A stretch of DNA of 64,000 bases from Variovorax sp. HW608 (GTDB lineage: Bacteria > Pseudomonadota > Gammaproteobacteria > Burkholderiales > Burkholderiaceae_C): NCBI RefSeq assembly GCF_900090195.1, contig NZ_LT607803.1, positions 2,976,001 through 3,040,000 of the forward strand, given 5' to 3'. A model generated the notes under the pieces. That model was not told the DNA's origin. It was given only the letters and a program-made list of their open reading frames with translations, and made no database searches. Positions 1-64,000 of the stretch are shown here, piece after piece. Position 1 is the first letter of the stretch. Each line of letters starts with the position of its first letter. The position numbers and the translations under genes were made by a program.

Positions 1-761
1 TTTTCGAGGAAGGCCCGCAGGCCCTCCTGCCCTTCGTCGCTCGCGCGGATGGCGGCGATGCGGCGCACGGTCTCATCGGAAAGCGCGGAATCGATCGGCC
101 GACCCGTGACATCGCGCAGCAATTGCTTGCATTCGCCGACGGCCGAGGGGCCCGCGGCGACGATGTTTTTGAGCACCTCGTCCACCTTGAGGTCCAGCGC
201 ATCGGCTGTCACCACCTCGTGCACGAGCCCCATGCGACGCGCCTCATCGGCCGGAAAGCGCTCCCCTGTCAGGAAGTAGCGCTGGGCCGCACGCGCTCCC
301 ATTGCTCGAATCACGTAGGGACTGATGGTGGCGGGAATCAGGCCGATCTTCACCTCGCTCAGGCAGAAGTGCGCGCCTTCCACCGCAATGGCTACATCGG
401 CCGCGGCCACAAGCCCCACGCCGCCCGCATACACGTCGCCCTGGATGCGCGCGATCACCGGCAGCCGGCTTTCGGACAAGGTGCGCAGCATGCGCGGCAG
501 GCCCGCCGCATCCTGCAGGTTCTGTTCAGGCGTGAACTCGGCGGCCCTTCGCATCCAATTGAGATTCGCGCCAGCACACAACGAGGGCCCACGGGCGCCC
601 AGCACCACGGCGCGCACGCCAGGCACCGCTTCGATCTCGGCAAAGGCGACACACAGTTCGCGGATGAACACTTCGTCAATGGCGTTGCGCATTTCCGGGC
701 GGTTCAACCAGATCCTCGCCACCGCGTCATCGATGGTCAGTTCGAGCGTCGTGAATTCCAT
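1..761 (-). CDS. Enoyl-CoA hydratase/isomerase (3' end beyond window)
   Basis: Crotonase-fold protein that would hydrate an enoyl-CoA. The reading frame starts at an ATG at 761 and runs off the window without a stop, so about 253 residues are visible. The crotonase oxyanion-hole signature is seen as LCAGANL near residue 65 and YAGGVGL near residue 115. It lies 31 bp downstream of the acyl-CoA carboxylase carboxyltransferase gene on the same strand. That pairing is typical of leucine/isovalerate (liu) operons, where the hydratase is methylglutaconyl-CoA hydratase. The exact substrate is inferred from context only, since other genes in this operon are not classical liu genes. Confidence 0.85.
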   Translation of the reverse strand, partial: MEFTTLELTIDDAVARIWLNRPEMRNAIDEVFIRELCVAFAEIEAVPGVRAVVLGARGPSLCAGANLNWMRRAAEFTPEQNLQDAAGLPRMLRTLSESRLPVIARIQGDVYAGGVGLVAAADVAIAVEGAHFCLSEVKIGLIPATISPYVIRAMGARAAQRYFLTGERFPADEARRMGLVHEVVTADALDLKVDEVLKNIVAAGPSAVGECKQLLRDVTGRPIDSALSDETVRRIAAIRASDEGQEGLRAFLE

Positions 762-792
762 TCGGGCTTCCTTCCTTTTTGATCATTGCGCA

Positions 793-2400
793 CTACATGC
801 GGAAGACGCCGAACTTCGGCCCGGGGATCGGCGCATTGCGCGCAGCGGCCAGGCCCAGCGCCAGCACGCGGCGCGTGTCGGCGGGGTCGATGATGCCGTC
901 GTCCCACAAGCGCGCGGTGGCGTAGTAGGGATGGCCCTGCAGCTCGTACTGCTGGCGGATCGGCGCCTTGAAGGCTTCTTCCTCCTCCGCGCTCCATTGG
1001 CCGCCCTTGGCCTCGATGCCGTCGCGCTTGACGGTGGCGAGCACGCTCGCGGCCTGCTCGCCGCCCATCACGCTGATGCGCGCGTTCGGCCACATCCAGA
1101 GGAAGCGCGGCGAGTAGGCGCGGCCGCACATGCCGTAGTTGCCCGCGCCGAAGCTGCCGCCGATGATGATCGTGAACTTGGGCACGCTGGCGGTGGCCAC
1201 CGCCGTCACCATCTTGGCGCCGTGGCGTGCGATGCCTTCGTTCTCGTACTTGCGCCCGACCATGAAGCCGGTGATGTTCTGCAGGAAGACCAGCGGGATC
1301 TTGCGCTGGCAGCACAGCTCGATGAAGTGCGCGCCCTTCTGCGCCGATTCGGAGAACAGGATGCCGTTGTTGGCGACGATGCCCACCGGCATGCCCTCGA
1401 TCTCGGCGAAGCCGCAGACCAGCGTGTTGCCGTAGCGCGCCTTGAACTCGTGGAACTCGCTGCCGTCGACGATGCGCGCGATGATCTCGCGCACATCGAA
1501 GGGCTTGCGGGTGTCGACGGGGATCACGCCATAGAGTTCCTCCGCGGGGTAGGCGGGGGCGCTGACCACAGAAGGACCGGGCGCTTGCGCCCGGTTGGCA
1601 CCCAGATTCGCGATCGCGGTGCGCGCCAGCGCCAGCGCATGCAGGTCGTTCTGCGCCAGGTGGTCGGCCACGCCCGACAGTCGCGTGTGCACGTCGCCGC
1701 CGCCCAGGTCTTCGGCCGTCACCACCTCGCCGGTCGCCGCCTTCACCAGCGGCGGGCCACCCAGGAAGATGGTGCCCTGGTTCTTGACGATGATGCTTTC
1801 GTCGCTCATCGCCGGCACATACGCGCCGCCCGCGGTGCACGAACCCATCACCACCGCGATCTGCGCGATGCCCTGCGCGCTCATGTTCGCCTGGTTGTAG
1901 AAGATGCGGCCGAAGTGCTCGCGGTCCGGAAACACCTCATCCTGGTTCGGCAGGTTCGCGCCGCCGGAGTCGACGAGGTAGATGCACGGCAGGCGGTTCT
2001 GCTCGGCGATCTCCTGCGCGCGCAGGTGCTTCTTGACGGTCATCGGGTAGTAGGTGCCGCCCTTCACCGTCGCGTCGTTGCACACGATCATGCAGTCCAC
2101 GCCGCTCACGCGGCCGATGCCGGCAATCAGGCCCGCGCCGGGCGCCGCGCCGTGGTACATCGCGTGCGCGGCGAGCGGGGAGATTTCCAGGAAGGGCGTG
2201 CCGGGGTCGAGCAGTTGCGCGACGCGCTCGCGCGGCAGCAGCTTGCCGCGTGCGGTGTGCTTGCTGCGCGCGGCCTCGCCGCCGCCGGCTTCCACTTTGG
2301 CGAACTGGGCGTGCAGGTCGTCGACCAGGGCGCGCATGGCTTGCGCATTGGCCTGGAATTCCTCAGAGCGTGTGTTCAGTTTCGTTGTCAGTGCCGTCAT
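793..2400 (-). CDS. Acyl-CoA carboxylase carboxyltransferase (beta) subunit, methylcrotonoyl-CoA carboxylase type
   Basis: Carboxyltransferase half of a biotin-dependent acyl-CoA carboxylase, 535 residues from the ATG at 2400; a TTG at 2412 is also in frame. It has the two crotonase-like carboxyltransferase halves: [14 protein letters not shown] and [13 protein letters not shown] in the N half, and [15 protein letters not shown] with [11 protein letters not shown] in the C half. Length and motifs fit the methylcrotonoyl-CoA carboxylase beta subunit (LiuB/MccB) better than propionyl-CoA carboxylase. The biotin-carrying alpha subunit is not upstream and may lie beyond position 1. It sits in the minus-strand operon between the Bug receptor and the enoyl-CoA hydratase. 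Confidence 0.88.
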
Positions 2401-2442
2401 GCCGGGATTCAAGAGTGTCTCAGGAAGGGAAGGTCGCGCGGC

Positions 2443-3405
2443 TCACTCGAGTTTCATTCCGACGCTCTTGATGAGAGGTCCCCACTTCTCCCGTTCGCTG
2501 CGCGCGAAGCGGTCCAGACCGTCCGGCGTTCCACCGGCGGTTTCGTGGCCAAGTTCCAGGAGTCGCTGCCGCGCTTCGGGCAGCGCCAGGATCTTGACGA
2601 TCTCCGCATTGAGTTTCTGAACGATCGCCGCAGGCGTCCCATGGGGCGCATAGAGTCCGTTCCACGCGACGACCTCGAATCCCTCCAACCCCTGGCTGGC
2701 CGCGGGCCGCGCGCCCGGCAGAAGCGCCGAGTCCTTGAGCGACGTCACCGCCAGCGCCTTGAGCTTGCCGTTCGCGACGAAGGGACGCGCCGCGCTCGCC
2801 GTATCGATGCCGACCAGCACCTGTCCACCCATGAGATCGGTCATGGACGTGCCGGATCCCTTGTACGGAACGGACCGCATGACAACGCCGCTCTGCTTCT
2901 GGATGAGCTCCAGCACCAGTCGCGACGTCGTGCTCGGCAGGCCGACGTTGACGACATCGGGCCGCGCCTTCGCGTCCGCCAGCAGGTCAGCCATGTTCTT
3001 GTAGGGCGCGTTCGGATTCGCGAGGATGACCATGGGGAAGGTGCTCACCAGTGCCACCGGCTCGAAGTCTTTCTCCGGATCAAACGGAATGGATGGATAG
3101 AGAAACTGGTTGAGCACATGGGTTCCGTTGGTTCCCATGAGCAGGGTATAGCCGTCGGGAGCGGCGCGCGCCACCTCGGCGGCGCCGATGTTTCCGCCCG
3201 CGCCCGCGCGGTTCTCGATCACCAGGGGTTGGCCGAGTCCGCGGCCCAAATGCTCGGCCAGGTAGCGGGTTGCAACATCAGTGCCCTGCCCGGCCTGATA
3301 GGGAACAATGATCCGTATTGGTTTGGTGGGATAGGCCTGGGCCGAGACGAGGGATGAGCTCAAGAGCGCGACCAGCGCAATCAAGATGCTAACGATCCGT
3401 TCCAT
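2443..3405 (-). CDS. Bug/TctC-family periplasmic solute-binding receptor
   Basis: Extracytoplasmic binding protein of the tripartite tricarboxylate transporter family, 320 residues. An N-terminal signal peptide (about 22 residues, ending SAQA) is followed by the family hallmark YPTKPIRIIVPYQAGQGTD; further family motifs are ENRAGAGGNIGA and YTLLMGTNGTHV. A strong AGGAGA ribosome site lies 8 bp before the ATG. Such receptors are very numerous in Burkholderiales and are usually encoded away from the TctAB membrane partners; a TctB-TctA pair occurs far away at 61401-63411. Placement inside the CoA-catabolic operon suggests it captures the operon's carboxylate substrate. Confidence 0.93.
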   Translation of the reverse strand: MERIVSILIALVALLSSSLVSAQAYPTKPIRIIVPYQAGQGTDVATRYLAEHLGRGLGQPLVIENRAGAGGNIGAAEVARAAPDGYTLLMGTNGTHVLNQFLYPSIPFDPEKDFEPVALVSTFPMVILANPNAPYKNMADLLADAKARPDVVNVGLPSTTSRLVLELIQKQSGVVMRSVPYKGSGTSMTDLMGGQVLVGIDTASAARPFVANGKLKALAVTSLKDSALLPGARPAASQGLEGFEVVAWNGLYAPHGTPAAIVQKLNAEIVKILALPEARQRLLELGHETAGGTPDGLDRFARSEREKWGPLIKSVGMKLE

Positions 3406-3449
3406 TGCATAGTCTCCTTATATTGGCTGTTTGCGCGGTCGCCCTTGCT

Positions 3450-4670
3450 TCAGGGCGCCGCTTCCGGGCAGACGTTGATGGCCATCAGGTGGCTGATCCG
3501 TCGTTGATCGAATCCCGCCTCTTCAAGAACCTCTTGCACGTGCTGGCCGAAGCGCGGCGGAGTTCGACCGGGCCGGCCCGGTGTTCGCGAAAGTCGAACC
3601 GGTACACCGATGCCCTTGTAGCCATCGATGCTCAGGCTCATGCCGCGATGCACCGCGTGCGCCTGCGAGAAGGCTTCGGGCACGGTGTGCACGGGGCCGA
3701 CCGGCACGCCGCTTCGCATCAGCGCGCCGCACACCGCTTCCCGCTTCCATCCAGCAAGCACAGCTTCGATCTGCCGCTGCAGTTCGTCACGATGCTGGAG
3801 GCGCGCGGCATTGGTCGCGAAACGCGGATCGCCCACAAGCCCTTGAAGGTCCACGACTGCGCAGAATTTGGCGAACTGGCGGTCATTGAGAATCCCGAGA
3901 AAGACCTGCCCGTCCTCGCACTGGAACTTGTCGTAAGGCGCGATGTTCGGATGCGCGCTGCCGAGCAGGCCGGGAACCTGGTTCGAGTGCATCCAGTTCG
4001 CGCCATGCGGCACCAGCAAGCTCAACGCGGTGTCGAACAGCGTCGCTTCCACCCGTTGGCCAAGGCCCGTTCGATCGCGGTGGTGCAACGCGAGCAGGAT
4101 GCCGGTCAGCGCCGCGTAGCCCGTCAGGTGATCGACGATCGGAACGCCCATGCGGGTCGGGCCCGACGCGGGGTCGCCATTGACGCTCATGAGGCCGCAC
4201 ATGGCTTGCAGCACGGCGTCGTAGCCAGGCAGACCGCCGAGCGGACCATCGGCCCCGAACCCGGAGATCGAGCAGTAGATGAGGCCGGGGAACCTCGGCT
4301 TCAGCTCGTCCTCGAAGTCCATCCCCCAGCGCTGCATGGTGCCGGGAACGAAGTTCTCGATGAGCACGTCGGCGTCCTGCAGAAGGCTCAGGAGCGTCTC
4401 GCGGCCTTCGAGGTGCGCGAGGTTCAACGCGATTCCGCGCTTGCCCCGGTTGACCGCCGTGAAGTAGGCCGCGTCGCCGTCGTCGTTAAACGGCGGTCCG
4501 AGTGTCCGCGTCTCGTCGCCTGTGGGCGGCTCGATCTTGATCACATTGGCGCCATGATCGGAAAGCATCTGGGTGCACAAAGGACCCGCCAGGACCCTAG
4601 ACAGGTCGATGACCCGCAGTCCTGCTAGCGCACCGTGCACGCTGGCGCTTCGCCTTAAAGTATTTGGCAT
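3450..4670 (-). CDS. CaiB/BaiF family (class III) CoA-transferase
   Basis: Would move CoA between carboxylic acids, 406 residues, full family length. The N-terminal motif VIDLSRVLAGPLCTQMLSDH and the KIEPPTGDETR block are typical. The catalytic aspartate is expected in GLPGYDAVLQA near residue 160, and the SISGFG loop precedes it. It is 44 bp upstream of the Bug receptor gene and downstream of the MaoC-type gene, all on the minus strand, so cotranscription is likely. No strong Shine-Dalgarno sequence precedes the ATG. The substrate is unknown. Confidence 0.9.
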   Translation of the reverse strand: MPNTLRRSASVHGALAGLRVIDLSRVLAGPLCTQMLSDHGANVIKIEPPTGDETRTLGPPFNDDGDAAYFTAVNRGKRGIALNLAHLEGRETLLSLLQDADVLIENFVPGTMQRWGMDFEDELKPRFPGLIYCSISGFGADGPLGGLPGYDAVLQAMCGLMSVNGDPASGPTRMGVPIVDHLTGYAALTGILLALHHRDRTGLGQRVEATLFDTALSLLVPHGANWMHSNQVPGLLGSAHPNIAPYDKFQCEDGQVFLGILNDRQFAKFCAVVDLQGLVGDPRFATNAARLQHRDELQRQIEAVLAGWKREAVCGALMRSGVPVGPVHTVPEAFSQAHAVHRGMSLSIDGYKGIGVPVRLSRTPGRPGRTPPRFGQHVQEVLEEAGFDQRRISHLMAINVCPEAAP

Positions 4671-4769
4671 AGCTAATCCGGAAGGAACCGCCTTGGCGAA
4701 TTTACGCGGGCCAAGCGCCAGGCGGTGCCGATGTGCTGCCCAGCCTGCGCCCCGGTGGGGCGAGGCGAC

Positions 4770-5909
4770 TCAACCGCGCGCGGGCAACTCCACGATGCCC
4801 GAGCCGATCGCCGACAGTTCGTCGTCCTGGTTGTGCGCCTCCTGGGAAATTTCCACGAGGTGGCGGCCGTTCTCGACGAACTTGCGCTTGACGTAGCCCT
4901 TGATGAACAGCATGTCGCCCTCGGGGTTGTGGCGGCGGATCTTGCAGTGCGCCTTGCGCAGGAAGCCGTCGTCGCCCATCCAGTTGGTCAGGTGATGCGT
5001 GAGCCACGAAGTGCGCTCCGGCCCATAGTCGTACGCGCCGGGAGCGCCGACTTCGAGCGCGAAGTCCTCTTCCCAGTGCACGCGTTCCGGCACGTCCGAA
5101 ATGCCGAAGCGGTTCGTGATGCCGACACCGGGGTGCGCGTCGATGAGCTTCCACGCCAGCTTGTTGGCCCGGATGTAGAGCCCGCCCCAGCCTTGGGCAT
5201 AGGCGATGAAGCCGGTCACCGTCATCGGGCCCTTGAACATCACCGGGAGCGCCTCGCCTTCCTTCACGTCTTCCCAGTAGCGAGGCGTGCTGCCGCGAAC
5301 TTCTTCCTTGGCGTAGAGCTTGTAGGCCTCCTGGATCTCCTCGGTCGAGTAGCGGCGCGGCGCACGGGCACGCACTTCCTTGTACTTGCTGCCCTGCTCG
5401 CGCGCATGATCGCGCTCGGTGCGGAAGCACCAGCTGTCCGCCTCGGCCACCTTGTCGCCTTCCTGGTTGAAGAAGTCGACGTGATAGATCTGCTGCACCG
5501 CGCGGCCGGCAAAGCGGGTCTCGTGCTCGATCAGGTCCTTCAGGTAGGCCTCGGTCCGGATGGTGTCGTTGCGATGGACCGGTTTGTGCCATTCCCAGTC
5601 GGCGCCCGACCACATGGCGTGCACGCCCGGCAGGCCGCCCACATAGCCCGAGACGATCCGGCTCGTCGAGAACAGAAAGCTCGGCAGCGCGACGATGCCG
5701 CCGTACTTCGTCTTCGCGGCGTAGTCCGGATCACACCACAGCGGGTTGTCGTCGCCGATACCGTGCGCATAGTGGCGGATGTTGTCGCGCGTCGCCTCGT
5801 AGCACCATGGCTCGGCCGTCGCGCCAATCTTCAGGCCGATGCGCTCACGCAGCTCGTCCAGGCCGTTGTCGGTGATCTTCGGGAAGGTTCTTTCGGTGGT
5901 GGTGGACAT
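4770..5909 (-). CDS. MaoC-like / double hot-dog acyl-CoA dehydratase family protein
   Basis: Protein of 379 residues from the ATG at 5909, preceded by AGGAGAC. The N half contains a MaoC-like region with YAHGIGDDNPLWCDPDYAA, and a second hot-dog-like half runs from about residue 210. This N+C arrangement fits the hydratase/dehydratase family acting on CoA thioesters. The same frame stays open upstream to 6818, but that stretch is antisense-like shadow of the CoA-ligase gene, and the ATG at 5909 is the start with a real ribosome site. It lies 29 bp downstream of the CoA-ligase. Function is inferred from fold and context; the substrate is unknown. Confidence 0.82.
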   Translation of the reverse strand: MSTTTERTFPKITDNGLDELRERIGLKIGATAEPWCYEATRDNIRHYAHGIGDDNPLWCDPDYAAKTKYGGIVALPSFLFSTSRIVSGYVGGLPGVHAMWSGADWEWHKPVHRNDTIRTEAYLKDLIEHETRFAGRAVQQIYHVDFFNQEGDKVAEADSWCFRTERDHAREQGSKYKEVRARAPRRYSTEEIQEAYKLYAKEEVRGSTPRYWEDVKEGEALPVMFKGPMTVTGFIAYAQGWGGLYIRANKLAWKLIDAHPGVGITNRFGISDVPERVHWEEDFALEVGAPGAYDYGPERTSWLTHHLTNWMGDDGFLRKAHCKIRRHNPEGDMLFIKGYVKRKFVENGRHLVEISQEAHNQDDELSAIGSGIVELPARG

Positions 5910-5938
5910 GCCGTCTCCTGTTGAAAAAAATTGGGGGA

Positions 5939-7498
5939 TTACGAATGGGCGGAAGCGACGGCGGCTTCTTGCTCGCGCAGCTTCTTCCGGTGGATCTTTC
6001 CGGCGGGCGTCTTCGGCAGTTCGGCGACGAACGCGACCTGCCGCGGGTACTCGTGCTGGCTCAGGCGCGTGCGGACCGCGTCCTGGATCTCCTCGATGAA
6101 TTTCTCGCCCGCGGGCCGGTCCGAGACCACGAAGGCCTTGACGATCAGTCCGCGCAGCGCGTCCGGCACGCCGATGGCTGCGGCTTCCTTCACGTCGGGG
6201 TGCTTGAGGATCGCGTCCTCGACTTCCACCGCACCGATCGTCCAGCCGGCCGAGATGATCACGTCGTCCGCGCGGCCTCCGTGCCAGAAATACCCGTCCT
6301 CGTCGACGCGTCCAAGGTCCTTCGTCGGGACCCATTCGCCACGGCGCCAGAGCTTTAGCTCGCCGGTCACGCCGGGGGCGCAAGGGTTGCCGTCGATGTC
6401 GTGCACCTCGACGCGAAGGCCGGGGATCGGCTTTCCGAGCGATCCCGACTTGACCGGGAAGTCCGGTGCACCGGGATAGGACACCAGGCACACGCCGATC
6501 TCGGTCGTGCCGTACATGCTGCAGGCCTTGTGACCGAAGGTCGCCTCGATGAACGCGGCGGTCTCGCTGTCGATCGGCTCGCCGGTGAACGACACCTTGT
6601 CGAGGACGTAGCGGTGCTTCGATGCGGCACCCGAGTTGCGCATCATCCGGTAGTGTGTCGCCGCGGCCGAGAGATTGTTGAATCGGTGCGTCTCCAGCGC
6701 CTGCAACAGCCGCTCGCCGTTGAACCTGCCGGCGTAGGCGCCGATCGTGACGCCCATCGCGAGCGGCGCCAGCGTTCCGTGCCAGAGCCCATGCCCCCAG
6801 GCCGGTGACGAAGGACACATGAAGCGGTCGCCCGGCCGCACGCCCGTTCCGTACAACGCCGCAAGCATCAGCGTGACGATTGCGCGATGCGTGTGTTTGA
6901 CCGCGTCCGGCAATTCCCTCGTGGTTCCGGATGTGTACTGAAAGATCGCAAGGTCGTCGGCCCGGGTGTTGACCTCGAACCGCGGCGCAAGGCGATCGAG
7001 CGAAGCAATGAACGCCTCATCCGCGACGACCACCTTGAGGTCATCGCCCGCCGGTACGACCTCTGCCTTCTCGTGGTTCGTCACGAGCAGCCTGGGCTTG
7101 CAGTCCTGCACCCGAAGGCGGATGCCGTCCGGACCGAAGAGCGTGAAGAGCGGGACCGCGATGGCACCCATCTTCATCGCGCCGAAGATCGCCACGTAGA
7201 ACGCCAGCGACGGCTCGAGCATCACGGCGACGCGGTCGCCGGGCTGGATGCCCAGCTCCACGAGGAAGTGGGCGAAGCGCGACGAGCCCTCCGAGATCTG
7301 CCGGAAGCTCAGCGCTTCGTCCCCGCCGTTGGCCCGCACGAGGACAACCGCTTCGTTGTCTCCCTCCACATGGCGATCGATGCACTCGTGCGCAATGTTC
7401 ATGCGCTGCGCGTCGCCATCGAACAGCTCCCACAGGCCCGCGGTGCTGCAGTGCGCTTGCGCATTCGCGTAGGAGGTGAACTGCGTCAGTTTCGTCAT
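5939..7498 (-). CDS. AMP-dependent acyl-CoA synthetase/ligase
   Basis: Adenylate-forming CoA ligase, 519 residues. The P-loop-like signature FQYTSGTTRELPDAVKH is near residue 192, the adenine-binding block SMYGTTEIGV near 325, the hinge and gate region DDVIISAGW near 420, and the C-terminal catalytic lysine in PKTPAGKIHRKKL near 505. The TTRELPDAVKH form resembles medium-chain/benzoate-type synthetases rather than long-chain FadD. It is the first gene of the minus-strand operon running down to position 1 and is divergent from an IclR regulator, which probably controls it. Confidence 0.9.
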   Translation of the reverse strand: MTKLTQFTSYANAQAHCSTAGLWELFDGDAQRMNIAHECIDRHVEGDNEAVVLVRANGGDEALSFRQISEGSSRFAHFLVELGIQPGDRVAVMLEPSLAFYVAIFGAMKMGAIAVPLFTLFGPDGIRLRVQDCKPRLLVTNHEKAEVVPAGDDLKVVVADEAFIASLDRLAPRFEVNTRADDLAIFQYTSGTTRELPDAVKHTHRAIVTLMLAALYGTGVRPGDRFMCPSSPAWGHGLWHGTLAPLAMGVTIGAYAGRFNGERLLQALETHRFNNLSAAATHYRMMRNSGAASKHRYVLDKVSFTGEPIDSETAAFIEATFGHKACSMYGTTEIGVCLVSYPGAPDFPVKSGSLGKPIPGLRVEVHDIDGNPCAPGVTGELKLWRRGEWVPTKDLGRVDEDGYFWHGGRADDVIISAGWTIGAVEVEDAILKHPDVKEAAAIGVPDALRGLIVKAFVVSDRPAGEKFIEEIQDAVRTRLSQHEYPRQVAFVAELPKTPAGKIHRKKLREQEAAVASAHS

Positions 7499-7540
7499 CG
7501 CTGTCTCTCGTTGCTCGTGATGGAGAGACTTTGCGCGTCC

Positions 7541-7600
7541 GCGTTGTAATTGTCAATAGCGTCTATAACTTGTCTATATACAATTTCGACAGCCAGGTCT
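7541..7600. promoter_or_regulatory. Candidate divergent promoter/operator region for the IclR-controlled operon
   Basis: The 191-bp space between the CoA-ligase gene and the IclR gene contains an AT-rich stretch unlike its GC-rich neighbours. It includes AATTGT and ACAATT arms in inverted orientation about 27 bp apart and a TATAAC box. IclR proteins usually bind such short palindromes in the intergenic region they share with their target operon. The assignment as operator is inference. Confidence 0.35.
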
Positions 7601-7689
7601 CACTCGCATGCCAGACACCCGAAAGCCGACGCGAATGTGCGCGAGACAAAGCGTCGTATGCTTCGCCAACCTTGTGATCCGCCCTTCCC

Positions 7690-8469
7690 ATGCCTGTCGC
7701 AGCACCCACGCCTCCGCCCGTCAAGGGTCCCCGCGTTCGCCCCGTACCCGCGGTCTCGCGCGCTCTCGCCATCCTTCGGTTGCTAGCCGCAAGCTCCGAG
7801 CCGATGTCGCTCAAGACGATCTCGGAGCAACTCGATCTGGTGACGAGCACATGCCTCCACATCCTTCGTGTCCTGGTCGAAGAAGGAATGGTCAGGCTCG
7901 AGCCAGGGACGAAGCGATACAGCCTCGATATCGGCGTGTTGTCCCTGGCGCGCAGCGTGGTCGAGAACAATCCCTTCTCTGCGCGCCTGCAAGGCGCACT
8001 CGACCGGATTGCCGAGCAATGGAACGTCACCACGATCGGGATGAAAGTCTCGGGCCTTGAGGACCTCGTGGTGCTCGCCCTGGCCAGGTCAAGAGGACCG
8101 TTTCGCCTGTATGTGGAAGTCGGCAGCAGGGTGCCCGCTCTTACCAGCGCAACAGGGCGAATCATCGCGCACTATTCCGGCCTGACCGACAGCGAACTCG
8201 CACGCCGCTTCAAGTCATTGAACTGGGAGAATCCACCTTCGTTCGAGACGTGGCTGAAGGAAGTGAAGTCGGTCCAGCGAAAGGGGTTCGCAGTCGATCG
8301 AGGCAACTACATCAGCGGCATCTCAGTGCTGGCCGTTCCCATCCTTGATGCGCAGCGTCGCGTTACTCACGCTGTAGCCGCGCTGGGCATGGCCGACACG
8401 TTGACCGCGTCGACCTTGCAAGCGCTCGCGGCAGACATGCAGGCCGAGTCCGCCGCTTTGGCACAGTGA
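7690..8469 (+). CDS. IclR-family transcriptional regulator
   Basis: Regulator of 259 residues. An N-terminal winged helix (PVSRALAILRLLAASSEPMS, then the recognition region TSTCLHILRVLVEEGMV) is followed by the IclR effector domain, with VPALTSATGRIIAHY and the C-terminal GISVLAVPILDAQ block. It is divergent from the acyl-CoA catabolic operon at 1-7498 and is followed after about 30 bp by a PaaI thioesterase gene. The likely job is effector-dependent control of both. Confidence 0.9.
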   Translation: MPVAAPTPPPVKGPRVRPVPAVSRALAILRLLAASSEPMSLKTISEQLDLVTSTCLHILRVLVEEGMVRLEPGTKRYSLDIGVLSLARSVVENNPFSARLQGALDRIAEQWNVTTIGMKVSGLEDLVVLALARSRGPFRLYVEVGSRVPALTSATGRIIAHYSGLTDSELARRFKSLNWENPPSFETWLKEVKSVQRKGFAVDRGNYISGISVLAVPILDAQRRVTHAVAALGMADTLTASTLQALAADMQAESAALAQ

Positions 8470-8503
8470 CAAAGAGTTGTCGTCGAGAGCGAGTGTGAAC
8501 GAT

Positions 8504-8929
8504 ATGACCGAGCGAGTCGAGGCGCTGCAACTCGCCGGCTGGAAGCAACGCTCACTGGGCGGGTTCGCGGACCGCTTCGGTCCTCTTTGGACCAGAAAGG
8601 AGAATGACGGCTGGGCCTACGGCATCCTCGCAACACAAGAGCATCTGAATCCGGCGGGCTTCGTCCACGGCGGCGGGCTGTGCGCGCTCTTCGATCACGT
8701 CGTGAGTGCCGTCGCTTGGGAGGCCGTGGGTCGGCGTGCATGCGTGACGGTTCAGCTCAGCACGCAGTTCCTCGCTGCAGCGCGCGAAGGGCAGTTCCTG
8801 GAAGCCCGTGGTCGGGTCACGAGGACAACGAACACATTGGTGTTCGTCGATGGAACGATCGAGTCGGAGAAGACCGAACTGCTTCGTGGCTCGAGCGTAC
8901 AGAAGATTGTTGTCCAGGCCGAACTTTGA
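8504..8929 (+). CDS. PaaI-family hot-dog thioesterase
   Basis: Small hot-dog fold protein, 141 residues from the ATG at 8504; in-frame GTG at 8495 and TTG at 8477 are possible earlier starts, and GTG has a GAGAG 5 bp upstream. The PaaI signature NPAGFVHGGGLCALFDH places the catalytic loop near residue 50. Such enzymes hydrolyse (aryl)acyl-CoA to free CoA when a CoA pathway stalls. Position directly behind the IclR gene suggests it services the divergent CoA operon. Confidence 0.85.
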   Translation: MTERVEALQLAGWKQRSLGGFADRFGPLWTRKENDGWAYGILATQEHLNPAGFVHGGGLCALFDHVVSAVAWEAVGRRACVTVQLSTQFLAAAREGQFLEARGRVTRTTNTLVFVDGTIESEKTELLRGSSVQKIVVQAEL

Positions 8930-8988
8930 GCTGCGAATGAGCGCAAGGGCTTGATCTTGCTGCGTTTATTCAGCAAGGCGCGGGGGGT

Positions 8989-9085
8989 TTACTGGGTACA
9001 GGCAGGCTTGACGCCGAGCAGCTTGAAGGCCTTGTCCTGCAGCGGCGTGGGCCGCGTGGTGATGACGATCTTAGTGTTGGGGCGC
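8989..9085 (-). pseudogene. C-terminal scrap of a transposase (family uncertain)
   Basis: On the minus strand a short open stretch ends at a TAA at 8991-8989 and reads KIVITTRPTPLQDKAFKLLG shortly before the stop. Endings of the type RPTP-Q-x-x-x-F-x-LLG occur at the C termini of some DDE transposases, IS1634-like ones among them. Only about 30 residues remain and nothing upstream continues the frame, so it is a remnant. Family assignment is tentative. Confidence 0.35.
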
Positions 9086-9254
9086 GTTAATTCCGCTAGC
9101 CAGGATCATTTATTGCTAGGGAGTGGCCAAATCGGAGGCGGTCGTCAGGCCGACCCGCGGGTGCGACGATCGCGCTCTTCAAACTGTTGAGCGGAGCTGC
9201 CCACGCGAATCACGATTCAGGCGGTTGTCGACCGTGGCGACCGCGCGCCACCAG

Positions 9255-10195
9255 TCACGGTAGTGCTCGGTGCCGTTGTGAGGAAATCTGACAGCGCGCC
9301 CTCGTCAGGGCTCGGTCTTCTTGTCCGCGAGACGCACGACGTCTTGCAAAGACTGCAGACGGTCGTGCTGCAGGAGCAGGTGGACGCCTTCCTCAAGGCG
9401 GCTGTCTGCTGCAAGGGTTGCGGCCGAAGCCATGCCGCGAAGAGCATGAGAGCGCTGGTCTACCGCACGGCCCTTCGGGAAGGTCGAGCCGGACAGCCCG
9501 CAGCTGTATTCCCGATGTGCTCGCTGCGGTTTCACGGCTTGTGATCGCGCCACATTCGACCCCTTGGCCCTTGCGTTGCCGGAACGCACTCACCTGCAGT
9601 GGGCCTGGCTCCAATGTCGGTACGCCAGCGTGCTGTCCTATCGTCTCGCCCAGATCTTCCTGCGCGATGCATTTCCAGGCGGCGCTGCACTTGCCGCGTC
9701 GAGTCTGAAGACCGTTGTGCGAACCGTCAGCGAACGGCTTGAGCAGGAAGTGCAAGACAACGTCAAGAGCACCGCCATTGCTTGCCGAGGTGCGCCAACG
9801 CCGCCAACGCCCTGCGCACGAAGCGAGGTTGCCATTCAGATTGACACCGGTTACATCAGGTCGACATCCAAGGTCGAGGGACGCCGTTGGTTATCTGTCA
9901 TCGCCTCGAAGATCTACATGCGCAGACTGGCCGCAACCTCGCGCATGCCTACTCCACTGGCTACGACCCATGGGCAGGGCTGCGGCAGCAGGCCTTTCTC
10001 GGCTCTGCCGACATTCACCCAACCAACCCCTTGTTGTCTTGTCCGACGGCGGGGAGGATATCGCCTGGGCTTGCAAGTTGCCGGCAGCCAAGGAACGCAT
10101 TTCTGACTGGTTTCAAATCGGCATGCGCTTTCAGCACCTGCACATCGCTGTTCAGGGCCTGCGCAACCTGAGCGTGCAGATGAGACGGTCGATCA
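9255..10195 (+). pseudogene. Degenerate ISKra4-like transposase
   Basis: Pieces of one transposase are spread over three plus-strand frames: a zinc-ribbon half CCKGCGRSHAAK near 9410; FGKVEPDSPQLYSRCARCGF around 9480, giving the second C-x-x-C pair; then IQIDTGYIRS near 9840; then LSDGGEDI and ISDWFQIGMRFQHLHIAV around 10045-10150. The order (zinc ribbon, D-G-Y-x-R-S, D-G-x-x-D, D-W-F-x-I-x-M-R) matches ISKra4/ISAzba1-type transposases. At least three frame changes make it non-functional. Its right edge abuts the truncated hydrolase gene at about 10200, so the insertion probably destroyed that gene. Confidence 0.7.
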
Positions 10196-10202
10196 AGCGC
10201 CG

Positions 10203-10778
10203 TATTGCCTCACATCGCTGTCGGACGACGTCGCGGCAACGCGCCGCACGCTGGACGCACAGACCGGCCCCGTCGTTCTGGTGGGCCATTCGTGGGGCGG
10301 CGTCGTGATCTCGGAGGCGGGCGCCGATGAGCGGGTGAAGTCGCTCGTCTACGTGGCTGCATTCGCGCCGTCGGAAGGTCGGTCCGCCGCCGAGCTGGGC
10401 AAGGACTATCCGAAGCCGCCCGGCTCGGACTTCATCGTGCAGGACAAGGAGGGCTTTCTGAGCCTGAGTGCAGAGGGCATGGCGAAGCACTTCGCCCAGG
10501 ACCTGCCGCTGGCGACAACCCGGGTGATGGCCGCGACTCAAGGCCCAATCAGCGCCAGGAGCTTCGAGGAGAAGGTGAGCACCGCGGCCTGGAAGACGAA
10601 GCCCTCGTGGTTCGTCCTCACACAGCGGGACCACATGATCGACCCGGCGCTGCAGAAGGCGATGGCGGAGAAGATCTCCGCGCACGTCGTCAGCGTGCCG
10701 ACGTCGCACGTTCCGCAGGTGTCCAGGCCGGCCCAGGTCGCCGACGCCATCGCCGCCGCGGCGAGCAACGCGAAGTGA
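10203..10778 (+). pseudogene. Alpha/beta hydrolase, N-terminally truncated by the ISKra4 remnant
   Basis: The frame reads SLSDDVAATRRTLDAQTGPV and then VLVGHSWGGVVISEAG with the nucleophile elbow serine, the conserved AAFAP block, and a C-terminal TSHVPQVSRPAQVADAI that carries the catalytic histidine. The whole first half (the oxyanion loop HGAFADG and early strands) is missing; the sequence changes to transposon at about 10203. A GTG at 10281 could start a 165-residue fragment, but a functional hydrolase is unlikely. Its intact relative in this window is at 23617-24423. Confidence 0.75.
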
Positions 10779-10790
10779 GTTGCGGCGGCC

Positions 10791-11408
10791 TCAGGCCGTC
10801 GCAAAGACCCCCTCGAGGTAGGGCGCGATGTTCCGCAAGGCGCGAGAAACGTACTCGTCCTTCTCTCCCACAGGAGCGACGTAGTGCATCGCGCTTTTCG
10901 CCGCCTCGATGCCCTCCAGCCGAGCAATCATCCACGCGGCCAGATACTGAGACGCCAGGCAGCCGCCCGCCGTGGCGACGTTGCCTTTGGCGACGAAGGG
11001 CTGGTTCAGCACACAGACGCCGGCCTCCTCGACCCAAGGCTTCGTGATCAGATCCGTGCAGGCGGGCACGCCGTCGAGCAGCCCGAGCTTGGCAAGAACG
11101 AGCGTGCCGGAGCATTGCGCACCGAGCAGCTGCCGGGACGGGTCGAGCCGCAGTCGGGCCATCAGCGCCGGGTCGGCGAACACCTCGCGCGTTTGCCTGC
11201 CGCTGCCGACGATGACGGCATCGGCGGCGCTGGCTTCTTCCAGGCTGGCCTGGGCTTCGAGCACCACCCCGTTCATCGACCGCACGCGCGCCGTCGGGCT
11301 GGCGATCGACACCCGCCAATCCGCCTTCTTGATGCGATGGAGGATGCCGAGCGCAATGAGCGAGTCGAGCTCGTTGAAGCCTTCGAAGGTGAGGATGGCG
11401 ATGTGCAT
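10791..11408 (-). CDS. DJ-1/PfpI family protein
   Basis: Single-domain class I glutamine amidotransferase-like protein, 205 residues. Starts MHIAILTFEGFNELDS; the nucleophile-elbow cysteine is in LGAQCSGTLVLAKLGLL near residue 107; AGGCLASQYLAAW lies in the C-terminal part. Related proteins act as isonitrile hydratases, glyoxalase III/deglycases or chaperones, and the sequence alone does not choose between them. It is divergent from the MocR regulator at 11495, which probably controls it. Confidence 0.85.
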   Translation of the reverse strand: MHIAILTFEGFNELDSLIALGILHRIKKADWRVSIASPTARVRSMNGVVLEAQASLEEASAADAVIVGSGRQTREVFADPALMARLRLDPSRQLLGAQCSGTLVLAKLGLLDGVPACTDLITKPWVEEAGVCVLNQPFVAKGNVATAGGCLASQYLAAWMIARLEGIEAAKSAMHYVAPVGEKDEYVSRALRNIAPYLEGVFATA

Positions 11409-11494
11409 GGTGGGTCTCTTGCAATGCGTCGTGGCGACAAGTCATCGTAGGCAAGCGACTCCATACAATCAAATAATTGTCATGGATACATTGC

Positions 11495-12826
11495 ATGGCC
11501 CACGCCCGCTACAAGCAACTGGTCGACCGGCTCGCGGATGACATCCGTTCGGGCCGGCTGCGTCCTGGGACGCTGCTTCCGACGCACCGCAAGCTCGCCG
11601 CACGGGAAGGCATCGCACTGGTCACGGCCACGCGCGTCTATGCGGAGTTGCAAGCGATGGGCCTGGTCAGCGGCGAGACCGGCCGCGGCACATTCGTCAA
11701 GGAGCCTCTCCCGCGCGGGCAAGGGACCGACATGCATGCCATGAGCGCGGACATGGTGGATCTGAGCTTCAACTATCCGTCTTTGCCGGGCCAGGCCGAC
11801 CTGCTCAGGGCGGCCCTGCGCCAGCTTGCCGCAACCGGGGATCTTGAGGCCTTGCTGCGATACCAGCCTCACGGCGGTCGCGCGCATGAGCGGGCGATCG
11901 TCGCGCGTCACTTGGCCCGCCAGGGTCTCCCGGCCTCTGCCGAAACGGTGCTGCTGGTGAGCGGGGCGCTGCACGGGCTGGCAACGACTGCGATGGGCCT
12001 GCTCGAGCCTGGTGATGTGGTCGCTGCAGATGCACTGACCTATCCGGGGTTCAAGCTGGTTGCCGAAACCCAGCGCCTGGAGCTCGTGCCGATTCCGTCC
12101 GCGGGCCAGGGCCCCGATCTGGACGCATTGGCGGCCTTGTGCAGGCGGCGGCGGGTGCGCGCCGTCTACACCATGCCGACGCTGCACAACCCGCTCGGCT
12201 GGGTCATAAGCGCGACGAGGCGCCGGGACCTCGTCGCCATCGCCAGGCGGCATGGACTGATCCTGATCGAGGATGCGGCCTATGCCTTCCTGGCCGAGCG
12301 CGCGCCGCCGCCGTTGGCGGCACTCGCGCCAGAGACGACGGTCCATGTATCCGGCTTGTCGAAGAGCGTCGCGACCGGTCTGCGCGTGGGCTTCGTCTGC
12401 GCGCCGGACCCATGGATCGCCAAGCTCGAACGGGTCATCCGCGCGACCACCTGGAACACCCCGGCGACCATGACGGCGATCGCCTGCGGATGGCTGGAGG
12501 ATGGAACGGCGGCCCGCCTCGAAAAGGAGAAGCGACGCGATGCCGCACGACGCCAGCGCCTCGCTGCGGACGTCCTCGGCGGCCTGAAAACGATCGGCCA
12601 CCCCAATTCGTACTTCCTCTGGCTCCCGCTGGCGCCCGAGGTCCGCGCAGATGCCATTGCGATGGCATTGAGCCGCGAAAGGATTTCCGTATCGACTGCC
12701 GAGCCTTTCTCGACCTCGGCCCAGGTGCCCCACGCCCTTCGATTGGCGCTCGGCTCGGTCGACTTGACGCGGCTCGAGCGGTCCCTGGAGACGGTCGCCC
12801 GCGTCGTCGCGGACCAGACCTGCTGA
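11495..12826 (+). CDS. MocR-family PLP-dependent transcriptional regulator (GntR-aminotransferase fusion)
   Basis: Regulator of 443 residues. The N-terminal GntR winged helix includes DDIRSGRLRPGTLLPTHRKL and TATRVYAELQAMGLV. From about residue 80 there is an aminotransferase class-I fold with ALTYPGFKLVAE, TLHNPLGWVIS, LIEDAAYAF (cofactor aspartate) and the PLP lysine in VSGLSKSVATGLRVGFV. The ATG at 11495 was preferred to a TTG at 11477 because it opens directly on the HTH; no clear ribosome site precedes either. The MocR/DJ-1 intergenic space is AT-rich with TAATTGTCATGG, a likely operator zone. Confidence 0.88.
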   Translation: MAHARYKQLVDRLADDIRSGRLRPGTLLPTHRKLAAREGIALVTATRVYAELQAMGLVSGETGRGTFVKEPLPRGQGTDMHAMSADMVDLSFNYPSLPGQADLLRAALRQLAATGDLEALLRYQPHGGRAHERAIVARHLARQGLPASAETVLLVSGALHGLATTAMGLLEPGDVVAADALTYPGFKLVAETQRLELVPIPSAGQGPDLDALAALCRRRRVRAVYTMPTLHNPLGWVISATRRRDLVAIARRHGLILIEDAAYAFLAERAPPPLAALAPETTVHVSGLSKSVATGLRVGFVCAPDPWIAKLERVIRATTWNTPATMTAIACGWLEDGTAARLEKEKRRDAARRQRLAADVLGGLKTIGHPNSYFLWLPLAPEVRADAIAMALSRERISVSTAEPFSTSAQVPHALRLALGSVDLTRLERSLETVARVVADQTC

Positions 12827-12982
12827 GCGCCGCGACAGCGCTGCAAAAAATAGCTTTCCCCTGCCCATTCGGTGAGCATCGCAAGGAAAGCCAATCAGGA
12901 AGCGGCTCCGGCGAGATGCTCATCGGGTTATCCACAGAGTCATGCACCGGCGAAGGGGAAAAAGGGGGCTTGACTGATCAAA

Positions 12983-14825
12983 ATCGGGATAGGGGCCGGT
13001 CACGAAGACCGGACCCCTCCCACACCACCCGGCATGCGGGTCCGCACCGGGCGGTTCGAGAAGTTGAGGTCAGCATAGCCGGGGAATGCCGAAGTTGTCG
13101 AAGTACGCGTTGGTCAGCACCCGATTGACGAGGTTGGCGCTGCAATACCACCAGCGACGGGCGTGGGCAGCCACTTGCGCGGCCAGATCGACAGAAGCGC
13201 CCAAGGCGCGAAGTTCCCGGAATACGGTCGTTCCACGGCACCAGAACTTCAACTGGATCGCTCTGAGCCGATGGCGCAGCCAACTGTCCAGTTCGCGGAA
13301 CGTGCTGGGCGTCTGCGTCAACCGGAAGTAGGCCTTCCAGCCGGGCATGAATGCCTGCAAGTCCTTGGCGATCTGATCAAAGCTGCGGCCGGTCTGCCGC
13401 CGGGTGAGGCAACTCACCCGCTGACGGTAGCGCTGTAGCGCTGCCGCCGCCACATCCCTATGGACTTTGCCTGTGGTCTTCGAGAGCCAGAAGCAGTAGC
13501 CCAGAAACTTGCGTTTCCAAACCAGCGCCACTGCCGTCTTGGCCTCGTTGACCGACAGGCGCAGTTTCGCGTAGCAGCGCCGCAGTCCTGCCAGCACCCG
13601 CTTACCCGCCGCGATGCTCTTGACGTAGACATTGCAGTCGTCGGCATAGCGCACGAAGTTGTGCCCCCTGCGTTCGAGTTCGCGGTCCACTTCGTCGAGC
13701 ATCACGTTGGCCAGCAGAGGCGACAGAGGCCCGCCTTGCGGCGTGCCCTCGTGGCGCTCCAGTTGAAGCCCGCCGTCCATGATCCCGGCCTGAAGATATT
13801 TGCGGATCAGCCACAGCACCGCCTTGTCGGCGATGCGTCGGGCCAGTCGCTCCATCAGGATGTCGTGGTTCACGCGGTCGAAGAATTTCTCTAGGTCCAC
13901 GTCCACCACTACCGTGCATCCCTGCTGGACATAGCTGTGCGCCAGCAATACGGCCCCGTGCGCGCTGCGCCCGGGCCGGAACCCGAAGCTGTGCTCGCTG
14001 AATGTAGGGTCGATCACCGGTTGCAACACTTGCAGCAGGGCCTGCTGGATCAGTCGATCAACAACCGTAGGGATACCCAACTCCCTGTACTCACCGCCCA
14101 GTTTCGGAATCTGCACGCGGCGCACCGGACTGGGCCGGTACGTTCCAAGCAGAAGACTTTGCCGGATGTCAGGCCAGTGGCGCTTGAGGTACCCCTCGGT
14201 CTGCTCTACCGTGCGCCCATCGACGCCGGCGCTTCCCTTGTTGGCTTTGACGCGTTTCCACGCCGCCGCCATGTTGCGCTTCGCCAGCGCCTGCCCAAGC
14301 AGGTCCTCTGGCCCCCAGTGCGTTTGTTCATCCCGCGCCGGTCGCGATTCATCACGTGCGGGCTCACACCGGGCTTCACCCTGTGCGCGGCCTACGCGCC
14401 CCGCTGAACCAGCGGGCTTCTGATGCGATTCACTTCCGAGCGACATGTCTCGTCACTGTCCTTCTCGTTTGGCCCTTCGTCAGGTCGCCCCGACTACTAC
14501 GACCGCTGCTGACTTCTCGCTCCGGACAAGCCCGTCGCCCTTTCAGGCATAAGGCGAGATCTCCCCAGGTAAGAACGCGATCCTTCACCGCACAGTCGCC
14601 CCATTTACGCCACCTCGCCTTGACCACAAGAGCTTCGCAGCCTTTTGCCTGCTCGCCCTGCTCGGCAGCGCCTCAGATGAGGTTCGTGTACCTCGACTCA
14701 CGGTTTACGCTCCACGCTTCCTTTCCACGCTCGGTCGCCCTCACGCAGTTGCGCTTCGCTTGCCTCACTGTGGTCAGCTCGGCCGGGGACTTCCACCCCG
14801 AAGATCGCGCCCATGCTGGGCGCAC
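12983..14825 (-). mobile_element. Group II intron inserted in a terminator
   Basis: Minus-strand intron of about 1843 nt. The 5' boundary reads GTGCGCCCAGC beginning at 14825 and the 3' end reads CTATCCCGAT ending at 12983. The stretch 13060-13010, downstream of the RT gene, holds the domain V-like helix (arms ACCGCCCGGTGCGGAC and GCCGGGTGGTG), followed by a domain VI-like hairpin (13010-12990). The 5' exon is the T-tract of a Rho-independent hairpin (14826-14850) that ends the small secreted-protein gene at 14875. Insertion behind terminator hairpins and an endonuclease-less RT are typical of class C introns. The class is inferred. Confidence 0.82.
13070..14446 (-). CDS. ltrA: Group II intron reverse transcriptase/maturase
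   Basis: Intron-encoded RT of 458 residues. RT blocks are clear: the fingers motif GTYRPSPVRRVQIPK, RPLAxRP-equivalent LGIPTVVDRLIQQAL, the EHSFGFRPGRSAH block, GTPQGGPLSPLLANVMLDE, and the catalytic FVRYADDCNVYV with YADD near residue 267. A maturase (domain X) region follows, and the protein ends NAYFDNFGIPRLC without an H-N-H endonuclease. It would act with the intron RNA in splicing and retrohoming. It appears intact, with no frameshift. It lies within domain IV of the intron at 12983-14825. Confidence 0.93.
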   Translation of the reverse strand: MSLGSESHQKPAGSAGRVGRAQGEARCEPARDESRPARDEQTHWGPEDLLGQALAKRNMAAAWKRVKANKGSAGVDGRTVEQTEGYLKRHWPDIRQSLLLGTYRPSPVRRVQIPKLGGEYRELGIPTVVDRLIQQALLQVLQPVIDPTFSEHSFGFRPGRSAHGAVLLAHSYVQQGCTVVVDVDLEKFFDRVNHDILMERLARRIADKAVLWLIRKYLQAGIMDGGLQLERHEGTPQGGPLSPLLANVMLDEVDRELERRGHNFVRYADDCNVYVKSIAAGKRVLAGLRRCYAKLRLSVNEAKTAVALVWKRKFLGYCFWLSKTTGKVHRDVAAAALQRYRQRVSCLTRRQTGRSFDQIAKDLQAFMPGWKAYFRLTQTPSTFRELDSWLRHRLRAIQLKFWCRGTTVFRELRALGASVDLAAQVAAHARRWWYCSANLVNRVLTNAYFDNFGIPRLC

Positions 14826-14850
14826 AAAAGAAGCCGGGACATGCCCGGCT
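14826..14850 (-). terminator. Rho-independent terminator of the small secreted-protein gene, split by the intron
   Basis: Minus strand: perfect 7-bp stem AGCCGGG/CCCGGCT with a 5-nt loop, then TTCTTTT. The T-tract touches the intron's first base at 14825; after the intron the sequence resumes with TTTGATCAG. It lies 25 nt past the stop of the 14875-15270 gene. Confidence 0.75.
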
Positions 14851-14874
14851 CCCTGTATCGAAACGACGCACTGC

Positions 14875-15270
<396 letters not shown>

Positions 15271-15456
15271 TTCAGTTCCTTCAGGGGTTGAGTGTTTTGA
15301 ACCGGTCTCGCTTTGAAGTCGTCGTCCCGATGGACTGCCGCTCTTTCGATGCCTGTTCACGCAGATCAGTCGATGGCTGTTCTGTGAAGCGAAGTTTGCT
15401 CCAAAACGCTAGGTAGAAACCCTATGCAAACTGAACTAACGTGTTGGCAGGAACGA

Positions 15457-15491
15457 AACAATCGCCGCGCATGCGCGCGCATTCGATTGTT
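15457..15491. promoter_or_regulatory. Inverted repeat in the divergent 15271-15583 region
   Basis: Perfect 8-bp arms AACAATCG (15457-15464) and CGATTGTT (15484-15491) separated by 19 bp of GCGC-rich sequence. The 313-bp gap between the two divergently transcribed small genes holds no other open frame that I can support. The repeat is a plausible operator or an RNA hairpin; neither is demonstrated. Confidence 0.4.
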
Positions 15492-15583
15492 GTCATCCGA
15501 CCAAAAGCGCTTTGGCATTCGCGCCCTTTTTCTGACGCGCTCCGACGCCTAGAGTGATTCACATGCAATGACGGAGGCCCGCG

Positions 15584-15874
15584 ATGAACACCCGGAACGA
15601 AAGCGCCAGTTCACAGACCGCGAAGCGCCATGCGACGCTTCGGGAATGGCTCATTGCCGTGGCAAACGCACTGGTGGTGGCCGCAGGTATCTGTAGCGCG
15701 TACTCCCTCGCGGTGAGCCGCTACGAGTCGATGGGCAGCGAGATGCCGACCCGCGTCGCGCTGTACAAGGCCGATGCAGCGGCCGGCGACGCCCGGGCCT
15801 GCCTGCAAAGCCTGGCGGGCACGCCGGCGCAGCCGGTCAACCGCGTCGCCCTGTCGCCGATCAGATCGGATTGA
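15584..15874 (+). CDS. Small single-pass membrane protein, unknown function
   Basis: Protein of 96 residues with one predicted membrane segment (WLIAVANALVVAAGICSAYS, about residues 22-41) and a short C-terminal tail. GGAGG precedes the ATG at good spacing. I do not recognise the family. It lies directly before the truncated efflux gene and could be a leftover of a different locus joined at the same breakpoint. Confidence 0.5.
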   Translation: MNTRNESASSQTAKRHATLREWLIAVANALVVAAGICSAYSLAVSRYESMGSEMPTRVALYKADAAAGDARACLQSLAGTPAQPVNRVALSPIRSD

Positions 15875-15914
15875 CCGGGAAAGGAGCCGCCAGCGCCGTA
15901 TCCGGATGGTCGGC

Positions 15915-16676
15915 GAGTGGGTGGTCGTGCTTCAGGCGGACCAGGTGCGCGCGACGATGCCGGTCCTCAACGCGCAGAAGCGAGTGGCGCTGTACCGGCT
16001 GGCGGTGCTGACCGGACGTGCGCCCGAAGATTTCCCGCGCGCCGTCCAGTCCTGCGAAGAGGAGCCGCACCTGACACGGCCCATCCCGATCGGCGATGGC
16101 GCCAGCCTTCTGCGTCGCCGGCCGGACATCCGGCGCAGCGAATTCGAACAGCATTCGGCCACCGCCCGCATCGGCGTCGCCACGGCCGACCTCTACCCGA
16201 AGATCACGCTGGGCGCATCGATTGGCTCGGTCGGGCTCAACAAGAATTTCCTCGATCCCGACACCTTGAAGTTCTCGCTCGGGCCGCTGATCAGCTTGCA
16301 GTTTCCCGACCGGTCCCGCATCCAGGCCCGCATTCGCGCAGCCGACGCCGAACAGCAGATCGCCTTCGCCCACTTCGACGGCACCGTGCTGAATGCGCTG
16401 AAGGAAACAGAGAGCGCATTGGAGACCTATGCCCGCGGTCTCGAGCGGCGCGCGCTGCTCGAAGCGGCCCGCGAGAAGGCAAGCCGTGCGGTGCAAGACA
16501 CGCAACAGCTCTTCGCGCTCGGCAGGCAAGGCTTTATGCCGGTGCTGGATGCGACACGCACGCTCACGGTCGTGGAGCAGTCCGTGGCCGCAGCCGACAG
16601 TAAGCTGGCGTCGGATCAGGTGAATGTGTTTCTTGCGCTCGGGGGTGGCTGGGAAGAAGACACGCGCCCTCGTTGA
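15915..16676 (+). pseudogene. RND-type outer-membrane efflux factor (NodT/OprM family), 5'-truncated
   Basis: The C-terminal half of an outer-membrane channel protein is readable: NAQKRVALYRLAVLTGRAPE, IGDGASLLRRRPDIRRSE, GVATADLYPKITLGASIG, then LKETESALETYARGLERR and QQLFALGRQGFMPVLDATR. These are the second-half motifs of the TolC/NodT family. The first half, including the lipoprotein signal, is absent; upstream sequence in this frame does not resemble the family. An open frame extends back to 15774, but that part overlaps the small membrane protein in another frame. No inner-membrane or adaptor partners are nearby. Confidence 0.78.
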
Positions 16677-16757
16677 CTGGAATGGCCAGTGATTGACTCG
16701 TAAAGGGCCGCGGCGTAGTCTTTCTTCAAGACACCATTTCCCTCCTTTCAAGTCATC

Positions 16758-17714
16758 ATGAAATCCGTCGCCATCCTCGTCTTTCCCGGCTTCCAGATCC
16801 TGGACCTGGCCGCCATCGCCGCCTTCGAACTCGCAAACGCAAGCCTGGAGCGGCCGTTCTACAAGGTCGAGTTGCTCTCGGTCGACGGAGGCATGGTCCC
16901 CAGTTCATCGGGCGTGTGCGTCGCGTCGAAGCGACTCAGCACAACGATGTTTGACACGCTCGTGATGACCGGGTCATTGACGATCGGGCCGACACCGGAA
17001 AGGCTGTGTCGCTACCTGCGCTCGCGCAAGCGCAGCGCGCGCCGCATCGCCAGCATCTGTACGGGCGCATTCGGCCTGGCCGACGCCGGCATCCTCGACG
17101 GCCGCATGGTCACCACCCACTGGGCGTTTGCCAACGAACTGCAGAAGCGTCATCCGCTGGTCAAGCTGATGCCTGACCGCATCTTCATTCACGACGGACA
17201 GGTATGGACTTCGGCGGGAATGACCGCGGGCATCGACCTGATGCTCGCGCTCGTGGAAGACGATCTTGGCGTCGACGTCGCGCGCTTGGTGGCAAAGAAG
17301 ATGGTGGTGTACCACCGGCGCGCAGGCGGACAGTCGCAGTTCTCCGCGCTGCTCGAACTGGAGCCGAAGTCCGATCGCATCCAGCAAACGCTGGCACATG
17401 CACGGGCGAATCTGCGCGACCCGCTGTCGGTCGAGGATCTGGCCGAAGTCGCCCATCTCAGCCCGCGCCAATTCAGCCGGGCCTTCAAGTCAGAGACCGG
17501 GCAATCGCCCGCACATGCCATCGAGAACCTGCGCGTGGAAGCAGCCCGCGAAATGATCGATGCCGGCAATCTGGCATTGAGTGTCATCGCAGAGGAATCG
17601 GGTTTCGGCGATCCCGAACGGATGCGCCGCGCCTTCCTTCGTTCGTTGGGCCATCCGCCGCAAAGCATGCGCAGGATGGCCAGGCAGAACGCTGCTGTGC
17701 AACCCGGAGCCTGA
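16758..17714 (+). CDS. GlxA-family transcriptional regulator (DJ-1/PfpI domain plus AraC HTH)
   Basis: Regulator of 318 residues. The N-terminal DJ-1/PfpI domain starts MKSVAILVFPGFQILDL and has the elbow cysteine in IASICTGAFGLADAGILDG near residue 100. The C-terminal AraC double HTH has LSVEDLAEVAHLSPRQFSRA and ALSVIAEESGFGDPERMRRA. Full length for the family. The SDR gene 117 bp downstream, same strand, is its most likely target. Confidence 0.9.
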   Translation: MKSVAILVFPGFQILDLAAIAAFELANASLERPFYKVELLSVDGGMVPSSSGVCVASKRLSTTMFDTLVMTGSLTIGPTPERLCRYLRSRKRSARRIASICTGAFGLADAGILDGRMVTTHWAFANELQKRHPLVKLMPDRIFIHDGQVWTSAGMTAGIDLMLALVEDDLGVDVARLVAKKMVVYHRRAGGQSQFSALLELEPKSDRIQQTLAHARANLRDPLSVEDLAEVAHLSPRQFSRAFKSETGQSPAHAIENLRVEAAREMIDAGNLALSVIAEESGFGDPERMRRAFLRSLGHPPQSMRRMARQNAAVQPGA

Positions 17715-17830
17715 ATGCCGCGCGTCCGTACCGTGGTGGCATAAAAGGTTGCTTATTCGACATTTACGCCATCGCGCGTTCGGCGGACACTTTCCTCTTC
17801 ATACACCGCCAGTAGCGAAAGGAAAATGTC

Positions 17831-18664
17831 ATGACTCACAAGCAGAACCCAGGCACCGCACTCATCACGGGCGCGTCCTCCGGCATCGGTGCCGTCTACG
17901 CCGACCGGTTGGCCCGACGCGGATTCAACCTGATCCTGGTGGCGCGCAGCGGCGATCGACTGCGTGCCCTGGCCGATCGTCTTGTCGAATCGACGGGACG
18001 CCGCGTCGACACGCTCGTGGCCGATCTCTCGGACTCGCAAGACCTTGCGCGCGTCGAGGCAACGCTCAGCAGCCGCGAGGACATCACCATGCTGGTGAAC
18101 AACGCTGGCTTCGGCGCGACCGCGCCGCTGCTGTCCTCAGACATCAAGAAGATGGAGGAAATGATCACCCTGAACGTCGTCGCACTCACCCGCCTCGCCT
18201 ATGCGGCAGCGCCTGCCTTTGTCAGTCGCGGCGCAGGCACGATCATCAACATTGCATCCGTCGTCGCGATCTCTCCTGAGACGCTCAATGGCGTCTACGG
18301 CGGCTCCAAGGCCTATGTCCTCGCCTTCAGCCAGTCGCTGCAACACGAGCTGTCCGACAAGGGCGTGCGCGTGCAGGCGGTCCTTCCAGGAGCCACTGCG
18401 ACAGAGTTCTGGACCGTCGCCGGCCTGCCGGTCGAGCATTTGCCGAAAGAGATCGGCGTCATGAGCGCCGACGACATGGTCGATGCGGCACTGGCTGGCC
18501 TGGACCAGGGCGAAGAGGTCACCATTCCTGCCCTTCCCGACCGGGCGGAATGGGATGCGTACGACGGCGCGCGCCGCGCGATGTCGGGCAGGCTTTCGAA
18601 CGTCGTCGCAGCGCCGCGCTACGGCATCAGTCGCCTGCGCGCCGCGGCAGTCGAGCCTCTCTGA
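17831..18664 (+). CDS. Short-chain dehydrogenase/reductase
   Basis: SDR of 277 residues with AAAGGAAAATGTC before the ATG. Cofactor motif TGASSGIGAVYADRLARRG near residue 13 (TGxxxGIG), NNAGFG near 90, and the active-site pair Y-x-x-x-K in VYGGSKAYV near 157, preceded by the serine of NIASVV. An arginine shortly after the glycine motif (LVARS) suggests NADPH preference. It sits between the GlxA regulator and a run of hydrolase genes. Substrate unknown. Confidence 0.88.
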   Translation: MTHKQNPGTALITGASSGIGAVYADRLARRGFNLILVARSGDRLRALADRLVESTGRRVDTLVADLSDSQDLARVEATLSSREDITMLVNNAGFGATAPLLSSDIKKMEEMITLNVVALTRLAYAAAPAFVSRGAGTIINIASVVAISPETLNGVYGGSKAYVLAFSQSLQHELSDKGVRVQAVLPGATATEFWTVAGLPVEHLPKEIGVMSADDMVDAALAGLDQGEEVTIPALPDRAEWDAYDGARRAMSGRLSNVVAAPRYGISRLRAAAVEPL

Positions 18665-18765
18665 ATTTCCACTTCGACGAGATCAGCAAGCGTGGCCACT
18701 TCGTGGCCCGGGAAGAGCCGGAGCTCTTTGCCGCGATGCGGGCTACGTTCAGGCCGCTGCGCTGA
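18663..18765 (+). pseudogene. C-terminal scrap of an epoxide-hydrolase gene
   Basis: Immediately after the SDR stop the frame reads ISKRGHFVAREEPELFAAMR and ends shortly after in FRPLR and a stop. This matches the C terminus of the epoxide hydrolase in this window (RDKGGHFAAWEQPEVFATEL near 22300), including the catalytic histidine of GHF. The rest of the gene is missing, so a deletion fused the SDR gene to this tail. Confidence 0.6.
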
Positions 18766-18788
18766 TCCCGAGATCCGAGGACTTTTCC

Positions 18789-19826
18789 ATGTCACACACC
18801 CAGTCCCTGCCCAGACGGTCATTCCTGGGCGCCACGGCCGTCGGCATCGTGGCCACCCGGTTCGCCGCCGGAACCGCTTTCGCTAACGGCGCGGATTCGC
18901 CGACCACCCGCGATGCATCCCCCGCGAAGCGCCTTCAGCCGCTGAAGAACATCGACGCCGGGGCACTCAATGTGGAGTACTTCGAACTCGGCCCCGCCGA
19001 TGGAGCGCCGGTGATCTTGCTGCACGGCTGGCCCTATGACATCCACACGTATGCCGACGTCGCGCCGTTGCTGGCCGCAGCCGGCCATCGGGTGATCGTT
19101 CCGCATCTGCGCGGGTACGGTGGAACCCGGTTCCTTTCGGACAAGACGCCTCGCAACGGTCAGCAGAGTGTTCTCGCCGTCGACTTCATCGCCCTGATGG
19201 ATGCACTGGGCATCGAGACGGCAACGGTTGCAGGCTGCGACTGGGGGGCGCGGACAGCGTGCATCATGGCGGCGCTGTGGCCGAAGCGCGTGAATGCGCT
19301 GGTCTCCGTCAGCGGCTATCTGATCGGCAGCCAGGAGATCGGCAAGGTCCCTCTGCCGCCACAGGCCGAATCGCAGTGGTGGTACCAGTACTACTTCGCC
19401 ACCGAACGCGGTCGTCTCGGGTACGAGAAGAATCGCAAGGAGTTCGCCAAGCTGATCTGGCAAACCGCGTCACCGAAATGGGCCTTCGATCCCGCGACAT
19501 TCGAACGCAGCGCGGCCGCCCTCGACAACCCGGATCACGTGCGCATCGTGATCGACAACTATCGCTGGCGGATTGGCTTGGCGGAGGGCGAAGCGAAGTA
19601 TCGCGATCTCGAAGCGCGGCTGGCGCAGGCCCCGCTGATCGGTGTACCCACCATCACGCTTGAAGGAGACGCCAACGGTGCACCACATCCCGAACCGAGC
19701 GCCTACGCGAAGAAGTTCTCGGGACCCTACGAGCACCGGCTCGTGAGTGGCGGCATCGGACACAACCTTCCTCAGGAGGCGCCCGAAGCCTTCGCGGCCG
19801 CTGTCGTCGATGTGACGCGTCTTTGA
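18789..19826 (+). CDS. Secreted alpha/beta hydrolase (epoxide hydrolase/haloalkane dehalogenase-like)
   Basis: Protein of 345 residues with a twin-arginine signal (LPRRSFLGATAVGIVATRFA). Alpha/beta fold motifs: oxyanion loop LLHGWPYDIH near residue 78, nucleophile elbow VAGCDWGARTACIM with an aspartate at the nucleophile position near 150, and a C-terminal histidine in GGIGHNLPQEAPEAF near 325. An aspartate nucleophile indicates a dehalogenase or epoxide-hydrolase chemistry rather than an esterase. The protein is likely exported folded to the periplasm. Confidence 0.83.
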   Translation: MSHTQSLPRRSFLGATAVGIVATRFAAGTAFANGADSPTTRDASPAKRLQPLKNIDAGALNVEYFELGPADGAPVILLHGWPYDIHTYADVAPLLAAAGHRVIVPHLRGYGGTRFLSDKTPRNGQQSVLAVDFIALMDALGIETATVAGCDWGARTACIMAALWPKRVNALVSVSGYLIGSQEIGKVPLPPQAESQWWYQYYFATERGRLGYEKNRKEFAKLIWQTASPKWAFDPATFERSAAALDNPDHVRIVIDNYRWRIGLAEGEAKYRDLEARLAQAPLIGVPTITLEGDANGAPHPEPSAYAKKFSGPYEHRLVSGGIGHNLPQEAPEAFAAAVVDVTRL

Positions 19827-19854
19827 TATTCCTCATCCGATCAAGGAACCAGCG

Positions 19855-20583
19855 ATGAACAAGCTCCTGTCAGATGCCATGAAAGCCCACGGCGGACTCG
19901 ACCGCTGGCACCGTTTCAACAGCGTCCAGGCCACGATCGTGAGTGGCGGGCAGCTGTTCATCCGCAAGGGGATGCCCCCGGGACCCTACGCCGCGCGAAA
20001 TGACGGTCTCGTTGCACGAGCAACAGGCATCCCTCTCGCCCTTCGGGGCGCCGGACCAGCGGACGAGATTCACAGCCAATCGCGTCGCCATCGAAAAGCT
20101 GGACGGCACCGTGGTCGCCGAGCGTAGCGACCCGCGGGCATCCTTCGCCGGCCACGAACTGGCGACCCCCTGGGATCCGTTGCAGCGCGCCTACTTCAAC
20201 GGCTACGCCCAGTGGATCTATCTCACTTTGCCGTTCGCCCTCGCGATGCCGGGCTTCGTCATCGAAGACATCGAACCGTGGCAGGAAGGCAAGGAGACAT
20301 GGCGCGGATTGCGAGCAACCTTTCCTGCCAGCATCGCCAGTCACAGCACGAAGCAGGAGTTCTATTTCGGAGATGACGGTTTGCTGCGGCGACATGATTA
20401 CCCCGTCGATGTGGCCGGCGGGTTTGCCGCGGCACAGTACGTCGACGAGGTGCAGGAATTCGACGGTCTCAAGTTCCCCACGCGGCGGCGTGCTTACATG
20501 AGAGACGCCCAGGGCCGACCGGTGCTCGACGCAGAGATGGTGTTCATCAGTTCATCAATATCAGCAACATCCGCCTCAGTTGA
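19855..20583 (+). pseudogene. Conserved protein of unknown function broken by two frameshifts
   Basis: Begins MNKLLSDAMKAHGGLDRWHR at 19855. Around 19970-19985, in a run of C and G, the frame slips by one and continues as REMTVSLHEQQASLSPFG through a well-conserved-looking body (YAQWIYLTLPFALAMPGF, EFYFGDDGLLRRHDYPVD, EFDGLKFPTRRRAYM). Near the end an 8-bp tandem duplication (GTTCATCA at 20542-20549 and 20550-20557) shifts the frame again. Without it the gene would end VFINISNIRLS at the TGA at 20581. I do not recognise a named domain. Confidence 0.7.
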
Positions 20584-20648
20584 TTCGGGCGCGCGCGGCC
20601 GCTCGACGCTCTGGGACACAGCGGCCCGGCGCCTGGGCCAATTCCGCG

Positions 20649-21745
20649 CTACGCCGCCTTGAGCTGATCCGGATCCACGGGCAGCTTGCGCACGCGCTTG
20701 CCTGTCGCGGCGAAGATCGCGTTGGTCAACGCTGGCGCCAGGCAGGACGTCCCGGGTTCGCCCATGCCGCCAAGTGCCTCCGTGCTCGCGACGATGTGGA
20801 TCTCGATCTGCGGCGCCTCGTTGATGCGCAGCACGCGCACGTCATGGAAATTCGACTGCTCGATGCGGCCGTTCTTCAACGTGGCCTGGCCGTAGAGAGC
20901 GCCGGAAATGCCGAAGATCACCGCACTCTGGATCTGCGCGCGCACGGTGTCCGGATTCACGATCACGCCCGTGTCGAGTGCGCAGACGACACGCCGCACC
21001 GCGACGCTGCCGTCCGGGGCCACCTCCACTTCGGCCACCTGCGTCATGTAGGTTCCGAACGCGAATTGCAACGACAACCCGCGGCCTTGGCGCTCGCCCA
21101 TCGCGCGGCCCCATTGGGCCTTCTCGGCCGCCACTTGCAACACAGCGCGGGCTTGCGGGTTTTCCTGAAGGAGTGCGAGGCGGTATTTCAACGAGTCGGT
21201 CTTCGCAGCGGCGGCCAACTCATCGACAAAGCTCTCGACGACGAAGATGTTGTGGGTCGGTCCGACGCCACGCCAGAACGCAGTGGGAATCGGCGGCTCG
21301 TGATCCACATACTCGATCAGCACGTTCGACAACGCGTAGGGCGGATTCACTGCACCATCGACCGTTTCGGGGTCGAATCCGTTCTGGTACATCGGAGGAG
21401 CCCACCGCTTGAGAATCGACGAGCCGGTGATGCGATGCTTCCAGGCCACGGGCCTGCCGTCGGAGCCCAGGCCGGCACTGACCCTGTCACAGAAGTAAGG
21501 GCGGTACATGTCGTGCTGGACGTCTTCCTCACGGGTCCAGATCACCTTGACCGGGCCGTCGACCTTCTGGGCGATCTGTACCGCGCGCGTCACGCTGTCT
21601 ACCTCCAGGCGTCGCCCGAAGCCTCCACCCAGAAGCTGGTTGTGCACCGTGACCTTGTCGAGCGGGAGGCCCGTCACTGAGCCGCGGCGGCCTGCGCACG
21701 CGTCAGCACCTGGCTGCCGACCCACACTTCGCAGGCGTCCTTGCG
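20649..21745 (-). pseudogene. Isoquinoline 1-oxidoreductase-type molybdopterin subunit, C-terminal part, frameshifted
   Basis: The C-terminal half of a large xanthine-dehydrogenase-family subunit: HNQLLGGGFGRRLEVDSV, PVKVIWTREEDVQHDMYRP, FWRGVGPTHNIFVVESFVDE, and the Moco-binding EALGGMGEPGTSCLAPALTN near the end. The part reading CEVWVGSQVLTRAQAAAAQ just upstream is in another frame; deletion of one G near 21677 turns CAGGTGACG into CAGTGACG and creates a stop. The whole N-terminal half is missing. With the fragment at 21818 it is the wreck of an iorAB-like pair. Confidence 0.8.
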
Positions 21746-21817
21746 CAGGCCACAGACAGGAAATCGCGCCGCGACAGGTCTGTGCGGGCGTCGTTCATCA
21801 GACGATCGAAGATCCTT

Positions 21818-22063
21818 TCAGCTGGCCTTCGCGTTCGTGGAAAGCGCGAGCGCCGCCTGCTCTATGCCTGCGCGAATACGCAGGTCGATGGTGTTCACGT
21901 TCGCGTCGGCCACCGCTTGCAGCGGTGTGATGCACGACCGCGTGGCCACACCGTTGACATGCACGGTGCAAGCGCCCCACAAACCCAGCCCGCATCCGAA
22001 CTTCGTGCCTGTCAACCCGAGTACGTCGCGCAACACCCAGAGCACGGCAGTGTCTTCATCCAC
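21818..22063 (-). pseudogene. Isoquinoline 1-oxidoreductase-type [2Fe-2S] subunit, N-terminal fragment
   Basis: The fragment reads EDTAVLWVLRDVLGLTGTKF, then GCGLGLWGACTVHVNGVATRSC, the plant-type [2Fe-2S] loop of xanthine-dehydrogenase small subunits. The usual pattern is GCGxxxCGAC; here the second cysteine is a tryptophan. The second [2Fe-2S] helical domain is missing; the frame changes to unrelated sequence after VNTIDLRI and stops at 21818. The fragment points at the large-subunit remnant downstream, so a deletion removed the middle of the operon. Confidence 0.75.
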
Positions 22064-22243
22064 CCGTGGCCTCCACCGGCCTGTTCGTTCCGTTGACCTT
22101 CATATGCCCGCTTCCCCTTGTCATGGCGGGAGAGCGCCCGCCCGTCGTCCGATCCGGAGCGACGGGACGCGGCAAGAAGGTAGCACCGAGGCCGGACGGC
22201 GGCTAGGACAATAAGACCTCGTTTTCGGTCAGCCGTGCAGGCC

Positions 22244-23569
22244 TCAAGCGCGCAACGATTTGAACCCCGCGCGCAGCTCTGTCGCGAAGACCTCCGGTTG
22301 TTCCCACGCTGCGAAGTGCCCTCCCTTGTCGCGCCTGCCGTAGTGGACCAACTTGGGATACGCCCGCTCCGTCCAACTGCGCGGTGCCGTGTAGATCTCG
22401 TCAGGGAAGGCGCTGACCGCAACCGGCAGGGCGACACCCTTGGGCGCGAAGAAAGCCAGCTTGCTTTCCCAGTAAAGGCGAGCCGAGGAAACGCCCGTTT
22501 TCGTCAGCCAGTACAGCGTGATGTTGTCGAGAATGTCGTTTCGCGTCAGGCCTTCGGACTTGCCCGCGAAGACGCGCGAGATGAGCGCGTAGCTACGCGC
22601 GTCGTGATCGAGCATCCAGGCCGCGAGTCCGATCGGCGAGTCCTCGATCCCGTAGAGCGTCTGGGGACGCTTGCTCATCTCCAGGGCATAGGACAGACCG
22701 TTCTTGTAGAAGAAGTCGAGCTGGCCGTATGCGTACTCCTCTTCCGCCGAAAGCCCTGCCGGTTGCGCACCGCCTGCCTGCAGCGCACTCGCAATGTCAT
22801 CAGGGATCGTGGCAGGCATGTTGGTGTGAATGCCGACCAGGCCCGGAGGCGTCAGCAGCGCCATCTGCTCGGTGACCGCATTGCCCCAATCGCCGCCCTG
22901 CGCGACATAGCGCGAGTAGCCCAGGCGCTTCATCAGCACAGCCCAGGCACGGGCGATGCGGATGGGGTCCCAGCCGAGCATGGTGGGCTTTCCCGAAAAG
23001 CCATGGCCGGGCAGCGAAGGAATCACGACGTCGAAAGCATCCGATGCGGCCCCGCCGTGGGCCGTCGGGTTGGTCAGCGGATCGATGATCTTCATCTGCT
23101 CGACGATCGAACCCGGCCACCCGTGCGTGACGATCACCGGCAGTGCATTGGGATGCTTTGAACGAACGTGGATGAAGTGGATGTCCACGCCGTCGATCGT
23201 CGTCATGAATTGAGGCAACCCGTTCAGCCTCGTCTCGAACTTGCGCCAGTCGTAGTCCGTCTGCCAGGTGCGCGCCAGTTCGCGCATCGTTGCGAGTTGC
23301 ACGCCTTGCGATGCATCCGTCACCAATTCGCGCGAAGGCCATCGGGTCGCGGCGATGCGCCGGTGCAGGTCTGCCAGCTCGCTCTGGGGCACATGGACGG
23401 CAAACGGACGGATCCGGGCATCGTCGCGTGGCAGGTCCGCAGCGACAAGGTCGCTGCGGACATCGGCAAGAGCGAACACCGGCTGGGTGGCAAGAAGCGC
23501 TGCAGCCGAACCGCCTAGAAAGTGGCGTCGGGACAGCGGCGAGGGCTTTGGATTCTCGAGGGAGCTCAT
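22244..23569 (-). CDS. Epoxide hydrolase family protein with EHN domain, twin-arginine signal
   Basis: Protein of 441 residues. The N terminus has a Tat-type signal (LSRRHFLGGSAAALLATQP). The EHN-like region has PFAVHVPQSELADLHRRIAA and the WPS motif. The alpha/beta part has the oxyanion loop VTHGWPGSIVEQ, the nucleophile aspartate in YVAQGGDWGNAVTEQMAL, and the catalytic histidine in KGGHFAAWEQPEV. All catalytic elements are present, so it should be active; the natural substrate is unknown. A tail fragment of a sister gene lies at 18663. Confidence 0.88.
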   Translation of the reverse strand: MSSLENPKPSPLSRRHFLGGSAAALLATQPVFALADVRSDLVAADLPRDDARIRPFAVHVPQSELADLHRRIAATRWPSRELVTDASQGVQLATMRELARTWQTDYDWRKFETRLNGLPQFMTTIDGVDIHFIHVRSKHPNALPVIVTHGWPGSIVEQMKIIDPLTNPTAHGGAASDAFDVVIPSLPGHGFSGKPTMLGWDPIRIARAWAVLMKRLGYSRYVAQGGDWGNAVTEQMALLTPPGLVGIHTNMPATIPDDIASALQAGGAQPAGLSAEEEYAYGQLDFFYKNGLSYALEMSKRPQTLYGIEDSPIGLAAWMLDHDARSYALISRVFAGKSEGLTRNDILDNITLYWLTKTGVSSARLYWESKLAFFAPKGVALPVAVSAFPDEIYTAPRSWTERAYPKLVHYGRRDKGGHFAAWEQPEVFATELRAGFKSLRA

Positions 23570-23616
23570 GTGAATGGCCTTTCAATCGGAGATGAACTGT
23601 GAAGCCGAAGCGGCGC

Positions 23617-24423
23617 TCAATCGGCGGCCGCTTCTTCGATCAGCGCGGCGACATCGTCGGCATGCGATGCCAGCACGGCGTGCGACGCGCCCTGAACCAC
23701 AACGGTGTGCTTCGAGCCCGCGCGTTGCGCCATGAACGCGAGCAGCGGCGGCGCGATGGCCTTGTCGGCCGTGCCGTAGATGAACCTGGAGGGCACTTCC
23801 TTCCACGCAGGGGCACCCGCCTTCTCGGTGAACGCAGCCTCGGCGACGGGTCTTTGCGTGGCCGCGAGGAGAGCTGCGACGATTTCGGGAACGTCGCCCG
23901 CAACCTGCTCGCGGTACTTGGCTTGCTCGACGTAAAGGTCCTTGCCACCGCTGGGCAAGGCCACCGGCACCAGCGCCGAGCCCAACGTGCTGCCAGGGAA
24001 CCGTGCCCCCAGTTCACCGAGCGCCTCGCCGCTGTCTGGCGCGAACGCGGCCACGAACACGAGGCTCTTGACGTTGGGCTTGCCCTCGGCGGCGTTCGAG
24101 ATCACGGCGCCGCCGTACGAGTGGCCCACCATCACGACAGGACCGGGGATGGTATCCACCAGATTGGCAACATAGGCTGAATCGCTACGCAGTCCGCGCA
24201 AGGGATTGGCCACTGCAACCACGGGGTAGCCCTTCGCGAGAAGGCGCTCGATGACGGATTCCCAACTCAGGGACTCGGCGAAAGCGCCGTGAACGAGGAC
24301 GATGGTCGGCTTGCCCGAGGGCGAAGCGGCTTGCGCTTGCGTTTGAAGCAGAGCGGCGCAGACGACCAGAAGCGCGAGAAAGGCGTTCTGGAGGGTTCGG
24401 AGCGTAGTCTTGGTCGTGGTCAT
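23617..24423 (-). CDS. Secreted alpha/beta hydrolase (EstC-like)
   Basis: Protein of 268 residues from the ATG at 24423, which has AGGAAG at good spacing. A signal peptide (LLVVCAALLQTQAQA) is followed by KPTIVLVHGAFAESLSWESV with the oxyanion loop, the elbow serine in VMVGHSYGGAVISNAA near 125, VAAFAPDSGE, and the C-terminal histidine in VQGASHAVLASHADDVA. The truncated gene at 10203 belongs to the same family. It lies 38 bp downstream of ohr and may be cotranscribed with it. Confidence 0.87.
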   Translation of the reverse strand: MTTTKTTLRTLQNAFLALLVVCAALLQTQAQAASPSGKPTIVLVHGAFAESLSWESVIERLLAKGYPVVAVANPLRGLRSDSAYVANLVDTIPGPVVMVGHSYGGAVISNAAEGKPNVKSLVFVAAFAPDSGEALGELGARFPGSTLGSALVPVALPSGGKDLYVEQAKYREQVAGDVPEIVAALLAATQRPVAEAAFTEKAGAPAWKEVPSRFIYGTADKAIAPPLLAFMAQRAGSKHTVVVQGASHAVLASHADDVAALIEEAAAD

Positions 24424-24461
24424 GACGTTCTTCCTGTCGGTCAATGGAGTCATCCAGCGGC

Positions 24462-24881
24462 TCAGATGACGTTGAAGGCCACGTCGATGTTTCCGCGGGT
24501 CGCTCTCGAGTACGGGCAGGTCTGGTGTGCCTCGCGGACCAGGGCCTCGACAAGCGCGCGATCCAGCCCCGGCACATGGACGTTGAGTCGCGCCCGCAGC
24601 GAAAAGATGTTGTCCGTGAGGCCCAGGTCCACTTCGGCGTCGACGGCCGCATCGGCGGGCAAGGAGATGTTTCTCGCCTTTGCCGCCAGGCCCAGGGCGC
24701 CGATGAAGCAGGCCGACCATCCGACGGCGAACAGCTGCTCCGGGTTCGTGCCCGGCCTGTTGCTGCCTGGGCTGCTCAGCTTCACATTGAGTGCGCCATC
24801 GCTGGACTTTCCAGCGCCATCGCGTCCACCAGTGGTGTGGGTCTTGGCGGTGTACAAAACCTTGTCGATTTCATTGATCAT
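24462..24881 (-). CDS. ohr: Organic hydroperoxide resistance protein (Ohr/OsmC family)
   Basis: Thiol peroxidase of 139 residues that reduces organic hydroperoxides. Both redox cysteines are visible: GWSACFIGALGLAAK near residue 60 and AHQTCPYSRATRGNIDV near 124. The start at 24881 was chosen over the ATG two codons earlier because AAGGA then sits 6 bp upstream. An OhrR-like MarR repressor gene lies 2.4 kb away at 27315 beyond several pseudogenes and is its probable regulator. Confidence 0.92.
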   Translation of the reverse strand: MINEIDKVLYTAKTHTTGGRDGAGKSSDGALNVKLSSPGSNRPGTNPEQLFAVGWSACFIGALGLAAKARNISLPADAAVDAEVDLGLTDNIFSLRARLNVHVPGLDRALVEALVREAHQTCPYSRATRGNIDVAFNVI

Positions 24882-25053
24882 GATCATTCCTTCAAGATGG
24901 TTTGGAGATTGGGAAAAAAGAGCCGCAGCGATTCGCACTTGGTTAGCTTCGACGGAAACGCGGTCGAAGCGATGAAGCCGTCGAGCCGCCAAGCATTCGC
25001 ATTGGAAAGATAAGCGTCTTCGCGGCTTCTTAAATGCCGTATTTCCCTCTTAT

Positions 25054-25553
25054 TCAGACATCGTGTCGCTGGAGGTTCAGGACCCCTTGGACAGACTGCG
25101 GCTTTACCGTGGCAGCGGGCGCGTGCCGGCTTTCGATGGCCTTGATGGTGTTGGCGAACGCCTTCTTCAGAACGCTTGCCGATGGTCCCGAGCACAAAGC
25201 CGAGCACCCATCCCTTGATGTTCTTGCCTTCGCGCACCACGACGGCGTCCACGGTGGTCGTTCCATCGGGCATCCGCGTGCAGGTGTAGGCATGACTCGA
25301 CCGACCTCCCCACACATTGGAGTCAATGGTGGTCATGACGACGCGGAGCGGGTCGGACCAATCGTAGGCGCTCCCAGATGCCGCTTGAGCCTCCCGTGAC
25401 ATCGGCCTCGGTCGGGCCGCGGCGATGCACCTTGAGGTACTCGTCGGCGCTGTTGCCAAAGAGCTTCGAGCGACCGGGCCCGAAGTCCGTGAGCGCGGCG
25501 ACAAACTCCTCGGGCGTCGAAGTGGTCGCATAGACGAAGTGAATCGTAGACAT
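25054..25553 (-). pseudogene. SRPBCC-like small protein with two frameshifts
   Basis: Starts MSTIHFVYATTSTPEEFVAA at 25553; after GGSSGIWER an extra base near 25370 shifts the frame, which continues YDWSDPLRVVMTTIDSNVW and GWVLGFVLGTIGK. Near 25180 a second shift leads to VLKKAFANTIKAIESRHAP and a stop at 25054. Joined, the pieces make one protein of about 165 residues whose start (phase of F-V-Y-A-T-T-S-T-P-E-E-F) and C-terminal ANTIKAIE helix fit SRPBCC/START-type lipid-binding folds. The family is inferred. Confidence 0.6.
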
Positions 25554-25581
25554 GGAGTGCCCTCACGCTCGGGCATCGGCG

Positions 25582-25830
25582 GTGGTGAACGACACCAATG
25601 CCTACCTCGCCGATTGCGGTTAGGGGCTCCGGATCATCCAGGCCCCCACATATGGCGTGGGGCCGGCGCTCGGCGATGGTGGCCCAGTCACGCTGTTCGA
25701 GGATTGCACGATCGACAACATCCCGGTCAGCGTGATCTATCTGCCGAACCGCCATCTCAGCGCCAAGGTGCGGGTGTTCATCGACTGATCGTCGAGCTGT
25801 TCGAGTCGAAGGCCACCAGTTCCTCGGGCC
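25582..25830 (+). pseudogene. LysR-family regulator, 3' effector-domain fragment
   Basis: The frame reads VVNDTNAYLADCG, an in-frame TAG, then GLRIIQAPTYGVGPALGDGG, ending VSVIYLPNRHLSAKVRVFID and a stop, with the natural continuation IVELFESKA in the next frame. These are the end-of-domain motifs of LysR effector domains (compare [20 protein letters not shown] of the LysR at 54050). The HTH and most of the protein are missing. Confidence 0.65.
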
Positions 25831-25847
25831 GGCCCGACATGGGTCCG

Positions 25848-26300
25848 CTAAGAGGAAGTTCGGCGCGTCGCCATCAGCTTGGCAGTCGATACCTGGACGA
25901 CGTCGCCGCGCCGGGTGACGGTCTTGGAGCGCAGCACGACCCCGCCCCGTTCAGGCCTCGAGCGCGATGGGATCAGTTCGAGGACCTCGCTCTCGACATG
26001 CAGCACATCACCGGGCCGCGTCGACGCCTTCCACTCGACAACGCCGCCGGCGCCAACGATGCCGTTGGCGAGGTGAGGCTCGCCGGCCACGAACAGCCGC
26101 ATCGTGATCGCGGCGGTATGCCAGCCACTGGCTGTTAGGCTGCCGAAGAAGGTGTCGCGCGCCGCATCGTCGTCGAGATGAATAGGCTGGCGTCGAACTC
26201 CCTCGCGAATCGATTGATGTCCTCGGTCTTCACTTCGTAGCTGCTGGTCTTGAACGTATCGCCGACCTTCAGATCGTCGAGTAGAGCGGGGACTGGGCCA
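25848..26300 (-). pseudogene. MaoC-family dehydratase broken by frameshift
   Basis: Two overlapping minus-strand frames make one hot-dog protein: LLDDLKVGDTFKTSSYEVKT and INRFAREFDA in one frame, then QPIHLDDDAARDTFFGSLTA and SGWHTAAITMRLFV in another. F-D-x-Q-P-I-H-x-D is the MaoC hydratase signature, and the one-base shift near 26185 falls right before it. There is another frame problem at the start near 26298. The C terminus (VLRSKTVTRRGDVVQVSTAK) is intact. It is probably inactive. Confidence 0.7.
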
Positions 26301-26502
26301 TGACTTGCTCCTCGTTGAGTCGGCGCCCAATGAGGCGCTGTCGTAACCAGGTGGGAATCACACTCCATCCATTGCTGGCATCAGCCCCCCAGCGGACGTC
26401 AGCCACCGGCATTCTGGAAGGGCCGGCTTGATAAATGATCCGTTACAAACGGTCGCGCATTTTCTGCTTGACATCGACCAACTGGGGGGCCATCATTCGT
26501 TC

Positions 26503-26516
26503 CATCGGATCCGATG
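26503..26516. promoter_or_regulatory. 14-bp perfect palindrome upstream of the secreted repeat protein
   Basis: CATCGGATCCGATG is self-complementary and lies 62 bp before the ATG at 26578, in the 247-bp AT-richer gap that otherwise holds no gene I can support. It could be the operator of the small secreted-protein gene. The binding protein is unknown. Confidence 0.4.
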
Positions 26517-26577
26517 TAATCGCATTCGATGCACAAGACCCTCCTTGACATCATCCAGCCCCTTGAAGGAAATTGAA

Positions 26578-26955
26578 ATGAAGACCTCGAAGTTCATCGC
26601 TGCCGCCGCTCTCTCGCTCGTAGGCATCGTCGGCGCTCAGGCGGAAACCTACGAAGGCGTGCAAGCGCCTGTGTCAGCCAACCATCGCGTCGACGTCCGT
26701 GCCCAGGCTGTCATCGCAGCGCACAGCGAGAACCCGTACGCCGATGCCGTCTCCTCGCGCGTTACGCCCCGGTTGGTCGCATCGACCGATCGCCTTGGGG
26801 TGCGCTCCGAGGCAGTGGTAAGCGCCCACAGCGCGAACCCCTACGCGGAAGGCTACGGCCAGGGCGTCGCTTCCACGTCCGTTGGCGTCGTGGATCGCGC
26901 CGCGGTTCGAGCGCAAGCCTTCGCCGCTGCGCATGGTGATCAGCTCCCGCTGTAA
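26578..26955 (+). CDS. Small secreted repeat protein of unknown function (copy 2)
   Basis: Protein of 125 residues; GAAGGAAATTGAA precedes the ATG. Signal peptide KFIAAAALSLVGIVGAQA, then ETYEGVQAPVSANHR. Three repeats: AVIAAHSENPYADAV, AVVSAHSANPYAEGY, AFAAAHGDQLPL. Close paralogue of 14875-15270 but without the expanded alanine run. The same phrase spacing in both (about 40 residues per repeat) suggests a conserved fold or binding element. No named family recognised. The two copies lie 11 kb apart on opposite strands and flank the hydrolase region. Confidence 0.75.
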   Translation: MKTSKFIAAAALSLVGIVGAQAETYEGVQAPVSANHRVDVRAQAVIAAHSENPYADAVSSRVTPRLVASTDRLGVRSEAVVSAHSANPYAEGYGQGVASTSVGVVDRAAVRAQAFAAAHGDQLPL

Positions 26956-26987
26956 GCACTTGACAGATCGCCTTCCAGTGTCATCGT

Positions 26988-27016
26988 ACTCGGATGCGAT
27001 ACAAACGCATCCGAGT
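26988..27016. repeat. Perfect 11-bp inverted repeat (hairpin)
   Basis: Arms ACTCGGATGCG (26988-26998) and CGCATCCGAGT (27006-27016) around a 7-nt ATACAAA loop, 33 bp after the stop of the secreted repeat protein. No T-tract follows on either strand, so a classic Rho-independent terminator is not supported. It may be an mRNA 3'-end stabiliser, a protein-binding palindrome, or a REP-like unit. Confidence 0.55.
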
Positions 27017-27250
27017 AATCTTCCAGCCCCTTGCAGTTGTCGTGGCGTCGGCAGCCTGCGCGGCATTACCGTCTTGGTTGAAACCATTGCCGCAAGCCTT
27101 ACGCTGCGGAGAACGATGCGGGCACCGCTGAGGTGATGACCGGGATGGAGAAGGACATCCGCATCTCTCATTCCCAGGCCGGATTCCTGACGACAGCACC
27201 TCCGGATCGCCGCGAAGCCCGGAACACCACCTGATTTTAGATCCATCGCG

Positions 27251-27262
27251 ATACGATCGTAT
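27251..27262. promoter_or_regulatory. Candidate OhrR operator
   Basis: Perfect 12-bp palindrome ATACGATCGTAT, 52 bp upstream of the ohrR-like ATG and just ahead of a TATAAT-like box (CCTATAATCG, 27268-27277). MarR/OhrR proteins bind such short palindromes over their own promoters. Specific binding is inferred. Confidence 0.45.
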
Positions 27263-27314
27263 GCGACCTATAATCGATCATGCACGGAATCGATCCCTGG
27301 CAAAGAGGACACAA

Positions 27315-27782
27315 ATGAAATCCACCGACAAAGCAGCTCCCGCGAGGCGGAATCTTTCGGAATTTCTGTGTTTTGCAGTCTATTCTGCGAACCTGGCCTT
27401 CGGCAAGGCGTACAAGCCGATCCTCGATCAGCTGGGGCTTACCTATACGCAATACATCACCATCATTGCGCTATCAGAGGAAGACGACCAGACAGTCGGC
27501 CAATTGGGCGAGAAACTGTTTCTCGAATCGAACACGCTCACGCCGATCCTGAAGAAGCTCGAAGCCATGGGCTATCTGGAGAGGCAGCGCGATCCCGAGG
27601 ACGAGCGCCAAGTACGGGTCAGTCTGACGAAGGATGGTCGACAACTTCGCGAACGATTTCTGAAAATCAGTCTTGTCGGCGCCACTGGCCTGGGTCCGGA
27701 CGAATTTGCGCAAATACAGAAAGCGATCGTGGCGCTGCGCAGCAATCTCATCGAGTCCCAGTCCGCGAATGGCAAGAAATAG
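27315..27782 (+). CDS. ohrR: MarR-family regulator, OhrR-like
   Basis: Repressor of 155 residues from the ATG at 27315, with AAAGAGGAC upstream. The sensing cysteine of OhrR is present in LSEFLCFAVYSANLAFGKAY near residue 18, followed by the partner tyrosines. The winged helix reads QLGEKLFLESNTLTPILKKL with the wing DPEDERQVRVSLTKDG. In OhrR, peroxide oxidation of this cysteine releases the repressor from ohr. The ohr gene is at 24462-24881, with degraded genes between them. Confidence 0.88.
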   Translation: MKSTDKAAPARRNLSEFLCFAVYSANLAFGKAYKPILDQLGLTYTQYITIIALSEEDDQTVGQLGEKLFLESNTLTPILKKLEAMGYLERQRDPEDERQVRVSLTKDGRQLRERFLKISLVGATGLGPDEFAQIQKAIVALRSNLIESQSANGKK

Positions 27783-27986
27783 GCCCTTACCCGGCCTGCC
27801 CCGATCGACTGTTGCGAAGACCCCGGGCGAGAGCAAACCGGTTGACCCAGCTTGAGCCAACCTTGCGGCGATATACGGCTAGGGCGGAAGCGCGTGGACA
27901 GTCCACCAATCCCGTTCGAACGAAGATCATCTCAGCGCGCGCTCTGGATAACGAGGCGGCGGCAGAACTAGTCAACGGCTTTCAGT

Positions 27987-28170
27987 CGGGACGAAGCGTT
28001 CGACAGCTACAACAATACAAGCCTCGCGGTCCGTGCTGCGTTTCTGGAACGCATCGCGGATGGCCTCGACGCCCACGCCACGGCATTGGCCCAGCGTGCA
28101 GCACTGGAAACCGGCCTGCCGGCCGCGCAACTCGAAGCGGAAGCCGCCAAGGCCGCCACCCAGTTCCGGC
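27987..28170 (+). pseudogene. Aldehyde dehydrogenase N-terminal fragment
   Basis: The frame reads EAFDSYNNTSLAVRAAFLER, IADGLDAHATALAQRAALET and GLPAAQLEAEAAKAATQFR. This is the early helical region of NADP-dependent aldehyde dehydrogenases of the 2,5-dioxovalerate type. It begins abruptly and at about 28172 passes directly into the EmrB fragment in a different frame. Confidence 0.6.
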
Positions 28171-28171
28171 A

Positions 28172-28599
28172 GCGCGGCGGTTGCGTGCCTCTTCACCCCG
28201 CTGGTGGCGGTCATCGTCTCGGGGCTCCCGCCCTCGAAGATCGCGTCGGCCACGGGCCTCAGCAACTTCGTGCGCATCACGGCCGGCGCTTTCGGCACCT
28301 CGATCACGACCACGCTCTGGGACAACCGCGCGACCCTGCACCATGCGCACCTGACCGAGTTCTTCACCTACGCGAGCCCCGATGCCGCGGATGGTTTCGC
28401 CGCGCTCGGGAAACTGGGGCTCGATGCACAGCAGGCCGCCGCCCAGCTCAACCGCTTCATCGACCAGCAGGCCTTCACGCGGGCCGCGGACGACATCTTC
28501 CTGGGCTCGGCTCTTCTGTTCGCGCTGCTGATCGGGGTGGTCTGGATGACCCGGCCGTCGCGGTCGTCGGCGCCGATGGATGCCGGTGGCGCGCATTAA
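28172..28599 (+). pseudogene. DHA2/EmrB-type MFS transporter, C-terminal fragment
   Basis: The frame reads AVACLFTPLVAVIVSGLPPS, KIASATGLSNFVRITAGAFG, TSITTTLWDNRATLHHAHLT and ends after a last membrane helix (LGSALLFALLIGVVWMTRP). These are the final helices of EmrB-type 14-TM drug exporters, including the typical SNFxRxxxGAxGTSI block and periplasmic loop. About 75% of the protein is missing and replaced by the ALDH fragment. Confidence 0.78.
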
Positions 28600-28679
28600 A
28601 GCCTAACGAGGCTAGTGCAAAGTCTTCTCTGGGGCCACCCGCTCCCACACGGCACGCGCACGATCACGAAAACCTGGTT

Positions 28680-28905
28680 AGGCGGCGGCTCACCGCGTCA
28701 CAGCAAAGCGTGCACGACGCGGGAAAAGGGAAGGCAAAGCTCGTGCGCGACAGCTTCACGATGCCCGAGTCGGATTTCGGTCTGATTGCAGTACTCAAGG
28801 ACCGCGCGCTAGACTTCAAGCGCCCCGCCAAGAAGAGCGAGCTTCTGCGCGCAGTACTGCATGCGCTTCAACAGCTCACCGACGCCCCTCACACGACGCC
28901 TATCC
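28680..28905 (+). pseudogene. Remnant of a conserved hypothetical gene
   Basis: The frame reads KLVRDSFTMPESDFGLIAVL, KDRALDFKRPAKKSELLRAV and LHALQQLTDAP. The layout (L-V-R-D-S-F-T-M-P then K-K-S-E-L-L-R-A) is one I associate with short conserved hypothetical proteins of Burkholderiales, possibly DNA-binding ribbon-helix-helix-like. No convincing start, and the frame runs on into unlike sequence, so I call it a remnant. Confidence 0.4.
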
Positions 28906-29154
28906 CGCGCGCAGGTCTGACCCCAAGGGTGCGGGACGTTGGCTTGAATGCAAGAGGCTTGAGTAGCCCTCCCAGCTGTGCCTGCTCGCGTGTAGAGAGC
29001 AGTCGCGGCCAAGCGCAAAGTGCCGGCGCTCGGCATCCCGGGCTTCGACCGTCTCGAGCTCGCGCCTTACCTGCCTCACTGAATCGTCGTCTTCCCCGTA
29101 ACGGGCCTTCAGGTCCTGCAAGAGAGTCGTCAATTCGCAGTGGTATCGGCACAT
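28900..29154 (-). CDS. Small hypothetical protein
   Basis: Open frame of 84 residues with a good AGGAGCAAGAAC ribosome site before the ATG at 29154. It begins MCRYHCELTTLLQDLKARYG and continues with a charged helical stretch (SVRQVRRELETVEARDAE). Its 3' part overlaps the hypothetical remnant on the other strand, so perhaps only the N-terminal half is original. No family recognised. Confidence 0.4.
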   Translation of the reverse strand: MCRYHCELTTLLQDLKARYGEDDDSVRQVRRELETVEARDAERRHFALGRDCSLHASRHSWEGYSSLLHSSQRPAPLGSDLRAG

Positions 29155-29338
29155 GTTCTTGCTCCTGGTGGACGGACGAGAGGGCGGCGCCGGCAGGCGT
29201 GCAACATACTCGATGCACTGCTCGGAGACCAGACCGCTCTGTGACAAAAGTGTGTCAGTTCGCGTCCGAGGATGCCGCTTGGCGTCGTGAACATGGTAGC
29301 GCGAGAATTGCTGCATTGCAGCAAACCCGGATTGCGCG

Positions 29339-29563
29339 ATGAAACGAAAGGCACCCACCGAACGCATCCCCGTGACAGACCAAGTCGGAAAGCGTCATGT
29401 CATCTTGCGATACGTGGAGGTGGAGACGAGTCCTCCCCCGGGGGAGCAGCAGACGGAAGTCATCGAGTACCGTCTCGAGGTCGGCCGCAGCGTCATGCGG
29501 ACCAGCATCGACACTTTTCAGACGGCCGATGGCTTGCTCGTGCTGAAGGTACTGGAGCCGTGA
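29339..29563 (+). CDS. Small hypothetical protein
   Basis: Protein of 74 residues with alternating polar and hydrophobic residues suggesting a small beta-rich fold (KRHVILRYVEVET, TEVIEYRLEVGRSVMRTSID, LLVLKVLEP). Ribosome site is weak. No family recognised and no functional link to its neighbours. Confidence 0.45.
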   Translation: MKRKAPTERIPVTDQVGKRHVILRYVEVETSPPPGEQQTEVIEYRLEVGRSVMRTSIDTFQTADGLLVLKVLEP

Positions 29564-29605
29564 GCATCGTCCTCGCGCTCACTTCGCAGTGGCGCAAACG
29601 CCGAT

Positions 29606-29848
29606 TCAGACCTCAGCGCTCATGGAGCGGTTCAGGCGCTGGAGCTCCTGGGCCAAGCGCAGCGCCTCAAGGCGCGCTGCCTTGTCACCGCGGTGCATTA
29701 AAAAGAACTGCTTGGCGTACGCGTCGGTCAGCTGGGTCCAGCGTTCGAACAACGGGCTGAGGCAGTTTGCGAACTGATTCAAGGTCTCTATGGCTGGCAT
29801 CCAGGCCGCTTCAGCTCTCGCGCGAGCAAAGTTGATCCAGATGCTCAC
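29606..29848 (-). CDS. Small hypothetical protein
   Basis: Open frame of 80 residues beginning at a GTG, mostly alpha-helical (FARARAEAAWMPAIETLNQF, DKAARLEALRLAQELQRLNR). Codon use looks real for this genome, but the start is weak and no family is recognised. Confidence 0.35.
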   Translation of the reverse strand: MSIWINFARARAEAAWMPAIETLNQFANCLSPLFERWTQLTDAYAKQFFLMHRGDKAARLEALRLAQELQRLNRSMSAEV

Positions 29849-30002
29849 ATGCGCTCATGAAACTGTCATGAAATCGGCGCAGCATTCCACGAAGGGTCAG
29901 GTCCGAAGGTCTACCGGAGCAACCCGCCATGTCCGACGACACGCGCGCAACCCTCATATAACTGTCGCCGCGCCTTGCTGCTAGCCCTCGCCGTGGCTCT
30001 GG

Positions 30003-30515
30003 TGCTCTCTTACTTGTTGCCCAACTGATAGGTCGCGTCTGGCCGCGAAGCGGTCCCCCGCTCATTGCTGAGCGGCCATCGCAGGCGATCGAGGATCGTA
30101 CCTAGATCACGCCGCCGGCCATCTGGTGGGTGACAGCGACCAGGTCCGCGATCTGCATTTCCGACTCGGCTCCTCCGGACGTCGCCGCGCGATCGGCGCC
30201 GCCTCCCCCTCCTCCTCCAGATCCCCCGCCGCCGCTCCGCCATCACCGGTGGCGAGTTCAAACTCGAATGAGAAAACTTCCAACTCGAGTGAGAAGAACC
30301 GACAGCTCGAGTGAGAACCGACAGCAAATTCCAACTCGAATGAATGTCGATGTGCATTCGGGCTGGAATCTGACGCCATGGCGGATCAACGGTGAGGGCT
30401 CGATCTCATCAGGCGACTTCAAACTGGCGGGTGGCATCACCCTTCCTGCTCCCCAACTTGCAGCGGCTGGTGCGAAATGGTAAGCTATAGGTCGACCACT
30501 AACCAAGGAATGAAC
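30003..30515. other. Region without a supportable gene
   Basis: Between the small gene at 29606-29848 and the SnoaL-like gene the sequence is mixed: a proline-rich C/CG stretch near 30190-30240, the CTCGARTGAGAA repeats at 30259-30344, then a short plus-strand tail reading WRINGEGSISSGDFKLAGGI to a stop at 30483 that looks like the end of some protein but has no identifiable beginning. Open frames on both strands look like shadows. I see nothing firmer. Confidence 0.4.
30259..30344. repeat. Cluster of four short direct repeats
   Basis: The unit AACTCGARTGAGAA occurs four times within 86 bp: about 30260-30273, 30282-30295, 30305-30317 (as GCTCGAGTGAGAA) and 30333-30344 (last copy ends ATGAATG). 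Two copies contain CTCGAG and two CTCGAA. Spacing is 21 to 28 bp. It could be a small iteron-like binding array or slippage product; no repeat-associated gene is recognised. Confidence 0.5.
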
Positions 30516-30989
30516 ATGACAGTCAAGAAGGACGACGCCGCCCGCCGCGCTGCTGCCCGGCACACCCTGGCCGAGCACCTGCGCCTCACCGCCGCAGGAC
30601 GCGTCGACGAATGGGTGAAGCTGTTCGCCGCGGGCGCGGTGCTCGAGTTCCCGTACGCGCCGGTCGGCGTGCCCAAACGGGTCACGGGGCGAGACGCACT
30701 GTTCGCGCATATGAGCAACTTTCCCAAGACCTTTGACGTGGAATTCGTCGACCTGGTGTTTCACGACACGGTCGACCCGAGTCTGGTCATCGCCGAATTC
30801 CGCTCGACGGGCACTGCGCTGCCAACCGGCAAGCCGTACGAGCAGACGTGCATCTCCGTCGTCAGGACCAATGACGACGCGCTCATCACCCACTATCTGG
30901 ACTACTGGAACCCGCTGGTCGCGATAGAGGCGCTCACACCCCGCGATGTGCCGTCCGACCCAGGCCTCAACGTGCCTTTTGGGAGCTGA
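30516..30989 (+). CDS. SnoaL-like / NTF2-fold protein
   Basis: Protein of 157 residues from the ATG at 30516, with AAGGA 6 bp upstream. It has an NTF2-like layout: a first helix ARHTLAEHLRLTAAGRVDEW, then VKLFAAGAVLEFPYAPVGVP, RVTGRDALFAHMSNF and a final strand region EQTCISVVRTNDDALITHYL, DYWNPL. Such proteins are small isomerases, cyclases or ligand-binding domains (ketosteroid-isomerase type). A TetR regulator follows within 30 bp and probably controls it. Confidence 0.8.
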   Translation: MTVKKDDAARRAAARHTLAEHLRLTAAGRVDEWVKLFAAGAVLEFPYAPVGVPKRVTGRDALFAHMSNFPKTFDVEFVDLVFHDTVDPSLVIAEFRSTGTALPTGKPYEQTCISVVRTNDDALITHYLDYWNPLVAIEALTPRDVPSDPGLNVPFGS

Positions 30990-31016
30990 GGAGCGCCATG
31001 TTTCTTGCTGATCCCC

Positions 31017-31565
31017 ATGCCCGCCCCCGGCACTAGCACGAAGAGCGACGAGCGACGTCGGACCATCATGGCCGCCGCGGTCGATTGCTTCGCGCAAAAG
31101 GGCTTCTACGGTACAACGACGCACGAAATCGCAGCTTGGGTCGGCATCTCTCAGCCGTATCTCTATCGCCTGTACCCGAATAAGGAAGCGCTGTTCGCGG
31201 CGGCGGTCGACCACGTGTCCGTCGTCATGACCGAAACGCTGTTCGCTCACTCGTTGGCATCGGGTGAGGCCGGGCTGGCGCCGGAGGCGGCGTTTGATGC
31301 GGCGCGCGGTGCCTACGCCGCGCTCGTCACGGACCGGAACATCCTGCGTTTCCTCATGCACGCGAACTGTGCCGCCGGCGAGCCGCTAGTGGGGCAGGCC
31401 GTGCGCCGGTGCTACGCCAAGCAGGTCGACACCGTTCGGCAGTTGCTAGGCGATGACGATGCCGTGCGGCGCTGGTTCGGCGCCGGAATGCTCGACAACG
31501 TGGTCGCCGTGCTGGGTCTGGTCGACATCGATGAGCCATGGGCGCGCGTTCTCGCCGCTCGATGA
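31017..31565 (+). CDS. TetR-family transcriptional regulator
   Basis: Regulator of 182 residues. N-terminal HTH: RRTIMAAAVDCFAQKGFYGT, then THEIAAWVGISQPYLYRLYP, NKEALFAAAV. The ligand-binding part is variable, as usual. The ATG at 31017 gives a normal TetR N terminus; a TTG at 31005 is in frame and better placed behind a GAGGAG. It follows the SnoaL-like gene directly on the same strand. Confidence 0.87.
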   Translation: MPAPGTSTKSDERRRTIMAAAVDCFAQKGFYGTTTHEIAAWVGISQPYLYRLYPNKEALFAAAVDHVSVVMTETLFAHSLASGEAGLAPEAAFDAARGAYAALVTDRNILRFLMHANCAAGEPLVGQAVRRCYAKQVDTVRQLLGDDDAVRRWFGAGMLDNVVAVLGLVDIDEPWARVLAAR

Positions 31566-31599
31566 CCCGACACGGCAGGATTCTCCGCCCCCCAAGCTT

Positions 31600-32350
31600 T
31601 CAGTTGATGATGACATGAAGGGTTCGATTGCACCCGTACATTCGGACTTTGGCTGCGGCTTCTCGCCGCTGTCCCTGATGGGGTCTGCTGGTCGGCTCCT
31701 CTATCGGTTCTCCGCACTCCAAGTGCTTCGGCCATTCTGGGCTTCGCCAACCATGGTCCAACCTGTCCTGCCATTACTGCGTGATTGCCTGAGCAATCGG
31801 TGGTTCGGTCTCCTCGCCTTCCTTGTTGATGCGTATCAGTGCTTTGCAGCGAGCTGTGGCGGCACGTAGCTGGGACGGAACTCGCGCCCGTGAGCCAGCA
31901 GCGCCCAAACGGGTCGCACGTTCTTGTTGGCCAGCGCGACCGCGGCCACGTTCGGATGTCGTCGGTTCAGCAGGCTCGCTAGCCACACGTTGGTGTTCAC
32001 GGCCTCGTTCTGCGCTGCGACGATAGCCGAGCGAGCACCGTGAATCAGAAGCGTGCGCAGGTATACGTCGCCACGCTTGCTGATGCCCAGGAGCGTGGGC
32101 TTGCCTCCGCTCGAGTGCTGCCTCGGCACCATCCCGAGCCAGGCCGAGAGCTGTCGGCCGTTGTCGAAGCTGTTCGCATCGGCGATGGAGGCGACAAGAG
32201 CGCTGGCACCCAGAGGGCCGATGCCCGGAATCTTTTCTAGCTTCAAGCTCAGCTCGCTACTGCGATGCCAAGCCTTGATTTGTTCTTCGAACTCGCGAAC
32301 CAGCTTGTCCAGCTCCTTGAGGTGCTCGGTCAGGCGAGCGATGAGTCGGC
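31600..32350 (-). pseudogene. IS110-family transposase, 3' part with element end
   Basis: The C-terminal transposase-20 region is readable from about 32350 to a stop at 31836: RRLIARLTEHLKELDKLVRE, LEKIPGIGPLGASALVASIA, LSAWLGMVPRQHSSGGKPTL, LGISKRGDVYLRTLLIHGAR. The N-terminal catalytic DEDD half is missing. Downstream, 31600-31835 has no gene but resembles the noncoding right part of IS110/IS1111 elements. The left edge is fused to a STAS-domain gene at about 32352. Confidence 0.8.
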
Positions 32351-32351
32351 G

Positions 32352-32638
32352 GAACGACCCCGGCGCAGGCTGACCGTGGCCCGCGTGTATCCCACGGCGA
32401 CGAGACGGATGAGCAGCACGAACACCGTGGCCGTGTCGAGCGTCTCGAGACGGCTGCCGTCCAGGATGCAGGGCTGCTGCGGCGACAGCGGCAGCGACTC
32501 GATCTCGTCGGTCACGGCATGCAGGTACGGCAGCCGCCAGGCACCTTGCAGGTACAGCACGGTCGCTCCATCCTCGCGCGTGCCGTCGATCCAGCGGCCT
32601 GCCGCCACCACACTCGAGTGCCTGCTTCGATTGTCCAT
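32352..32638 (-). pseudogene. STAS-domain protein (MlaE/anti-sigma-antagonist-like N terminus), truncated by IS110
   Basis: From the ATG at 32638 the frame reads GATVLYLQGAWRLPYLHAVT, then PQQPCILDGSRLETLDTATV, FVLLIRLVAVGYTRATVSLR. D-G-S-x-L-x-x-L-D-T-A is the STAS signature, as found at the N terminus of MlaE-type lipid-transport permeases in Burkholderiales. The frame passes into the IS110 remnant at about 32352 and the permease part is absent. Confidence 0.65.
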
Positions 32639-32639
32639 G

Positions 32640-33338
32640 GTGCAGTGTCTCGCCATGCCGGCAGGGGCCGCATCCGTCTTTCGGGGGGCAAGGGCTATAT
32701 CTTTGTATCGACTATGCGCGGCTCGAACGCGTGATCGCTGACATCACGGGCGGTCGCCGTTAGCCGGTTGGCCGTGTGCCGCGACCACGGCGAAGCTCGT
32801 TGCCACTTGCAAATGAAGCTTCCATGCGGCCGGTGGCGCCGAGGGCCGACAGCGTCAGTGCCTCGACGACACCGGCCACGGCAGTGGGTGTCTCCAGGAC
32901 CTCGGCCAGCTCGCTCGGCATCTCGAACGAGTGCAGGAGGCCGCCTACTGCGCATGCAAGTTGGGATCGTCGCTGATCCTGCCGTGCCGAAGCATGGCCG
33001 GCAGCAGTGCAGGGATCATGACCTTCAGGCGTTGTGAGCAGACGAGCGCTCCCAGCGCATCCCGCAGGCCATATCGAACGCAGGGGCGACGTCCCTTCGG
33101 CGGCGAGGCGGCTTGGACAGCAGACGGATGTAGTGCTTGCGTTTTCTCGCCAGACAACCTGGGCTTCCTCGGTCGACCCCAGCATCGACAGCACTCCGCG
33201 CAGGTTCAATTTCGCATGGCCGGCCTGGTCCGGCAGCGAGCCGCAGGTATGCGAACTGCGCCCTGGAGATGTAGCAGTAGACGGGATCAGTCCCTTCGAA
33301 ATCGGGACTATCACGTCGCGTTACCCTCGCGAATGCGA
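32640..33338. other. Degraded coding remnants, no intact gene
   Basis: Several short minus-strand stretches look once-coding but lie in different frames: QRLKVMIPALLPAMLRHGRI near 33010, and LLHSFEMPSELAEVLETPTA followed by VVEALTLSALGATGRMEASF around 32800-32950. They may be pieces of one protein with frameshifts. I do not recognise it. The plus strand holds only shadow frames. Confidence 0.4.
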
Positions 33339-34133
33339 TCATCGCGACCGGACCAAAGCACCTTCGCGCAAGATCGCGCGGTGAAGCGACCAAGGCACGA
33401 ACAACAAGTCTTCGCGGAACATGGAGGTATCGAACAACCAACACCTAAAACGGCCCGTGATTTCATGATAGAGCTCTTCGCAAAATGGCCCCAGGATAGG
33501 GTTCACGGCAAGGGCGTCCTCGAGAATTCGCAAGCCATCGAACGCGGAGTGTCGCAATTGCGCCGAGGCGATCGCGTCTGAACGCGCAAGCACGATGACC
33601 AAGGCTTCGTAAGCACTAAAGTCCCCAAGGCGCGCGATGAGACGAGCGTCCTCGTCACAAAATCCCAGAAGCCCTTCTCCCGCAAAGGTGCGGGTCTCCC
33701 GACTGTTGGACATGATGCTGAGAACCCGGGCATCACATTTCAGCAGGAGGTCGTTACTTTCCTGCTGGTTTGGCGTCCAGCCTGCCAGGATCAGCCAAAT
33801 TGGACTGCGAAAGTAGCGTGCCGTGCCGCTAAACGCACACTCCGCCAAGTCGACGGCACTTGGCCTCCCCCCAGTGGCAGTGGGGATCCTGATGCCATCA
33901 CGATAGTGCGCCCACTTGTTGGTTCGACGAATGCCGTCGCCGGTTTCGCGCCCGGGCTTGGGCTCAATCAATTGCTCCAAGGAATGAGCCGAGCGAGCAC
34001 CACTGCTTTGCAGAACGACGCTGAACCACAGCCGCGTGCGAAGCGAGTCAAGGGGATCTCTCGTTGGGCGCCCCACAGTCGCTCGTCGAGGCTCGAGCCA
34101 CCCATTGGCACGGAGATCCGCTTGTCGTGACAT
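33339..34133 (-). CDS. Protein of unknown function next to the Tn7-like module
   Basis: Open frame of 264 residues. Visible stretches: TRLWFSVVLQSSGARSAHSL, a mid-part with KWAHYRDGIRIPT, AGWTPNQQESNDLLLKCDAR, and a helical C-terminal half (RLIARLGDFSAYEALVIVLA). I recognise no domain and see no signal peptide or membrane span. It is divergent from tnsA and lies just outside the candidate transposon end at 34530. It could be an accessory gene of a larger element, or the locus the element inserted beside. Confidence 0.55.
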   Translation of the reverse strand: MSRQADLRANGWLEPRRATVGRPTRDPLDSLRTRLWFSVVLQSSGARSAHSLEQLIEPKPGRETGDGIRRTNKWAHYRDGIRIPTATGGRPSAVDLAECAFSGTARYFRSPIWLILAGWTPNQQESNDLLLKCDARVLSIMSNSRETRTFAGEGLLGFCDEDARLIARLGDFSAYEALVIVLARSDAIASAQLRHSAFDGLRILEDALAVNPILGPFCEELYHEITGRFRCWLFDTSMFREDLLFVPWSLHRAILREGALVRSR

Positions 34134-34685
34134 GGAACAAGGGTACAGAAACTCCGCCTTTCAGTGCAGGTGTTCAAGCTTGCGACGCTCATACAAACTG
34201 GCCGGAATTTACCGCCCAATGCCCTTTGCAGCCATTGCGGAGCCCTCGATGGAACGATCAGAACAACTGTCGGCGTTACTAATTGATGCGAATAAGGCCG
34301 CGTCGCGCAGGGCGGCGCGTGACGTACGACGGGTCTGCTCGTTTATGCCCGAGAGCGGGCACACCCATTTGTGCTTGTTGTCGAGCTCGCCTGGCAGGCA
34401 TCCAGCTCGCCGATTTGAGGTCTCTGCCCGAGTCCGTAGCGATAGGCGCGCTCCGTGTTTCCCGCGCAAGGGAGCGCGACGGACACACGCTTGGACCAGC
34501 GCCAACCAGGTGCCGGAAGCCGATACAAGTGTCGTCCAATGACAAAGTGCCCGGAAATCGCCCGGCTTGAGGGCCCACTACGTACCGTTCTATTGGCGCG
34601 TGAATTGCACGAGCAAAACGGTGCGTGGTCAGGGTTCAGGCCGTCCGCGGCACCCGCCGGGTTGGTTCAGCCTTACAGAACTGTA
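34134..34685. other. Region upstream of tnsA, contains candidate transposon end
   Basis: No supportable gene. TGTCG occurs at about 34127, 34267, 34377 and 34530, as expected if several TnsB sites were present, though the flanks of the first three are dissimilar. Open frames reaching back from tnsA to 34455 do not resemble TnsA N-terminally. See the separate entry for the end-like sequence. Confidence 0.35.
34530..34552 (+). repeat. Candidate Tn7-like element end (tnsA side)
   Basis: The sequence beginning TGTCGTCCAATGACAAAGTG and continuing CCC has the TGT start and TGAC core typical of ends bound by TnsB/TniA-type transposases. An inverted counterpart occurs at 41088-41105 beyond tniQ (TGTCG-CC-TGAC-GGTGCCC on the minus strand). 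Flanking 5-bp sequences do not match as a target duplication, so the assignment stays tentative. Confidence 0.35.
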
Positions 34686-35576
34686 ATGACGAAAAAGCGG
34701 CTCTTTGCGTTGATCGACGGCGGCGTTGGCTGTGGGATTGGAGAATCGTATTGCTCTTGGATCCGCGTGCGACGTCGCCTCAGCTCGCCGATCAGCACGA
34801 TCTTCGTAAGTCACACGCCGCTCTATCGCTACCGCTCTCTCCACCTCCTTTCAACTGGGGAAGAGAGGGCAAGTCGAATCGCAACGTGGCTCGGCGCTAC
34901 AGAAATTCGAGAACAGATGCCCATGTGGCCAGGCGAGCACGAGCACCCCCTGACAGGTTGGGACATCGACCGGGATGCATTTCTACCCCCTCTACGCGGG
35001 ATGCTCGAGATCGCCCACGACTTGGGGATAAAGCATGGCGTGTATCCGGGCACGGACATTCCCTTTGTTGCGACCACCGATCTGATGATTCGCCACGGTA
35101 CGCCCCCAAAGGACCGCTTAGCACTCTGGCAATGTAAGCCGGCAACGCAACGCCAATCCCCACGCAGCCGGCGAGTGGTCCAGCGGTTGGCGCTCGAAGA
35201 AAGATACGCGATAGAGGCTGGCGCCTTTTCGAAGATTATGTACAGCGACTCTCTCCCTGAGCGCTTTCACGAAAATCTGCTTTGGCTCGAACCACTACGT
35301 TCCGAAATTGAAGCCTTTGGCAGGTCAAATCAGCTGATTGACTTTGCCCATGAATTTATGCGTCTCGCCAACAGCGATTCGATCGAGGTGTGCAGGATCA
35401 AGGCGGCAAAGAAGACCGGCTTGGATCTGGAGTACAGCCACACATTCTTCCGCATGGCCGCTTGGGGCGGTCTCATTGACATCGACTTGACCCAGCCGAT
35501 CTACATGAACAAGATGCTCAACCGTTCCTCGGAAGCATTTCGCGACCGCTTGCGGCGAGAACTACTGGACGCCTGA
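34686..35576 (+). CDS. tnsA: TnsA-like endonuclease of a Tn7-like transposon
   Basis: About 296 residues from the ATG at 34686; the frame stays open upstream but the part before it does not look like TnsA. The N-terminal endonuclease fold is recognised by the catalytic order E..D..Q-x-K: TEIREQMPMWP, then GVYPGTDIPFVATTDLMI, then LALWQCKP. TnsA cuts the 5' ends of the element and makes transposition cut-and-paste. The C-terminal part (IKAAKKTGLDLEYSHTFFRM) is the winged-helix region. Its stop overlaps the start of tnsB (TGATG), indicating translational coupling. GC is lower than in the flanks. Confidence 0.82.
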   Translation: MTKKRLFALIDGGVGCGIGESYCSWIRVRRRLSSPISTIFVSHTPLYRYRSLHLLSTGEERASRIATWLGATEIREQMPMWPGEHEHPLTGWDIDRDAFLPPLRGMLEIAHDLGIKHGVYPGTDIPFVATTDLMIRHGTPPKDRLALWQCKPATQRQSPRSRRVVQRLALEERYAIEAGAFSKIMYSDSLPERFHENLLWLEPLRSEIEAFGRSNQLIDFAHEFMRLANSDSIEVCRIKAAKKTGLDLEYSHTFFRMAAWGGLIDIDLTQPIYMNKMLNRSSEAFRDRLRRELLDA

Positions 35577-37858
35577 TGGCCATCGATTCAGATGTTCTAG
35601 GCTCTGTTTTGCGCTCGCATACAACAGGCTTACCCGTTCACGAAGGGCGAGTCGTTTGTGTCTTGCCAGACGGATCCGCGCTCTGGTGGATTCCGTTTCC
35701 AAAGCAAGGAGAAAAAAATAAACGCCTTGCCCACCACATCAAATCCCCACGGCGAATCGATGAAGCCGAACTTGAACGACTTATAAAATCTGGCGAATTC
35801 TCGTTGATTGGAGCGGGCTTCCCCGCTGAGTGGGAGCTCTCGGACGAAGACCTGGAACATGGCGTCACAATTGATCACTTGATTAGAAAATCGCGCGCGC
35901 ACCCCGCAAAATGGTTGAAACGCAGAAACCAGCACGATGCACTGATTGCAGGAATCGTCAATGAATACGATGCATTTGCCCTCCTAGAAGCCGGCCTAGC
36001 CTCAGAACTCGCTGCGCAACAGGCGGGTATTAAAAACGTATCGCCACCAAAGATCGTCCAACTGTTGCGGCGATATATGCTAGGACTTGGTCATCGAAAT
36101 TCTCTTTTGCCCTACTTTGGATGTTGTGGCGGGCTTGGGCAATCCAAGCAGTTTAAGACGAAGCCTGGTCGACCCAACATAGAAGCCAAGGCCCTGTCAG
36201 GCGCTGCGCGCAAACGGAAGCTCGGTCTCAATCTCACTGAGCGCGACAAGGAAAATCTCCGAGCGGGGTACCAGAAATACAAATCTTCCGACGCCACCTT
36301 GGAATATGCATATCACAAAACGATGAGTGAATATTATGCAGCCAAGCTCGAATACACTGCCTCCTCGAAAGATCCTGAAGTAGTTTATCTACCGCCAGAA
36401 AGACGCCCGACTCTCGCACAATTTGAACTGCACGGCCCCGCCTCAAAAAGGGATCGCCCACAGCAGATTAATCTGGGCGTCGCTCACTACGAGGGACATC
36501 AGCAGCCGATCAGGCATTCCGGCTACGAGAGGGCCAACATATTCGGCCTGCGCGCATATCTTGACAGCACCAGTGAAGACCAGACGCCGGTTAGCGAAGC
36601 ATCCAGACTCATCGTGCTTCCGACGAGCTGGAGGACGCTTGTTGTAGAAGACTCTACCGACTACATCTTGGGTGTCGCGTCAGGACATCAGCACTCAAGC
36701 CAATACACTGGAATGCGGGCCCTTCTCAATTGTGCCGAAGGACACGTTGAATACGCCGCACAATTTAGCGTCCAAATAGAAAAAGACGACTGGATCAACT
36801 GGATGCCGAAACAGGTGACGGGAGACAACGGCGACATAAAAGCCCATAACAGCATCAAGACTCTTTCCAAAAGTGAGCTCTCGATCGCCTTTACAAAGCT
36901 ATTCAGCCCAAACAGCAAAGCCAAAGTCGAAGCCGGGCATAAGACGTTGCATAGTCTGGTTGACTCACGAAATATCGGGGCAACACATGGCCGACGGCGA
37001 AAGCGGGGAGATCCGTTTCGTGAAGATGTCGCCTGTCGAACGCATTCCGAAAACATGCCTCATCTGATTGAAGGGATCTTGTATCACAACAATGTAGAAC
37101 AAGTTCCTCAGTATTTGACGCTCGAGATGCGAAACGACGGCGTCAAGCCAACGCGAAAAGAAATCGTTCTGTGGAAAATAAGAAAAGGATACATCGCGAG
37201 CGAACCAATAAACCTTGACTTGCTCCGGGCCCAGTGTCTACCTCGAATAGCGGCTGTCGTGCACGGAGACGGGGTTCACTTGCGCGATCCGCGAGGCACC
37301 CGTGGGGAGCTGATCCCGGGCTTGGTTTATTCGGCTGAATGGCTTTATCAGACCGACATTTTAACACGTGCGCGAAAGAAGGCTATTGAATATGAGGCGT
37401 TCGTCGATCCATCGAATCTGAGCCAAATATTCATTCAGCTCAATGGCATGAAGTCGTTAGATCTAAAGGCGCGAGATGCTGAGTTAAACAAGGTAACGCT
37501 TGTGGACTGGCTAACGATCGCCTCGAGCGACAAGCTCGCAGCATTCATCGCCACGCGTGTTGTCCAAAACGCGGAAGGATCACGTATTGCCAAGAATGAT
37601 CGAGCCAATCAGCACACAATGCGAGAAAAGCAGGCTGAATTGAATGCCCTAGCGAAACGCCCGAGCCGAGCAGCCAGACGAAGCGGAAAAAGGTCTGGCC
37701 TTGCCAAAGAGTTGAATTCGGCAAAGAAAAGGGACCTCGGCTTACCTGGAAATGCCACGATCGCACCAATGGATTACGAGTCGGCGTTACCGGCCAAGAG
37801 CACTACTTCTAGCCAGACCGCGCGTATGGAGGCGATCCGCAAATCATGGCACAGGTAG
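35576..37858 (+). CDS. tnsB: TnsB-like DDE transposase
   Basis: Transposase of 760 residues, close to TnsB length. The N-terminal 300 residues hold DNA-binding helices (VRRYMLG-type and LGLNLTERDKENLRAGYQKY). The integrase-core region runs from about residue 310 to 500: first acidic residue probably in AYLDSTSEDQT, VVEDSTDYILGVASGHQH as core strand, second aspartate in KQVTGDNGDIKAHN, and glutamate in NSKAKVEAGHKTLHSL. A mu-type C-terminal beta barrel and a basic tail (KRPSRAARRSGKRSGLAKE), expected to contact TnsC, follow. Overlaps tnsC by 13 bp. Confidence 0.85.
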   Translation: MAIDSDVLGSVLRSHTTGLPVHEGRVVCVLPDGSALWWIPFPKQGEKNKRLAHHIKSPRRIDEAELERLIKSGEFSLIGAGFPAEWELSDEDLEHGVTIDHLIRKSRAHPAKWLKRRNQHDALIAGIVNEYDAFALLEAGLASELAAQQAGIKNVSPPKIVQLLRRYMLGLGHRNSLLPYFGCCGGLGQSKQFKTKPGRPNIEAKALSGAARKRKLGLNLTERDKENLRAGYQKYKSSDATLEYAYHKTMSEYYAAKLEYTASSKDPEVVYLPPERRPTLAQFELHGPASKRDRPQQINLGVAHYEGHQQPIRHSGYERANIFGLRAYLDSTSEDQTPVSEASRLIVLPTSWRTLVVEDSTDYILGVASGHQHSSQYTGMRALLNCAEGHVEYAAQFSVQIEKDDWINWMPKQVTGDNGDIKAHNSIKTLSKSELSIAFTKLFSPNSKAKVEAGHKTLHSLVDSRNIGATHGRRRKRGDPFREDVACRTHSENMPHLIEGILYHNNVEQVPQYLTLEMRNDGVKPTRKEIVLWKIRKGYIASEPINLDLLRAQCLPRIAAVVHGDGVHLRDPRGTRGELIPGLVYSAEWLYQTDILTRARKKAIEYEAFVDPSNLSQIFIQLNGMKSLDLKARDAELNKVTLVDWLTIASSDKLAAFIATRVVQNAEGSRIAKNDRANQHTMREKQAELNALAKRPSRAARRSGKRSGLAKELNSAKKRDLGLPGNATIAPMDYESALPAKSTTSSQTARMEAIRKSWHR

Positions 37859-39252
37859 ATAGCAACAGCGATTCCTTTGCGTGGGCCGATGGTAATCCGC
37901 TGCTCCCCGGCGTAACTCCGCTGATGGGAGCCATCGATTGGGCAAACGCTCTTTTTTTTGATCCCTGCCGCAAGTGGCCAACGAAGGTGGCCGCGGAGAG
38001 ACGGCTCCTCGCCATCGAGCAGATTAGCAACGTCTACGTACCGCGTTTTGACGACGTGGAGGCAGCCATAAGACTCCATCTGATGCTCATCAACAGTCTT
38101 GTTCAAAGAGACCCCAGGCTGCAATCGAACAAGGAATGGGCGTTCCATGCCTTTGCTGCGCTCGATAAGACCATTGACGACATTCCCGACCCCCCGTACG
38201 AACAAATGAGGGCTCAAGGGGCGATTCTCCAAGGGCCGAGTCAGAGTGGCAAAACGGCCTTTCGACAACGCTTCACGGCGCAGTTTGTGCAGCGCATCGA
38301 TCGGGGACGAAATGAAGAGTGCGGTTGGGCAGAGCTTAAACAGCTGGTTTGGCTATGTGCGGAAATGCCAGCCGATGGCAGTAGGTCGACTTTGTGCGAA
38401 TCTATCGCTCGCGAGATGGACAAGGTTCTGTGTACCAACTATGCCACCCAACTGGCAAAGCTAAAAAGCGTCGACACTAAGTTGGTGCATATAGTTCACT
38501 GGTTAGGCCTCCATCGATGTAGCATGCTGTTTATAGAAGAATCACAAGATGGGGACCTGAACACCCCCGTGATCGGCAAGATATTTCGCAAATTTTTTCT
38601 GCGCCTTCTGAATTCTGGAACGCCCGTAGTTCTCATGGGAAATCCGCTTGCGTTTGACGATCTTATGGCAGACAGCCAAGATCTAAATCGTTTCACCGAG
38701 GGCGGAGATTGGAAGTTCTTTCCTGAAATTTCGTGGCTCACTGATCGCTGGACGAAAGACATAATTCCGCATCTGTGGGGATTCACGGTCTTCGGTCCAA
38801 ATTCTGATTCCCACATCGAAGATCTGCCCAAGGTAATCTGGTGTCTGACGGGTGGCCTGCCGGCGTACGTGCGCCGATTGCGCAGGGAAACACTCTTGTG
38901 CACCCTGCTAGCAGGAAAAGAGCGCGTCGATTCGGAAGCTTTGATTGAAGCTGTGCACAGTAGTCCCATGGTTGGAGTGAGGCCAATCATCTCGGCTTAT
39001 GTGCGGCGAGATATTGAGGCGCTATCGAAATTCAAAGACCAACCTGTCGCGGCCTTCGCAGAGCGCTGGGCGGCCCTATCCGCTGAGGAGCGAGTGGAAT
39101 TTTTCCCCGATGTCCAAGACTTTTCACTTTCTTCTATATATCCGAACGCGATAGCAGGCTCAGGAGCAGATCAGGCGCGAAAAAGATCGGCATCAGCTTC
39201 TAAGTTAGGGCGAAAAGTTGTCGACATCAACCGAAAGATTGCCCCACTTTAG
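37846..39252 (+). CDS. tnsC: TnsC/TniB-like AAA+ ATPase
   Basis: Target-selection ATPase of 468 residues. Walker A is LQGPSQSGKTAFRQRF near residue 130; Walker B is SMLFIEESQDG near 230; sensor-like GNPLAFDDL near 270. The protein is larger than TniB and similar to TnsC. TnsC polymers link the target-binding TniQ/TnsD protein to the TnsAB transposase. The start overlaps the end of tnsB, and tniQ begins 16 bp after its stop. Confidence 0.85.
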   Translation: MAQVDSNSDSFAWADGNPLLPGVTPLMGAIDWANALFFDPCRKWPTKVAAERRLLAIEQISNVYVPRFDDVEAAIRLHLMLINSLVQRDPRLQSNKEWAFHAFAALDKTIDDIPDPPYEQMRAQGAILQGPSQSGKTAFRQRFTAQFVQRIDRGRNEECGWAELKQLVWLCAEMPADGSRSTLCESIAREMDKVLCTNYATQLAKLKSVDTKLVHIVHWLGLHRCSMLFIEESQDGDLNTPVIGKIFRKFFLRLLNSGTPVVLMGNPLAFDDLMADSQDLNRFTEGGDWKFFPEISWLTDRWTKDIIPHLWGFTVFGPNSDSHIEDLPKVIWCLTGGLPAYVRRLRRETLLCTLLAGKERVDSEALIEAVHSSPMVGVRPIISAYVRRDIEALSKFKDQPVAAFAERWAALSAEERVEFFPDVQDFSLSSIYPNAIAGSGADQARKRSASASKLGRKVVDINRKIAPL

Positions 39253-39267
39253 CGAGATGGATCCAGC

Positions 39268-41040
39268 ATGACTCCTCTGGTACCCCTAGATGCGACAGTT
39301 CGATCGATATTGACTGCGTATGGCGCATGTGGGTGCTTCCGTGCAAAGGACATTAGCAAGGATTTCGAAGGCGGCCAGGCCAGATTGGAGAACCCTTTTG
39401 CGTTGCGAGCAAACCGAATTTCCGAGGATCTGCTCGGTGGAAGCATCGCAGCCGCAACCCTGATGGCTTCGCACTCACAAGCGGGCTTATGGGGGGCATT
39501 TTTTACCGAGGAGGAAGAATTGCTTTGGCTTGCCTCCTTGGCGGCAGGCGATGCTCGCGGTCGCCACTCCATCATGACACTTGCCTTCGATGGGACGTCC
39601 TCGCCCTCCATGTGCCGGGTCTGCCCAGACTGCGTCGCAGACGATTTGGCGCGGTATGGGTTTGGGCACTGGCATCTTTTTCATCAGCTGGGGTTCATCC
39701 AAAGGTGTCCTCTTCACGGTCGGCAGCTCAGGTTTAGATGCGAAGCCTGCAGAAGTAGCCGGAGCTTTATACCAGCGCATACAAAATGTAAGAGGTGCGA
39801 AGACAGCGTTGAATACGAACTCCCTCGAACACGCTTTCAATTTTCAGAGGGCTACCAGAAGACGTGCGAATTGCTTCAAAATGTTTATCGGGGGACGGCG
39901 CCGATACTTAGGCCTTATCAGCGGCATCGCCTCTGTCATGCAGCCTTCAGTGAATCTCACGATCTCTCTTCGCCTGGAAGTTTGCTCGCCGAATTCGTCA
40001 CGTGGTTTGGGGTTGATTCTTTCGAGGCAGTCCAACGAACGCTTCATTGCTTTGCTTCACGCGAAAGAGTCAAAACGGCGCTTATCGGCTTGCCGAGCAG
40101 GGTGCCCGTAGTGCTTCAAGCGGCGCTGTGTGCGTTCGCTCTGGAACGAGCACCGGCTAGTTGGCTAAAGAGCGCCTCACAGAAATTCCGCGGAAGCTCG
40201 ATTCCTCTGCCTTCGGATGACGAGCAACACGCGGTCGAGATAAGTGTGGAGCAAGGATTTTCGCCGGACATCGTGTCGATGCTAATGCGGGGCCATTCGA
40301 GACAGGAGGTCGCTCGCAGGGCGTGTGTTGGCGAAAATGTCTTGGCGCTTCTTGAAAACAAATTTTCCAGGGAGGTGCAATCCAAAATTTGGGAATTAAG
40401 AACCAACGCCGGCTCGAGGGGTGTTGGCTGGTTGACTCGCGGGAGAGCCGAGGATCTGGAGAAGCGGAGGGCACAAAGCGGGATACGGACGGAAATCCTG
40501 GCAGAACGCATGCAGCAGCGCATTATCGCCGCGAGGGAAATGGCTTTAAATATGACATCAGCAGGCCTTTGTCGGTCCCAGATCTCCAATGCTCGACCAG
40601 GCTTGTACCAATTTCTTTTGAGAAATGATCGAAAGTGGTTTGAAGCGCACGTCCCTCGAATCATTAGAGTACTTAAACCGCGAGAAGCGACACGCGTCCG
40701 ATATAGATCAATTCTCGTAAAGATGCGCAACAAAGACCCGGGCTTCAAAATGCGTGACCTTCCGTCTGGGGTTTCGGACTGGCTTAGAAAAAACGACCGA
40801 GACTGGTTGAAGACTCAGTGCCCTTCGGGGAAATATAAAGACTTATCTGAAAGGATAGCGCAGTTGCGTGAAATCGCAATGATTTCGTTAGACAAAGGAG
40901 AGCTCTCGCCAACCGGAATTCCGATTTCTTTCGTGAAGACCTGGTGGAGCTGGATGATGTCTTATGATCGCCAGTGGATTGAGAATGTCTATAACAAATT
41001 GCGACGCCAAGCCAATCTCCGTCCGAAGCTGACTAGCTGA
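39268..41040 (+). CDS. TniQ/TnsD-family target-selection protein
   Basis: Protein of 590 residues. The N-terminal TniQ domain (about 1-200) has the zinc motif set CRVCPDC, RCPLHGRQLRFRCEAC and HTKCKRC. The C-terminal half is TnsD-like and carries three successive repeats ending in D-R-x-W: LLRNDRKWFEAHVP, LRKNDRDWLKTQCPSG and MSYDRQWIENVYN, spaced by roughly 60-70 residues. Such repeats are helix-turn-helix DNA-binding units in TnsD, which directs insertion to a fixed chromosomal site. A site-specific attachment mode is therefore likely; the attachment site is not identified. Confidence 0.85.
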   Translation: MTPLVPLDATVRSILTAYGACGCFRAKDISKDFEGGQARLENPFALRANRISEDLLGGSIAAATLMASHSQAGLWGAFFTEEEELLWLASLAAGDARGRHSIMTLAFDGTSSPSMCRVCPDCVADDLARYGFGHWHLFHQLGFIQRCPLHGRQLRFRCEACRSSRSFIPAHTKCKRCEDSVEYELPRTRFQFSEGYQKTCELLQNVYRGTAPILRPYQRHRLCHAAFSESHDLSSPGSLLAEFVTWFGVDSFEAVQRTLHCFASRERVKTALIGLPSRVPVVLQAALCAFALERAPASWLKSASQKFRGSSIPLPSDDEQHAVEISVEQGFSPDIVSMLMRGHSRQEVARRACVGENVLALLENKFSREVQSKIWELRTNAGSRGVGWLTRGRAEDLEKRRAQSGIRTEILAERMQQRIIAAREMALNMTSAGLCRSQISNARPGLYQFLLRNDRKWFEAHVPRIIRVLKPREATRVRYRSILVKMRNKDPGFKMRDLPSGVSDWLRKNDRDWLKTQCPSGKYKDLSERIAQLREIAMISLDKGELSPTGIPISFVKTWWSWMMSYDRQWIENVYNKLRRQANLRPKLTS

Positions 41041-41087
41041 AGGATCCTGAAACTCACTGCTTTCACGAAATAGCTCGGACCGTAGAA

Positions 41088-41105
41088 GGGCACCGTCAGG
41101 CGACA
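41088..41105 (-). repeat. Candidate Tn7-like element end (tniQ side)
   Basis: Minus-strand TGTCGCCTGACGGTGCCC, sharing TGTCG, CC, TGAC and GTGCCC in the same order with the tnsA-side candidate at 34530. A second TGTCG lies 29 bp further out (41131-41135). If real, the element is about 6.6 kb and contains only the four transposition genes. No matching 5-bp duplication was found. Confidence 0.35.
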
Positions 41106-41297
41106 AGATTTCACCTGCTCAGCCCTTTCGCGACAACATTGCAGTACCTGAGTTCGTCGTCTTGCGACCCCGCTTTTGATCTCTACAAGGCAGCTGCGCG
41201 TGAGCCTCTGAGGCTACTCGGACACCGAGGAAATGGCGTCCTCCACCCTATCCCCAAGCCTCGTCCCGCGAATCCGGGGCTTCGGTTCGAAGTACGT

Positions 41298-42062
41298 CTA
41301 CTCGCGATGGCGCCAGGCCCGTTTGGCGGACATTCGCTCTTCGAGCAGCACTTCGTCTGTGAAGTGCAGCAGGGTGTAGACACCTTCGGCAAACCTGATT
41401 GAATGTTCCTGAACATCGTATCGATCCTCCGGGACCGACTCGAACCAGAGTTCCGCAGGCATCTTGCCCTGCTTCTTTGTACCGGCACCAGCTTCCAGCA
41501 AGTCACTCGCGTAGCTGTCGCTGTTGACCTCCCGCTTTAGCCATAAATGCTCAGGAACGCGACTGGAGCGAGCGGACCACCATCTGCCATTGTCGGCGCC
41601 GTTGAAGATCAGAACGACTGGTTCTCCGGACAACTCCGCGAAGCGGATGGCAGCCGCCGGAAAGCTGGCCTGGAACGCTGCGCCCAGGTCACTCACGAGT
41701 GCCAACGACACCTCGCTCTTACCGGCCTTGATGGCTTCCTTGAACATGCCGGTGGGCATCATGAGCGATGAAGCGTAGTCGTCGGCTTCACGCTCCTTGC
41801 TTTTTTCGGCCTTATCCAGCGCCCGTTCCTCGACTCGGCAGGAGAAACTCTGGCCGCGGTGCTGCTCCCAATGCCCGATTTCGTGCGCGATCGAGAAACG
41901 CCGGCTCTCGGGCGATATGCCGGTCGTCACAGTGACGATCCCCCTATCCCCGAGACCTACGAGGCTGGCCTCGCAACCAGTCATCGCTCGATCACGTACT
42001 TGCAGGCCAGCTTCGAAGGCGATCAGTTCGGCTCGTCGCGCGACGAACTCCTTCCGCCTCAA
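41298..42062 (-). CDS. ImmA/IrrE-family zinc metallopeptidase
   Basis: Protein of 254 residues with RRFSIAHEIGHWEQHRGQSF, the HExxH motif near residue 62, and the third ligand in EREADDYASSLMMP. ImmA-type peptidases cleave XRE-type repressors. Only a TTG at 42062, immediately behind an upstream in-frame stop, is available as a start before the domain, so the N terminus may be truncated or the gene once followed another. No XRE partner is next to it; an XRE-ImmA pair occurs at 52561-53768. Confidence 0.8.
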   Translation of the reverse strand: MRRKEFVARRAELIAFEAGLQVRDRAMTGCEASLVGLGDRGIVTVTTGISPESRRFSIAHEIGHWEQHRGQSFSCRVEERALDKAEKSKEREADDYASSLMMPTGMFKEAIKAGKSEVSLALVSDLGAAFQASFPAAAIRFAELSGEPVVLIFNGADNGRWWSARSSRVPEHLWLKREVNSDSYASDLLEAGAGTKKQGKMPAELWFESVPEDRYDVQEHSIRFAEGVYTLLHFTDEVLLEERMSAKRAWRHRE

Positions 42063-42216
42063 TCAAAACATCAGGCCGACGTTCCAATTCGCGGACGGTT
42101 GAGGCTGTTGTCGCTGGCGACGCTGGGGGCCAAGCTCCACGCCCAAGTGGACTTATCAGGGCATGCCGGTCATGGCGGGGACAGATGGCCTCCCTTCGAT
42201 GCGACGCGTGACTCGA

Positions 42217-43299
42217 TCAACCCCGTTCATTGTTCTGGCGCCGGCGCCAGAACACGGATTCGGGCCAACGCTTCTCATGGGCGTAGTAGGCGTTGCGCAG
42301 GGCCATCGCTAGGTCAAAATCGGCGAGGATCTTGGTGTCGTAAACCTGAAGTGCCGAGTGATCTCCGGCCAGGTTCGCGCTGATGGCATCTGCCGCAAGC
42401 CGCCCGCTCGAGAGCGCCTTGAAGATGCCCTGACCCGACAGTGGATCGTAAGAGGCGGCCGCGTCACCGACGGCTAGCCAGCCAATGCCGTACGCCGGCT
42501 GCAGGCAGGCGCTGTCAGCCGGCACCGGACGCGGCGGCCGGTCGAGCAGGTGAGCCTCTACGAGGTGAGCCAGATGCTCCGTGTGACTCAGTGCGGACTC
42601 GAACTGGCACACGCTCCGCGGGTGCAGATCGGGGTCGGTCATATAGCTGACCGCGATCTGTGCGTCCGGCAAGGGTGCGCCGTACCACCATCCATGTTCG
42701 GTGGCTTCCAGCAGCATCACCCCTGCCTCGGTGCGCTCGCGGGTGCGGGGTCGATAACGCGCGACGACGCCAATCAAGCGGTCGCGCGCCACACGCGTCG
42801 CACCCTGGCGCCGCGCGAATGAAGCGGCGCGGCCGCTGGCATCGACGACGAAGCGTGCACGCAGGACTTCACCTGCGATGCGCAGCGCCCAGAGGCCGTC
42901 TGCGTCGCGTTCGGCCGAATGCACTTGCGCCGGCCGACGCAACCCGACGCCCGCAGTTTGCGCCTGCTTGAGCAGCATCGCATCGAAGCGCGCGCGGTCG
43001 AGATGCCAGCCGTTGCCGTAGGGGTCGTAGATGAAGTCGCGCTCAAGAGGCTCGCTGTGGCCCCAGACGGATTGGATCGCGACAGAGGGCAGCGGCATCG
43101 ACGCGATGAAGGCCTCCCACACGCCCAGGGCTGCGAGTGGACGGCACGCGGCGGGCGGCAGGGTTTCACCAACGCGGGCTGGCGAATCGGCGGCACGCTC
43201 GAGCAGCAGGCAGCTGTGCCCATGCTGACGCAATGCCAGCGCCGTGGCACAGCCGGCCGGGCCGGCGCCAATGATCGCGACGTCGTCGGCGGTGGCCAA
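42217..43299 (-). CDS. LodB-like FAD-dependent oxidoreductase
   Basis: Flavoprotein of 360 residues starting at a TTG 5 bp after the oxidase stop at 43305. The dinucleotide-binding motif VAIIGAGPAGCATALALRQH opens the protein; RVGETLPPAACRPLAALGVW and the second FAD motif IGWLAVGDAAASYDPLSGQG follow. This is the tryptophan-halogenase-like class to which LodB belongs; LodB-type proteins are needed to build the cysteine-tryptophylquinone cofactor of LodA oxidases. Overlapping position next to a LodA-domain gene supports that role here. Confidence 0.85.
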   Translation of the reverse strand: MATADDVAIIGAGPAGCATALALRQHGHSCLLLERAADSPARVGETLPPAACRPLAALGVWEAFIASMPLPSVAIQSVWGHSEPLERDFIYDPYGNGWHLDRARFDAMLLKQAQTAGVGLRRPAQVHSAERDADGLWALRIAGEVLRARFVVDASGRAASFARRQGATRVARDRLIGVVARYRPRTRERTEAGVMLLEATEHGWWYGAPLPDAQIAVSYMTDPDLHPRSVCQFESALSHTEHLAHLVEAHLLDRPPRPVPADSACLQPAYGIGWLAVGDAAASYDPLSGQGIFKALSSGRLAADAISANLAGDHSALQVYDTKILADFDLAMALRNAYYAHEKRWPESVFWRRRQNNERG

Positions 43300-43304
43300 T
43301 GGCG

Positions 43305-46300
43305 CTAGTCCTGGTCTTCGCGCTCGCTCTCCACGAAACGCGTGCCATCCTTGACCACGAAGCCCAGCCGGTGCCAGCGCTTGATCATGTCCTCCGGGCC
43401 ATCGACGATGTCGCGGGTCCACTTCACCGGCGTGTCGCTGGTGCCGACAAAGACATCGTCGGGCCGCTGCGCCGGCCACCAAGCGAGCGGCTCCTCGAAC
43501 TGGCAGTCGTTGAAGTCCGATTGCCATGGCACCGACATCTGCTGCGTCACGTCGCCCGCCGACAACGCAACCAGCGAGAGCCTGAACGGCTCGGCAAAGG
43601 GCAACACGTCTCGCAGGGCCCAACCCGCCTCGATGCCGGGGTAGAACGGCCCGCCGACACAGGTGTCCAGGCCAGCCCGATCCAGCCCTTCTGGCGTGAT
43701 CTCGGTGGCGGGTGATGGCGGCCCGCTCCAGTCGTTGACGAAGTCGCCGTTCTTCCACTGTTCCAGCACGCGGTACTGGATGCGCGTGACGGGCTGGTTC
43801 TGGGCCTCGTCCATCTCGGCCATATCAGCCACGTTGCGCGGCGCGGCCCGCTCGTCGGCCTGCATGCCGTAGTGCTCCGACCAAACCATGGGCATGTCGC
43901 CGCCCGAGCCGTCATTGGGGTTGCGCAGGCGCTCGAAGATCGCCGCGCGCACCGCGTCGGGCCCCGGTGGCGGCACGATGGCGGCCAAGGTCTTGTGCGC
44001 CGAGCCTGCCAGCGCACTGACCCACTTCATCTGCGTGACCCGCGCCAGCAGCGGGAAGATGTCGCGGCTGAACGAGGGCTGCTCGGGCAGCGCGAAACCG
44101 AGCTTGTCCACCGCGGTCTGAAGGAGCACGTCGTACAGCGTGCTGATGCTCTGGACCGCCGGCGCGAACTTCGGCGGGCCGACGATGACCCAGGCCCCCA
44201 CTGCATGCAGCGTCTGGTCCAGGCCGTGCAACTCCACCGTGGCAGTGACGGGGCCGTCGGACACGTCGTCGTGCCAGCCGTCGTTGTTGGCGAAGGAGGT
44301 GATTGGCGCACTGGCAGGCGACGCCGAGTGGCCGAAGCCGCCAAGCACCAGCAGCCGGCCCTGTTCGTCGGTGCGGATCTCGCCGAGCGGCACACTGGCG
44401 CCGAGGAAGGTTCCACTGTCAAAGCTGGCCGATTGCGCAACCCCGCTGATCGAGCGCGCACCAGGGTCGATCTCGAGCGTCTTGCGATCGGCGACGCCGG
44501 CGTTGCGCAGCGGCGTGTCTTGCTTGAGGCCCTCAAAGCGGGGCCCGGCCGCCTTCTTGTTGGCCAGGTGAACGGTCCAATGAATGGTGGCGTCCTTCGA
44601 GTCCAGCTCCTGCACCAGCTTTCCGTGTTCGTCGTAGCCGAACAGACGAAAGCGCGCGGCCTGGCGCTTCACACGGTGCTGCTTGTCCTTGTAGCCGCCG
44701 GCCGGCGGCGTGCTGTCGCCGGGAATCTCCGGGCCGATGAAGAATTCGCTCGGGCTGTTGCCGACACGCGCGATGCCGATGGCCGGGTGGATCTTCACCG
44801 TGCGAATGGTCTCGAGCTTGGACTTCACGCGCAGCCAATGCGCGATGGACGGCACGCCGGCCTGATTCACCGCGAACAGCATGTAGTGGCCGGGTGGCAC
44901 CAGGTTCGGGTTGTCGCTCAGGTGCGCGACGAGCTTGCATACACCGCTGCGCCTGAACGCGATGTCGACCAGGCGCTGCTCGCTGTCGCACGAATGCGTG
45001 GTGGCCATCGGCCGCACCAGGCTCAGCCACTTGATGTCTTCCGCGTTGGGAATGTGCAGGGAGAACGAATCACCCAGCGTGAGTTCGGCGGGCGCGCTCT
45101 CGATGCAAGGTCGCGGCCCGCGGAACAGATACGGCGGGTGATAGACCTCGAGCCGCATTTCGTCGTTGCGCCGGCTCGGGTTGGAGCCGGCGGTGAGCAC
45201 GCGCGCATCCGGAAGCAGCAGCGCGATCGAGTGGTACATGCGCGGCACACGCGCCCGGGCGCCGGTCGTCCAGGTGTTGGTGACAGGGTCGTAGATTTCC
45301 GCCTCGGTCGACGCGGTGAGCGCGTTTTCGGCGATGCCGCTGCCGCCTGTGGCGACCACGGTTCGGTCGGGCAGGATCACGGCGTTGACGTGGATACGGT
45401 TGCGAAGCATCGACGGTGCGGCGACGTAGTGCGGACCGGGCGCATCGGTATCGATGATGTGAACGGCGTTGATGCTCGGGCTGCCACCGCCCATCACCAT
45501 GATCTTTTGCATCTGAGCCGGCGGTAGCAGCACAGTCGCGCCCTGGTCGCGGGCGCCGAAGTTGAAGCTGGCGGGAATGGCCGCCGCCGGCAGCGGCGCA
45601 TAGGCGCCGGTGGCAGGTATCAGGAAGCCAGGTTGTACGCCCGAGCCGCCCAGCCGCATCCCCGAATGGAATACGCGGCCATCGGCCAACAGGTTCAGGT
45701 GCGGGTAAAGCGGCCAGCCGAAGCCCGGCCCCGCCACGGACCAGCCGGTGGGGTTGCTGTAGAGCTCGTTCTCCGGGTTACCTCCGCCCGAGGCAGCCAT
45801 CACCCGGCCATCACCGAGCGTGATCAGCGCGGGGTACCAGCGGCCCCATTTCATTGGATGCACGAAGGTCCAATGCTCGGTCGCTGGATCGAAGAGCAGT
45901 GCCGTCTTCAAGCCGACGAAGGGGTCGTAGCGCTCGGTGCCGCCGCCCACCAGCAATCGCCCGTCGGGGAGGAACGACTGGCCGGCGCAGAACACATCGG
46001 CGGGCGTGTTCGGCATCGTCATGGTGCCGCTCTTGTAGTCGTAGACCGCACTGCGGAAGCCCGTGGTATAGAGTTCGTCGTTGCCGCTACCAGCGAAGAA
46101 CACGATCCTGCCGGTGTGCATCAACGCTGCATGCACCGCGAGCACGGGCAGCTCGCATGGCAGCAGTTCCCAGTAGCCGAGCTTCGCCACGGTCTGCGCG
46201 TCAACCGGGCCGGTAGCGGGAACCACCACCGGCTCGAACGGGTGCTCGTGATCCATCGCATCCGGCGTGTGGGCATGCTCCTGCATCTGCACCACGTGCT

Positions 46301-47801
46301 CGGGTGTGCCCGCGTCGGCCGGCATGGTCATCGGCATCGGGCTGTCACCGCGCGTCGGGGGCTGCTGCGTCGGCCGCAACGGCTCGCGGCCCATGCAGCG
46401 CGTCAGGTCCACCGGTGTGCACTCGTTGTCGCAGCAGCCCAGAGGCAGCACCAGCTGGGTCTGCTTGAGCACCGCATCCGTGATCCAGACCTTCTGCGTC
46501 GCGCGAATCAGCCCGGCGAGGCCGGCCATCATGTGCTCTTCGACGTGGCAGTGGAACAGGAAGTCGGCGCACAGCTCTGTCAGGCACGCATCGGCCGGCG
46601 GGCAGCACTGCAGTTGCTCCAGCTCGCAGGGCAGGCGTAGGGCCGGAGGCACTTCAGTGTCGACAATGAAGGTCTCGACCGGACTCAGCGCGTGCACGTC
46701 GCTGGCGCCGCCTGGCGGCGACGGAATCTGCCAGCGCGACGCGTGGGGGTGGAAGTTGTGCCACATGCTGCCGGTGTCGAGATTGAACAGGTACCAGCGG
46801 ATCGTTTCGCCCGAGTTGGCGCTGATGATCGGCGTGTTGCCGACGAACGCGCGGCCGTTGAGGCAGAAGCTCGCCTTGCCGCCACCACCCGAAAACACGA
46901 TGTGCTGGTTGTCACCGGAATTGGTCCAGATCACCTCGGTGCCGGCGGTGATGGTGATGTCGGCCGGGGTGAATTTGTTGTCTTCGATCTTCACGTTCAC
47001 CGCCGCGGTGGGCGAACCGGCCACCACGTGCACACTCCCCGCCATGCTGGGGCCGTGAATCCGGCAGATGTAGTCGGTGGTCTGGTCGGCCGCCAGGAAC
47101 TTGAACTTGAACACGTCGCCGTGCGAGAGCATCGGACTTTCGAACTGCACACTGCCGCTGGAGCCGGCCATCACGTGAAAGAACATCGGCACTTCGTGAT
47201 CGACGCGTGTTGCGCGCGGGTCTCGGACGATGATGCCGCCCAGCAACCCACGGTTGATATTCATCTGCACGTGCCGCACGTGATCGTGGAAAGGCCATGC
47301 GCCGATCGTCTCGGAGGTGATGTCGAAGACATAGGTCCAGGTCTGGCCGGGCAGGATCTCGTCGCTGCGCCGCCCGTCCTTGCTCGCCACGCCGCGCGGC
47401 CATGCGCCATCGGAGTCGATGCCATAGCGCAGGCCGTGCACGTGCAGGCTGTGGCAATCGCGCGGGTCTGCGTTGCGCAAGTGGATGCGCAGGCGCTCGC
47501 CGGGCTTGGCCCAGATCAGCGCGCTCGGTACGCGCCGGTCCCATGGGGGCTCGGCGACGTCGGAAGGCACCAGAGGCGCGGTGTTCGGGATCGTGTAGTC
47601 CCCGTCGAGGTACTCGCGATAGACCAATGCGTCAACACGCGCGTCGAGAATCTCCTCGGCCGGGATACGGCCGAGTTCATGGCCATCGTTGAACTGGCAA
47701 TCGCGACCATAGCGCCTCGCGCATAGAAGCGGCGCGAGTGGGCTGTAATCAAGGAGGGGCTCGATCTGCAGGAAGATGTCACGGCTGGCGCATGCGGACA
47801 T
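43305..47801 (-). CDS. Triple-oxidase fusion: multicopper oxidase + kelch radical-copper oxidase + LodA-like quinoprotein
   Basis: Single frame of 1498 residues, no signal peptide; GGGGGA lies before the ATG. Residues 1-470: multicopper oxidase with all four copper motifs (HSLHVHGL near 117, HDHVRH near 171, HNFHPH near 349, HCHVEEHMMAGL near 419) and an extra plastocyanin-like insert (about 245-310). Residues 530-985: galactose/glyoxal-oxidase-like domain with VFCAGQSFLPDGRLL (cross-link cysteine, near 603), RWYPALITLGDGR (near 652), RMYHSIALLLPD (Tyr-His, near 854) and ATTHSCD (His, near 934). Residues 998-1498: LodA-like, from VKIHPAIGIARVGNSPSEFF to DTCVGGPFYPGIEAGW and PWQSDFNDC, the region holding the family's quinone cysteine. 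A LodB-like gene follows. Confidence 0.85.
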   Translation of the reverse strand: MSACASRDIFLQIEPLLDYSPLAPLLCARRYGRDCQFNDGHELGRIPAEEILDARVDALVYREYLDGDYTIPNTAPLVPSDVAEPPWDRRVPSALIWAKPGERLRIHLRNADPRDCHSLHVHGLRYGIDSDGAWPRGVASKDGRRSDEILPGQTWTYVFDITSETIGAWPFHDHVRHVQMNINRGLLGGIIVRDPRATRVDHEVPMFFHVMAGSSGSVQFESPMLSHGDVFKFKFLAADQTTDYICRIHGPSMAGSVHVVAGSPTAAVNVKIEDNKFTPADITITAGTEVIWTNSGDNQHIVFSGGGGKASFCLNGRAFVGNTPIISANSGETIRWYLFNLDTGSMWHNFHPHASRWQIPSPPGGASDVHALSPVETFIVDTEVPPALRLPCELEQLQCCPPADACLTELCADFLFHCHVEEHMMAGLAGLIRATQKVWITDAVLKQTQLVLPLGCCDNECTPVDLTRCMGREPLRPTQQPPTRGDSPMPMTMPADAGTPEHVVQMQEHAHTPDAMDHEHPFEPVVVPATGPVDAQTVAKLGYWELLPCELPVLAVHAALMHTGRIVFFAGSGNDELYTTGFRSAVYDYKSGTMTMPNTPADVFCAGQSFLPDGRLLVGGGTERYDPFVGLKTALLFDPATEHWTFVHPMKWGRWYPALITLGDGRVMAASGGGNPENELYSNPTGWSVAGPGFGWPLYPHLNLLADGRVFHSGMRLGGSGVQPGFLIPATGAYAPLPAAAIPASFNFGARDQGATVLLPPAQMQKIMVMGGGSPSINAVHIIDTDAPGPHYVAAPSMLRNRIHVNAVILPDRTVVATGGSGIAENALTASTEAEIYDPVTNTWTTGARARVPRMYHSIALLLPDARVLTAGSNPSRRNDEMRLEVYHPPYLFRGPRPCIESAPAELTLGDSFSLHIPNAEDIKWLSLVRPMATTHSCDSEQRLVDIAFRRSGVCKLVAHLSDNPNLVPPGHYMLFAVNQAGVPSIAHWLRVKSKLETIRTVKIHPAIGIARVGNSPSEFFIGPEIPGDSTPPAGGYKDKQHRVKRQAARFRLFGYDEHGKLVQELDSKDATIHWTVHLANKKAAGPRFEGLKQDTPLRNAGVADRKTLEIDPGARSISGVAQSASFDSGTFLGASVPLGEIRTDEQGRLLVLGGFGHSASPASAPITSFANNDGWHDDVSDGPVTATVELHGLDQTLHAVGAWVIVGPPKFAPAVQSISTLYDVLLQTAVDKLGFALPEQPSFSRDIFPLLARVTQMKWVSALAGSAHKTLAAIVPPPGPDAVRAAIFERLRNPNDGSGGDMPMVWSEHYGMQADERAAPRNVADMAEMDEAQNQPVTRIQYRVLEQWKNGDFVNDWSGPPSPATEITPEGLDRAGLDTCVGGPFYPGIEAGWALRDVLPFAEPFRLSLVALSAGDVTQQMSVPWQSDFNDCQFEEPLAWWPAQRPDDVFVGTSDTPVKWTRDIVDGPEDMIKRWHRLGFVVKDGTRFVESEREDQD

Positions 47802-47979
47802 GGCTCGTCCCCCTAAGTTGTTGGGACCTCATTTGAGATCCCCTTGGTGGGAGCAAGCATCCCCATCTTTGTGGATTGCAGTTCGCCAAGGGTCGTGGGT
47901 GATCCGTGACCGCAGTCAATCGCTTCACTTGGCCACGCTTTGACCTGCGTGCGTGCGCACTCCATCTGTTGGATGCAAT

Positions 47980-48017
47980 CAAAAAGGAGAAAGGGCGTCC
48001 GCATGCAACGGACGCCC
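47980..48017 (-). terminator. Rho-independent terminator after the tyrosinase gene
   Basis: Minus-strand 9-bp stem GGGCGTCCG/CGGACGCCC with a 7-nt loop (47993-48017), followed by TTTCTCCTTTTTG. It lies 94 bp past the tyrosinase stop and ahead of the triple-oxidase start, so the two are probably separate transcripts. Confidence 0.75.
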
Positions 48018-48110
48018 CTTCAATTGGGCAGTCTCTACCCCTACGGAATCAAACGCACCGCAAATCGCGTGACGGGCCGCTCAATCCGTCGCATGGCTCC
48101 TCCGAGGAAC

Positions 48111-49241
48111 TCACTGCTTTTCCATGCGCGCAGCGGTGTCTTGCAGCGACTTTCTTGCGGGCGCACTGTGCACCATCCCAGCCAATTCGTGCACTACTGA
48201 ACCGAGCAGCTGATCCTTCTGCCGGGCCGATAGTTGATTCCATACCGGACCGGGACCACCCGGCACTGGGTGAGGCTTGCCGTCGGGCCCGATGACCACA
48301 CCCGGCGCATCGTTGATCACACCGAACAGTACCCGCGTGAGCGAGAGCACGTTGTCAAACTTGGGCACCCGGACCTCGTCGTCATAGACATAGCCCAGTG
48401 GATGGGTGTCAATCACGCTTGCCGGCGTGGCGGTGCCGGCCCACGGTGGCGGCGGTTCGGCGTTGAAGATCATCGCGTCTTGCAAGTTGTGACCTTGAGC
48501 TGCTCCGCTGACCGGAAGGTACGGAGCGGAACTCAAGTGCCTACCCTGCCATCGCGACCACAGGCGATCGATGTTTGCGTGATGCAAGAAGAACACCGGG
48601 TCGTTGGGCGAGGTCATGTTTCCCATGGTGCCGCCGACCCACCGGTGGACTAGATTGTGCAGAGAGATTTCCAGGCTGGCACGAAAGCCGCCTGTATTCC
48701 CTGCCCACGGGAAGTTGTCGTACGGAGTGATGCCGAGAACGCTATTGACCTGTGCGAGCGACGGAAGTGCCGTGGCCGTAGGGTCTGCGCCAAAGTTGCG
48801 CTGCAAGAAGTTGGGATCGCCGGGGTTGTCCTTGATCTTGATCGTCCAATGCGCAGACGCGGTAGATGCAAATGGCCCGTCGACAACCATACTTGTTGGC
48901 CCCGAGCCATTGGTGCCGAGGAAATCGACCGTGAACGGGAAGGATGCTGGATCCGTCCAGTCCCAGTAGGGCAGGGTCACAGCGGGATCGACTGCCTCCA
49001 GATCGTTCTCGAACTGCAGCAACATCTCGCGATGCCATGGGAAGAAGGCGGGCCGCTGATGTGCCCAACCTGGCGTGGCCGTCATGGCGTTCATGTGGAT
49101 GTCCGCATAGTCGTCGTAGCGGCTGAGCGAAGCGTCACCTGGGTGCAGAACGCTGGGTCGATTCTTCAGCGCAATGACAGCGTTGACAAATGCCTTCTTC
49201 TCGCCCGCGCTCAGACGGGCCACACTTTTCCTGATTCGCAT
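48111..49241 (-). CDS. Tyrosinase-family type-3 copper protein
   Basis: Protein of 376 residues from the ATG at 49241, with GAGGACTGAC upstream. The CuA site is seen in DIHMNAM, WAHQRPAFFPWHREML near residue 70; the CuB site in LHNLVHRWVGG near 215 and DPVFFLHHANIDRLWSRW near 240. This is the full six-histidine set of tyrosinase/polyphenol oxidase, which hydroxylates phenols and oxidises catechols. The C-terminal extension (from about 280) is of the DWL/tyrosinase-C type. No signal peptide. It is upstream of the triple-oxidase gene on the same strand. Confidence 0.9.
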   Translation of the reverse strand: MRIRKSVARLSAGEKKAFVNAVIALKNRPSVLHPGDASLSRYDDYADIHMNAMTATPGWAHQRPAFFPWHREMLLQFENDLEAVDPAVTLPYWDWTDPASFPFTVDFLGTNGSGPTSMVVDGPFASTASAHWTIKIKDNPGDPNFLQRNFGADPTATALPSLAQVNSVLGITPYDNFPWAGNTGGFRASLEISLHNLVHRWVGGTMGNMTSPNDPVFFLHHANIDRLWSRWQGRHLSSAPYLPVSGAAQGHNLQDAMIFNAEPPPPWAGTATPASVIDTHPLGYVYDDEVRVPKFDNVLSLTRVLFGVINDAPGVVIGPDGKPHPVPGGPGPVWNQLSARQKDQLLGSVVHELAGMVHSAPARKSLQDTAARMEKQ

Positions 49242-50374
49242 GTCAGTCCTCGTTGGTGGTGGTTGGTCGGGTCGGGGCAGAAGAGGAATGCGCACTCCTG
49301 CCTCGCGCACCCGAGTGATACGGCGATTGCCGCCTGTTCGTCATCCCCAACGGGTGGGAGTCTGGAGTCGGCAGGACAACTCTGAGCGGCTGCCGCTGTC
49401 CATGGCGCAAATCAGCACGGCACGTGAACGTCGCGAGTGCTTCGATTCCGCGACACGTTGGCACGCATTGGCTGCTCAGCTCGATTGCTTCCCTGAAAGG
49501 TGAAGCCAGTGCCAGCAGGAGCGCCCCAAAATCTGGGGGGCCATTCCCGCTGCCAACAAGACGGCGACTGCCGCTCTCAATATCCTTGATGCCAGAAGCC
49601 GCCTGTGGCCAACGACAACACATGGCCCGACTGTGTGATGGACATGAAGGCTCTGGCGTGCCCAGCCCGTCTCTCAGAGCCCGCAGGGGGTTGCGTGAGC
49701 ATGGCCCGGCTGCTCGCGATGCCAAAGAGCTGGATGTGATCGCCCGTCTTGTCGACAGCATCTTCGGGCAATTCAATGTTGCTGCTTGGCGTACCCGAAT
49801 GGCCTTCTGCGACAACGAGGCGCGGTGAATGCACCAAGCCGCCACCTGAAGGTCCCTCATGGACAGGCGGCTGCAGGCACGCGCTCATCGCGGCAACGCG
49901 GGGGTTATCCGGCGAATTCCGCGGCGCTGTCGACCGTCCACTTCTGGTCCGCTTCTGACCCGGCTGCGAAGGGCTCTTGGCCCGACTTTACGAGCTCAGT
50001 TTCGACACTCGGGAGATAGCAGGCTCGGATTCATGTCTAGCGAATCTCGCAAGCACGCAGAAGCTACCTACTCGCGCCTTCTGCGATTCGCAAACTTCGA
50101 GGGCGTGCAGGTCCTTGAAGCCCCCAATCCAAGTATTGCAGCCCGACTCTTGGACTCTCCCTATAGCTACGGATGACACGGTGCGTTCAGGGAACTGACG
50201 ACTCGCCATGACGCTCCGATGCGGTGGCTTCACCCGCAGCTGAAGCAAGGAATTTGTGCTGAGCGAGCTTCGAAACCTGATACCCAATCACTGCTTGCCA
50301 AGTCTGGGGCTGCCTTCAAGGGATGCCCAGCCAAGGCTCCGTGAAGATCGTTCGTGTCAGTCCGGCAAGATTTG
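49242..50374. other. 1.1-kb region without a supportable gene
   Basis: Frames on both strands are open in part (for example 49424-49828 plus and 49577-49888 minus), but none has a ribosome site, a recognisable domain or consistent codon bias, and they overlap each other antisense. It probably contains decayed sequence between the oxidase cluster and the ubiquitin-like cassette. Confidence 0.4.
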
Positions 50375-51769
50375 TTAGGTTCTATACACCCTATACGGCG
50401 ACTTGTCGCCGGCAGCGATGAGCGAAGGCAGCGCGCAACCTGGCTTACATGTGCAGCGCCGCTTGGACTCCATCGTGGAGTCGACGAAGCGATACCGCTG
50501 AACGCCGCTGTCGGCCAGCCCCAGGGGCGCGATCACCAAGTTCAGCATCTGGAGGAACTGCTGGCTGGCGCAGGCCATGGAAAAGCCGAACACGTTCTGG
50601 CGGGCCCTGAGGGGGTGGTCCCCGGGCAGACCCTCGATGTACTGTGGGTCGTCCAGGCGTCCTTCACGCTCCGTCTGCACGTACGCGGTGTCGTATTGGC
50701 CCAGGCACTGCAAGCACGCACGGCCCGGCCCCACGGTCTGCGCTGTCCAGTCCGCGCCGACCAACTGCCGGCTGCGATTGGTCCGCACCAGGATTCCTCC
50801 ATCGATCACCGGGATCAGGTGCCCGTACGCAATGTGGTTCAGCACATGACGGCCCCACGGCCGGTCCACGCACGAGAACAGCACGTCGCAGTCCAAGGCC
50901 AGTCGGTAGGCCTCTGGTTCGTAAACGGCATGCGGCACCTCCTCGACCAGGAACCTCTCCGCCGTCGCGATGGAGCGCAGCCTCTCGGCGAACACACGCA
51001 CCTTGGGCTTCCCCACGTCTGAAGGAAGGGCGTAGCACAGACGGTCGAGATTGTGCTCGTCCACCTTGTCGAAGTCGAACACCCGCACGTGCTGGATGCC
51101 TGTACGTGCCAAGCCTTCACCGATGAAGCCGCCGGTACTTCCCGCCCCCACAACGCCGACCCGTAGCCGGGCGAGATCGGCCTGCTTCTGCTCACCCCAC
51201 GCTGACACGGTACGGACCAGCCGTCCGCTCGCCCGAGGCGCAGGCACCAAGTCCGGACAGAAAGTTGTCCGGAGAGCTTCGCCGACCACGCGCACGTTTT
51301 CACACCAGTTGGGACGCCAGTCTCGGGGAGCATGGCGATACCAGAACCTTGCGCTCCAGGACTGGTCAGACCCTGCGAGAGTAAGCCCCACGAAGGGAAA
51401 ATCCGTTGCGCCCATCACGGCACCGGCGTTCCCACTCTCCGCAGCGACATCTGGGACGCTCATACCCTGCCACCCTGCGCCGAGCGGATGGCTGTGCAGC
51501 ATCGCAAGCCCTGCGCCGCGGGCAGCGGCGGTGGCGAGTGCGCGCTCAAAGAAAAGCGGCGTGAAGCTCACGTTGCCGTGCAGTATCCGGTCCCCTTCGC
51601 CTGGGAGGATCAATTCCCGGACCAGTGCCGTAGTCCGAGTGGCACCGGAACTCGGACTCCACAACGCGAAACATATGTCCTCCTGACCGTCGGCACGGAG
51701 CAGATGGGCGGCCGCCTGCTCGTGCACGGCGGCCGTCATCGCAGCGCTGAAGGTGGGTGTCCCGCTCAT
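50375..51769 (-). CDS. JAB peptidase-E1 (ThiF-like) fusion of a bacterial ubiquitin-like system
   Basis: Protein of 464 residues. N-terminal JAB/JAMM domain: HSHPLGAGWQGMSVPD (residues 92-107) gives H-x-H-P-x(n)-S-x-x-D, and an upstream glutamate lies in VRELILPGE. The E1 domain starts near 205 with LRVGVVGAGSTGGFIGEGLA and VFDFDKVDEHNLDR, followed by the adenylation core and a C-x-x-C in RACLQCLGQYD that may hold the thioester cysteine. The C terminus has C-x-C-x-x-x-C (RRCTCKPGCA). E1 adenylates a ubiquitin-like C terminus, and JAB would process or remove it. Overlaps the Ubl-E2 gene by 4 bp. Confidence 0.85.
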   Translation of the reverse strand: MSGTPTFSAAMTAAVHEQAAAHLLRADGQEDICFALWSPSSGATRTTALVRELILPGEGDRILHGNVSFTPLFFERALATAAARGAGLAMLHSHPLGAGWQGMSVPDVAAESGNAGAVMGATDFPFVGLTLAGSDQSWSARFWYRHAPRDWRPNWCENVRVVGEALRTTFCPDLVPAPRASGRLVRTVSAWGEQKQADLARLRVGVVGAGSTGGFIGEGLARTGIQHVRVFDFDKVDEHNLDRLCYALPSDVGKPKVRVFAERLRSIATAERFLVEEVPHAVYEPEAYRLALDCDVLFSCVDRPWGRHVLNHIAYGHLIPVIDGGILVRTNRSRQLVGADWTAQTVGPGRACLQCLGQYDTAYVQTEREGRLDDPQYIEGLPGDHPLRARQNVFGFSMACASQQFLQMLNLVIAPLGLADSGVQRYRFVDSTMESKRRCTCKPGCALPSLIAAGDKSPYRVYRT

Positions 51770-52437
51770 TGGCTATCCCACAGGCGCCAAATGTGGCTCA
51801 GGTAGGCAGCCACGGTCTTGCGGCCGGTGCTCCAGTCCTGGAACGGTCGCGACCAGTATTGCCACGGCTCGCTCAGGGCTTGGCTGAACTTCGCCGAGTG
51901 CTCGAGGTAAATAGCGCCGTACGGGTGCGTGCCGCTCGTGTTGATAGGGAACACGCGGGGTGAGACGTGAGGTCCGCTGGGCGGGGTTTCAGGAAAGTCC
52001 TGCGGGACGATCACGCCGACCTTTACTTTGGTGCCTGCTTTCGTTCCTGAGGGCACCACGTAGTCGAAATAGAGGTGATCAGGATGGCCGGGTACGGTCG
52101 CAACGCTGAAGCCCGCCTCGGCCAAGCCGCGGGCGAATGCCCCGGGCCCCGTCAAGGCGCCGTCGGAAACGGGGGTGGCGCCGGAGAGCACGGTCTGGAA
52201 GTGCACCCCGTTCTTGAGCGCGATGGGCTCATCGGGATTGCCCTGGTAGCTGATCCGGTCGTTGCCGTGAATCTGCACCAAGTAGTAGTTTGCGGGGTCG
52301 CGCTTGGCCAAGTCGGAAATGATCTGGCGCGCTGTGAGGCTGCTCACCTCCACATCCTCGCGTTCACCGTCCACGAAGATGTGAACGTCCTGTTTCCGGT
52401 CGCCATCCGGCTTGCTGGCTGAAGCGTCAGCTTGCAT
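51766..52437 (-). CDS. Ubiquitin-like-E2-like fusion of a bacterial conjugation system
   Basis: Protein of 223 residues. Residues about 17-90 form a multiubiquitin-type beta-grasp domain (DVHIFVDGEREDVEVSSLTA, YYLVQIHGNDRISYQGNPDE, NGVHFQTVLSG). Residues about 100-223 are like prokaryotic E2 family E: PDHLYFDYVVPSGTKAGTKV, VGVIVPQDFPETPPSGPHVS, HPYGAIYLEHSAKFSQALSE, and the C-terminal WSRPFQDWSTGRKTVAAYLS. The protein contains no cysteine at all, so a normal E2 thioester is not possible. It is the first gene of the pair and starts divergently from the XRE gene. Confidence 0.8.
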   Translation of the reverse strand: MQADASASKPDGDRKQDVHIFVDGEREDVEVSSLTARQIISDLAKRDPANYYLVQIHGNDRISYQGNPDEPIALKNGVHFQTVLSGATPVSDGALTGPGAFARGLAEAGFSVATVPGHPDHLYFDYVVPSGTKAGTKVKVGVIVPQDFPETPPSGPHVSPRVFPINTSGTHPYGAIYLEHSAKFSQALSEPWQYWSRPFQDWSTGRKTVAAYLSHIWRLWDSQ

Positions 52438-52486
52438 AGGTTTTCCCTATTTGCAGTCGACCCACTTCCAACGCACAATGCGGAAA

Positions 52487-52553
52487 CGACAAGATCGACT
52501 TGTCGAGAAATATAGCGATAACTTGTCGATACCGTCAAGTTCTAGTTGTCGAC
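52487..52553. promoter_or_regulatory. Operator array between the Ubl-E2 and XRE genes
   Basis: TTGTCGA occurs three times at 52500-52506, 52523-52529 and 52546-52552, exactly 23 bp apart each time, so all three are on nearly the same DNA face. The first is part of an inverted repeat CGACAAG-ATCGA-CTTGTCG (52487-52505). The last lies just before the XRE ATG at 52561. Likely the XRE binding array controlling both divergent genes. Confidence 0.6.
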
Positions 52554-52560
52554 TTCGAAA

Positions 52561-52905
52561 ATGAACCCCAAGGACGATCTCTTCCCGTCACGGCTAAAGG
52601 CTGCCCGCGAGCTACGGCAGCTGAGCCAGCAAGCACTCGCCGAGGCCGCTGCCCTGCCTTCCACATCCATTTCCCACTTCGAAGGAGGCACGCGCAAGCC
52701 GTCCTTCGACAACTTGAAGCGGCTGGCGGATAGCCTCAGGGTCAGCGCCGACTACCTGTTGGGCCGGGTTGACGCGCCTGAAGAGGTTGGCACCCCGGAC
52801 ACACTGGCGCGGCACGCGGCGAAGCTCACCCAGGAAAATCTACAACTGGCCGAGGCATTCCTCGACCTGCTGGCAAAGAAAGACGCGGAGAAGCGCAAGT
52901 CGTGA
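52561..52905 (+). CDS. XRE-family HTH repressor
   Basis: Protein of 114 residues. HTH: RLKAARELRQLSQQALAEAA and TSISHFEGGTRKPSFDNLKR, followed by LADSLRVSADYLLGRVDAPE and a helical C-terminal region that ImmA-type peptidases usually cleave. The ATG at 52561 was chosen over TTG at 52546, which lies inside an operator box; no clear ribosome site is present. It overlaps the ImmA gene by 4 bp and is divergent from the ubiquitin-like pair. Confidence 0.85.
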   Translation: MNPKDDLFPSRLKAARELRQLSQQALAEAAALPSTSISHFEGGTRKPSFDNLKRLADSLRVSADYLLGRVDAPEEVGTPDTLARHAAKLTQENLQLAEAFLDLLAKKDAEKRKS

Positions 52906-53768
52906 GCCGGCCCATTCCTGATGCTGGTGCCGCGGAGATCCAGGCCCAACAGGTTCTTGCAGAGCGCGGCTTCAAGGCTTTGCCCGTGGACCCGATCGTG
53001 ATCGCCGAAGGGTGCGACATCGCAGTGCAGCCCGCGCCGAGCACAAAGCCCGGCGTATCTGGGCTGCTGCTTCGTCACGGTACGACGTTCGGCATCCTGT
53101 ACTCGACGGCGATCTCCAGCACCGGTTTCCAGAGATTCAGCGTCGCACATGAACTGGGGCACTACTTCATGCCAGGTCACGTGGAAGCGGTGCTAGGAAC
53201 GAACGGTAAGGTCCACGAATCACGCGCCGCAAGCGGCAGCAGCGACCCCTACGAGCAGGAGGCGGATTCCTTCGCGGCCGCTCTCCTGATGCCGAAGGAT
53301 TGGTTCACCAGTGCCCTCCGCAAGAGCGACGACGGCATGGACGGCGTGGAGCACCTGGCCGAACTGTGCGGGACTTCGCTCGTTGCCACCGCGAACCGAT
53401 ATGTGGACCACACGTCTATTCCCGCGGCAGTGATCGTCAGTTCGAATGGGCGAGTCGAGTACTGCAAGTGGTCGCCGTCGCTGCGGGAGTTCCGCGGCCT
53501 AGACTGGCCTCGCCGTGGTGAACCGGTTCCTATCGGCAGTATCACCGCCCGCTTCACCGCTTCGTCGGCCTTGGTGTCGGGCGCGAGTCGCTCCGATGGG
53601 ACCGGGGAGCTGAAGGACTGGTTTAACGGTCCTTACGATCTTGAGGTGTCGGAGGAAGTCCGTAGCCTTGGCAACTGGGGCAAGGTCCTCACCGTGCTCA
53701 CCCTCGACACTTTCGCTGACGAAGTCGAGGACGATGCGCCGCCCCGCTGGGGAAATCGGTTCAGGTGA
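52902..53768 (+). CDS. ImmA/IrrE-family zinc metallopeptidase (partner of the XRE repressor)
   Basis: Protein of 288 residues starting at a GTG that overlaps the XRE stop (GTGA). RFSVAHELGHYFMPGHVEA gives HExxH near residue 85; EQEADSFAAALLMPKDWF gives the third zinc ligand. The C-terminal domain (about 190-288) may sense the inducing signal. Coupling with XRE suggests that on a trigger it cleaves the repressor and releases the divergent Ubl/E1/JAB genes. The trigger is unknown. Confidence 0.85.
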   Translation: MSRPIPDAGAAEIQAQQVLAERGFKALPVDPIVIAEGCDIAVQPAPSTKPGVSGLLLRHGTTFGILYSTAISSTGFQRFSVAHELGHYFMPGHVEAVLGTNGKVHESRAASGSSDPYEQEADSFAAALLMPKDWFTSALRKSDDGMDGVEHLAELCGTSLVATANRYVDHTSIPAAVIVSSNGRVEYCKWSPSLREFRGLDWPRRGEPVPIGSITARFTASSALVSGASRSDGTGELKDWFNGPYDLEVSEEVRSLGNWGKVLTVLTLDTFADEVEDDAPPRWGNRFR

Positions 53769-54049
53769 GGCGAGCCAACGGCCGAAGCTACTGCAGATCC
53801 GCTGTTTGCGGCGACTCGCGGCCCTGGCGCTGAATGAATTGCGTCCAACCTGGATGAACGTCTGAAATGAGAGCGAGCGCGCAGGTGCGATGACGATCTA
53901 ACATTCTGTTTGCTGGACGCGGAGGCGAGTAGCGCAACCAGCGCCGTGTTGACAATTTGCACCTGTGGGTTGCGGTCTACGGCGCCTGAATTCCGAACAG
54001 CTGCGGGCGCAGATGTTGACAATGTGTTGGGCGCTTCTGGCAGACCTTC

Positions 54050-54910
54050 GTGCAGATCGCAGATCACGGCAGCCTGACCAAGGCGGCCGACGTGCTCGGC
54101 AGCTCGCTGCCCGCGGTCGTGCGCTCGCTCGCCGCGCTCGAAGCGCATCTGGGGGTTCGGCTTTTCCATCGCACCACGCGCCGCATCTCGCTCACCTCGG
54201 AAGGCCGCACCTACCTGCAGAGCGCACGCGAGGTGCTGGCCGCGGCCGATGCCGCCGATCGCGCGCTCACGGTCGACGCGGCCGAACCGACCGGCCGGCT
54301 CATCGTGACCGCGCCGGTGCTGTTCGGCCACATGTACGTGTCGCCGGCGATCGTTCGCTTTCTGCAGCGCTACGAGAAGATGCGTTGCAGCGTGCTGCTG
54401 CACGACCGGCCCGTGAACCTGCTGGAAGAAGGCGTCGATGTCGGCATCCGCATCAGCGCGCTGGAGGACTCGTCGCTGGTCGCGCAGCAACTCGGCAGCA
54501 TCCGCCGCGTGGTGGTCGCGAGCCCCGAATACCTGCTGAGGCATGGCAGACCGAAGCATCCGCGCGATCTGCTGAAGGCGAACTGCGTGCACATCCACCC
54601 CACCACCACCGGCCCCTGGCGGTTCCGCGACGAAGGCCGGCCGATCGCCGTGTCGACCGAGGGGAATCTGGAGTTCAACCACATCGCGCCCGCGGTCGAG
54701 GCGTGCGCCGCGGGCATGGGCTTCGGCAGCTTCTTTTCCTATCAGGTCCTGCCGCACGTCACGCGCAAGCGCCTGGAAATCGTGCTCGAGGAATTCGAGC
54801 CGCCGCCTCGGCCCGTGAGCGTGATCTATCCCCACGCCCGCCTGCTGCCGGCACGCACGCGGGTCTTCGTCGAATGGATGAAGCAGGAATTCGCCGGGAT
54901 TCGGCTCTGA
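54050..54910 (+). CDS. LysR-family transcriptional regulator (possibly N-terminally shortened)
   Basis: HTH reads [40 protein letters not shown], then an effector domain ending [20 protein letters not shown]. The in-frame start is a GTG at 54050. Homologues would have about 10 residues (M-D-x-x-x-A-L-Q-x-F) before the V-Q-I-A-D-H-G; upstream in frame one reads [14 protein letters not shown] but no good start codon, so the first helix may have been lost. The sequence TGTTGACAAT is repeated upstream (about 53946 and 54012). It is next to the NodI-type ABC gene. Confidence 0.75.
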
Positions 54911-54933
54911 CGGTCCTGCGCCACAATGGGCCG

Positions 54934-55860
54934 GTGCCGACACCCCTCCTCCAGGCCCACGGCCTTTTCAAGCGCTACGGCGAGTCCGTGGTGGTCAACG
55001 ACCTCTCGTTCGAGATCGCGCCCGGCGAATGCCTCGGCGTGATCGGCCCGAACGGCGCCGGCAAGACGACGACCATCCGCATGTGCCTCGGCCTCACGGC
55101 GCCGGACCACGGCACGATCGAGGCGCTGGGCGGGCTTTCGATGCCGCGCGATGCGCGCGCGATCAAGGCGCAGCTCGGCGTGGTGAGCCAGTTCGACACG
55201 CTCGACCCCGACTTCACCTGCGCCGAGAACCTCATGGTCTACGCGCGCTACTTCGGCATGCGCCGCTCGCAGATCATGCCGCGCATCCCTCAGCTGCTGG
55301 AGTTCGCGGCGCTGTCGCACAAGGCCGATGCGCGGCCCGGCGAGCTCTCCGGCGGCATGCGGCGGCGCCTGTCGCTGGCGCGCGCGCTGGTCAACGATCC
55401 CAAGCTCCTGATGCTCGACGAGCCCACCACCGGCCTCGACCCGCAAGCGCGGCACCTCATGTGGGAACGGCTCCAGGTGCTGCTGCAACAGGGCAAATCG
55501 ATCCTGCTGACCACGCACTTCATGGACGAGGCCGAGCGTCTGTGCTCGCGGCTCCTGGTGCTCGACCATGGGCGCAAGATCGCCGAGGGCCGGCCGCGCG
55601 ACCTGATCGCGCAGCATCTGGAGCCGGACGTGGTCGAGCTCTACGGCGACGGCGCGCTCGAACTCGCGCACTCGCCGCTCAAGGACTACGCGGCGCGCGT
55701 GGAAGTGAGCGGCGAGACGGTTTTTTTCTACACGCAGGACGCGCGCGGCCTGATGGCGGCGCTGGGCGACCGCAGCGGCCTGCGCACCTTTCATCGGCCG
55801 GCGAATCTGGAAGACCTGTTCCTCAAGCTCACGGGTCGCCAGATCCGCGAAGATGGCTGA
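54934..55860 (+). CDS. ABC transporter ATP-binding protein, NodI-like
   Basis: ATPase of 308 residues starting at a GTG. Walker [13 protein letters not shown] near residue 40, signature [16 protein letters not shown] near 137, Walker [14 protein letters not shown] near 160, and H-loop [12 protein letters not shown]. The C-terminal extension ([17 protein letters not shown]) is typical of two-gene exporters of the NodI/DrrA kind. The permease gene follows 23 bp downstream. Confidence 0.9.
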
Positions 55861-55883
55861 CCGCGACCCAGGAGACAAGACGC

Positions 55884-56708
55884 ATGTCCGCAGTGATCGA
55901 TGCCGCACCGCCCGCCCGCTCCGTCTGGCGCCCGCCCGAGCTCTCGACGCGCTGGTGGCCGGTGTTCCTGCGCAACCTGCTGGTGTGGCGCAAGCTCGCG
56001 ATCCCGAGCCTGATCGGCAACATCGCCGAGCCGCTGATCTGGCTGGTGGCCTTCGGCTACGGCATGAGCGCACTCGTGGGCCAGGTCGAGGTGGAAGGCA
56101 CGCGCATCCCCTACATCCTCTTCCTGGCGAGCGGCTCGATCTGCATGAGCGCGATGAACGCGGCTTCGTTCGAGGCGCTCTATTCGGCCTTCTCGCGCAT
56201 GCACGTGCAGAAGACCTGGGACGGCATCATGAACGCACCGGTCGGCCTCGACGACGTGGTGCTGGCCGAGATGCTGTGGGCCGGCTTCAAGGCGATCTTC
56301 ACCACCACCGCGATCCTCTTCGTGATGCTGGCGCTGGGCATCAGCCACACGCCGAAGCTCTTCATCGCGTGGCTGGTGCTGGTGGGCTGCGGCATCACCT
56401 TCTCGTGCATCGCGCTGATCTTCAATGCGCTCGCGAAGGGCTACGACTTCTTCACCTACTACTTCACGCTGTTCATGACGCCGATGATGTTCCTCTCGGG
56501 CGTGTTCTTTCCGCTGGAGCAACTGCCCGGCGTGGTGCGCGCGGTGGCCGCGTGGCTGCCGCTGACCAATGCGGTGATGCTGGTGCGGCCGCTCTTCATG
56601 GACCAGTGGCCCGACGACTGGCTGCGGCATGCCGTGGTGCTCGTCGCCTACACGGTCGCCGCGTACTGGATTGCGCTCGGACTCACGCGCCGCCGGTTCA
56701 GGGCCTGA
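55884..56708 (+). CDS. ABC-2 type permease, NodJ-like
   Basis: Permease of 274 residues with AGGAGACAAGACGC before the ATG. Six membrane segments are visible; motifs typical of NodJ are WPVFLRNLLVWRKLAIPSLI, EPLIWLVAFGYGMSALVG and LFMTPMMFLSGVFFPLEQLP. Works with the ATPase at 54934 as an exporter of an unknown lipid, oligosaccharide or drug. The lipoprotein gene follows 16 bp downstream. Confidence 0.9.
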   Translation: MSAVIDAAPPARSVWRPPELSTRWWPVFLRNLLVWRKLAIPSLIGNIAEPLIWLVAFGYGMSALVGQVEVEGTRIPYILFLASGSICMSAMNAASFEALYSAFSRMHVQKTWDGIMNAPVGLDDVVLAEMLWAGFKAIFTTTAILFVMLALGISHTPKLFIAWLVLVGCGITFSCIALIFNALAKGYDFFTYYFTLFMTPMMFLSGVFFPLEQLPGVVRAVAAWLPLTNAVMLVRPLFMDQWPDDWLRHAVVLVAYTVAAYWIALGLTRRRFRA

Positions 56709-56724
56709 ACGCGAAGGAGATGGC

Positions 56725-57693
56725 ATGAAGCGGATCATGGGTGGCGTCCTGCTGGCATCGGCATTTCTCCTCGGCGCCTGCACGACGGCGCCGACGGCGC
56801 CGCCCAGACGGCCCGCTGGATGGGCCGCACCGGAGGCGATCGTCGCGCCTTCGTCCTTCAACGGCGTGCACGGCTTCTCGATCGAGGCCCTGGACCCCGC
56901 CACCGGCGATCCGCGCATGCCGACCAGCGGCAAGCTCGCGGTACCGGCCGGCATGAAGATCGACGGCAACGACCTCTTCGTCGCCGACGTCTTCGGCTTC
57001 CGGCAGGTCGATGCGACGAGCGGCGCGGTGCGCGACATCTTCCGCATGCAGCGCGATCCGGATCTCGAATACCCGTTCGCGGTCGGCCTCTCGCCCACGC
57101 ACTTCGCGCTGGCCTCGTGGTTCAGCGGCACGGTGCAACTGGTCGATCGCAAGACCTTGAAGACCAGCGGCGTGATCCGCGGCCTGAAGGCGCCGTACGA
57201 CGCCATCCCGATGCAAGGCGGCAGCGTGATCTACGCCGAGTTCGCGACCGGCAGCATCACGCGAGCCAACGGGCCGAAGTTCGAGCAGAAGGAAGTCATC
57301 GCCAGCGGCCTCGGCGGCCCGGTGCAGATGATCCTCGGCAAGGACGGCGCGCTCTACGTGACCGAAGCCACGGGCAAGCTCACGCGCATTCCGCTCGATG
57401 CCAGCGCGCCGCTGCGCGCGGTCGCGGAGGGCTTGGCCATGCCCGAGGGCGTGGCGCAGACGCCGTGGGGCAGCTTCATCGTCGCGGAAAGCGCCGCGCG
57501 GCGGGTGGTGGAGATCGACCCGGCCGCCGGCACGCGGCGCAGCGTCGCCGAAGGCCTGCCGATCGGCCTCGAGGGCGGCCCCGGCGTGCCGCCGCCCTAC
57601 GTGCCAACGGGCGTGGCGGTGGGCAGCGACGGGACGGTCTACGTGACTGCGGACCGCAACAACGCGCTCTATCGGATCCGGCCGCAGCGCTGA
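56725..57693 (+). CDS. NHL/SMP-30-like beta-propeller lipoprotein
   Basis: Lipoprotein of 322 residues; GAAGGAGAT ribosome site. Signal peptide with lipobox LLGAC (Cys 19), then NHL/gluconolactonase-like repeats: MKIDGNDLFVADVFGFRQVD, MILGKDGALYVTEATGKLTR, VAVGSDGTVYVTADRNNALY. Likely binds a ligand or acts as a lactonase in the periplasm; no active-site residues can be assigned with confidence. Same strand and close to the ABC genes; they may be cotranscribed. Ends 13 bp before the convergent LysR gene. Confidence 0.82.
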   Translation: MKRIMGGVLLASAFLLGACTTAPTAPPRRPAGWAAPEAIVAPSSFNGVHGFSIEALDPATGDPRMPTSGKLAVPAGMKIDGNDLFVADVFGFRQVDATSGAVRDIFRMQRDPDLEYPFAVGLSPTHFALASWFSGTVQLVDRKTLKTSGVIRGLKAPYDAIPMQGGSVIYAEFATGSITRANGPKFEQKEVIASGLGGPVQMILGKDGALYVTEATGKLTRIPLDASAPLRAVAEGLAMPEGVAQTPWGSFIVAESAARRVVEIDPAAGTRRSVAEGLPIGLEGGPGVPPPYVPTGVAVGSDGTVYVTADRNNALYRIRPQR

Positions 57694-57706
57694 GTTCCCG
57701 CCGGCT

Positions 57707-58609
57707 TCACGCGCCGGGCGCTGCCCTGCCGCAGTACGCGGTCAGGGCGGCGACCAGATGCGCGAAGGTCACGTGCACGCGGCGCATGCGCCGCAGGTCC
57801 TCGTGCATGCTGACCCAGGTCTCGAGCCCGTGGCTGAAGGCGCGCGGCAGCACCGGCACCAGCTTCGGGTCGCGCGCGGCCAGCGCCTTCTGGCACACGC
57901 CGATGCCGAGCCCGGCGCGGATCGCACCGAGCTGCGCGATCTGGTTGTCGGTGCGGCAACTGAACATCGAGCGCCGGAGGTCGATGCCGAGGTCGCGCAA
58001 CCAGCGCAGGTGGGCCGTCTCGCGATCCGGCCCGATCAGCGCGAAGCGGCCGAGATCGTCGAGGCTCTTCGGCGTGCCGTGCTTCTTCAGATAGTCCGCC
58101 CGCGCGAAGAAGCCGAGCTCGACCGTGCCGACGCGCGTCGCGACGAGGGCCGCCTGCGTGGGCCGTGCCATGCGTATCGCGATGTCGGCTTCATGCCGCA
58201 GCAGGTCCTCGTTGCGATTGGTCAGGCTGAGCTCGAACGCGAGGCCCGGGTGCTTGCGCTGCAGGTCGGCCAGCATCGAAGGCAGCACCTCCGCGCCCAT
58301 GACCTCGCTGACCGTGATGCGCACGCTGCCGGACGCCGCACCGGTGTCGGCCGACGCCGCGCGTGCAAAGGCATCGGCCGCGGCGCCCATGGCCTCGGCA
58401 TGGGCGCCGAGATCGCGCGCCGCATCGGTCGGCGTCAGACCGGTGGGCGAGCGCGTGAACAAAGCGACGCCGATGGAGCGCTCCAGCGCATCGAGACGGC
58501 GCCGCACCGTGGGCTGCGCCACGCCCATCGCGCGCGCGGCGGCGGAGAGGCTGCCCTCGCGCAGCACGGCGAGAAAGGCGCGCTGGCTTTCCCAGTCGAG
58601 TGGATTCAT
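57707..58609 (-). CDS. LysR-family transcriptional regulator
   Basis: Regulator of 300 residues from the ATG at 58609 (another in-frame ATG at 58615). HTH WESQRAFLAVLREGSLSAAA and MGVAQPTVRRRLDALERSIG; effector domain with VRITVSEVMGAEVLPSMLAD and GLGIGVCQKALAARDPKLVP. It is divergent from the NAD-epimerase gene at 58712, the usual arrangement for a LysR and its target. Confidence 0.88.
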   Translation of the reverse strand: MNPLDWESQRAFLAVLREGSLSAAARAMGVAQPTVRRRLDALERSIGVALFTRSPTGLTPTDAARDLGAHAEAMGAAADAFARAASADTGAASGSVRITVSEVMGAEVLPSMLADLQRKHPGLAFELSLTNRNEDLLRHEADIAIRMARPTQAALVATRVGTVELGFFARADYLKKHGTPKSLDDLGRFALIGPDRETAHLRWLRDLGIDLRRSMFSCRTDNQIAQLGAIRAGLGIGVCQKALAARDPKLVPVLPRAFSHGLETWVSMHEDLRRMRRVHVTFAHLVAALTAYCGRAAPGA

Positions 58610-58711
58610 GCTCATACATTTCATACTAGCTGACTGCACAGTTAACACAATTGTGTTTATCCATGCCTGGCCGAAGAATCGCTTCATCACGCAACTCAAG
58701 AGGAAGCAGTC

Positions 58712-59716
58712 ATGGAAAGAGGTACGGCACTGGTGCTCGGCGCGACCGGCGGCATCGGCGGGGAAACCGCCGCAGCCCTGCTGCGGCGGGGCTGGAAGGT
58801 GCGGGCGCTGGCCCGCGACCCGGCCCGGGCAGCCGCGCAATGGCCCGCCGGCACCCTGCGCCCGGAGTGGGTCGCGGGCGATGCGATGGACGCCGCGAGC
58901 GTGCTTGCCGCCGCGCGCGGCGCCGCGCTGATCGTGCATGCGGTCAACCCGCCGGGCTATCGGGACTGGGAGACGCTGGTGCCGCCGATGCTCGAGAACA
59001 CCCTCCGCGCGGCCGAAGCCACGGGCGCGCGGATCGTTCTGCCGGGCAACGTCTACAACTACGGGCCCGACGCCTTTCCCGACATCGACGAAAGCGCGCC
59101 GCAGCACCCCGTCACGCGCAAGGGGGCGATCCGCGTGCGGATGGAGCAACGCCTCTGCGAATCGGCCACGCGCGGGGTGCGCACGCTCGTGGTTCGGGCG
59201 GGCGACTTCTTCGGGCCGCGTGCGCACAGCAACTGGTTCGCGCAGGGGCTCGTGAAGGCCGGGCGACCGCTCGCTTCGATCGGCGATCCGGGTCGCCCTG
59301 GCCTCGGCCACCAGTGGACCTACCTGCCCGACATGGCCGAGGCCATCGCGCAGCTCGTCGAGCGCGAGCATGCGCTCGCGACCTTCGAGAGCGTCCACAT
59401 GGCCGGCCACTGGGACGCCGACGGCACGCAGATGCAGGCCGCGATCCGGCGCGCGAGCGGGCGGCCCGACCTCCCGGTGCGGCGTTTTCCATGGCGGCTC
59501 GCGATGCTGGCCTCGCCGTTCGTGCCGATGCTGCGCGAGCTGCGCGAGATGCGCTACCTGTGGCAAAAGCCCGTGCGCCTCTGCAATGCGCGGCTGGTGG
59601 CGCTGCTGGGGAGCGAGCCGCACACGCCGCTCGACGCGGCGGTCCGCGCGACGCTCGAAGGGCTGGGCTGCCTGCAGGCACCCCGCGCCCGCAGCGGCGA
59701 ACGGCAGGCGGCGTAA
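58712..59716 (+). CDS. NAD(P)-dependent epimerase/reductase (atypical SDR)
   Basis: Protein of 334 residues. Rossmann motif ALVLGATGGIGGETAAALLR near residue 6; VYNYGPDAFPDIDESAPQHP carries the region of the usual YxxxK, here N-V-Y-N-Y-G as in atypical extended SDRs; FPWRLAMLASPFVPMLRELR in the substrate domain. Preceded by AAGAGGAAGCAGTC. Probably reduces or epimerises a small substrate under the divergent LysR. The substrate is unknown. Confidence 0.82.
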   Translation: MERGTALVLGATGGIGGETAAALLRRGWKVRALARDPARAAAQWPAGTLRPEWVAGDAMDAASVLAAARGAALIVHAVNPPGYRDWETLVPPMLENTLRAAEATGARIVLPGNVYNYGPDAFPDIDESAPQHPVTRKGAIRVRMEQRLCESATRGVRTLVVRAGDFFGPRAHSNWFAQGLVKAGRPLASIGDPGRPGLGHQWTYLPDMAEAIAQLVEREHALATFESVHMAGHWDADGTQMQAAIRRASGRPDLPVRRFPWRLAMLASPFVPMLRELREMRYLWQKPVRLCNARLVALLGSEPHTPLDAAVRATLEGLGCLQAPRARSGERQAA

Positions 59717-59807
59717 CAGCCTGTAGCCACTTCCCGCAAGCGCCCCGCGCCGGGCGCGTCCTACAGTCTCCGGATCAGGCACCACGAGCGGACCGACCGG
59801 AGACAGC

Positions 59808-60968
59808 ATGCAGTACACCCACGAACATCTCGAGATCCAGAAGACGCTGCGCCGCTTCATCGACGAGCAGATCAATCCGCATGTCGACGAATGGGAAGCG
59901 GCGGAGCAGTTTCCGGCGCACCAGGTCTTCCGCCAGCTCGCGGCGCTCGGACTGCTGGGGCTGAACAAGCCCGAGGCCTACGGCGGCTCGGGGCTCGACT
60001 ATTCCTACGCGATGGCGATGGCCGAGGCGCTCGGCCACGTGAGCTGCGGCGGCATCCCGATGGCGATCGGCGTGCAGACCGACATGTGCACGCCGGCGCT
60101 GGCCCGCTTCGGCAGCGATGCGCTGCGGCGCGAGTTCCTCGCGCCCGCCATCGCGGGCGAGACGGTCGGCTGCATCGGCGTGAGCGAACCGGGCGCCGGC
60201 AGCGACGTCGCGGGCCTGAAGAGCCATGCGCGCAAGGACGGCGGCGACTATCTCATCACCGGGCAGAAGATGTGGATCACCAACAGCCTGCAGGCCGACT
60301 GGATGTGCATGCTGGTCAACACGAGCGACGGCCCGGCGCACCGCAACAAGTCGCTGGTCATGGTGCCCATGAACAGCCCCGGCATCACGAAGGCGAAGAA
60401 GATCCGCAAGATCGGCATGCATTCGAGCGACACCGGCCTCATCTACTTCGACGAGGTGCGCGTGCCGCAGCGCTATCGCATCGGCGAGGAGGGCCAGGGC
60501 TTCGTCTACCAGATGCAGCAGTTCCAGGAAGAGCGCCTGTGGTGCGCCGCCAGTTCGCTGGTGCCGCTGGACGAATGCATCGCCGAGACCATCGAGTGGG
60601 CGCAGCAGCGCAAGCTCTTCGGCGGCACGCTGGCCGACCAGCAGTGGGTGCAGTTCAAGCTCGCCGAGCTCAAGACCGAGGTCGAGGCGCTGCGCGCCCT
60701 CACCTACCGCGCCTGCGAGCTGCACATGGACGGCCAGGACGTGACCGAGCTCGCCTCGATGGCCAAGCTCAAGACCGGCCGCCTCACGCGCGAGGTGGCC
60801 GACACCTGCCTGCAGTTCTGGGGCGGCATGGGCTTCACCTGGGAGAACCGCGTCTCGCGCCTGTACCGCGACGGCCGGCTGGCCTCGATCGGCGGCGGCG
60901 CGGACGAGGTGATGCTGGGCATCCTCGCGAAGACGATGGGCATCGCGAAGCGGCCGGCGAGGGAGTGA
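59808..60968 (+). CDS. Acyl-CoA dehydrogenase
   Basis: FAD-dependent enzyme of 386 residues, first step of beta-oxidation-type reactions. Motifs: GLLGLNKPEAYGGSGLDYSY, CIGVSEPGAGSDVAGLKSHA (FAD/CoA binding), WITNSLQADWMCMLVNT, and the C-terminal LQFWGGMGFTWENRVSRLYR with the RDGRLASIGGGADEVM signature. The catalytic glutamate is probably the E of ADEVM, as in isovaleryl-type families, or lies in the helix before. It could serve branched or medium-chain acyl-CoA. Confidence 0.9.
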   Translation: MQYTHEHLEIQKTLRRFIDEQINPHVDEWEAAEQFPAHQVFRQLAALGLLGLNKPEAYGGSGLDYSYAMAMAEALGHVSCGGIPMAIGVQTDMCTPALARFGSDALRREFLAPAIAGETVGCIGVSEPGAGSDVAGLKSHARKDGGDYLITGQKMWITNSLQADWMCMLVNTSDGPAHRNKSLVMVPMNSPGITKAKKIRKIGMHSSDTGLIYFDEVRVPQRYRIGEEGQGFVYQMQQFQEERLWCAASSLVPLDECIAETIEWAQQRKLFGGTLADQQWVQFKLAELKTEVEALRALTYRACELHMDGQDVTELASMAKLKTGRLTREVADTCLQFWGGMGFTWENRVSRLYRDGRLASIGGGADEVMLGILAKTMGIAKRPARE

Positions 60969-61044
60969 GCAGGCTCCGTGCGGCCGTAGAGAATCCGGGC
61001 ATGCACGACCCCACTCCATCGGCCTCCCATCCCGCCCTGCGGCC

Positions 61045-61260
61045 ATGAAGCCCGAAGACCTCGAAAAGCTCGTCACGCTCGAAATGCCCTTCGGCAAGTA
61101 CAAGGGCCGCGTGATCGCCGACCTGCCCGGCAACTACCTGAACTGGTTCGCGCGCGAAGGCTTCCCCAAGGGAGAGATCGGCCGGCTCCTGGCGCTGATG
61201 CAGGAGATCGACCACAACGGCCTCAAGGGCCTGCTCGCACCGCTGCGCCGCAAGGGCTGA
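61045..61260 (+). CDS. DUF3820 family protein
   Basis: Small protein of 71 residues: VTLEMPFGKYKGRVIADLPG and NYLNWFAREGFPKGEIGRLL. F-G-K-Y-K-G and L-x-W-F are family hallmarks of DUF3820 (putative quorum-sensing-regulated virulence factor fold). Function is not established. Plus-strand, between acyl-CoA dehydrogenase and tctB. Confidence 0.85.
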   Translation: MKPEDLEKLVTLEMPFGKYKGRVIADLPGNYLNWFAREGFPKGEIGRLLALMQEIDHNGLKGLLAPLRRKG

Positions 61261-61400
61261 AGGCCCGCTGCATCCGCGTACGCGCCACTGCCGATGGTGC
61301 TAGGTGGAAGTGCCTACCGAACAAGTCAGCCAAAAGTCAGGTAAGCGGGATGACCCTCATCGAGTTCTTCATGACAACGAGGGTCGAGAGACAAAGAGAC

Positions 61401-61889
61401 ATGCGTATCAAGAGTCAGGCAGACTTCTATTCGGGACTCATGTTCATCGCCGCGGGCGGCGCCTTCGCCATCGGCGCCACCTCCTACAGCATCGGCGAAG
61501 GCGCCCGCATGGGGCCGGGCTACTTTCCGCTCATGCTGGGGATCCTGCTGGCGATCCTCGGGGCAGCGGTGCTGTTCCAGTCGCTGGTGGTCGAGACGGT
61601 CGACGGCGACCCCATCGGCAAGTGGGCGTGGAAGCCGCTGTTCTTCGTGCTGGCGGCCAACCTCGCCTTCGGCGTGCTGCTCGGCGGCCTGCCGAGCATC
61701 GGCGTGCCGGCGATGGGCATGATCATCGCGATCTACGCGTTGACGATCATTTCGAGCCTCGCCGGAGAAGACTTCAATCTGAAGGACGTGCTCATCCTGG
61801 CAACGATCCTGGCCGCGGGCAGCTACATCGCCTTCATCTGGGCGCTGAAGCTGCAGATCCAGGTCTGGCCCACCTTCATCTCGGGTTGA
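61401..61889 (+). CDS. tctB: TctB small membrane subunit of a tripartite tricarboxylate transporter
   Basis: Membrane protein of 162 residues from the ATG at 61401 (AAAGAGAC upstream). Four membrane segments: ADFYSGLMFIAAGGAFAIGA, the TctB signature GPGYFPLMLGILLAILG, LFFVLAANLAFGVLLGGLPS and the last pair. Pairs with TctA, 10 bp downstream, and with a separately encoded Bug receptor such as the one at 2443-3405; no receptor gene lies next to it here. Confidence 0.88.
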   Translation: MRIKSQADFYSGLMFIAAGGAFAIGATSYSIGEGARMGPGYFPLMLGILLAILGAAVLFQSLVVETVDGDPIGKWAWKPLFFVLAANLAFGVLLGGLPSIGVPAMGMIIAIYALTIISSLAGEDFNLKDVLILATILAAGSYIAFIWALKLQIQVWPTFISG

Positions 61890-61899
61890 GGAGGGCGCC

Positions 61900-63411
61900 A
61901 TGGATCTGATCCAGAACCTTGCGACCGGCTTCGGCGTTGCGTTCACGTTGACCAACCTGCTCTATTGCCTGATCGGCTGCATCCTGGGCACGCTGATCGG
62001 CGTGCTGCCGGGCATCGGGCCGGTCGCGACGATCGCGATGCTGCTGCCCGCCACCTATGCGCTGCCGCCGGTGTCGGCGCTGATCATGCTGGCCGGCATC
62101 TACTACGGCGCGCAGTACGGCGGCTCCACCACCGCCATCCTGGTCAACCTGCCGGGCGAGTCGTCCTCGGTGGTGACCTGCATCGACGGCTACCAGATGG
62201 CGCGCCAGGGCCGCGCGGGTCCCGCATTGGCGGCGGCCGGTCTGGGCTCGTTCTTCGCCGGCTGCGTGGGCACGCTGATCCTGGCTGCCTTCGCGCCGCC
62301 GCTGACCGAGCTGGCCTTCAAGTTCGGCCCGGCCGAGTACTTCTCGCTGATGGTGCTGGGCCTGATCGGCGCGGTGGTGCTGGCCTCGGGCTCGCTGCTC
62401 AAGGCGGTCGCGATGATCGTGCTGGGCCTCTTGATGGGCATCGTCGGCACCGACGTGAACTCGGGCGTCGCGCGCTTCAGCTTCGACGTGCCGGAGCTCA
62501 CCGACGGCATCGGCTTCGTGGTGATCGCGATGGGCGTATTCGGCTATGGCGAAATCATCGGCAACCTCTCGCAACCGGACGAGGAACGCGAGGTCTTCAC
62601 CGCGAAGGTATCCGGCCTGTGGCCGACCAAGGACGACTTCAGGCGCATGACGCCCGCCGTGCTGCGTGGGACCCTGCTGGGCTCGGCGCTCGGCATCCTG
62701 CCCGGCGGCGGCGCGCTGCTGGCTTCGTTCGCGGCCTATGCGCTCGAGAAGAAGATCCGCATGCGGCCCGGCGAAATCGCCTTCGGCAAGGGCAACATCC
62801 GCGGCGTCGCCTCGCCCGAATCGGCCAACAACGCCGGCGCGCAGACCTCGTTCATCCCGCTCTTGACGCTGGGCATTCCGCCGAACGCGGTGATGGCGCT
62901 GATGGTGGGTGCGATGACCATCCACAACATCCAGCCCGGTCCGCAGGTGATGAGCAGCAACCCCGAACTCTTCTGGGGCCTGATCGCCTCGATGTGGATC
63001 GGCAACGCGATGCTGATCATCCTGAACCTGCCGCTGATCGGCATGTGGATCAAGCTGCTGACGGTGCCCTACAAGTTCCTGTTCCCGGCCATCGTGCTGT
63101 TCTGCGCCATCGGCGTCTACTCGACCAACAACAACACCTTCGACGTCTGGATGGTCGCGGCCTTCGGTTTCATCGGCTACCTGTTCCTCAAGCTTGGCTG
63201 CGAACCTGCGCCGCTGCTGCTGGGCTTCATCCTGGGCCCGATGATGGAAGAGAACCTGCGCCGCGCGCTGCTGCTGTCGCGCGGCAGCTGGGCCGTCTTC
63301 GTCACGCGGCCGCTGTCGGCCGGCCTGCTGCTCGCCGCGTGCTTGTTGCTGGTGATCGTGCTGCTGCCTGCAGTGAAGTCCAAGCGCGAGGAAGCGTTCG
63401 TCGAGGATTGA
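61900..63411 (+). CDS. tctA: TctA large membrane subunit of a tripartite tricarboxylate transporter
   Basis: Membrane protein of 503 residues, 11-12 segments. Family motifs: IGVLPGIGPVATIAMLLPAT and YYGAQYGGSTTAILVNLPGE in the first half, GILPGGGALLASFAAYALEK and ASPESANNAGAQTSFIPLLT in the second, forming an internal repeat. Carries citrate-like carboxylates driven by an ion gradient. A strong terminator follows at 63488. Confidence 0.92.
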   Translation: MDLIQNLATGFGVAFTLTNLLYCLIGCILGTLIGVLPGIGPVATIAMLLPATYALPPVSALIMLAGIYYGAQYGGSTTAILVNLPGESSSVVTCIDGYQMARQGRAGPALAAAGLGSFFAGCVGTLILAAFAPPLTELAFKFGPAEYFSLMVLGLIGAVVLASGSLLKAVAMIVLGLLMGIVGTDVNSGVARFSFDVPELTDGIGFVVIAMGVFGYGEIIGNLSQPDEEREVFTAKVSGLWPTKDDFRRMTPAVLRGTLLGSALGILPGGGALLASFAAYALEKKIRMRPGEIAFGKGNIRGVASPESANNAGAQTSFIPLLTLGIPPNAVMALMVGAMTIHNIQPGPQVMSSNPELFWGLIASMWIGNAMLIILNLPLIGMWIKLLTVPYKFLFPAIVLFCAIGVYSTNNNTFDVWMVAAFGFIGYLFLKLGCEPAPLLLGFILGPMMEENLRRALLLSRGSWAVFVTRPLSAGLLLAACLLLVIVLLPAVKSKREEAFVED

Positions 63412-63487
63412 CTCACAAGCGCAAGAAATGCGGCATGGGTATGCGGATTTCTTCGTGTCTCCTGGTCGCTGCTGGCGACGCAGTTTC

Positions 63488-63514
63488 AACGGGTCCTTCG
63501 GGACCCGTTTTTTT
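63488..63514 (+). terminator. Rho-independent terminator after tctA
   Basis: Perfect 9-bp stem AACGGGTCC/GGACCCGTT with a TTCG tetraloop, followed by TTTTT. It lies 77 bp past the tctA stop. Confidence 0.92.
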
Positions 63515-63571
63515 CCTGCCGGCCCTACACTGCGCGACGGATGTGGCTCTTGTTCTGACTGGAGGCAACGC

Positions 63572-63913
63572 ATGAATCGCTGGTTGATCCAGGGCGCCGT
63601 GGTCTGCGCCCTCTCGATGTCGGTGTCGGGTTGCTACTACCCGCCGGTCGCGTATCCCGCGCCGGTCCCCGCGAGCTTCGAGCGCTCGTTCAGCGCCGCC
63701 GGCAACGCCATGCGCGAGCAGGGACTCGCGATCCGCACCGAAGACCGCGCCAGCGGCACCATCGTCGGCACCCAGGGCAACGCGACCGTGACGGCCAGCG
63801 TGCGCCAGCAGGCCGACGGCAGCGTGCGCGTGCAGTTCGATGCCAGCGGTGCGCGCGACCCGGCGCTGATCGACCGGGTCTCGCGCAGCTACGACCGGTA
63901 CATGGGGCGATAG
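63572..63913 (+). CDS. Small lipoprotein
   Basis: Protein of 113 residues from the ATG at 63572 with GGAGGCAACGC upstream. Lipobox VSGC (Cys 21), then YYPPVAYPAPVPASFERSFS. The mature part (AAGNAMREQGLAIRTEDRAS, TIVGTQGNATVTASVRQQAD) resembles small BON-like/outer-membrane-associated folds. Function unknown. Confidence 0.8.
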   Translation: MNRWLIQGAVVCALSMSVSGCYYPPVAYPAPVPASFERSFSAAGNAMREQGLAIRTEDRASGTIVGTQGNATVTASVRQQADGSVRVQFDASGARDPALIDRVSRSYDRYMGR

Positions 63914-63932
63914 CGGCGCGAGGCCGGCGCGC

Positions 63933-64000
63933 CTACCAGTTGACGCGCAACCCGACCGAGCCCTGGACGCCGCTCTTGAGCCGCTGGTCGCCGCCGGAAT
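63933..64000 (-). CDS. Probable autotransporter / outer-membrane beta-barrel, C-terminal end only
   Basis: The stop TAG is at 63935-63933; the readable end is GGDQRLKSGVQGSVGLRVNW. The amphipathic final strand with a terminal aromatic residue is typical of outer-membrane beta-barrels and of autotransporter translocator domains in particular. The rest lies beyond 64000. Confidence 0.6.
   Translation of the reverse strand, partial: SGGDQRLKSGVQGSVGLRVNW

Follow-up and report, generated by a model that had tools for sequence, protein, structure and literature searches.

Gene organization at the locus

The window analysed here, a 64,000-nucleotide stretch of the Variovorax sp. HW608 genome, carries on its minus strand one uninterrupted frame of 1498 codons that begins with an ATG at 47801 and ends with a stop codon at 43305-43307. 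The third-position GC of this gene is 0.86. Its product joins a multicopper oxidase (MCO), a radical copper oxidase of the GlxA type and a quinoprotein of the LodA/GoxA type (Table 1). A gene for a putative CTQ maturase, a flavoprotein of the GoxB/LodB type, lies directly behind it; a terminator-like hairpin and a tyrosinase gene lie upstream.

Table 1. Features of the fusion locus, with positions in the window.
Feature	Residues and key sites	Position	Strand	Basis
Tyrosinase (MelC2-like), upstream of the fusion gene	Putative start at an internal Met	48111..49241	-	Pfam Tyrosinase 3.3e-43, NCBIfam MelC2 7.4e-67
Terminator-like hairpin with T-rich tail, between tyrosinase and fusion genes		47989..48021	-	14 pairs; folding z -5.1
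Fusion gene: MCO, GlxA-type radical copper oxidase, LodA/GoxA-type CTQ oxidase	1498 aa	43305..47801	-	Frame, domain searches, 15 homologous clusters
MCO domain 1	~60-200; trinuclear-cluster His120, His122, His172, His174	47202..47624	-	Pfam Cu-oxidase_3, ceruloplasmin fold, conservation census
MCO domain 2, probable circularly permuted plastocyanin/amicyanin-like domain	199-312; Tyr244, Cys246, His249, Met253, His300	46866..47207	-	Swapped-half matches, ligand conservation
MCO domain 3	~313-445; His348, His351, His353, His417-Cys418-His419, His423, axial Leu428	46467..46865	-	Pfam Cu-oxidase_2, census
MCO/GlxA linker, low-confidence, probably disordered, Met/His-rich	470-541	46179..46394	-	pLDDT, composition
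Kelch propeller	541-896; Cys605, Trp655-Tyr656, Tyr856-His857	45114..46181	-	
GO-like E-set	897-992; His936	44826..45113	-	Pfam PF09118, GlxA alignment
E-set/LodA junction	994-997 (4 residues)	44811..44822	-	Module boundary comparison
LodA/GoxA-type quinoprotein, short form	998-1498; Asp1429, Cys1433, Trp1442	43308..44810	-	
GoxB/LodB-type CTQ maturase (flavoprotein)	~360 aa; TTG start at 43299, inferred	42217..43299	-	NCBIfam, sequence around stop

Pfam places Cu-oxidase_3 at residues 89-196 and Cu-oxidase_2 from residue 307 onwards. Kelch and GO-like E-set models of Pfam and NCBIfam match residues 584-992, with the GlxA model at 628-993, and LodA_N and LodA_C (253.8 and 84 bits, both over the Pfam cut-off) lie within residues 1005-1441, with the NCBIfam GoxA model at 997-1399. 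The predicted folds of all three modules match solved enzymes. The preliminary description of this gene had claimed three different oxidases in a single polypeptide. This is borne out, and all three appear intact: domain searches recover the Cu-oxidase, kelch/E-set and LodA families in series, and the site residues are invariant in all 16 aligned fusions (alignment A1; a second alignment, A2, comprises 72 rows of MCO-GlxA proteins). No second LodA_N match was found in the host genome when its whole 7.73-Mb contig was searched.

By a crude hydrophobicity test, a signal-peptide-like stretch is present at the N-terminus of none of the 16 fusions and none of the 72 MCO-GlxA rows. This is odd for copper oxidases, and it counts against the working model proposed below. 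A cytosolic start would be compatible with the maturase being a soluble flavoprotein. In one homologous cluster, P0015, the N-terminus apparently reflects a late start.

Homologues and distribution

A protein search with whole-length words (5.8 billion proteins) returned 745 matches, the best 120 of which hold 15 clusters of the same architecture (P0001-P0013, P0015 and P0016) with 41 member sequences. Identity to the window's fusion is 92% for P0001, 89% for P0002 (Piscinibacter sp.) and 55-58% for the other 13 clusters, among which Terriglobales, Blastocatellia and Pyrinomonadaceae (three) are named. The same joined frame is present in Variovorax sp. YR216, at 92% identity.

These homologues bear on whether the frame could be an artefact, produced by a missed stop codon, by misassembly of adjacent genes or by a decaying pseudogene. 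The genes now joined might descend from neighbours: on an acidobacterial contig (L033), MCO-GlxA and LodA genes that are not fused lie near each other on the same strand. An artefact is nevertheless already refuted, and we consider it scarcely credible: the module order and the joined frame recur in the 15 other clusters and in Variovorax sp. YR216, the host genome is assembled as a single contig, and the frame has no internal stop. What we regard as demonstrated, at the level of sequence comparison and predicted structure, is that the fusion is real, has been maintained in evolution, holds the full residue sets of all three redox centres and lies beside a gene of the CTQ-maturase type.

The fusion is rare. 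A scan of 84,980 species, run on two peptide patterns, found 38 loci of the MCO-GlxA type, a single one of which is a fusion (that of Variovorax sp. YR216). Among 399 order-level and 399 family-level genomes the fusion occurs in the host's own genome only, and it was found in none of 396 genomes from the phylum of G787, the genome that contains L033; in these order-, family- and phylum-level searches no more than two candidates were scored for each genome, and divergent fusions may have escaped notice.

LodA is optional for the other two modules: of the 38 genomes with an MCO-GlxA-type locus, 15 were searched, and 11 of these gave no LodA match at E 1e-5. Two Nitrosospira genomes encode LodA on a different contig from the MCO-GlxA-type locus. 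MCO-GlxA relatives without LodA either end shortly after the E-set or continue into an NHL/SMP-30/Vgb-like tail; in these two-module and tailed proteins the N-terminal two thirds are like those of the fusion (52-77% identical among the matches listed), with the ligands conserved. Databases name such relatives, for example, 'galactose oxidase-like domain-containing protein'. Public names of the fusion sequences are domain-based as well (e.g., 'LodA/GoxA family CTQ-dependent oxidase').

The multicopper oxidase module

The predicted structure of the N-terminal module contains the cupredoxin domains of an MCO. All type-1 (2 His, Cys) and trinuclear (8 His) copper ligands are kept in 16/16 fusions and in 72/72 rows of A2; their assignment to copper sites follows the usual MCO pattern, which we take to apply here.

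The linker to the GlxA part is modelled at pLDDT <50 over residues 473-529 and is enriched in Met and His, which together make up a mean of 16.3% of it in A2 versus 6.5% elsewhere (higher in 72/72 rows), and 11.7% versus 5.3% in A1 (higher in 14 of the 16). These properties are in keeping with the loading of copper and with a mobile MCO rather than with a rigid path for electrons. Being both long and of low confidence, the linker speaks against any fixed route by which electrons would go from MCO to GlxA.

Domain 2 distinguishes the fusion from ceruloplasmin-type MCOs and laccases: it is a permuted-looking plastocyanin/amicyanin-like domain with blue-copper ligands of its own. Its Tyr244, Cys246, His249, Met253 and His300 are invariant in 16/16 fusions and 72/72 rows of A2. 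In the natural order, comparison of this stretch with amicyanin 1id2 gives two pieces in the wrong order (best E 0.0023), with amicyanin residues 14-56 on stretch residues 62-104 and amicyanin residues 61-104 on stretch residues 15-60 (the latter weak, 4.6 bits); the best match of other amicyanin entries falls on the C-terminal half of the domain. When the halves are swapped, PF00127 is covered nearly end to end (model positions 4-98 of 99 for the fusion). Four swapped stretches were prepared and three scored, and the score rose in all three: from 25.3 to 32.3 bits for the fusion, from 35.6 to 42.7 for P0041 and from 25.1 to 33.2 for P0084. The best PDB match with the halves swapped is plastocyanin 1pcs, at 3.2e-5 versus 0.03 in the natural order. 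MCO domain 2 is thus a probable circularly permuted plastocyanin/amicyanin-like domain in which all four blue-copper ligands are conserved. The four ligands are also kept in 34/34 near relatives (32 long-tailed, 2 two-module) and in 34 of 35 distinct ORFs from fetched loci. A literature search of titles and abstract openings yielded, among the matches listed, no description of a permuted blue-copper domain in an MCO; common to nearly all MCO-GlxA proteins examined, it would be a small protein-evolution finding by itself.

Amicyanin is the natural acceptor for the tryptophan-derived quinone of methylamine dehydrogenase. That role, together with the resemblance of domain 2 to amicyanin and plastocyanin after its halves are swapped, favours a wired quinoprotein, in which electrons from CTQ would pass via the permuted domain into the MCO cluster and reduce O2 to water, with little H2O2 released. 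We think this quite unlikely, as the ligands of the permuted domain are kept equally well in the near relatives and locus ORFs that have no LodA, and the GlxA part plus the stretch of about 60 low-confidence residues separates the MCO from LodA.

The radical-copper module

A kelch propeller followed by an E-set domain is predicted for the central module. Cys605, Trp655, Tyr656, Tyr856, His857 and His936 align with their counterparts in GlxA and are conserved in 16/16 fusions and 72/72 rows of A2. Retention of the radical Cys and of Trp655 in the fusions is non-trivial because a sister MCO-kelch subfamily loses both together, with Cys605 replaced by Ser and Trp655 by Phe in 23 of 35 distinct ORFs from fetched loci. 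The fusion's module differs from GlxA of Streptomyces lividans in several respects: it sits between an MCO and a LodA, it is without the insertion of about 110 residues found in that enzyme (unaligned residues 117-229 of the 4unm chain), and with 326.5 bits it falls under the curated cut-off of 800 of the GlxA equivalog (NF052501).

The LodA-like module and its maturase gene

The columns of C516 and W581 of LodA hold Cys1433 and Trp1442 of the fusion, and the CTQ Cys, Trp and Asp are present in 65/65 rows. Cys1381 had been a candidate for the CTQ cysteine and was rejected, since C516 of LodA aligns with Cys1433. The CTQ loop (residues 1428-1443) is modelled at pLDDT <50. Compared with LodA of Marinomonas mediterranea (a lysine epsilon-oxidase) and GoxA of Pseudoalteromonas (a glycine oxidase), the fusion's LodA part is short, about 500 aa versus 726, and lies behind two copper oxidases. 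It also misses the curated cut-offs of both equivalogs (NF038172 and NF038173), with 207.9 of 600 and 291.7 of 750 bits. As the LodA, GoxA and GlxA equivalog cut-offs are all missed, no substrate can be assigned to the LodA or the GlxA part.

The maturase gene starts approximately 5 nt past the fusion's stop codon. Its product matches NCBIfam GoxB at 6.7e-79 (265.5 bits) and LodB at 3.1e-69, both under the 400-bit equivalog cut-off. A gene of this type is present in the Variovorax locus L026 too, and it is the kind of gene needed for active LodA (PMC4417212). With a GoxB/LodB-type flavoprotein encoded directly behind the fusion, a further proposal of the preliminary description, a chimeric quinoprotein whose cofactor needs copper, becomes less likely as stated; moreover, the same CTQ residues are kept in 49 aligned standalone short LodAs that have no copper domain.

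The missed cut-offs bear on another explanation, under which one module, or two, would be a remnant that serves structure or binding, with catalysis left to the rest. The degenerate MCO-kelch relatives described above point the same way, and a literature search found no biochemical assay of any family member. Against this stand the complete active-site sets, which are invariant in 16/16 fusions and in both groups of them, and we judge the remnant explanation improbable.

Neighbouring genes and the tyrosinase

Nucleotide homology to the Variovorax YR216 locus forms one block at 86%, from 42236 to 47874, comprising the fusion gene, the maturase gene and 73 nt upstream. A tyrosinase in the fusion operon was considered and rejected: the block ends before the tyrosinase gene, no tyrosinase match was found in the 24 kb of the YR216 locus, and the hairpin lies between the two genes. 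None of 200 shuffles is as stable as this hairpin; five terminator-like sites occur in the region, a number that does not exceed what shuffling yields (4.1 on average). The tyrosinase gene is probably transcribed separately, as a neighbour of the fusion gene rather than its partner.

Elsewhere, a link with tyrosinase is a weaker association. On L033, genes for an MCO, an MCO-GlxA protein, two tyrosinase-like proteins and LodA lie unfused on one strand, together with the beginning of another MCO-GlxA gene. Flanking tyrosinase matches were found at three of the 38 MCO-GlxA-type loci (L033, L056 and L058), flanks that vary in length and have no background rate, and also at both of two further fetched loci (L136 and L137). 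Published groupings of lodA, MCO and tyrosinase genes point in the same direction: in Marinomonas, LodA, an MCO and a tyrosinase are reported to be under a common regulator, and in Saccharophagus the genes are consecutive (PMC2855505), while the 2015 survey of Chacon-Verdu et al. (PMC4417212) describes lodA, MCO and tyrosinase genes in common operons. The group ID operons of that survey (lodA, a small gene, lodB, tyrosinase and MCO) likewise tie a LodA-like protein to MCO and tyrosinase genes. They differ from the present locus in that the enzymes are separate proteins and in that the usual gene of 138-142 aa between lodA and lodB is absent here.

Origin of the fusion

Trees were built by a quick method for the LodA part (71 rows) and the MCO-GlxA part (65 rows), using a chosen part of the listed proteins. 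In both, the window's fusion, L026, P0001 and P0002 (here called Burkholderiales-type, from the names Variovorax and Piscinibacter) stand apart from twelve other fusions, and P0011 stands apart from both sets; P0011 may represent a third joining. A clade of all 17 fusions is rejected by the AU test for LodA (p=1.8e-6, or 1.6e-5 without P0011) and for MCO-GlxA (p=5.8e-50), while a clade of the 13 fusions that are not Burkholderiales-type, P0011 included, is unrejected for MCO-GlxA (p 0.38).

The surroundings of the Burkholderiales-type fusions in the two trees differ. In the MCO-GlxA tree they lie among proteins most of which have an NHL/Vgb-like tail in the place of LodA (tails were labelled by length, that of P0014 alone having been scanned). 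The nearest relatives of their LodA part are standalone LodAs of 500 aa that are 70-75% identical (among the best 120 of 5278 matches). The junctions are clean: the E-set is complete and is followed by 4-12 residues before LodA, and of the 35 standalone forms listed, 29 are matched from residue 3 or 4 onwards. A standalone LodA with a long branch, P0231, is placed by the LodA tree inside the set of twelve fusions, which implies either some splitting or a misplaced long branch.

From these trees and junctions, the same two proteins have probably come together on two occasions or more, in bacteria only distantly related to each other, with the order unchanged and the joining point almost identical. 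A single old fusion followed by many later splits would need more steps and is the less probable course.

This history bears on a serious rival to any cooperation between the modules, namely that they are only delivered together: they would act on unrelated substrates and pass neither intermediates nor electrons, and the fusion would fix 1:1:1 production and a common localisation, for matrix tanning or antimicrobial peroxide. Short LodAs are promiscuous in their fusion partners, which include vWA, PLDc, ferritin-like plus glucose/sorbosone dehydrogenase and an MCO-Big protein (among the best 120 of 1986 matches). The tails that replace LodA in the nearest MCO-GlxA relatives, and the flexibility of the MCO-GlxA linker, also fit delivery without cooperation. 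We consider this reading possible, if rather doubtful: a pair that was probably joined at least twice in the same order exceeds what would be expected if any partner would do. Because the same joining, in the same order, occurs in at least two places in the trees, a benefit of physical coupling is suggested.

Proposed function

The joining of the modules is established; their cooperation and substrates we infer. Our working model, to which we give slightly less than even credence, is a tethered team of oxidases: the MCO would hold the radical-copper site in its oxidised state, and products of LodA may feed that site. The LodA-like domain, matured by the GoxB-like flavoprotein, would act on an amine or amino acid and yield NH3 and H2O2 beside an aldehyde or keto acid, and the GlxA-like domain would oxidise an aldehyde or primary alcohol, possibly the LodA product, releasing further H2O2. 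The MCO module, with its type-1/trinuclear cluster and its permuted blue-copper-like domain, would serve as a one-electron oxidant that reduces O2 to water and may thereby rescue the Tyr-Cys radical-copper site from an inactive reduced state. The flexible Met/His-rich linker may aid copper loading. Glyoxal oxidases are reported to drop into an inactive reduced state, from which one-electron oxidants, peroxidase plus ABTS among them, bring them back (PMC10928124); the MCO would be a built-in activator of this kind. The physiological role could be oxidative cross-linking of cell-surface material or H2O2-based competition. The preliminary description had proposed a fused device that makes and removes H2O2 or aldehydes in sequence, and this part of it stays a hypothesis. 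Several observations weigh against the model: the rarity of the fusion, the lack of LodA matches in most of the searched genomes with an MCO-GlxA-type locus, the missed equivalog cut-offs, the low-confidence CTQ loop and linker, the probably separate tyrosinase gene and the placement of P0231.

In a bolder version of the tethered team, which we think unlikely, the fusion would be a self-sustaining wired oxidase, with electrons exchanged along one chain between the radical-copper and CTQ sites on one side and the permuted blue-copper domain and multicopper cluster on the other. Such a protein would combine CTQ, a thioether radical copper, two blue coppers and a trinuclear cluster, and would convert amines to acids stepwise, passing electrons to water or peroxide with no external activator.

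Novelty and significance

The three families are already known, and the domains of the fusion are already recognised by automatic annotation. No description of the combination of MCO, GlxA and LodA was found among the matches listed in a literature search of titles and abstract openings, which agrees, as far as that search goes, with the preliminary remark that no protein of this architecture had been described. Published LodA fusions with an added domain include those with catalase-like (pfam00199), pfam14518 and vWA domains; none of those in Table 3 of PMC4417212 has an MCO or a kelch copper oxidase. To the extent of the literature search, this would be the first described polypeptide to unite an MCO, a Tyr-Cys radical copper oxidase and a CTQ quinoprotein.

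Through the fusion, a loose genomic association, that of lodA with MCO and tyrosinase genes, can be put to the test as a physical link. Useful as biocatalysts, radical copper oxidases are held back by an inactivation for which a one-electron oxidant must be added, and a natural radical copper oxidase with a built-in copper oxidase could show how this inactivation may be avoided.

Surroundings of the oxidase cassette

The oxidase cassette, comprising the MCO-GlxA-LodA fusion gene and its GoxB/LodB-type maturase gene, lies beside a predicted Tn7-like transposition module. This lower-GC block carries genes for an ATPase of the AAA family and for a protein of the TniQ/TnsD type; a Pfam search returned no match for its two upstream ORFs. 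The ThiF-domain gene and its neighbours may form a ubiquitin-like or defence cluster, in which the ORF abutting the ThiF-domain gene likewise had no Pfam match.

Features near the oxidase cassette and in an acidobacterial locus
Feature	Source	Coordinates	Strand	Remarks
Lower-GC block	window	34455-41037	+	GC 53% vs 63%
Second M78/IrrE-type peptidase	window	41301-42062	-	between Tn7-like block and maturase gene
ThiF-domain (E1-like) protein and abutting ORF	window	50378-52437	-	abutting ORF of 223 aa
Putative helix-turn-helix regulator (short ORF) and IrrE-type peptidase	window	52546-53765	opposite to ThiF-domain gene	
Oxidase cluster	L033, acidobacterial MAG	1-11276	all on one strand	

LodA-family proteins in other genomes

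The unfused acidobacterial cluster contains genes for an MCO, an MCO-GlxA protein, two tyrosinase-like proteins, LodA and a second MCO-GlxA protein. Among the matches listed, short LodA domains are joined to other proteins in P0242, P0296, P0309 and P0288, where the partners are MCO-Big, ferritin-like plus glucose/sorbosone dehydrogenase, PLDc and vWA. For the short LodA genes of two Nitrosospira loci (L130 and L131), no GoxB-like match was found in the surrounding 12 kb, unlike L129 and L132-L135, where one is present.

The matches listed also include P0291, a LodA-family protein of 1271 aa whose database name is that of an archaeon, Nitrosopumilus ureiphilus. This name contrasts with a 2015 survey, which detected no LodA-family proteins in Archaea (PMC4417212).

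Altered radical site in a sister subfamily

In a sister subfamily of MCO-kelch proteins, Cys605 is replaced by Ser and Trp655 by Phe (fusion-protein numbering). Of the 39 rows, 24 carry both changes together; when each distinct ORF is counted once, the figure is 23 of 35. Its members are the MCO-GlxA-type ORFs of loci L039-L041, L043-L051, L053-L063 and L073. Both Tyr and both His residues are retained, and the copper site of these proteins is predicted to be unable to form the thioether radical cofactor.
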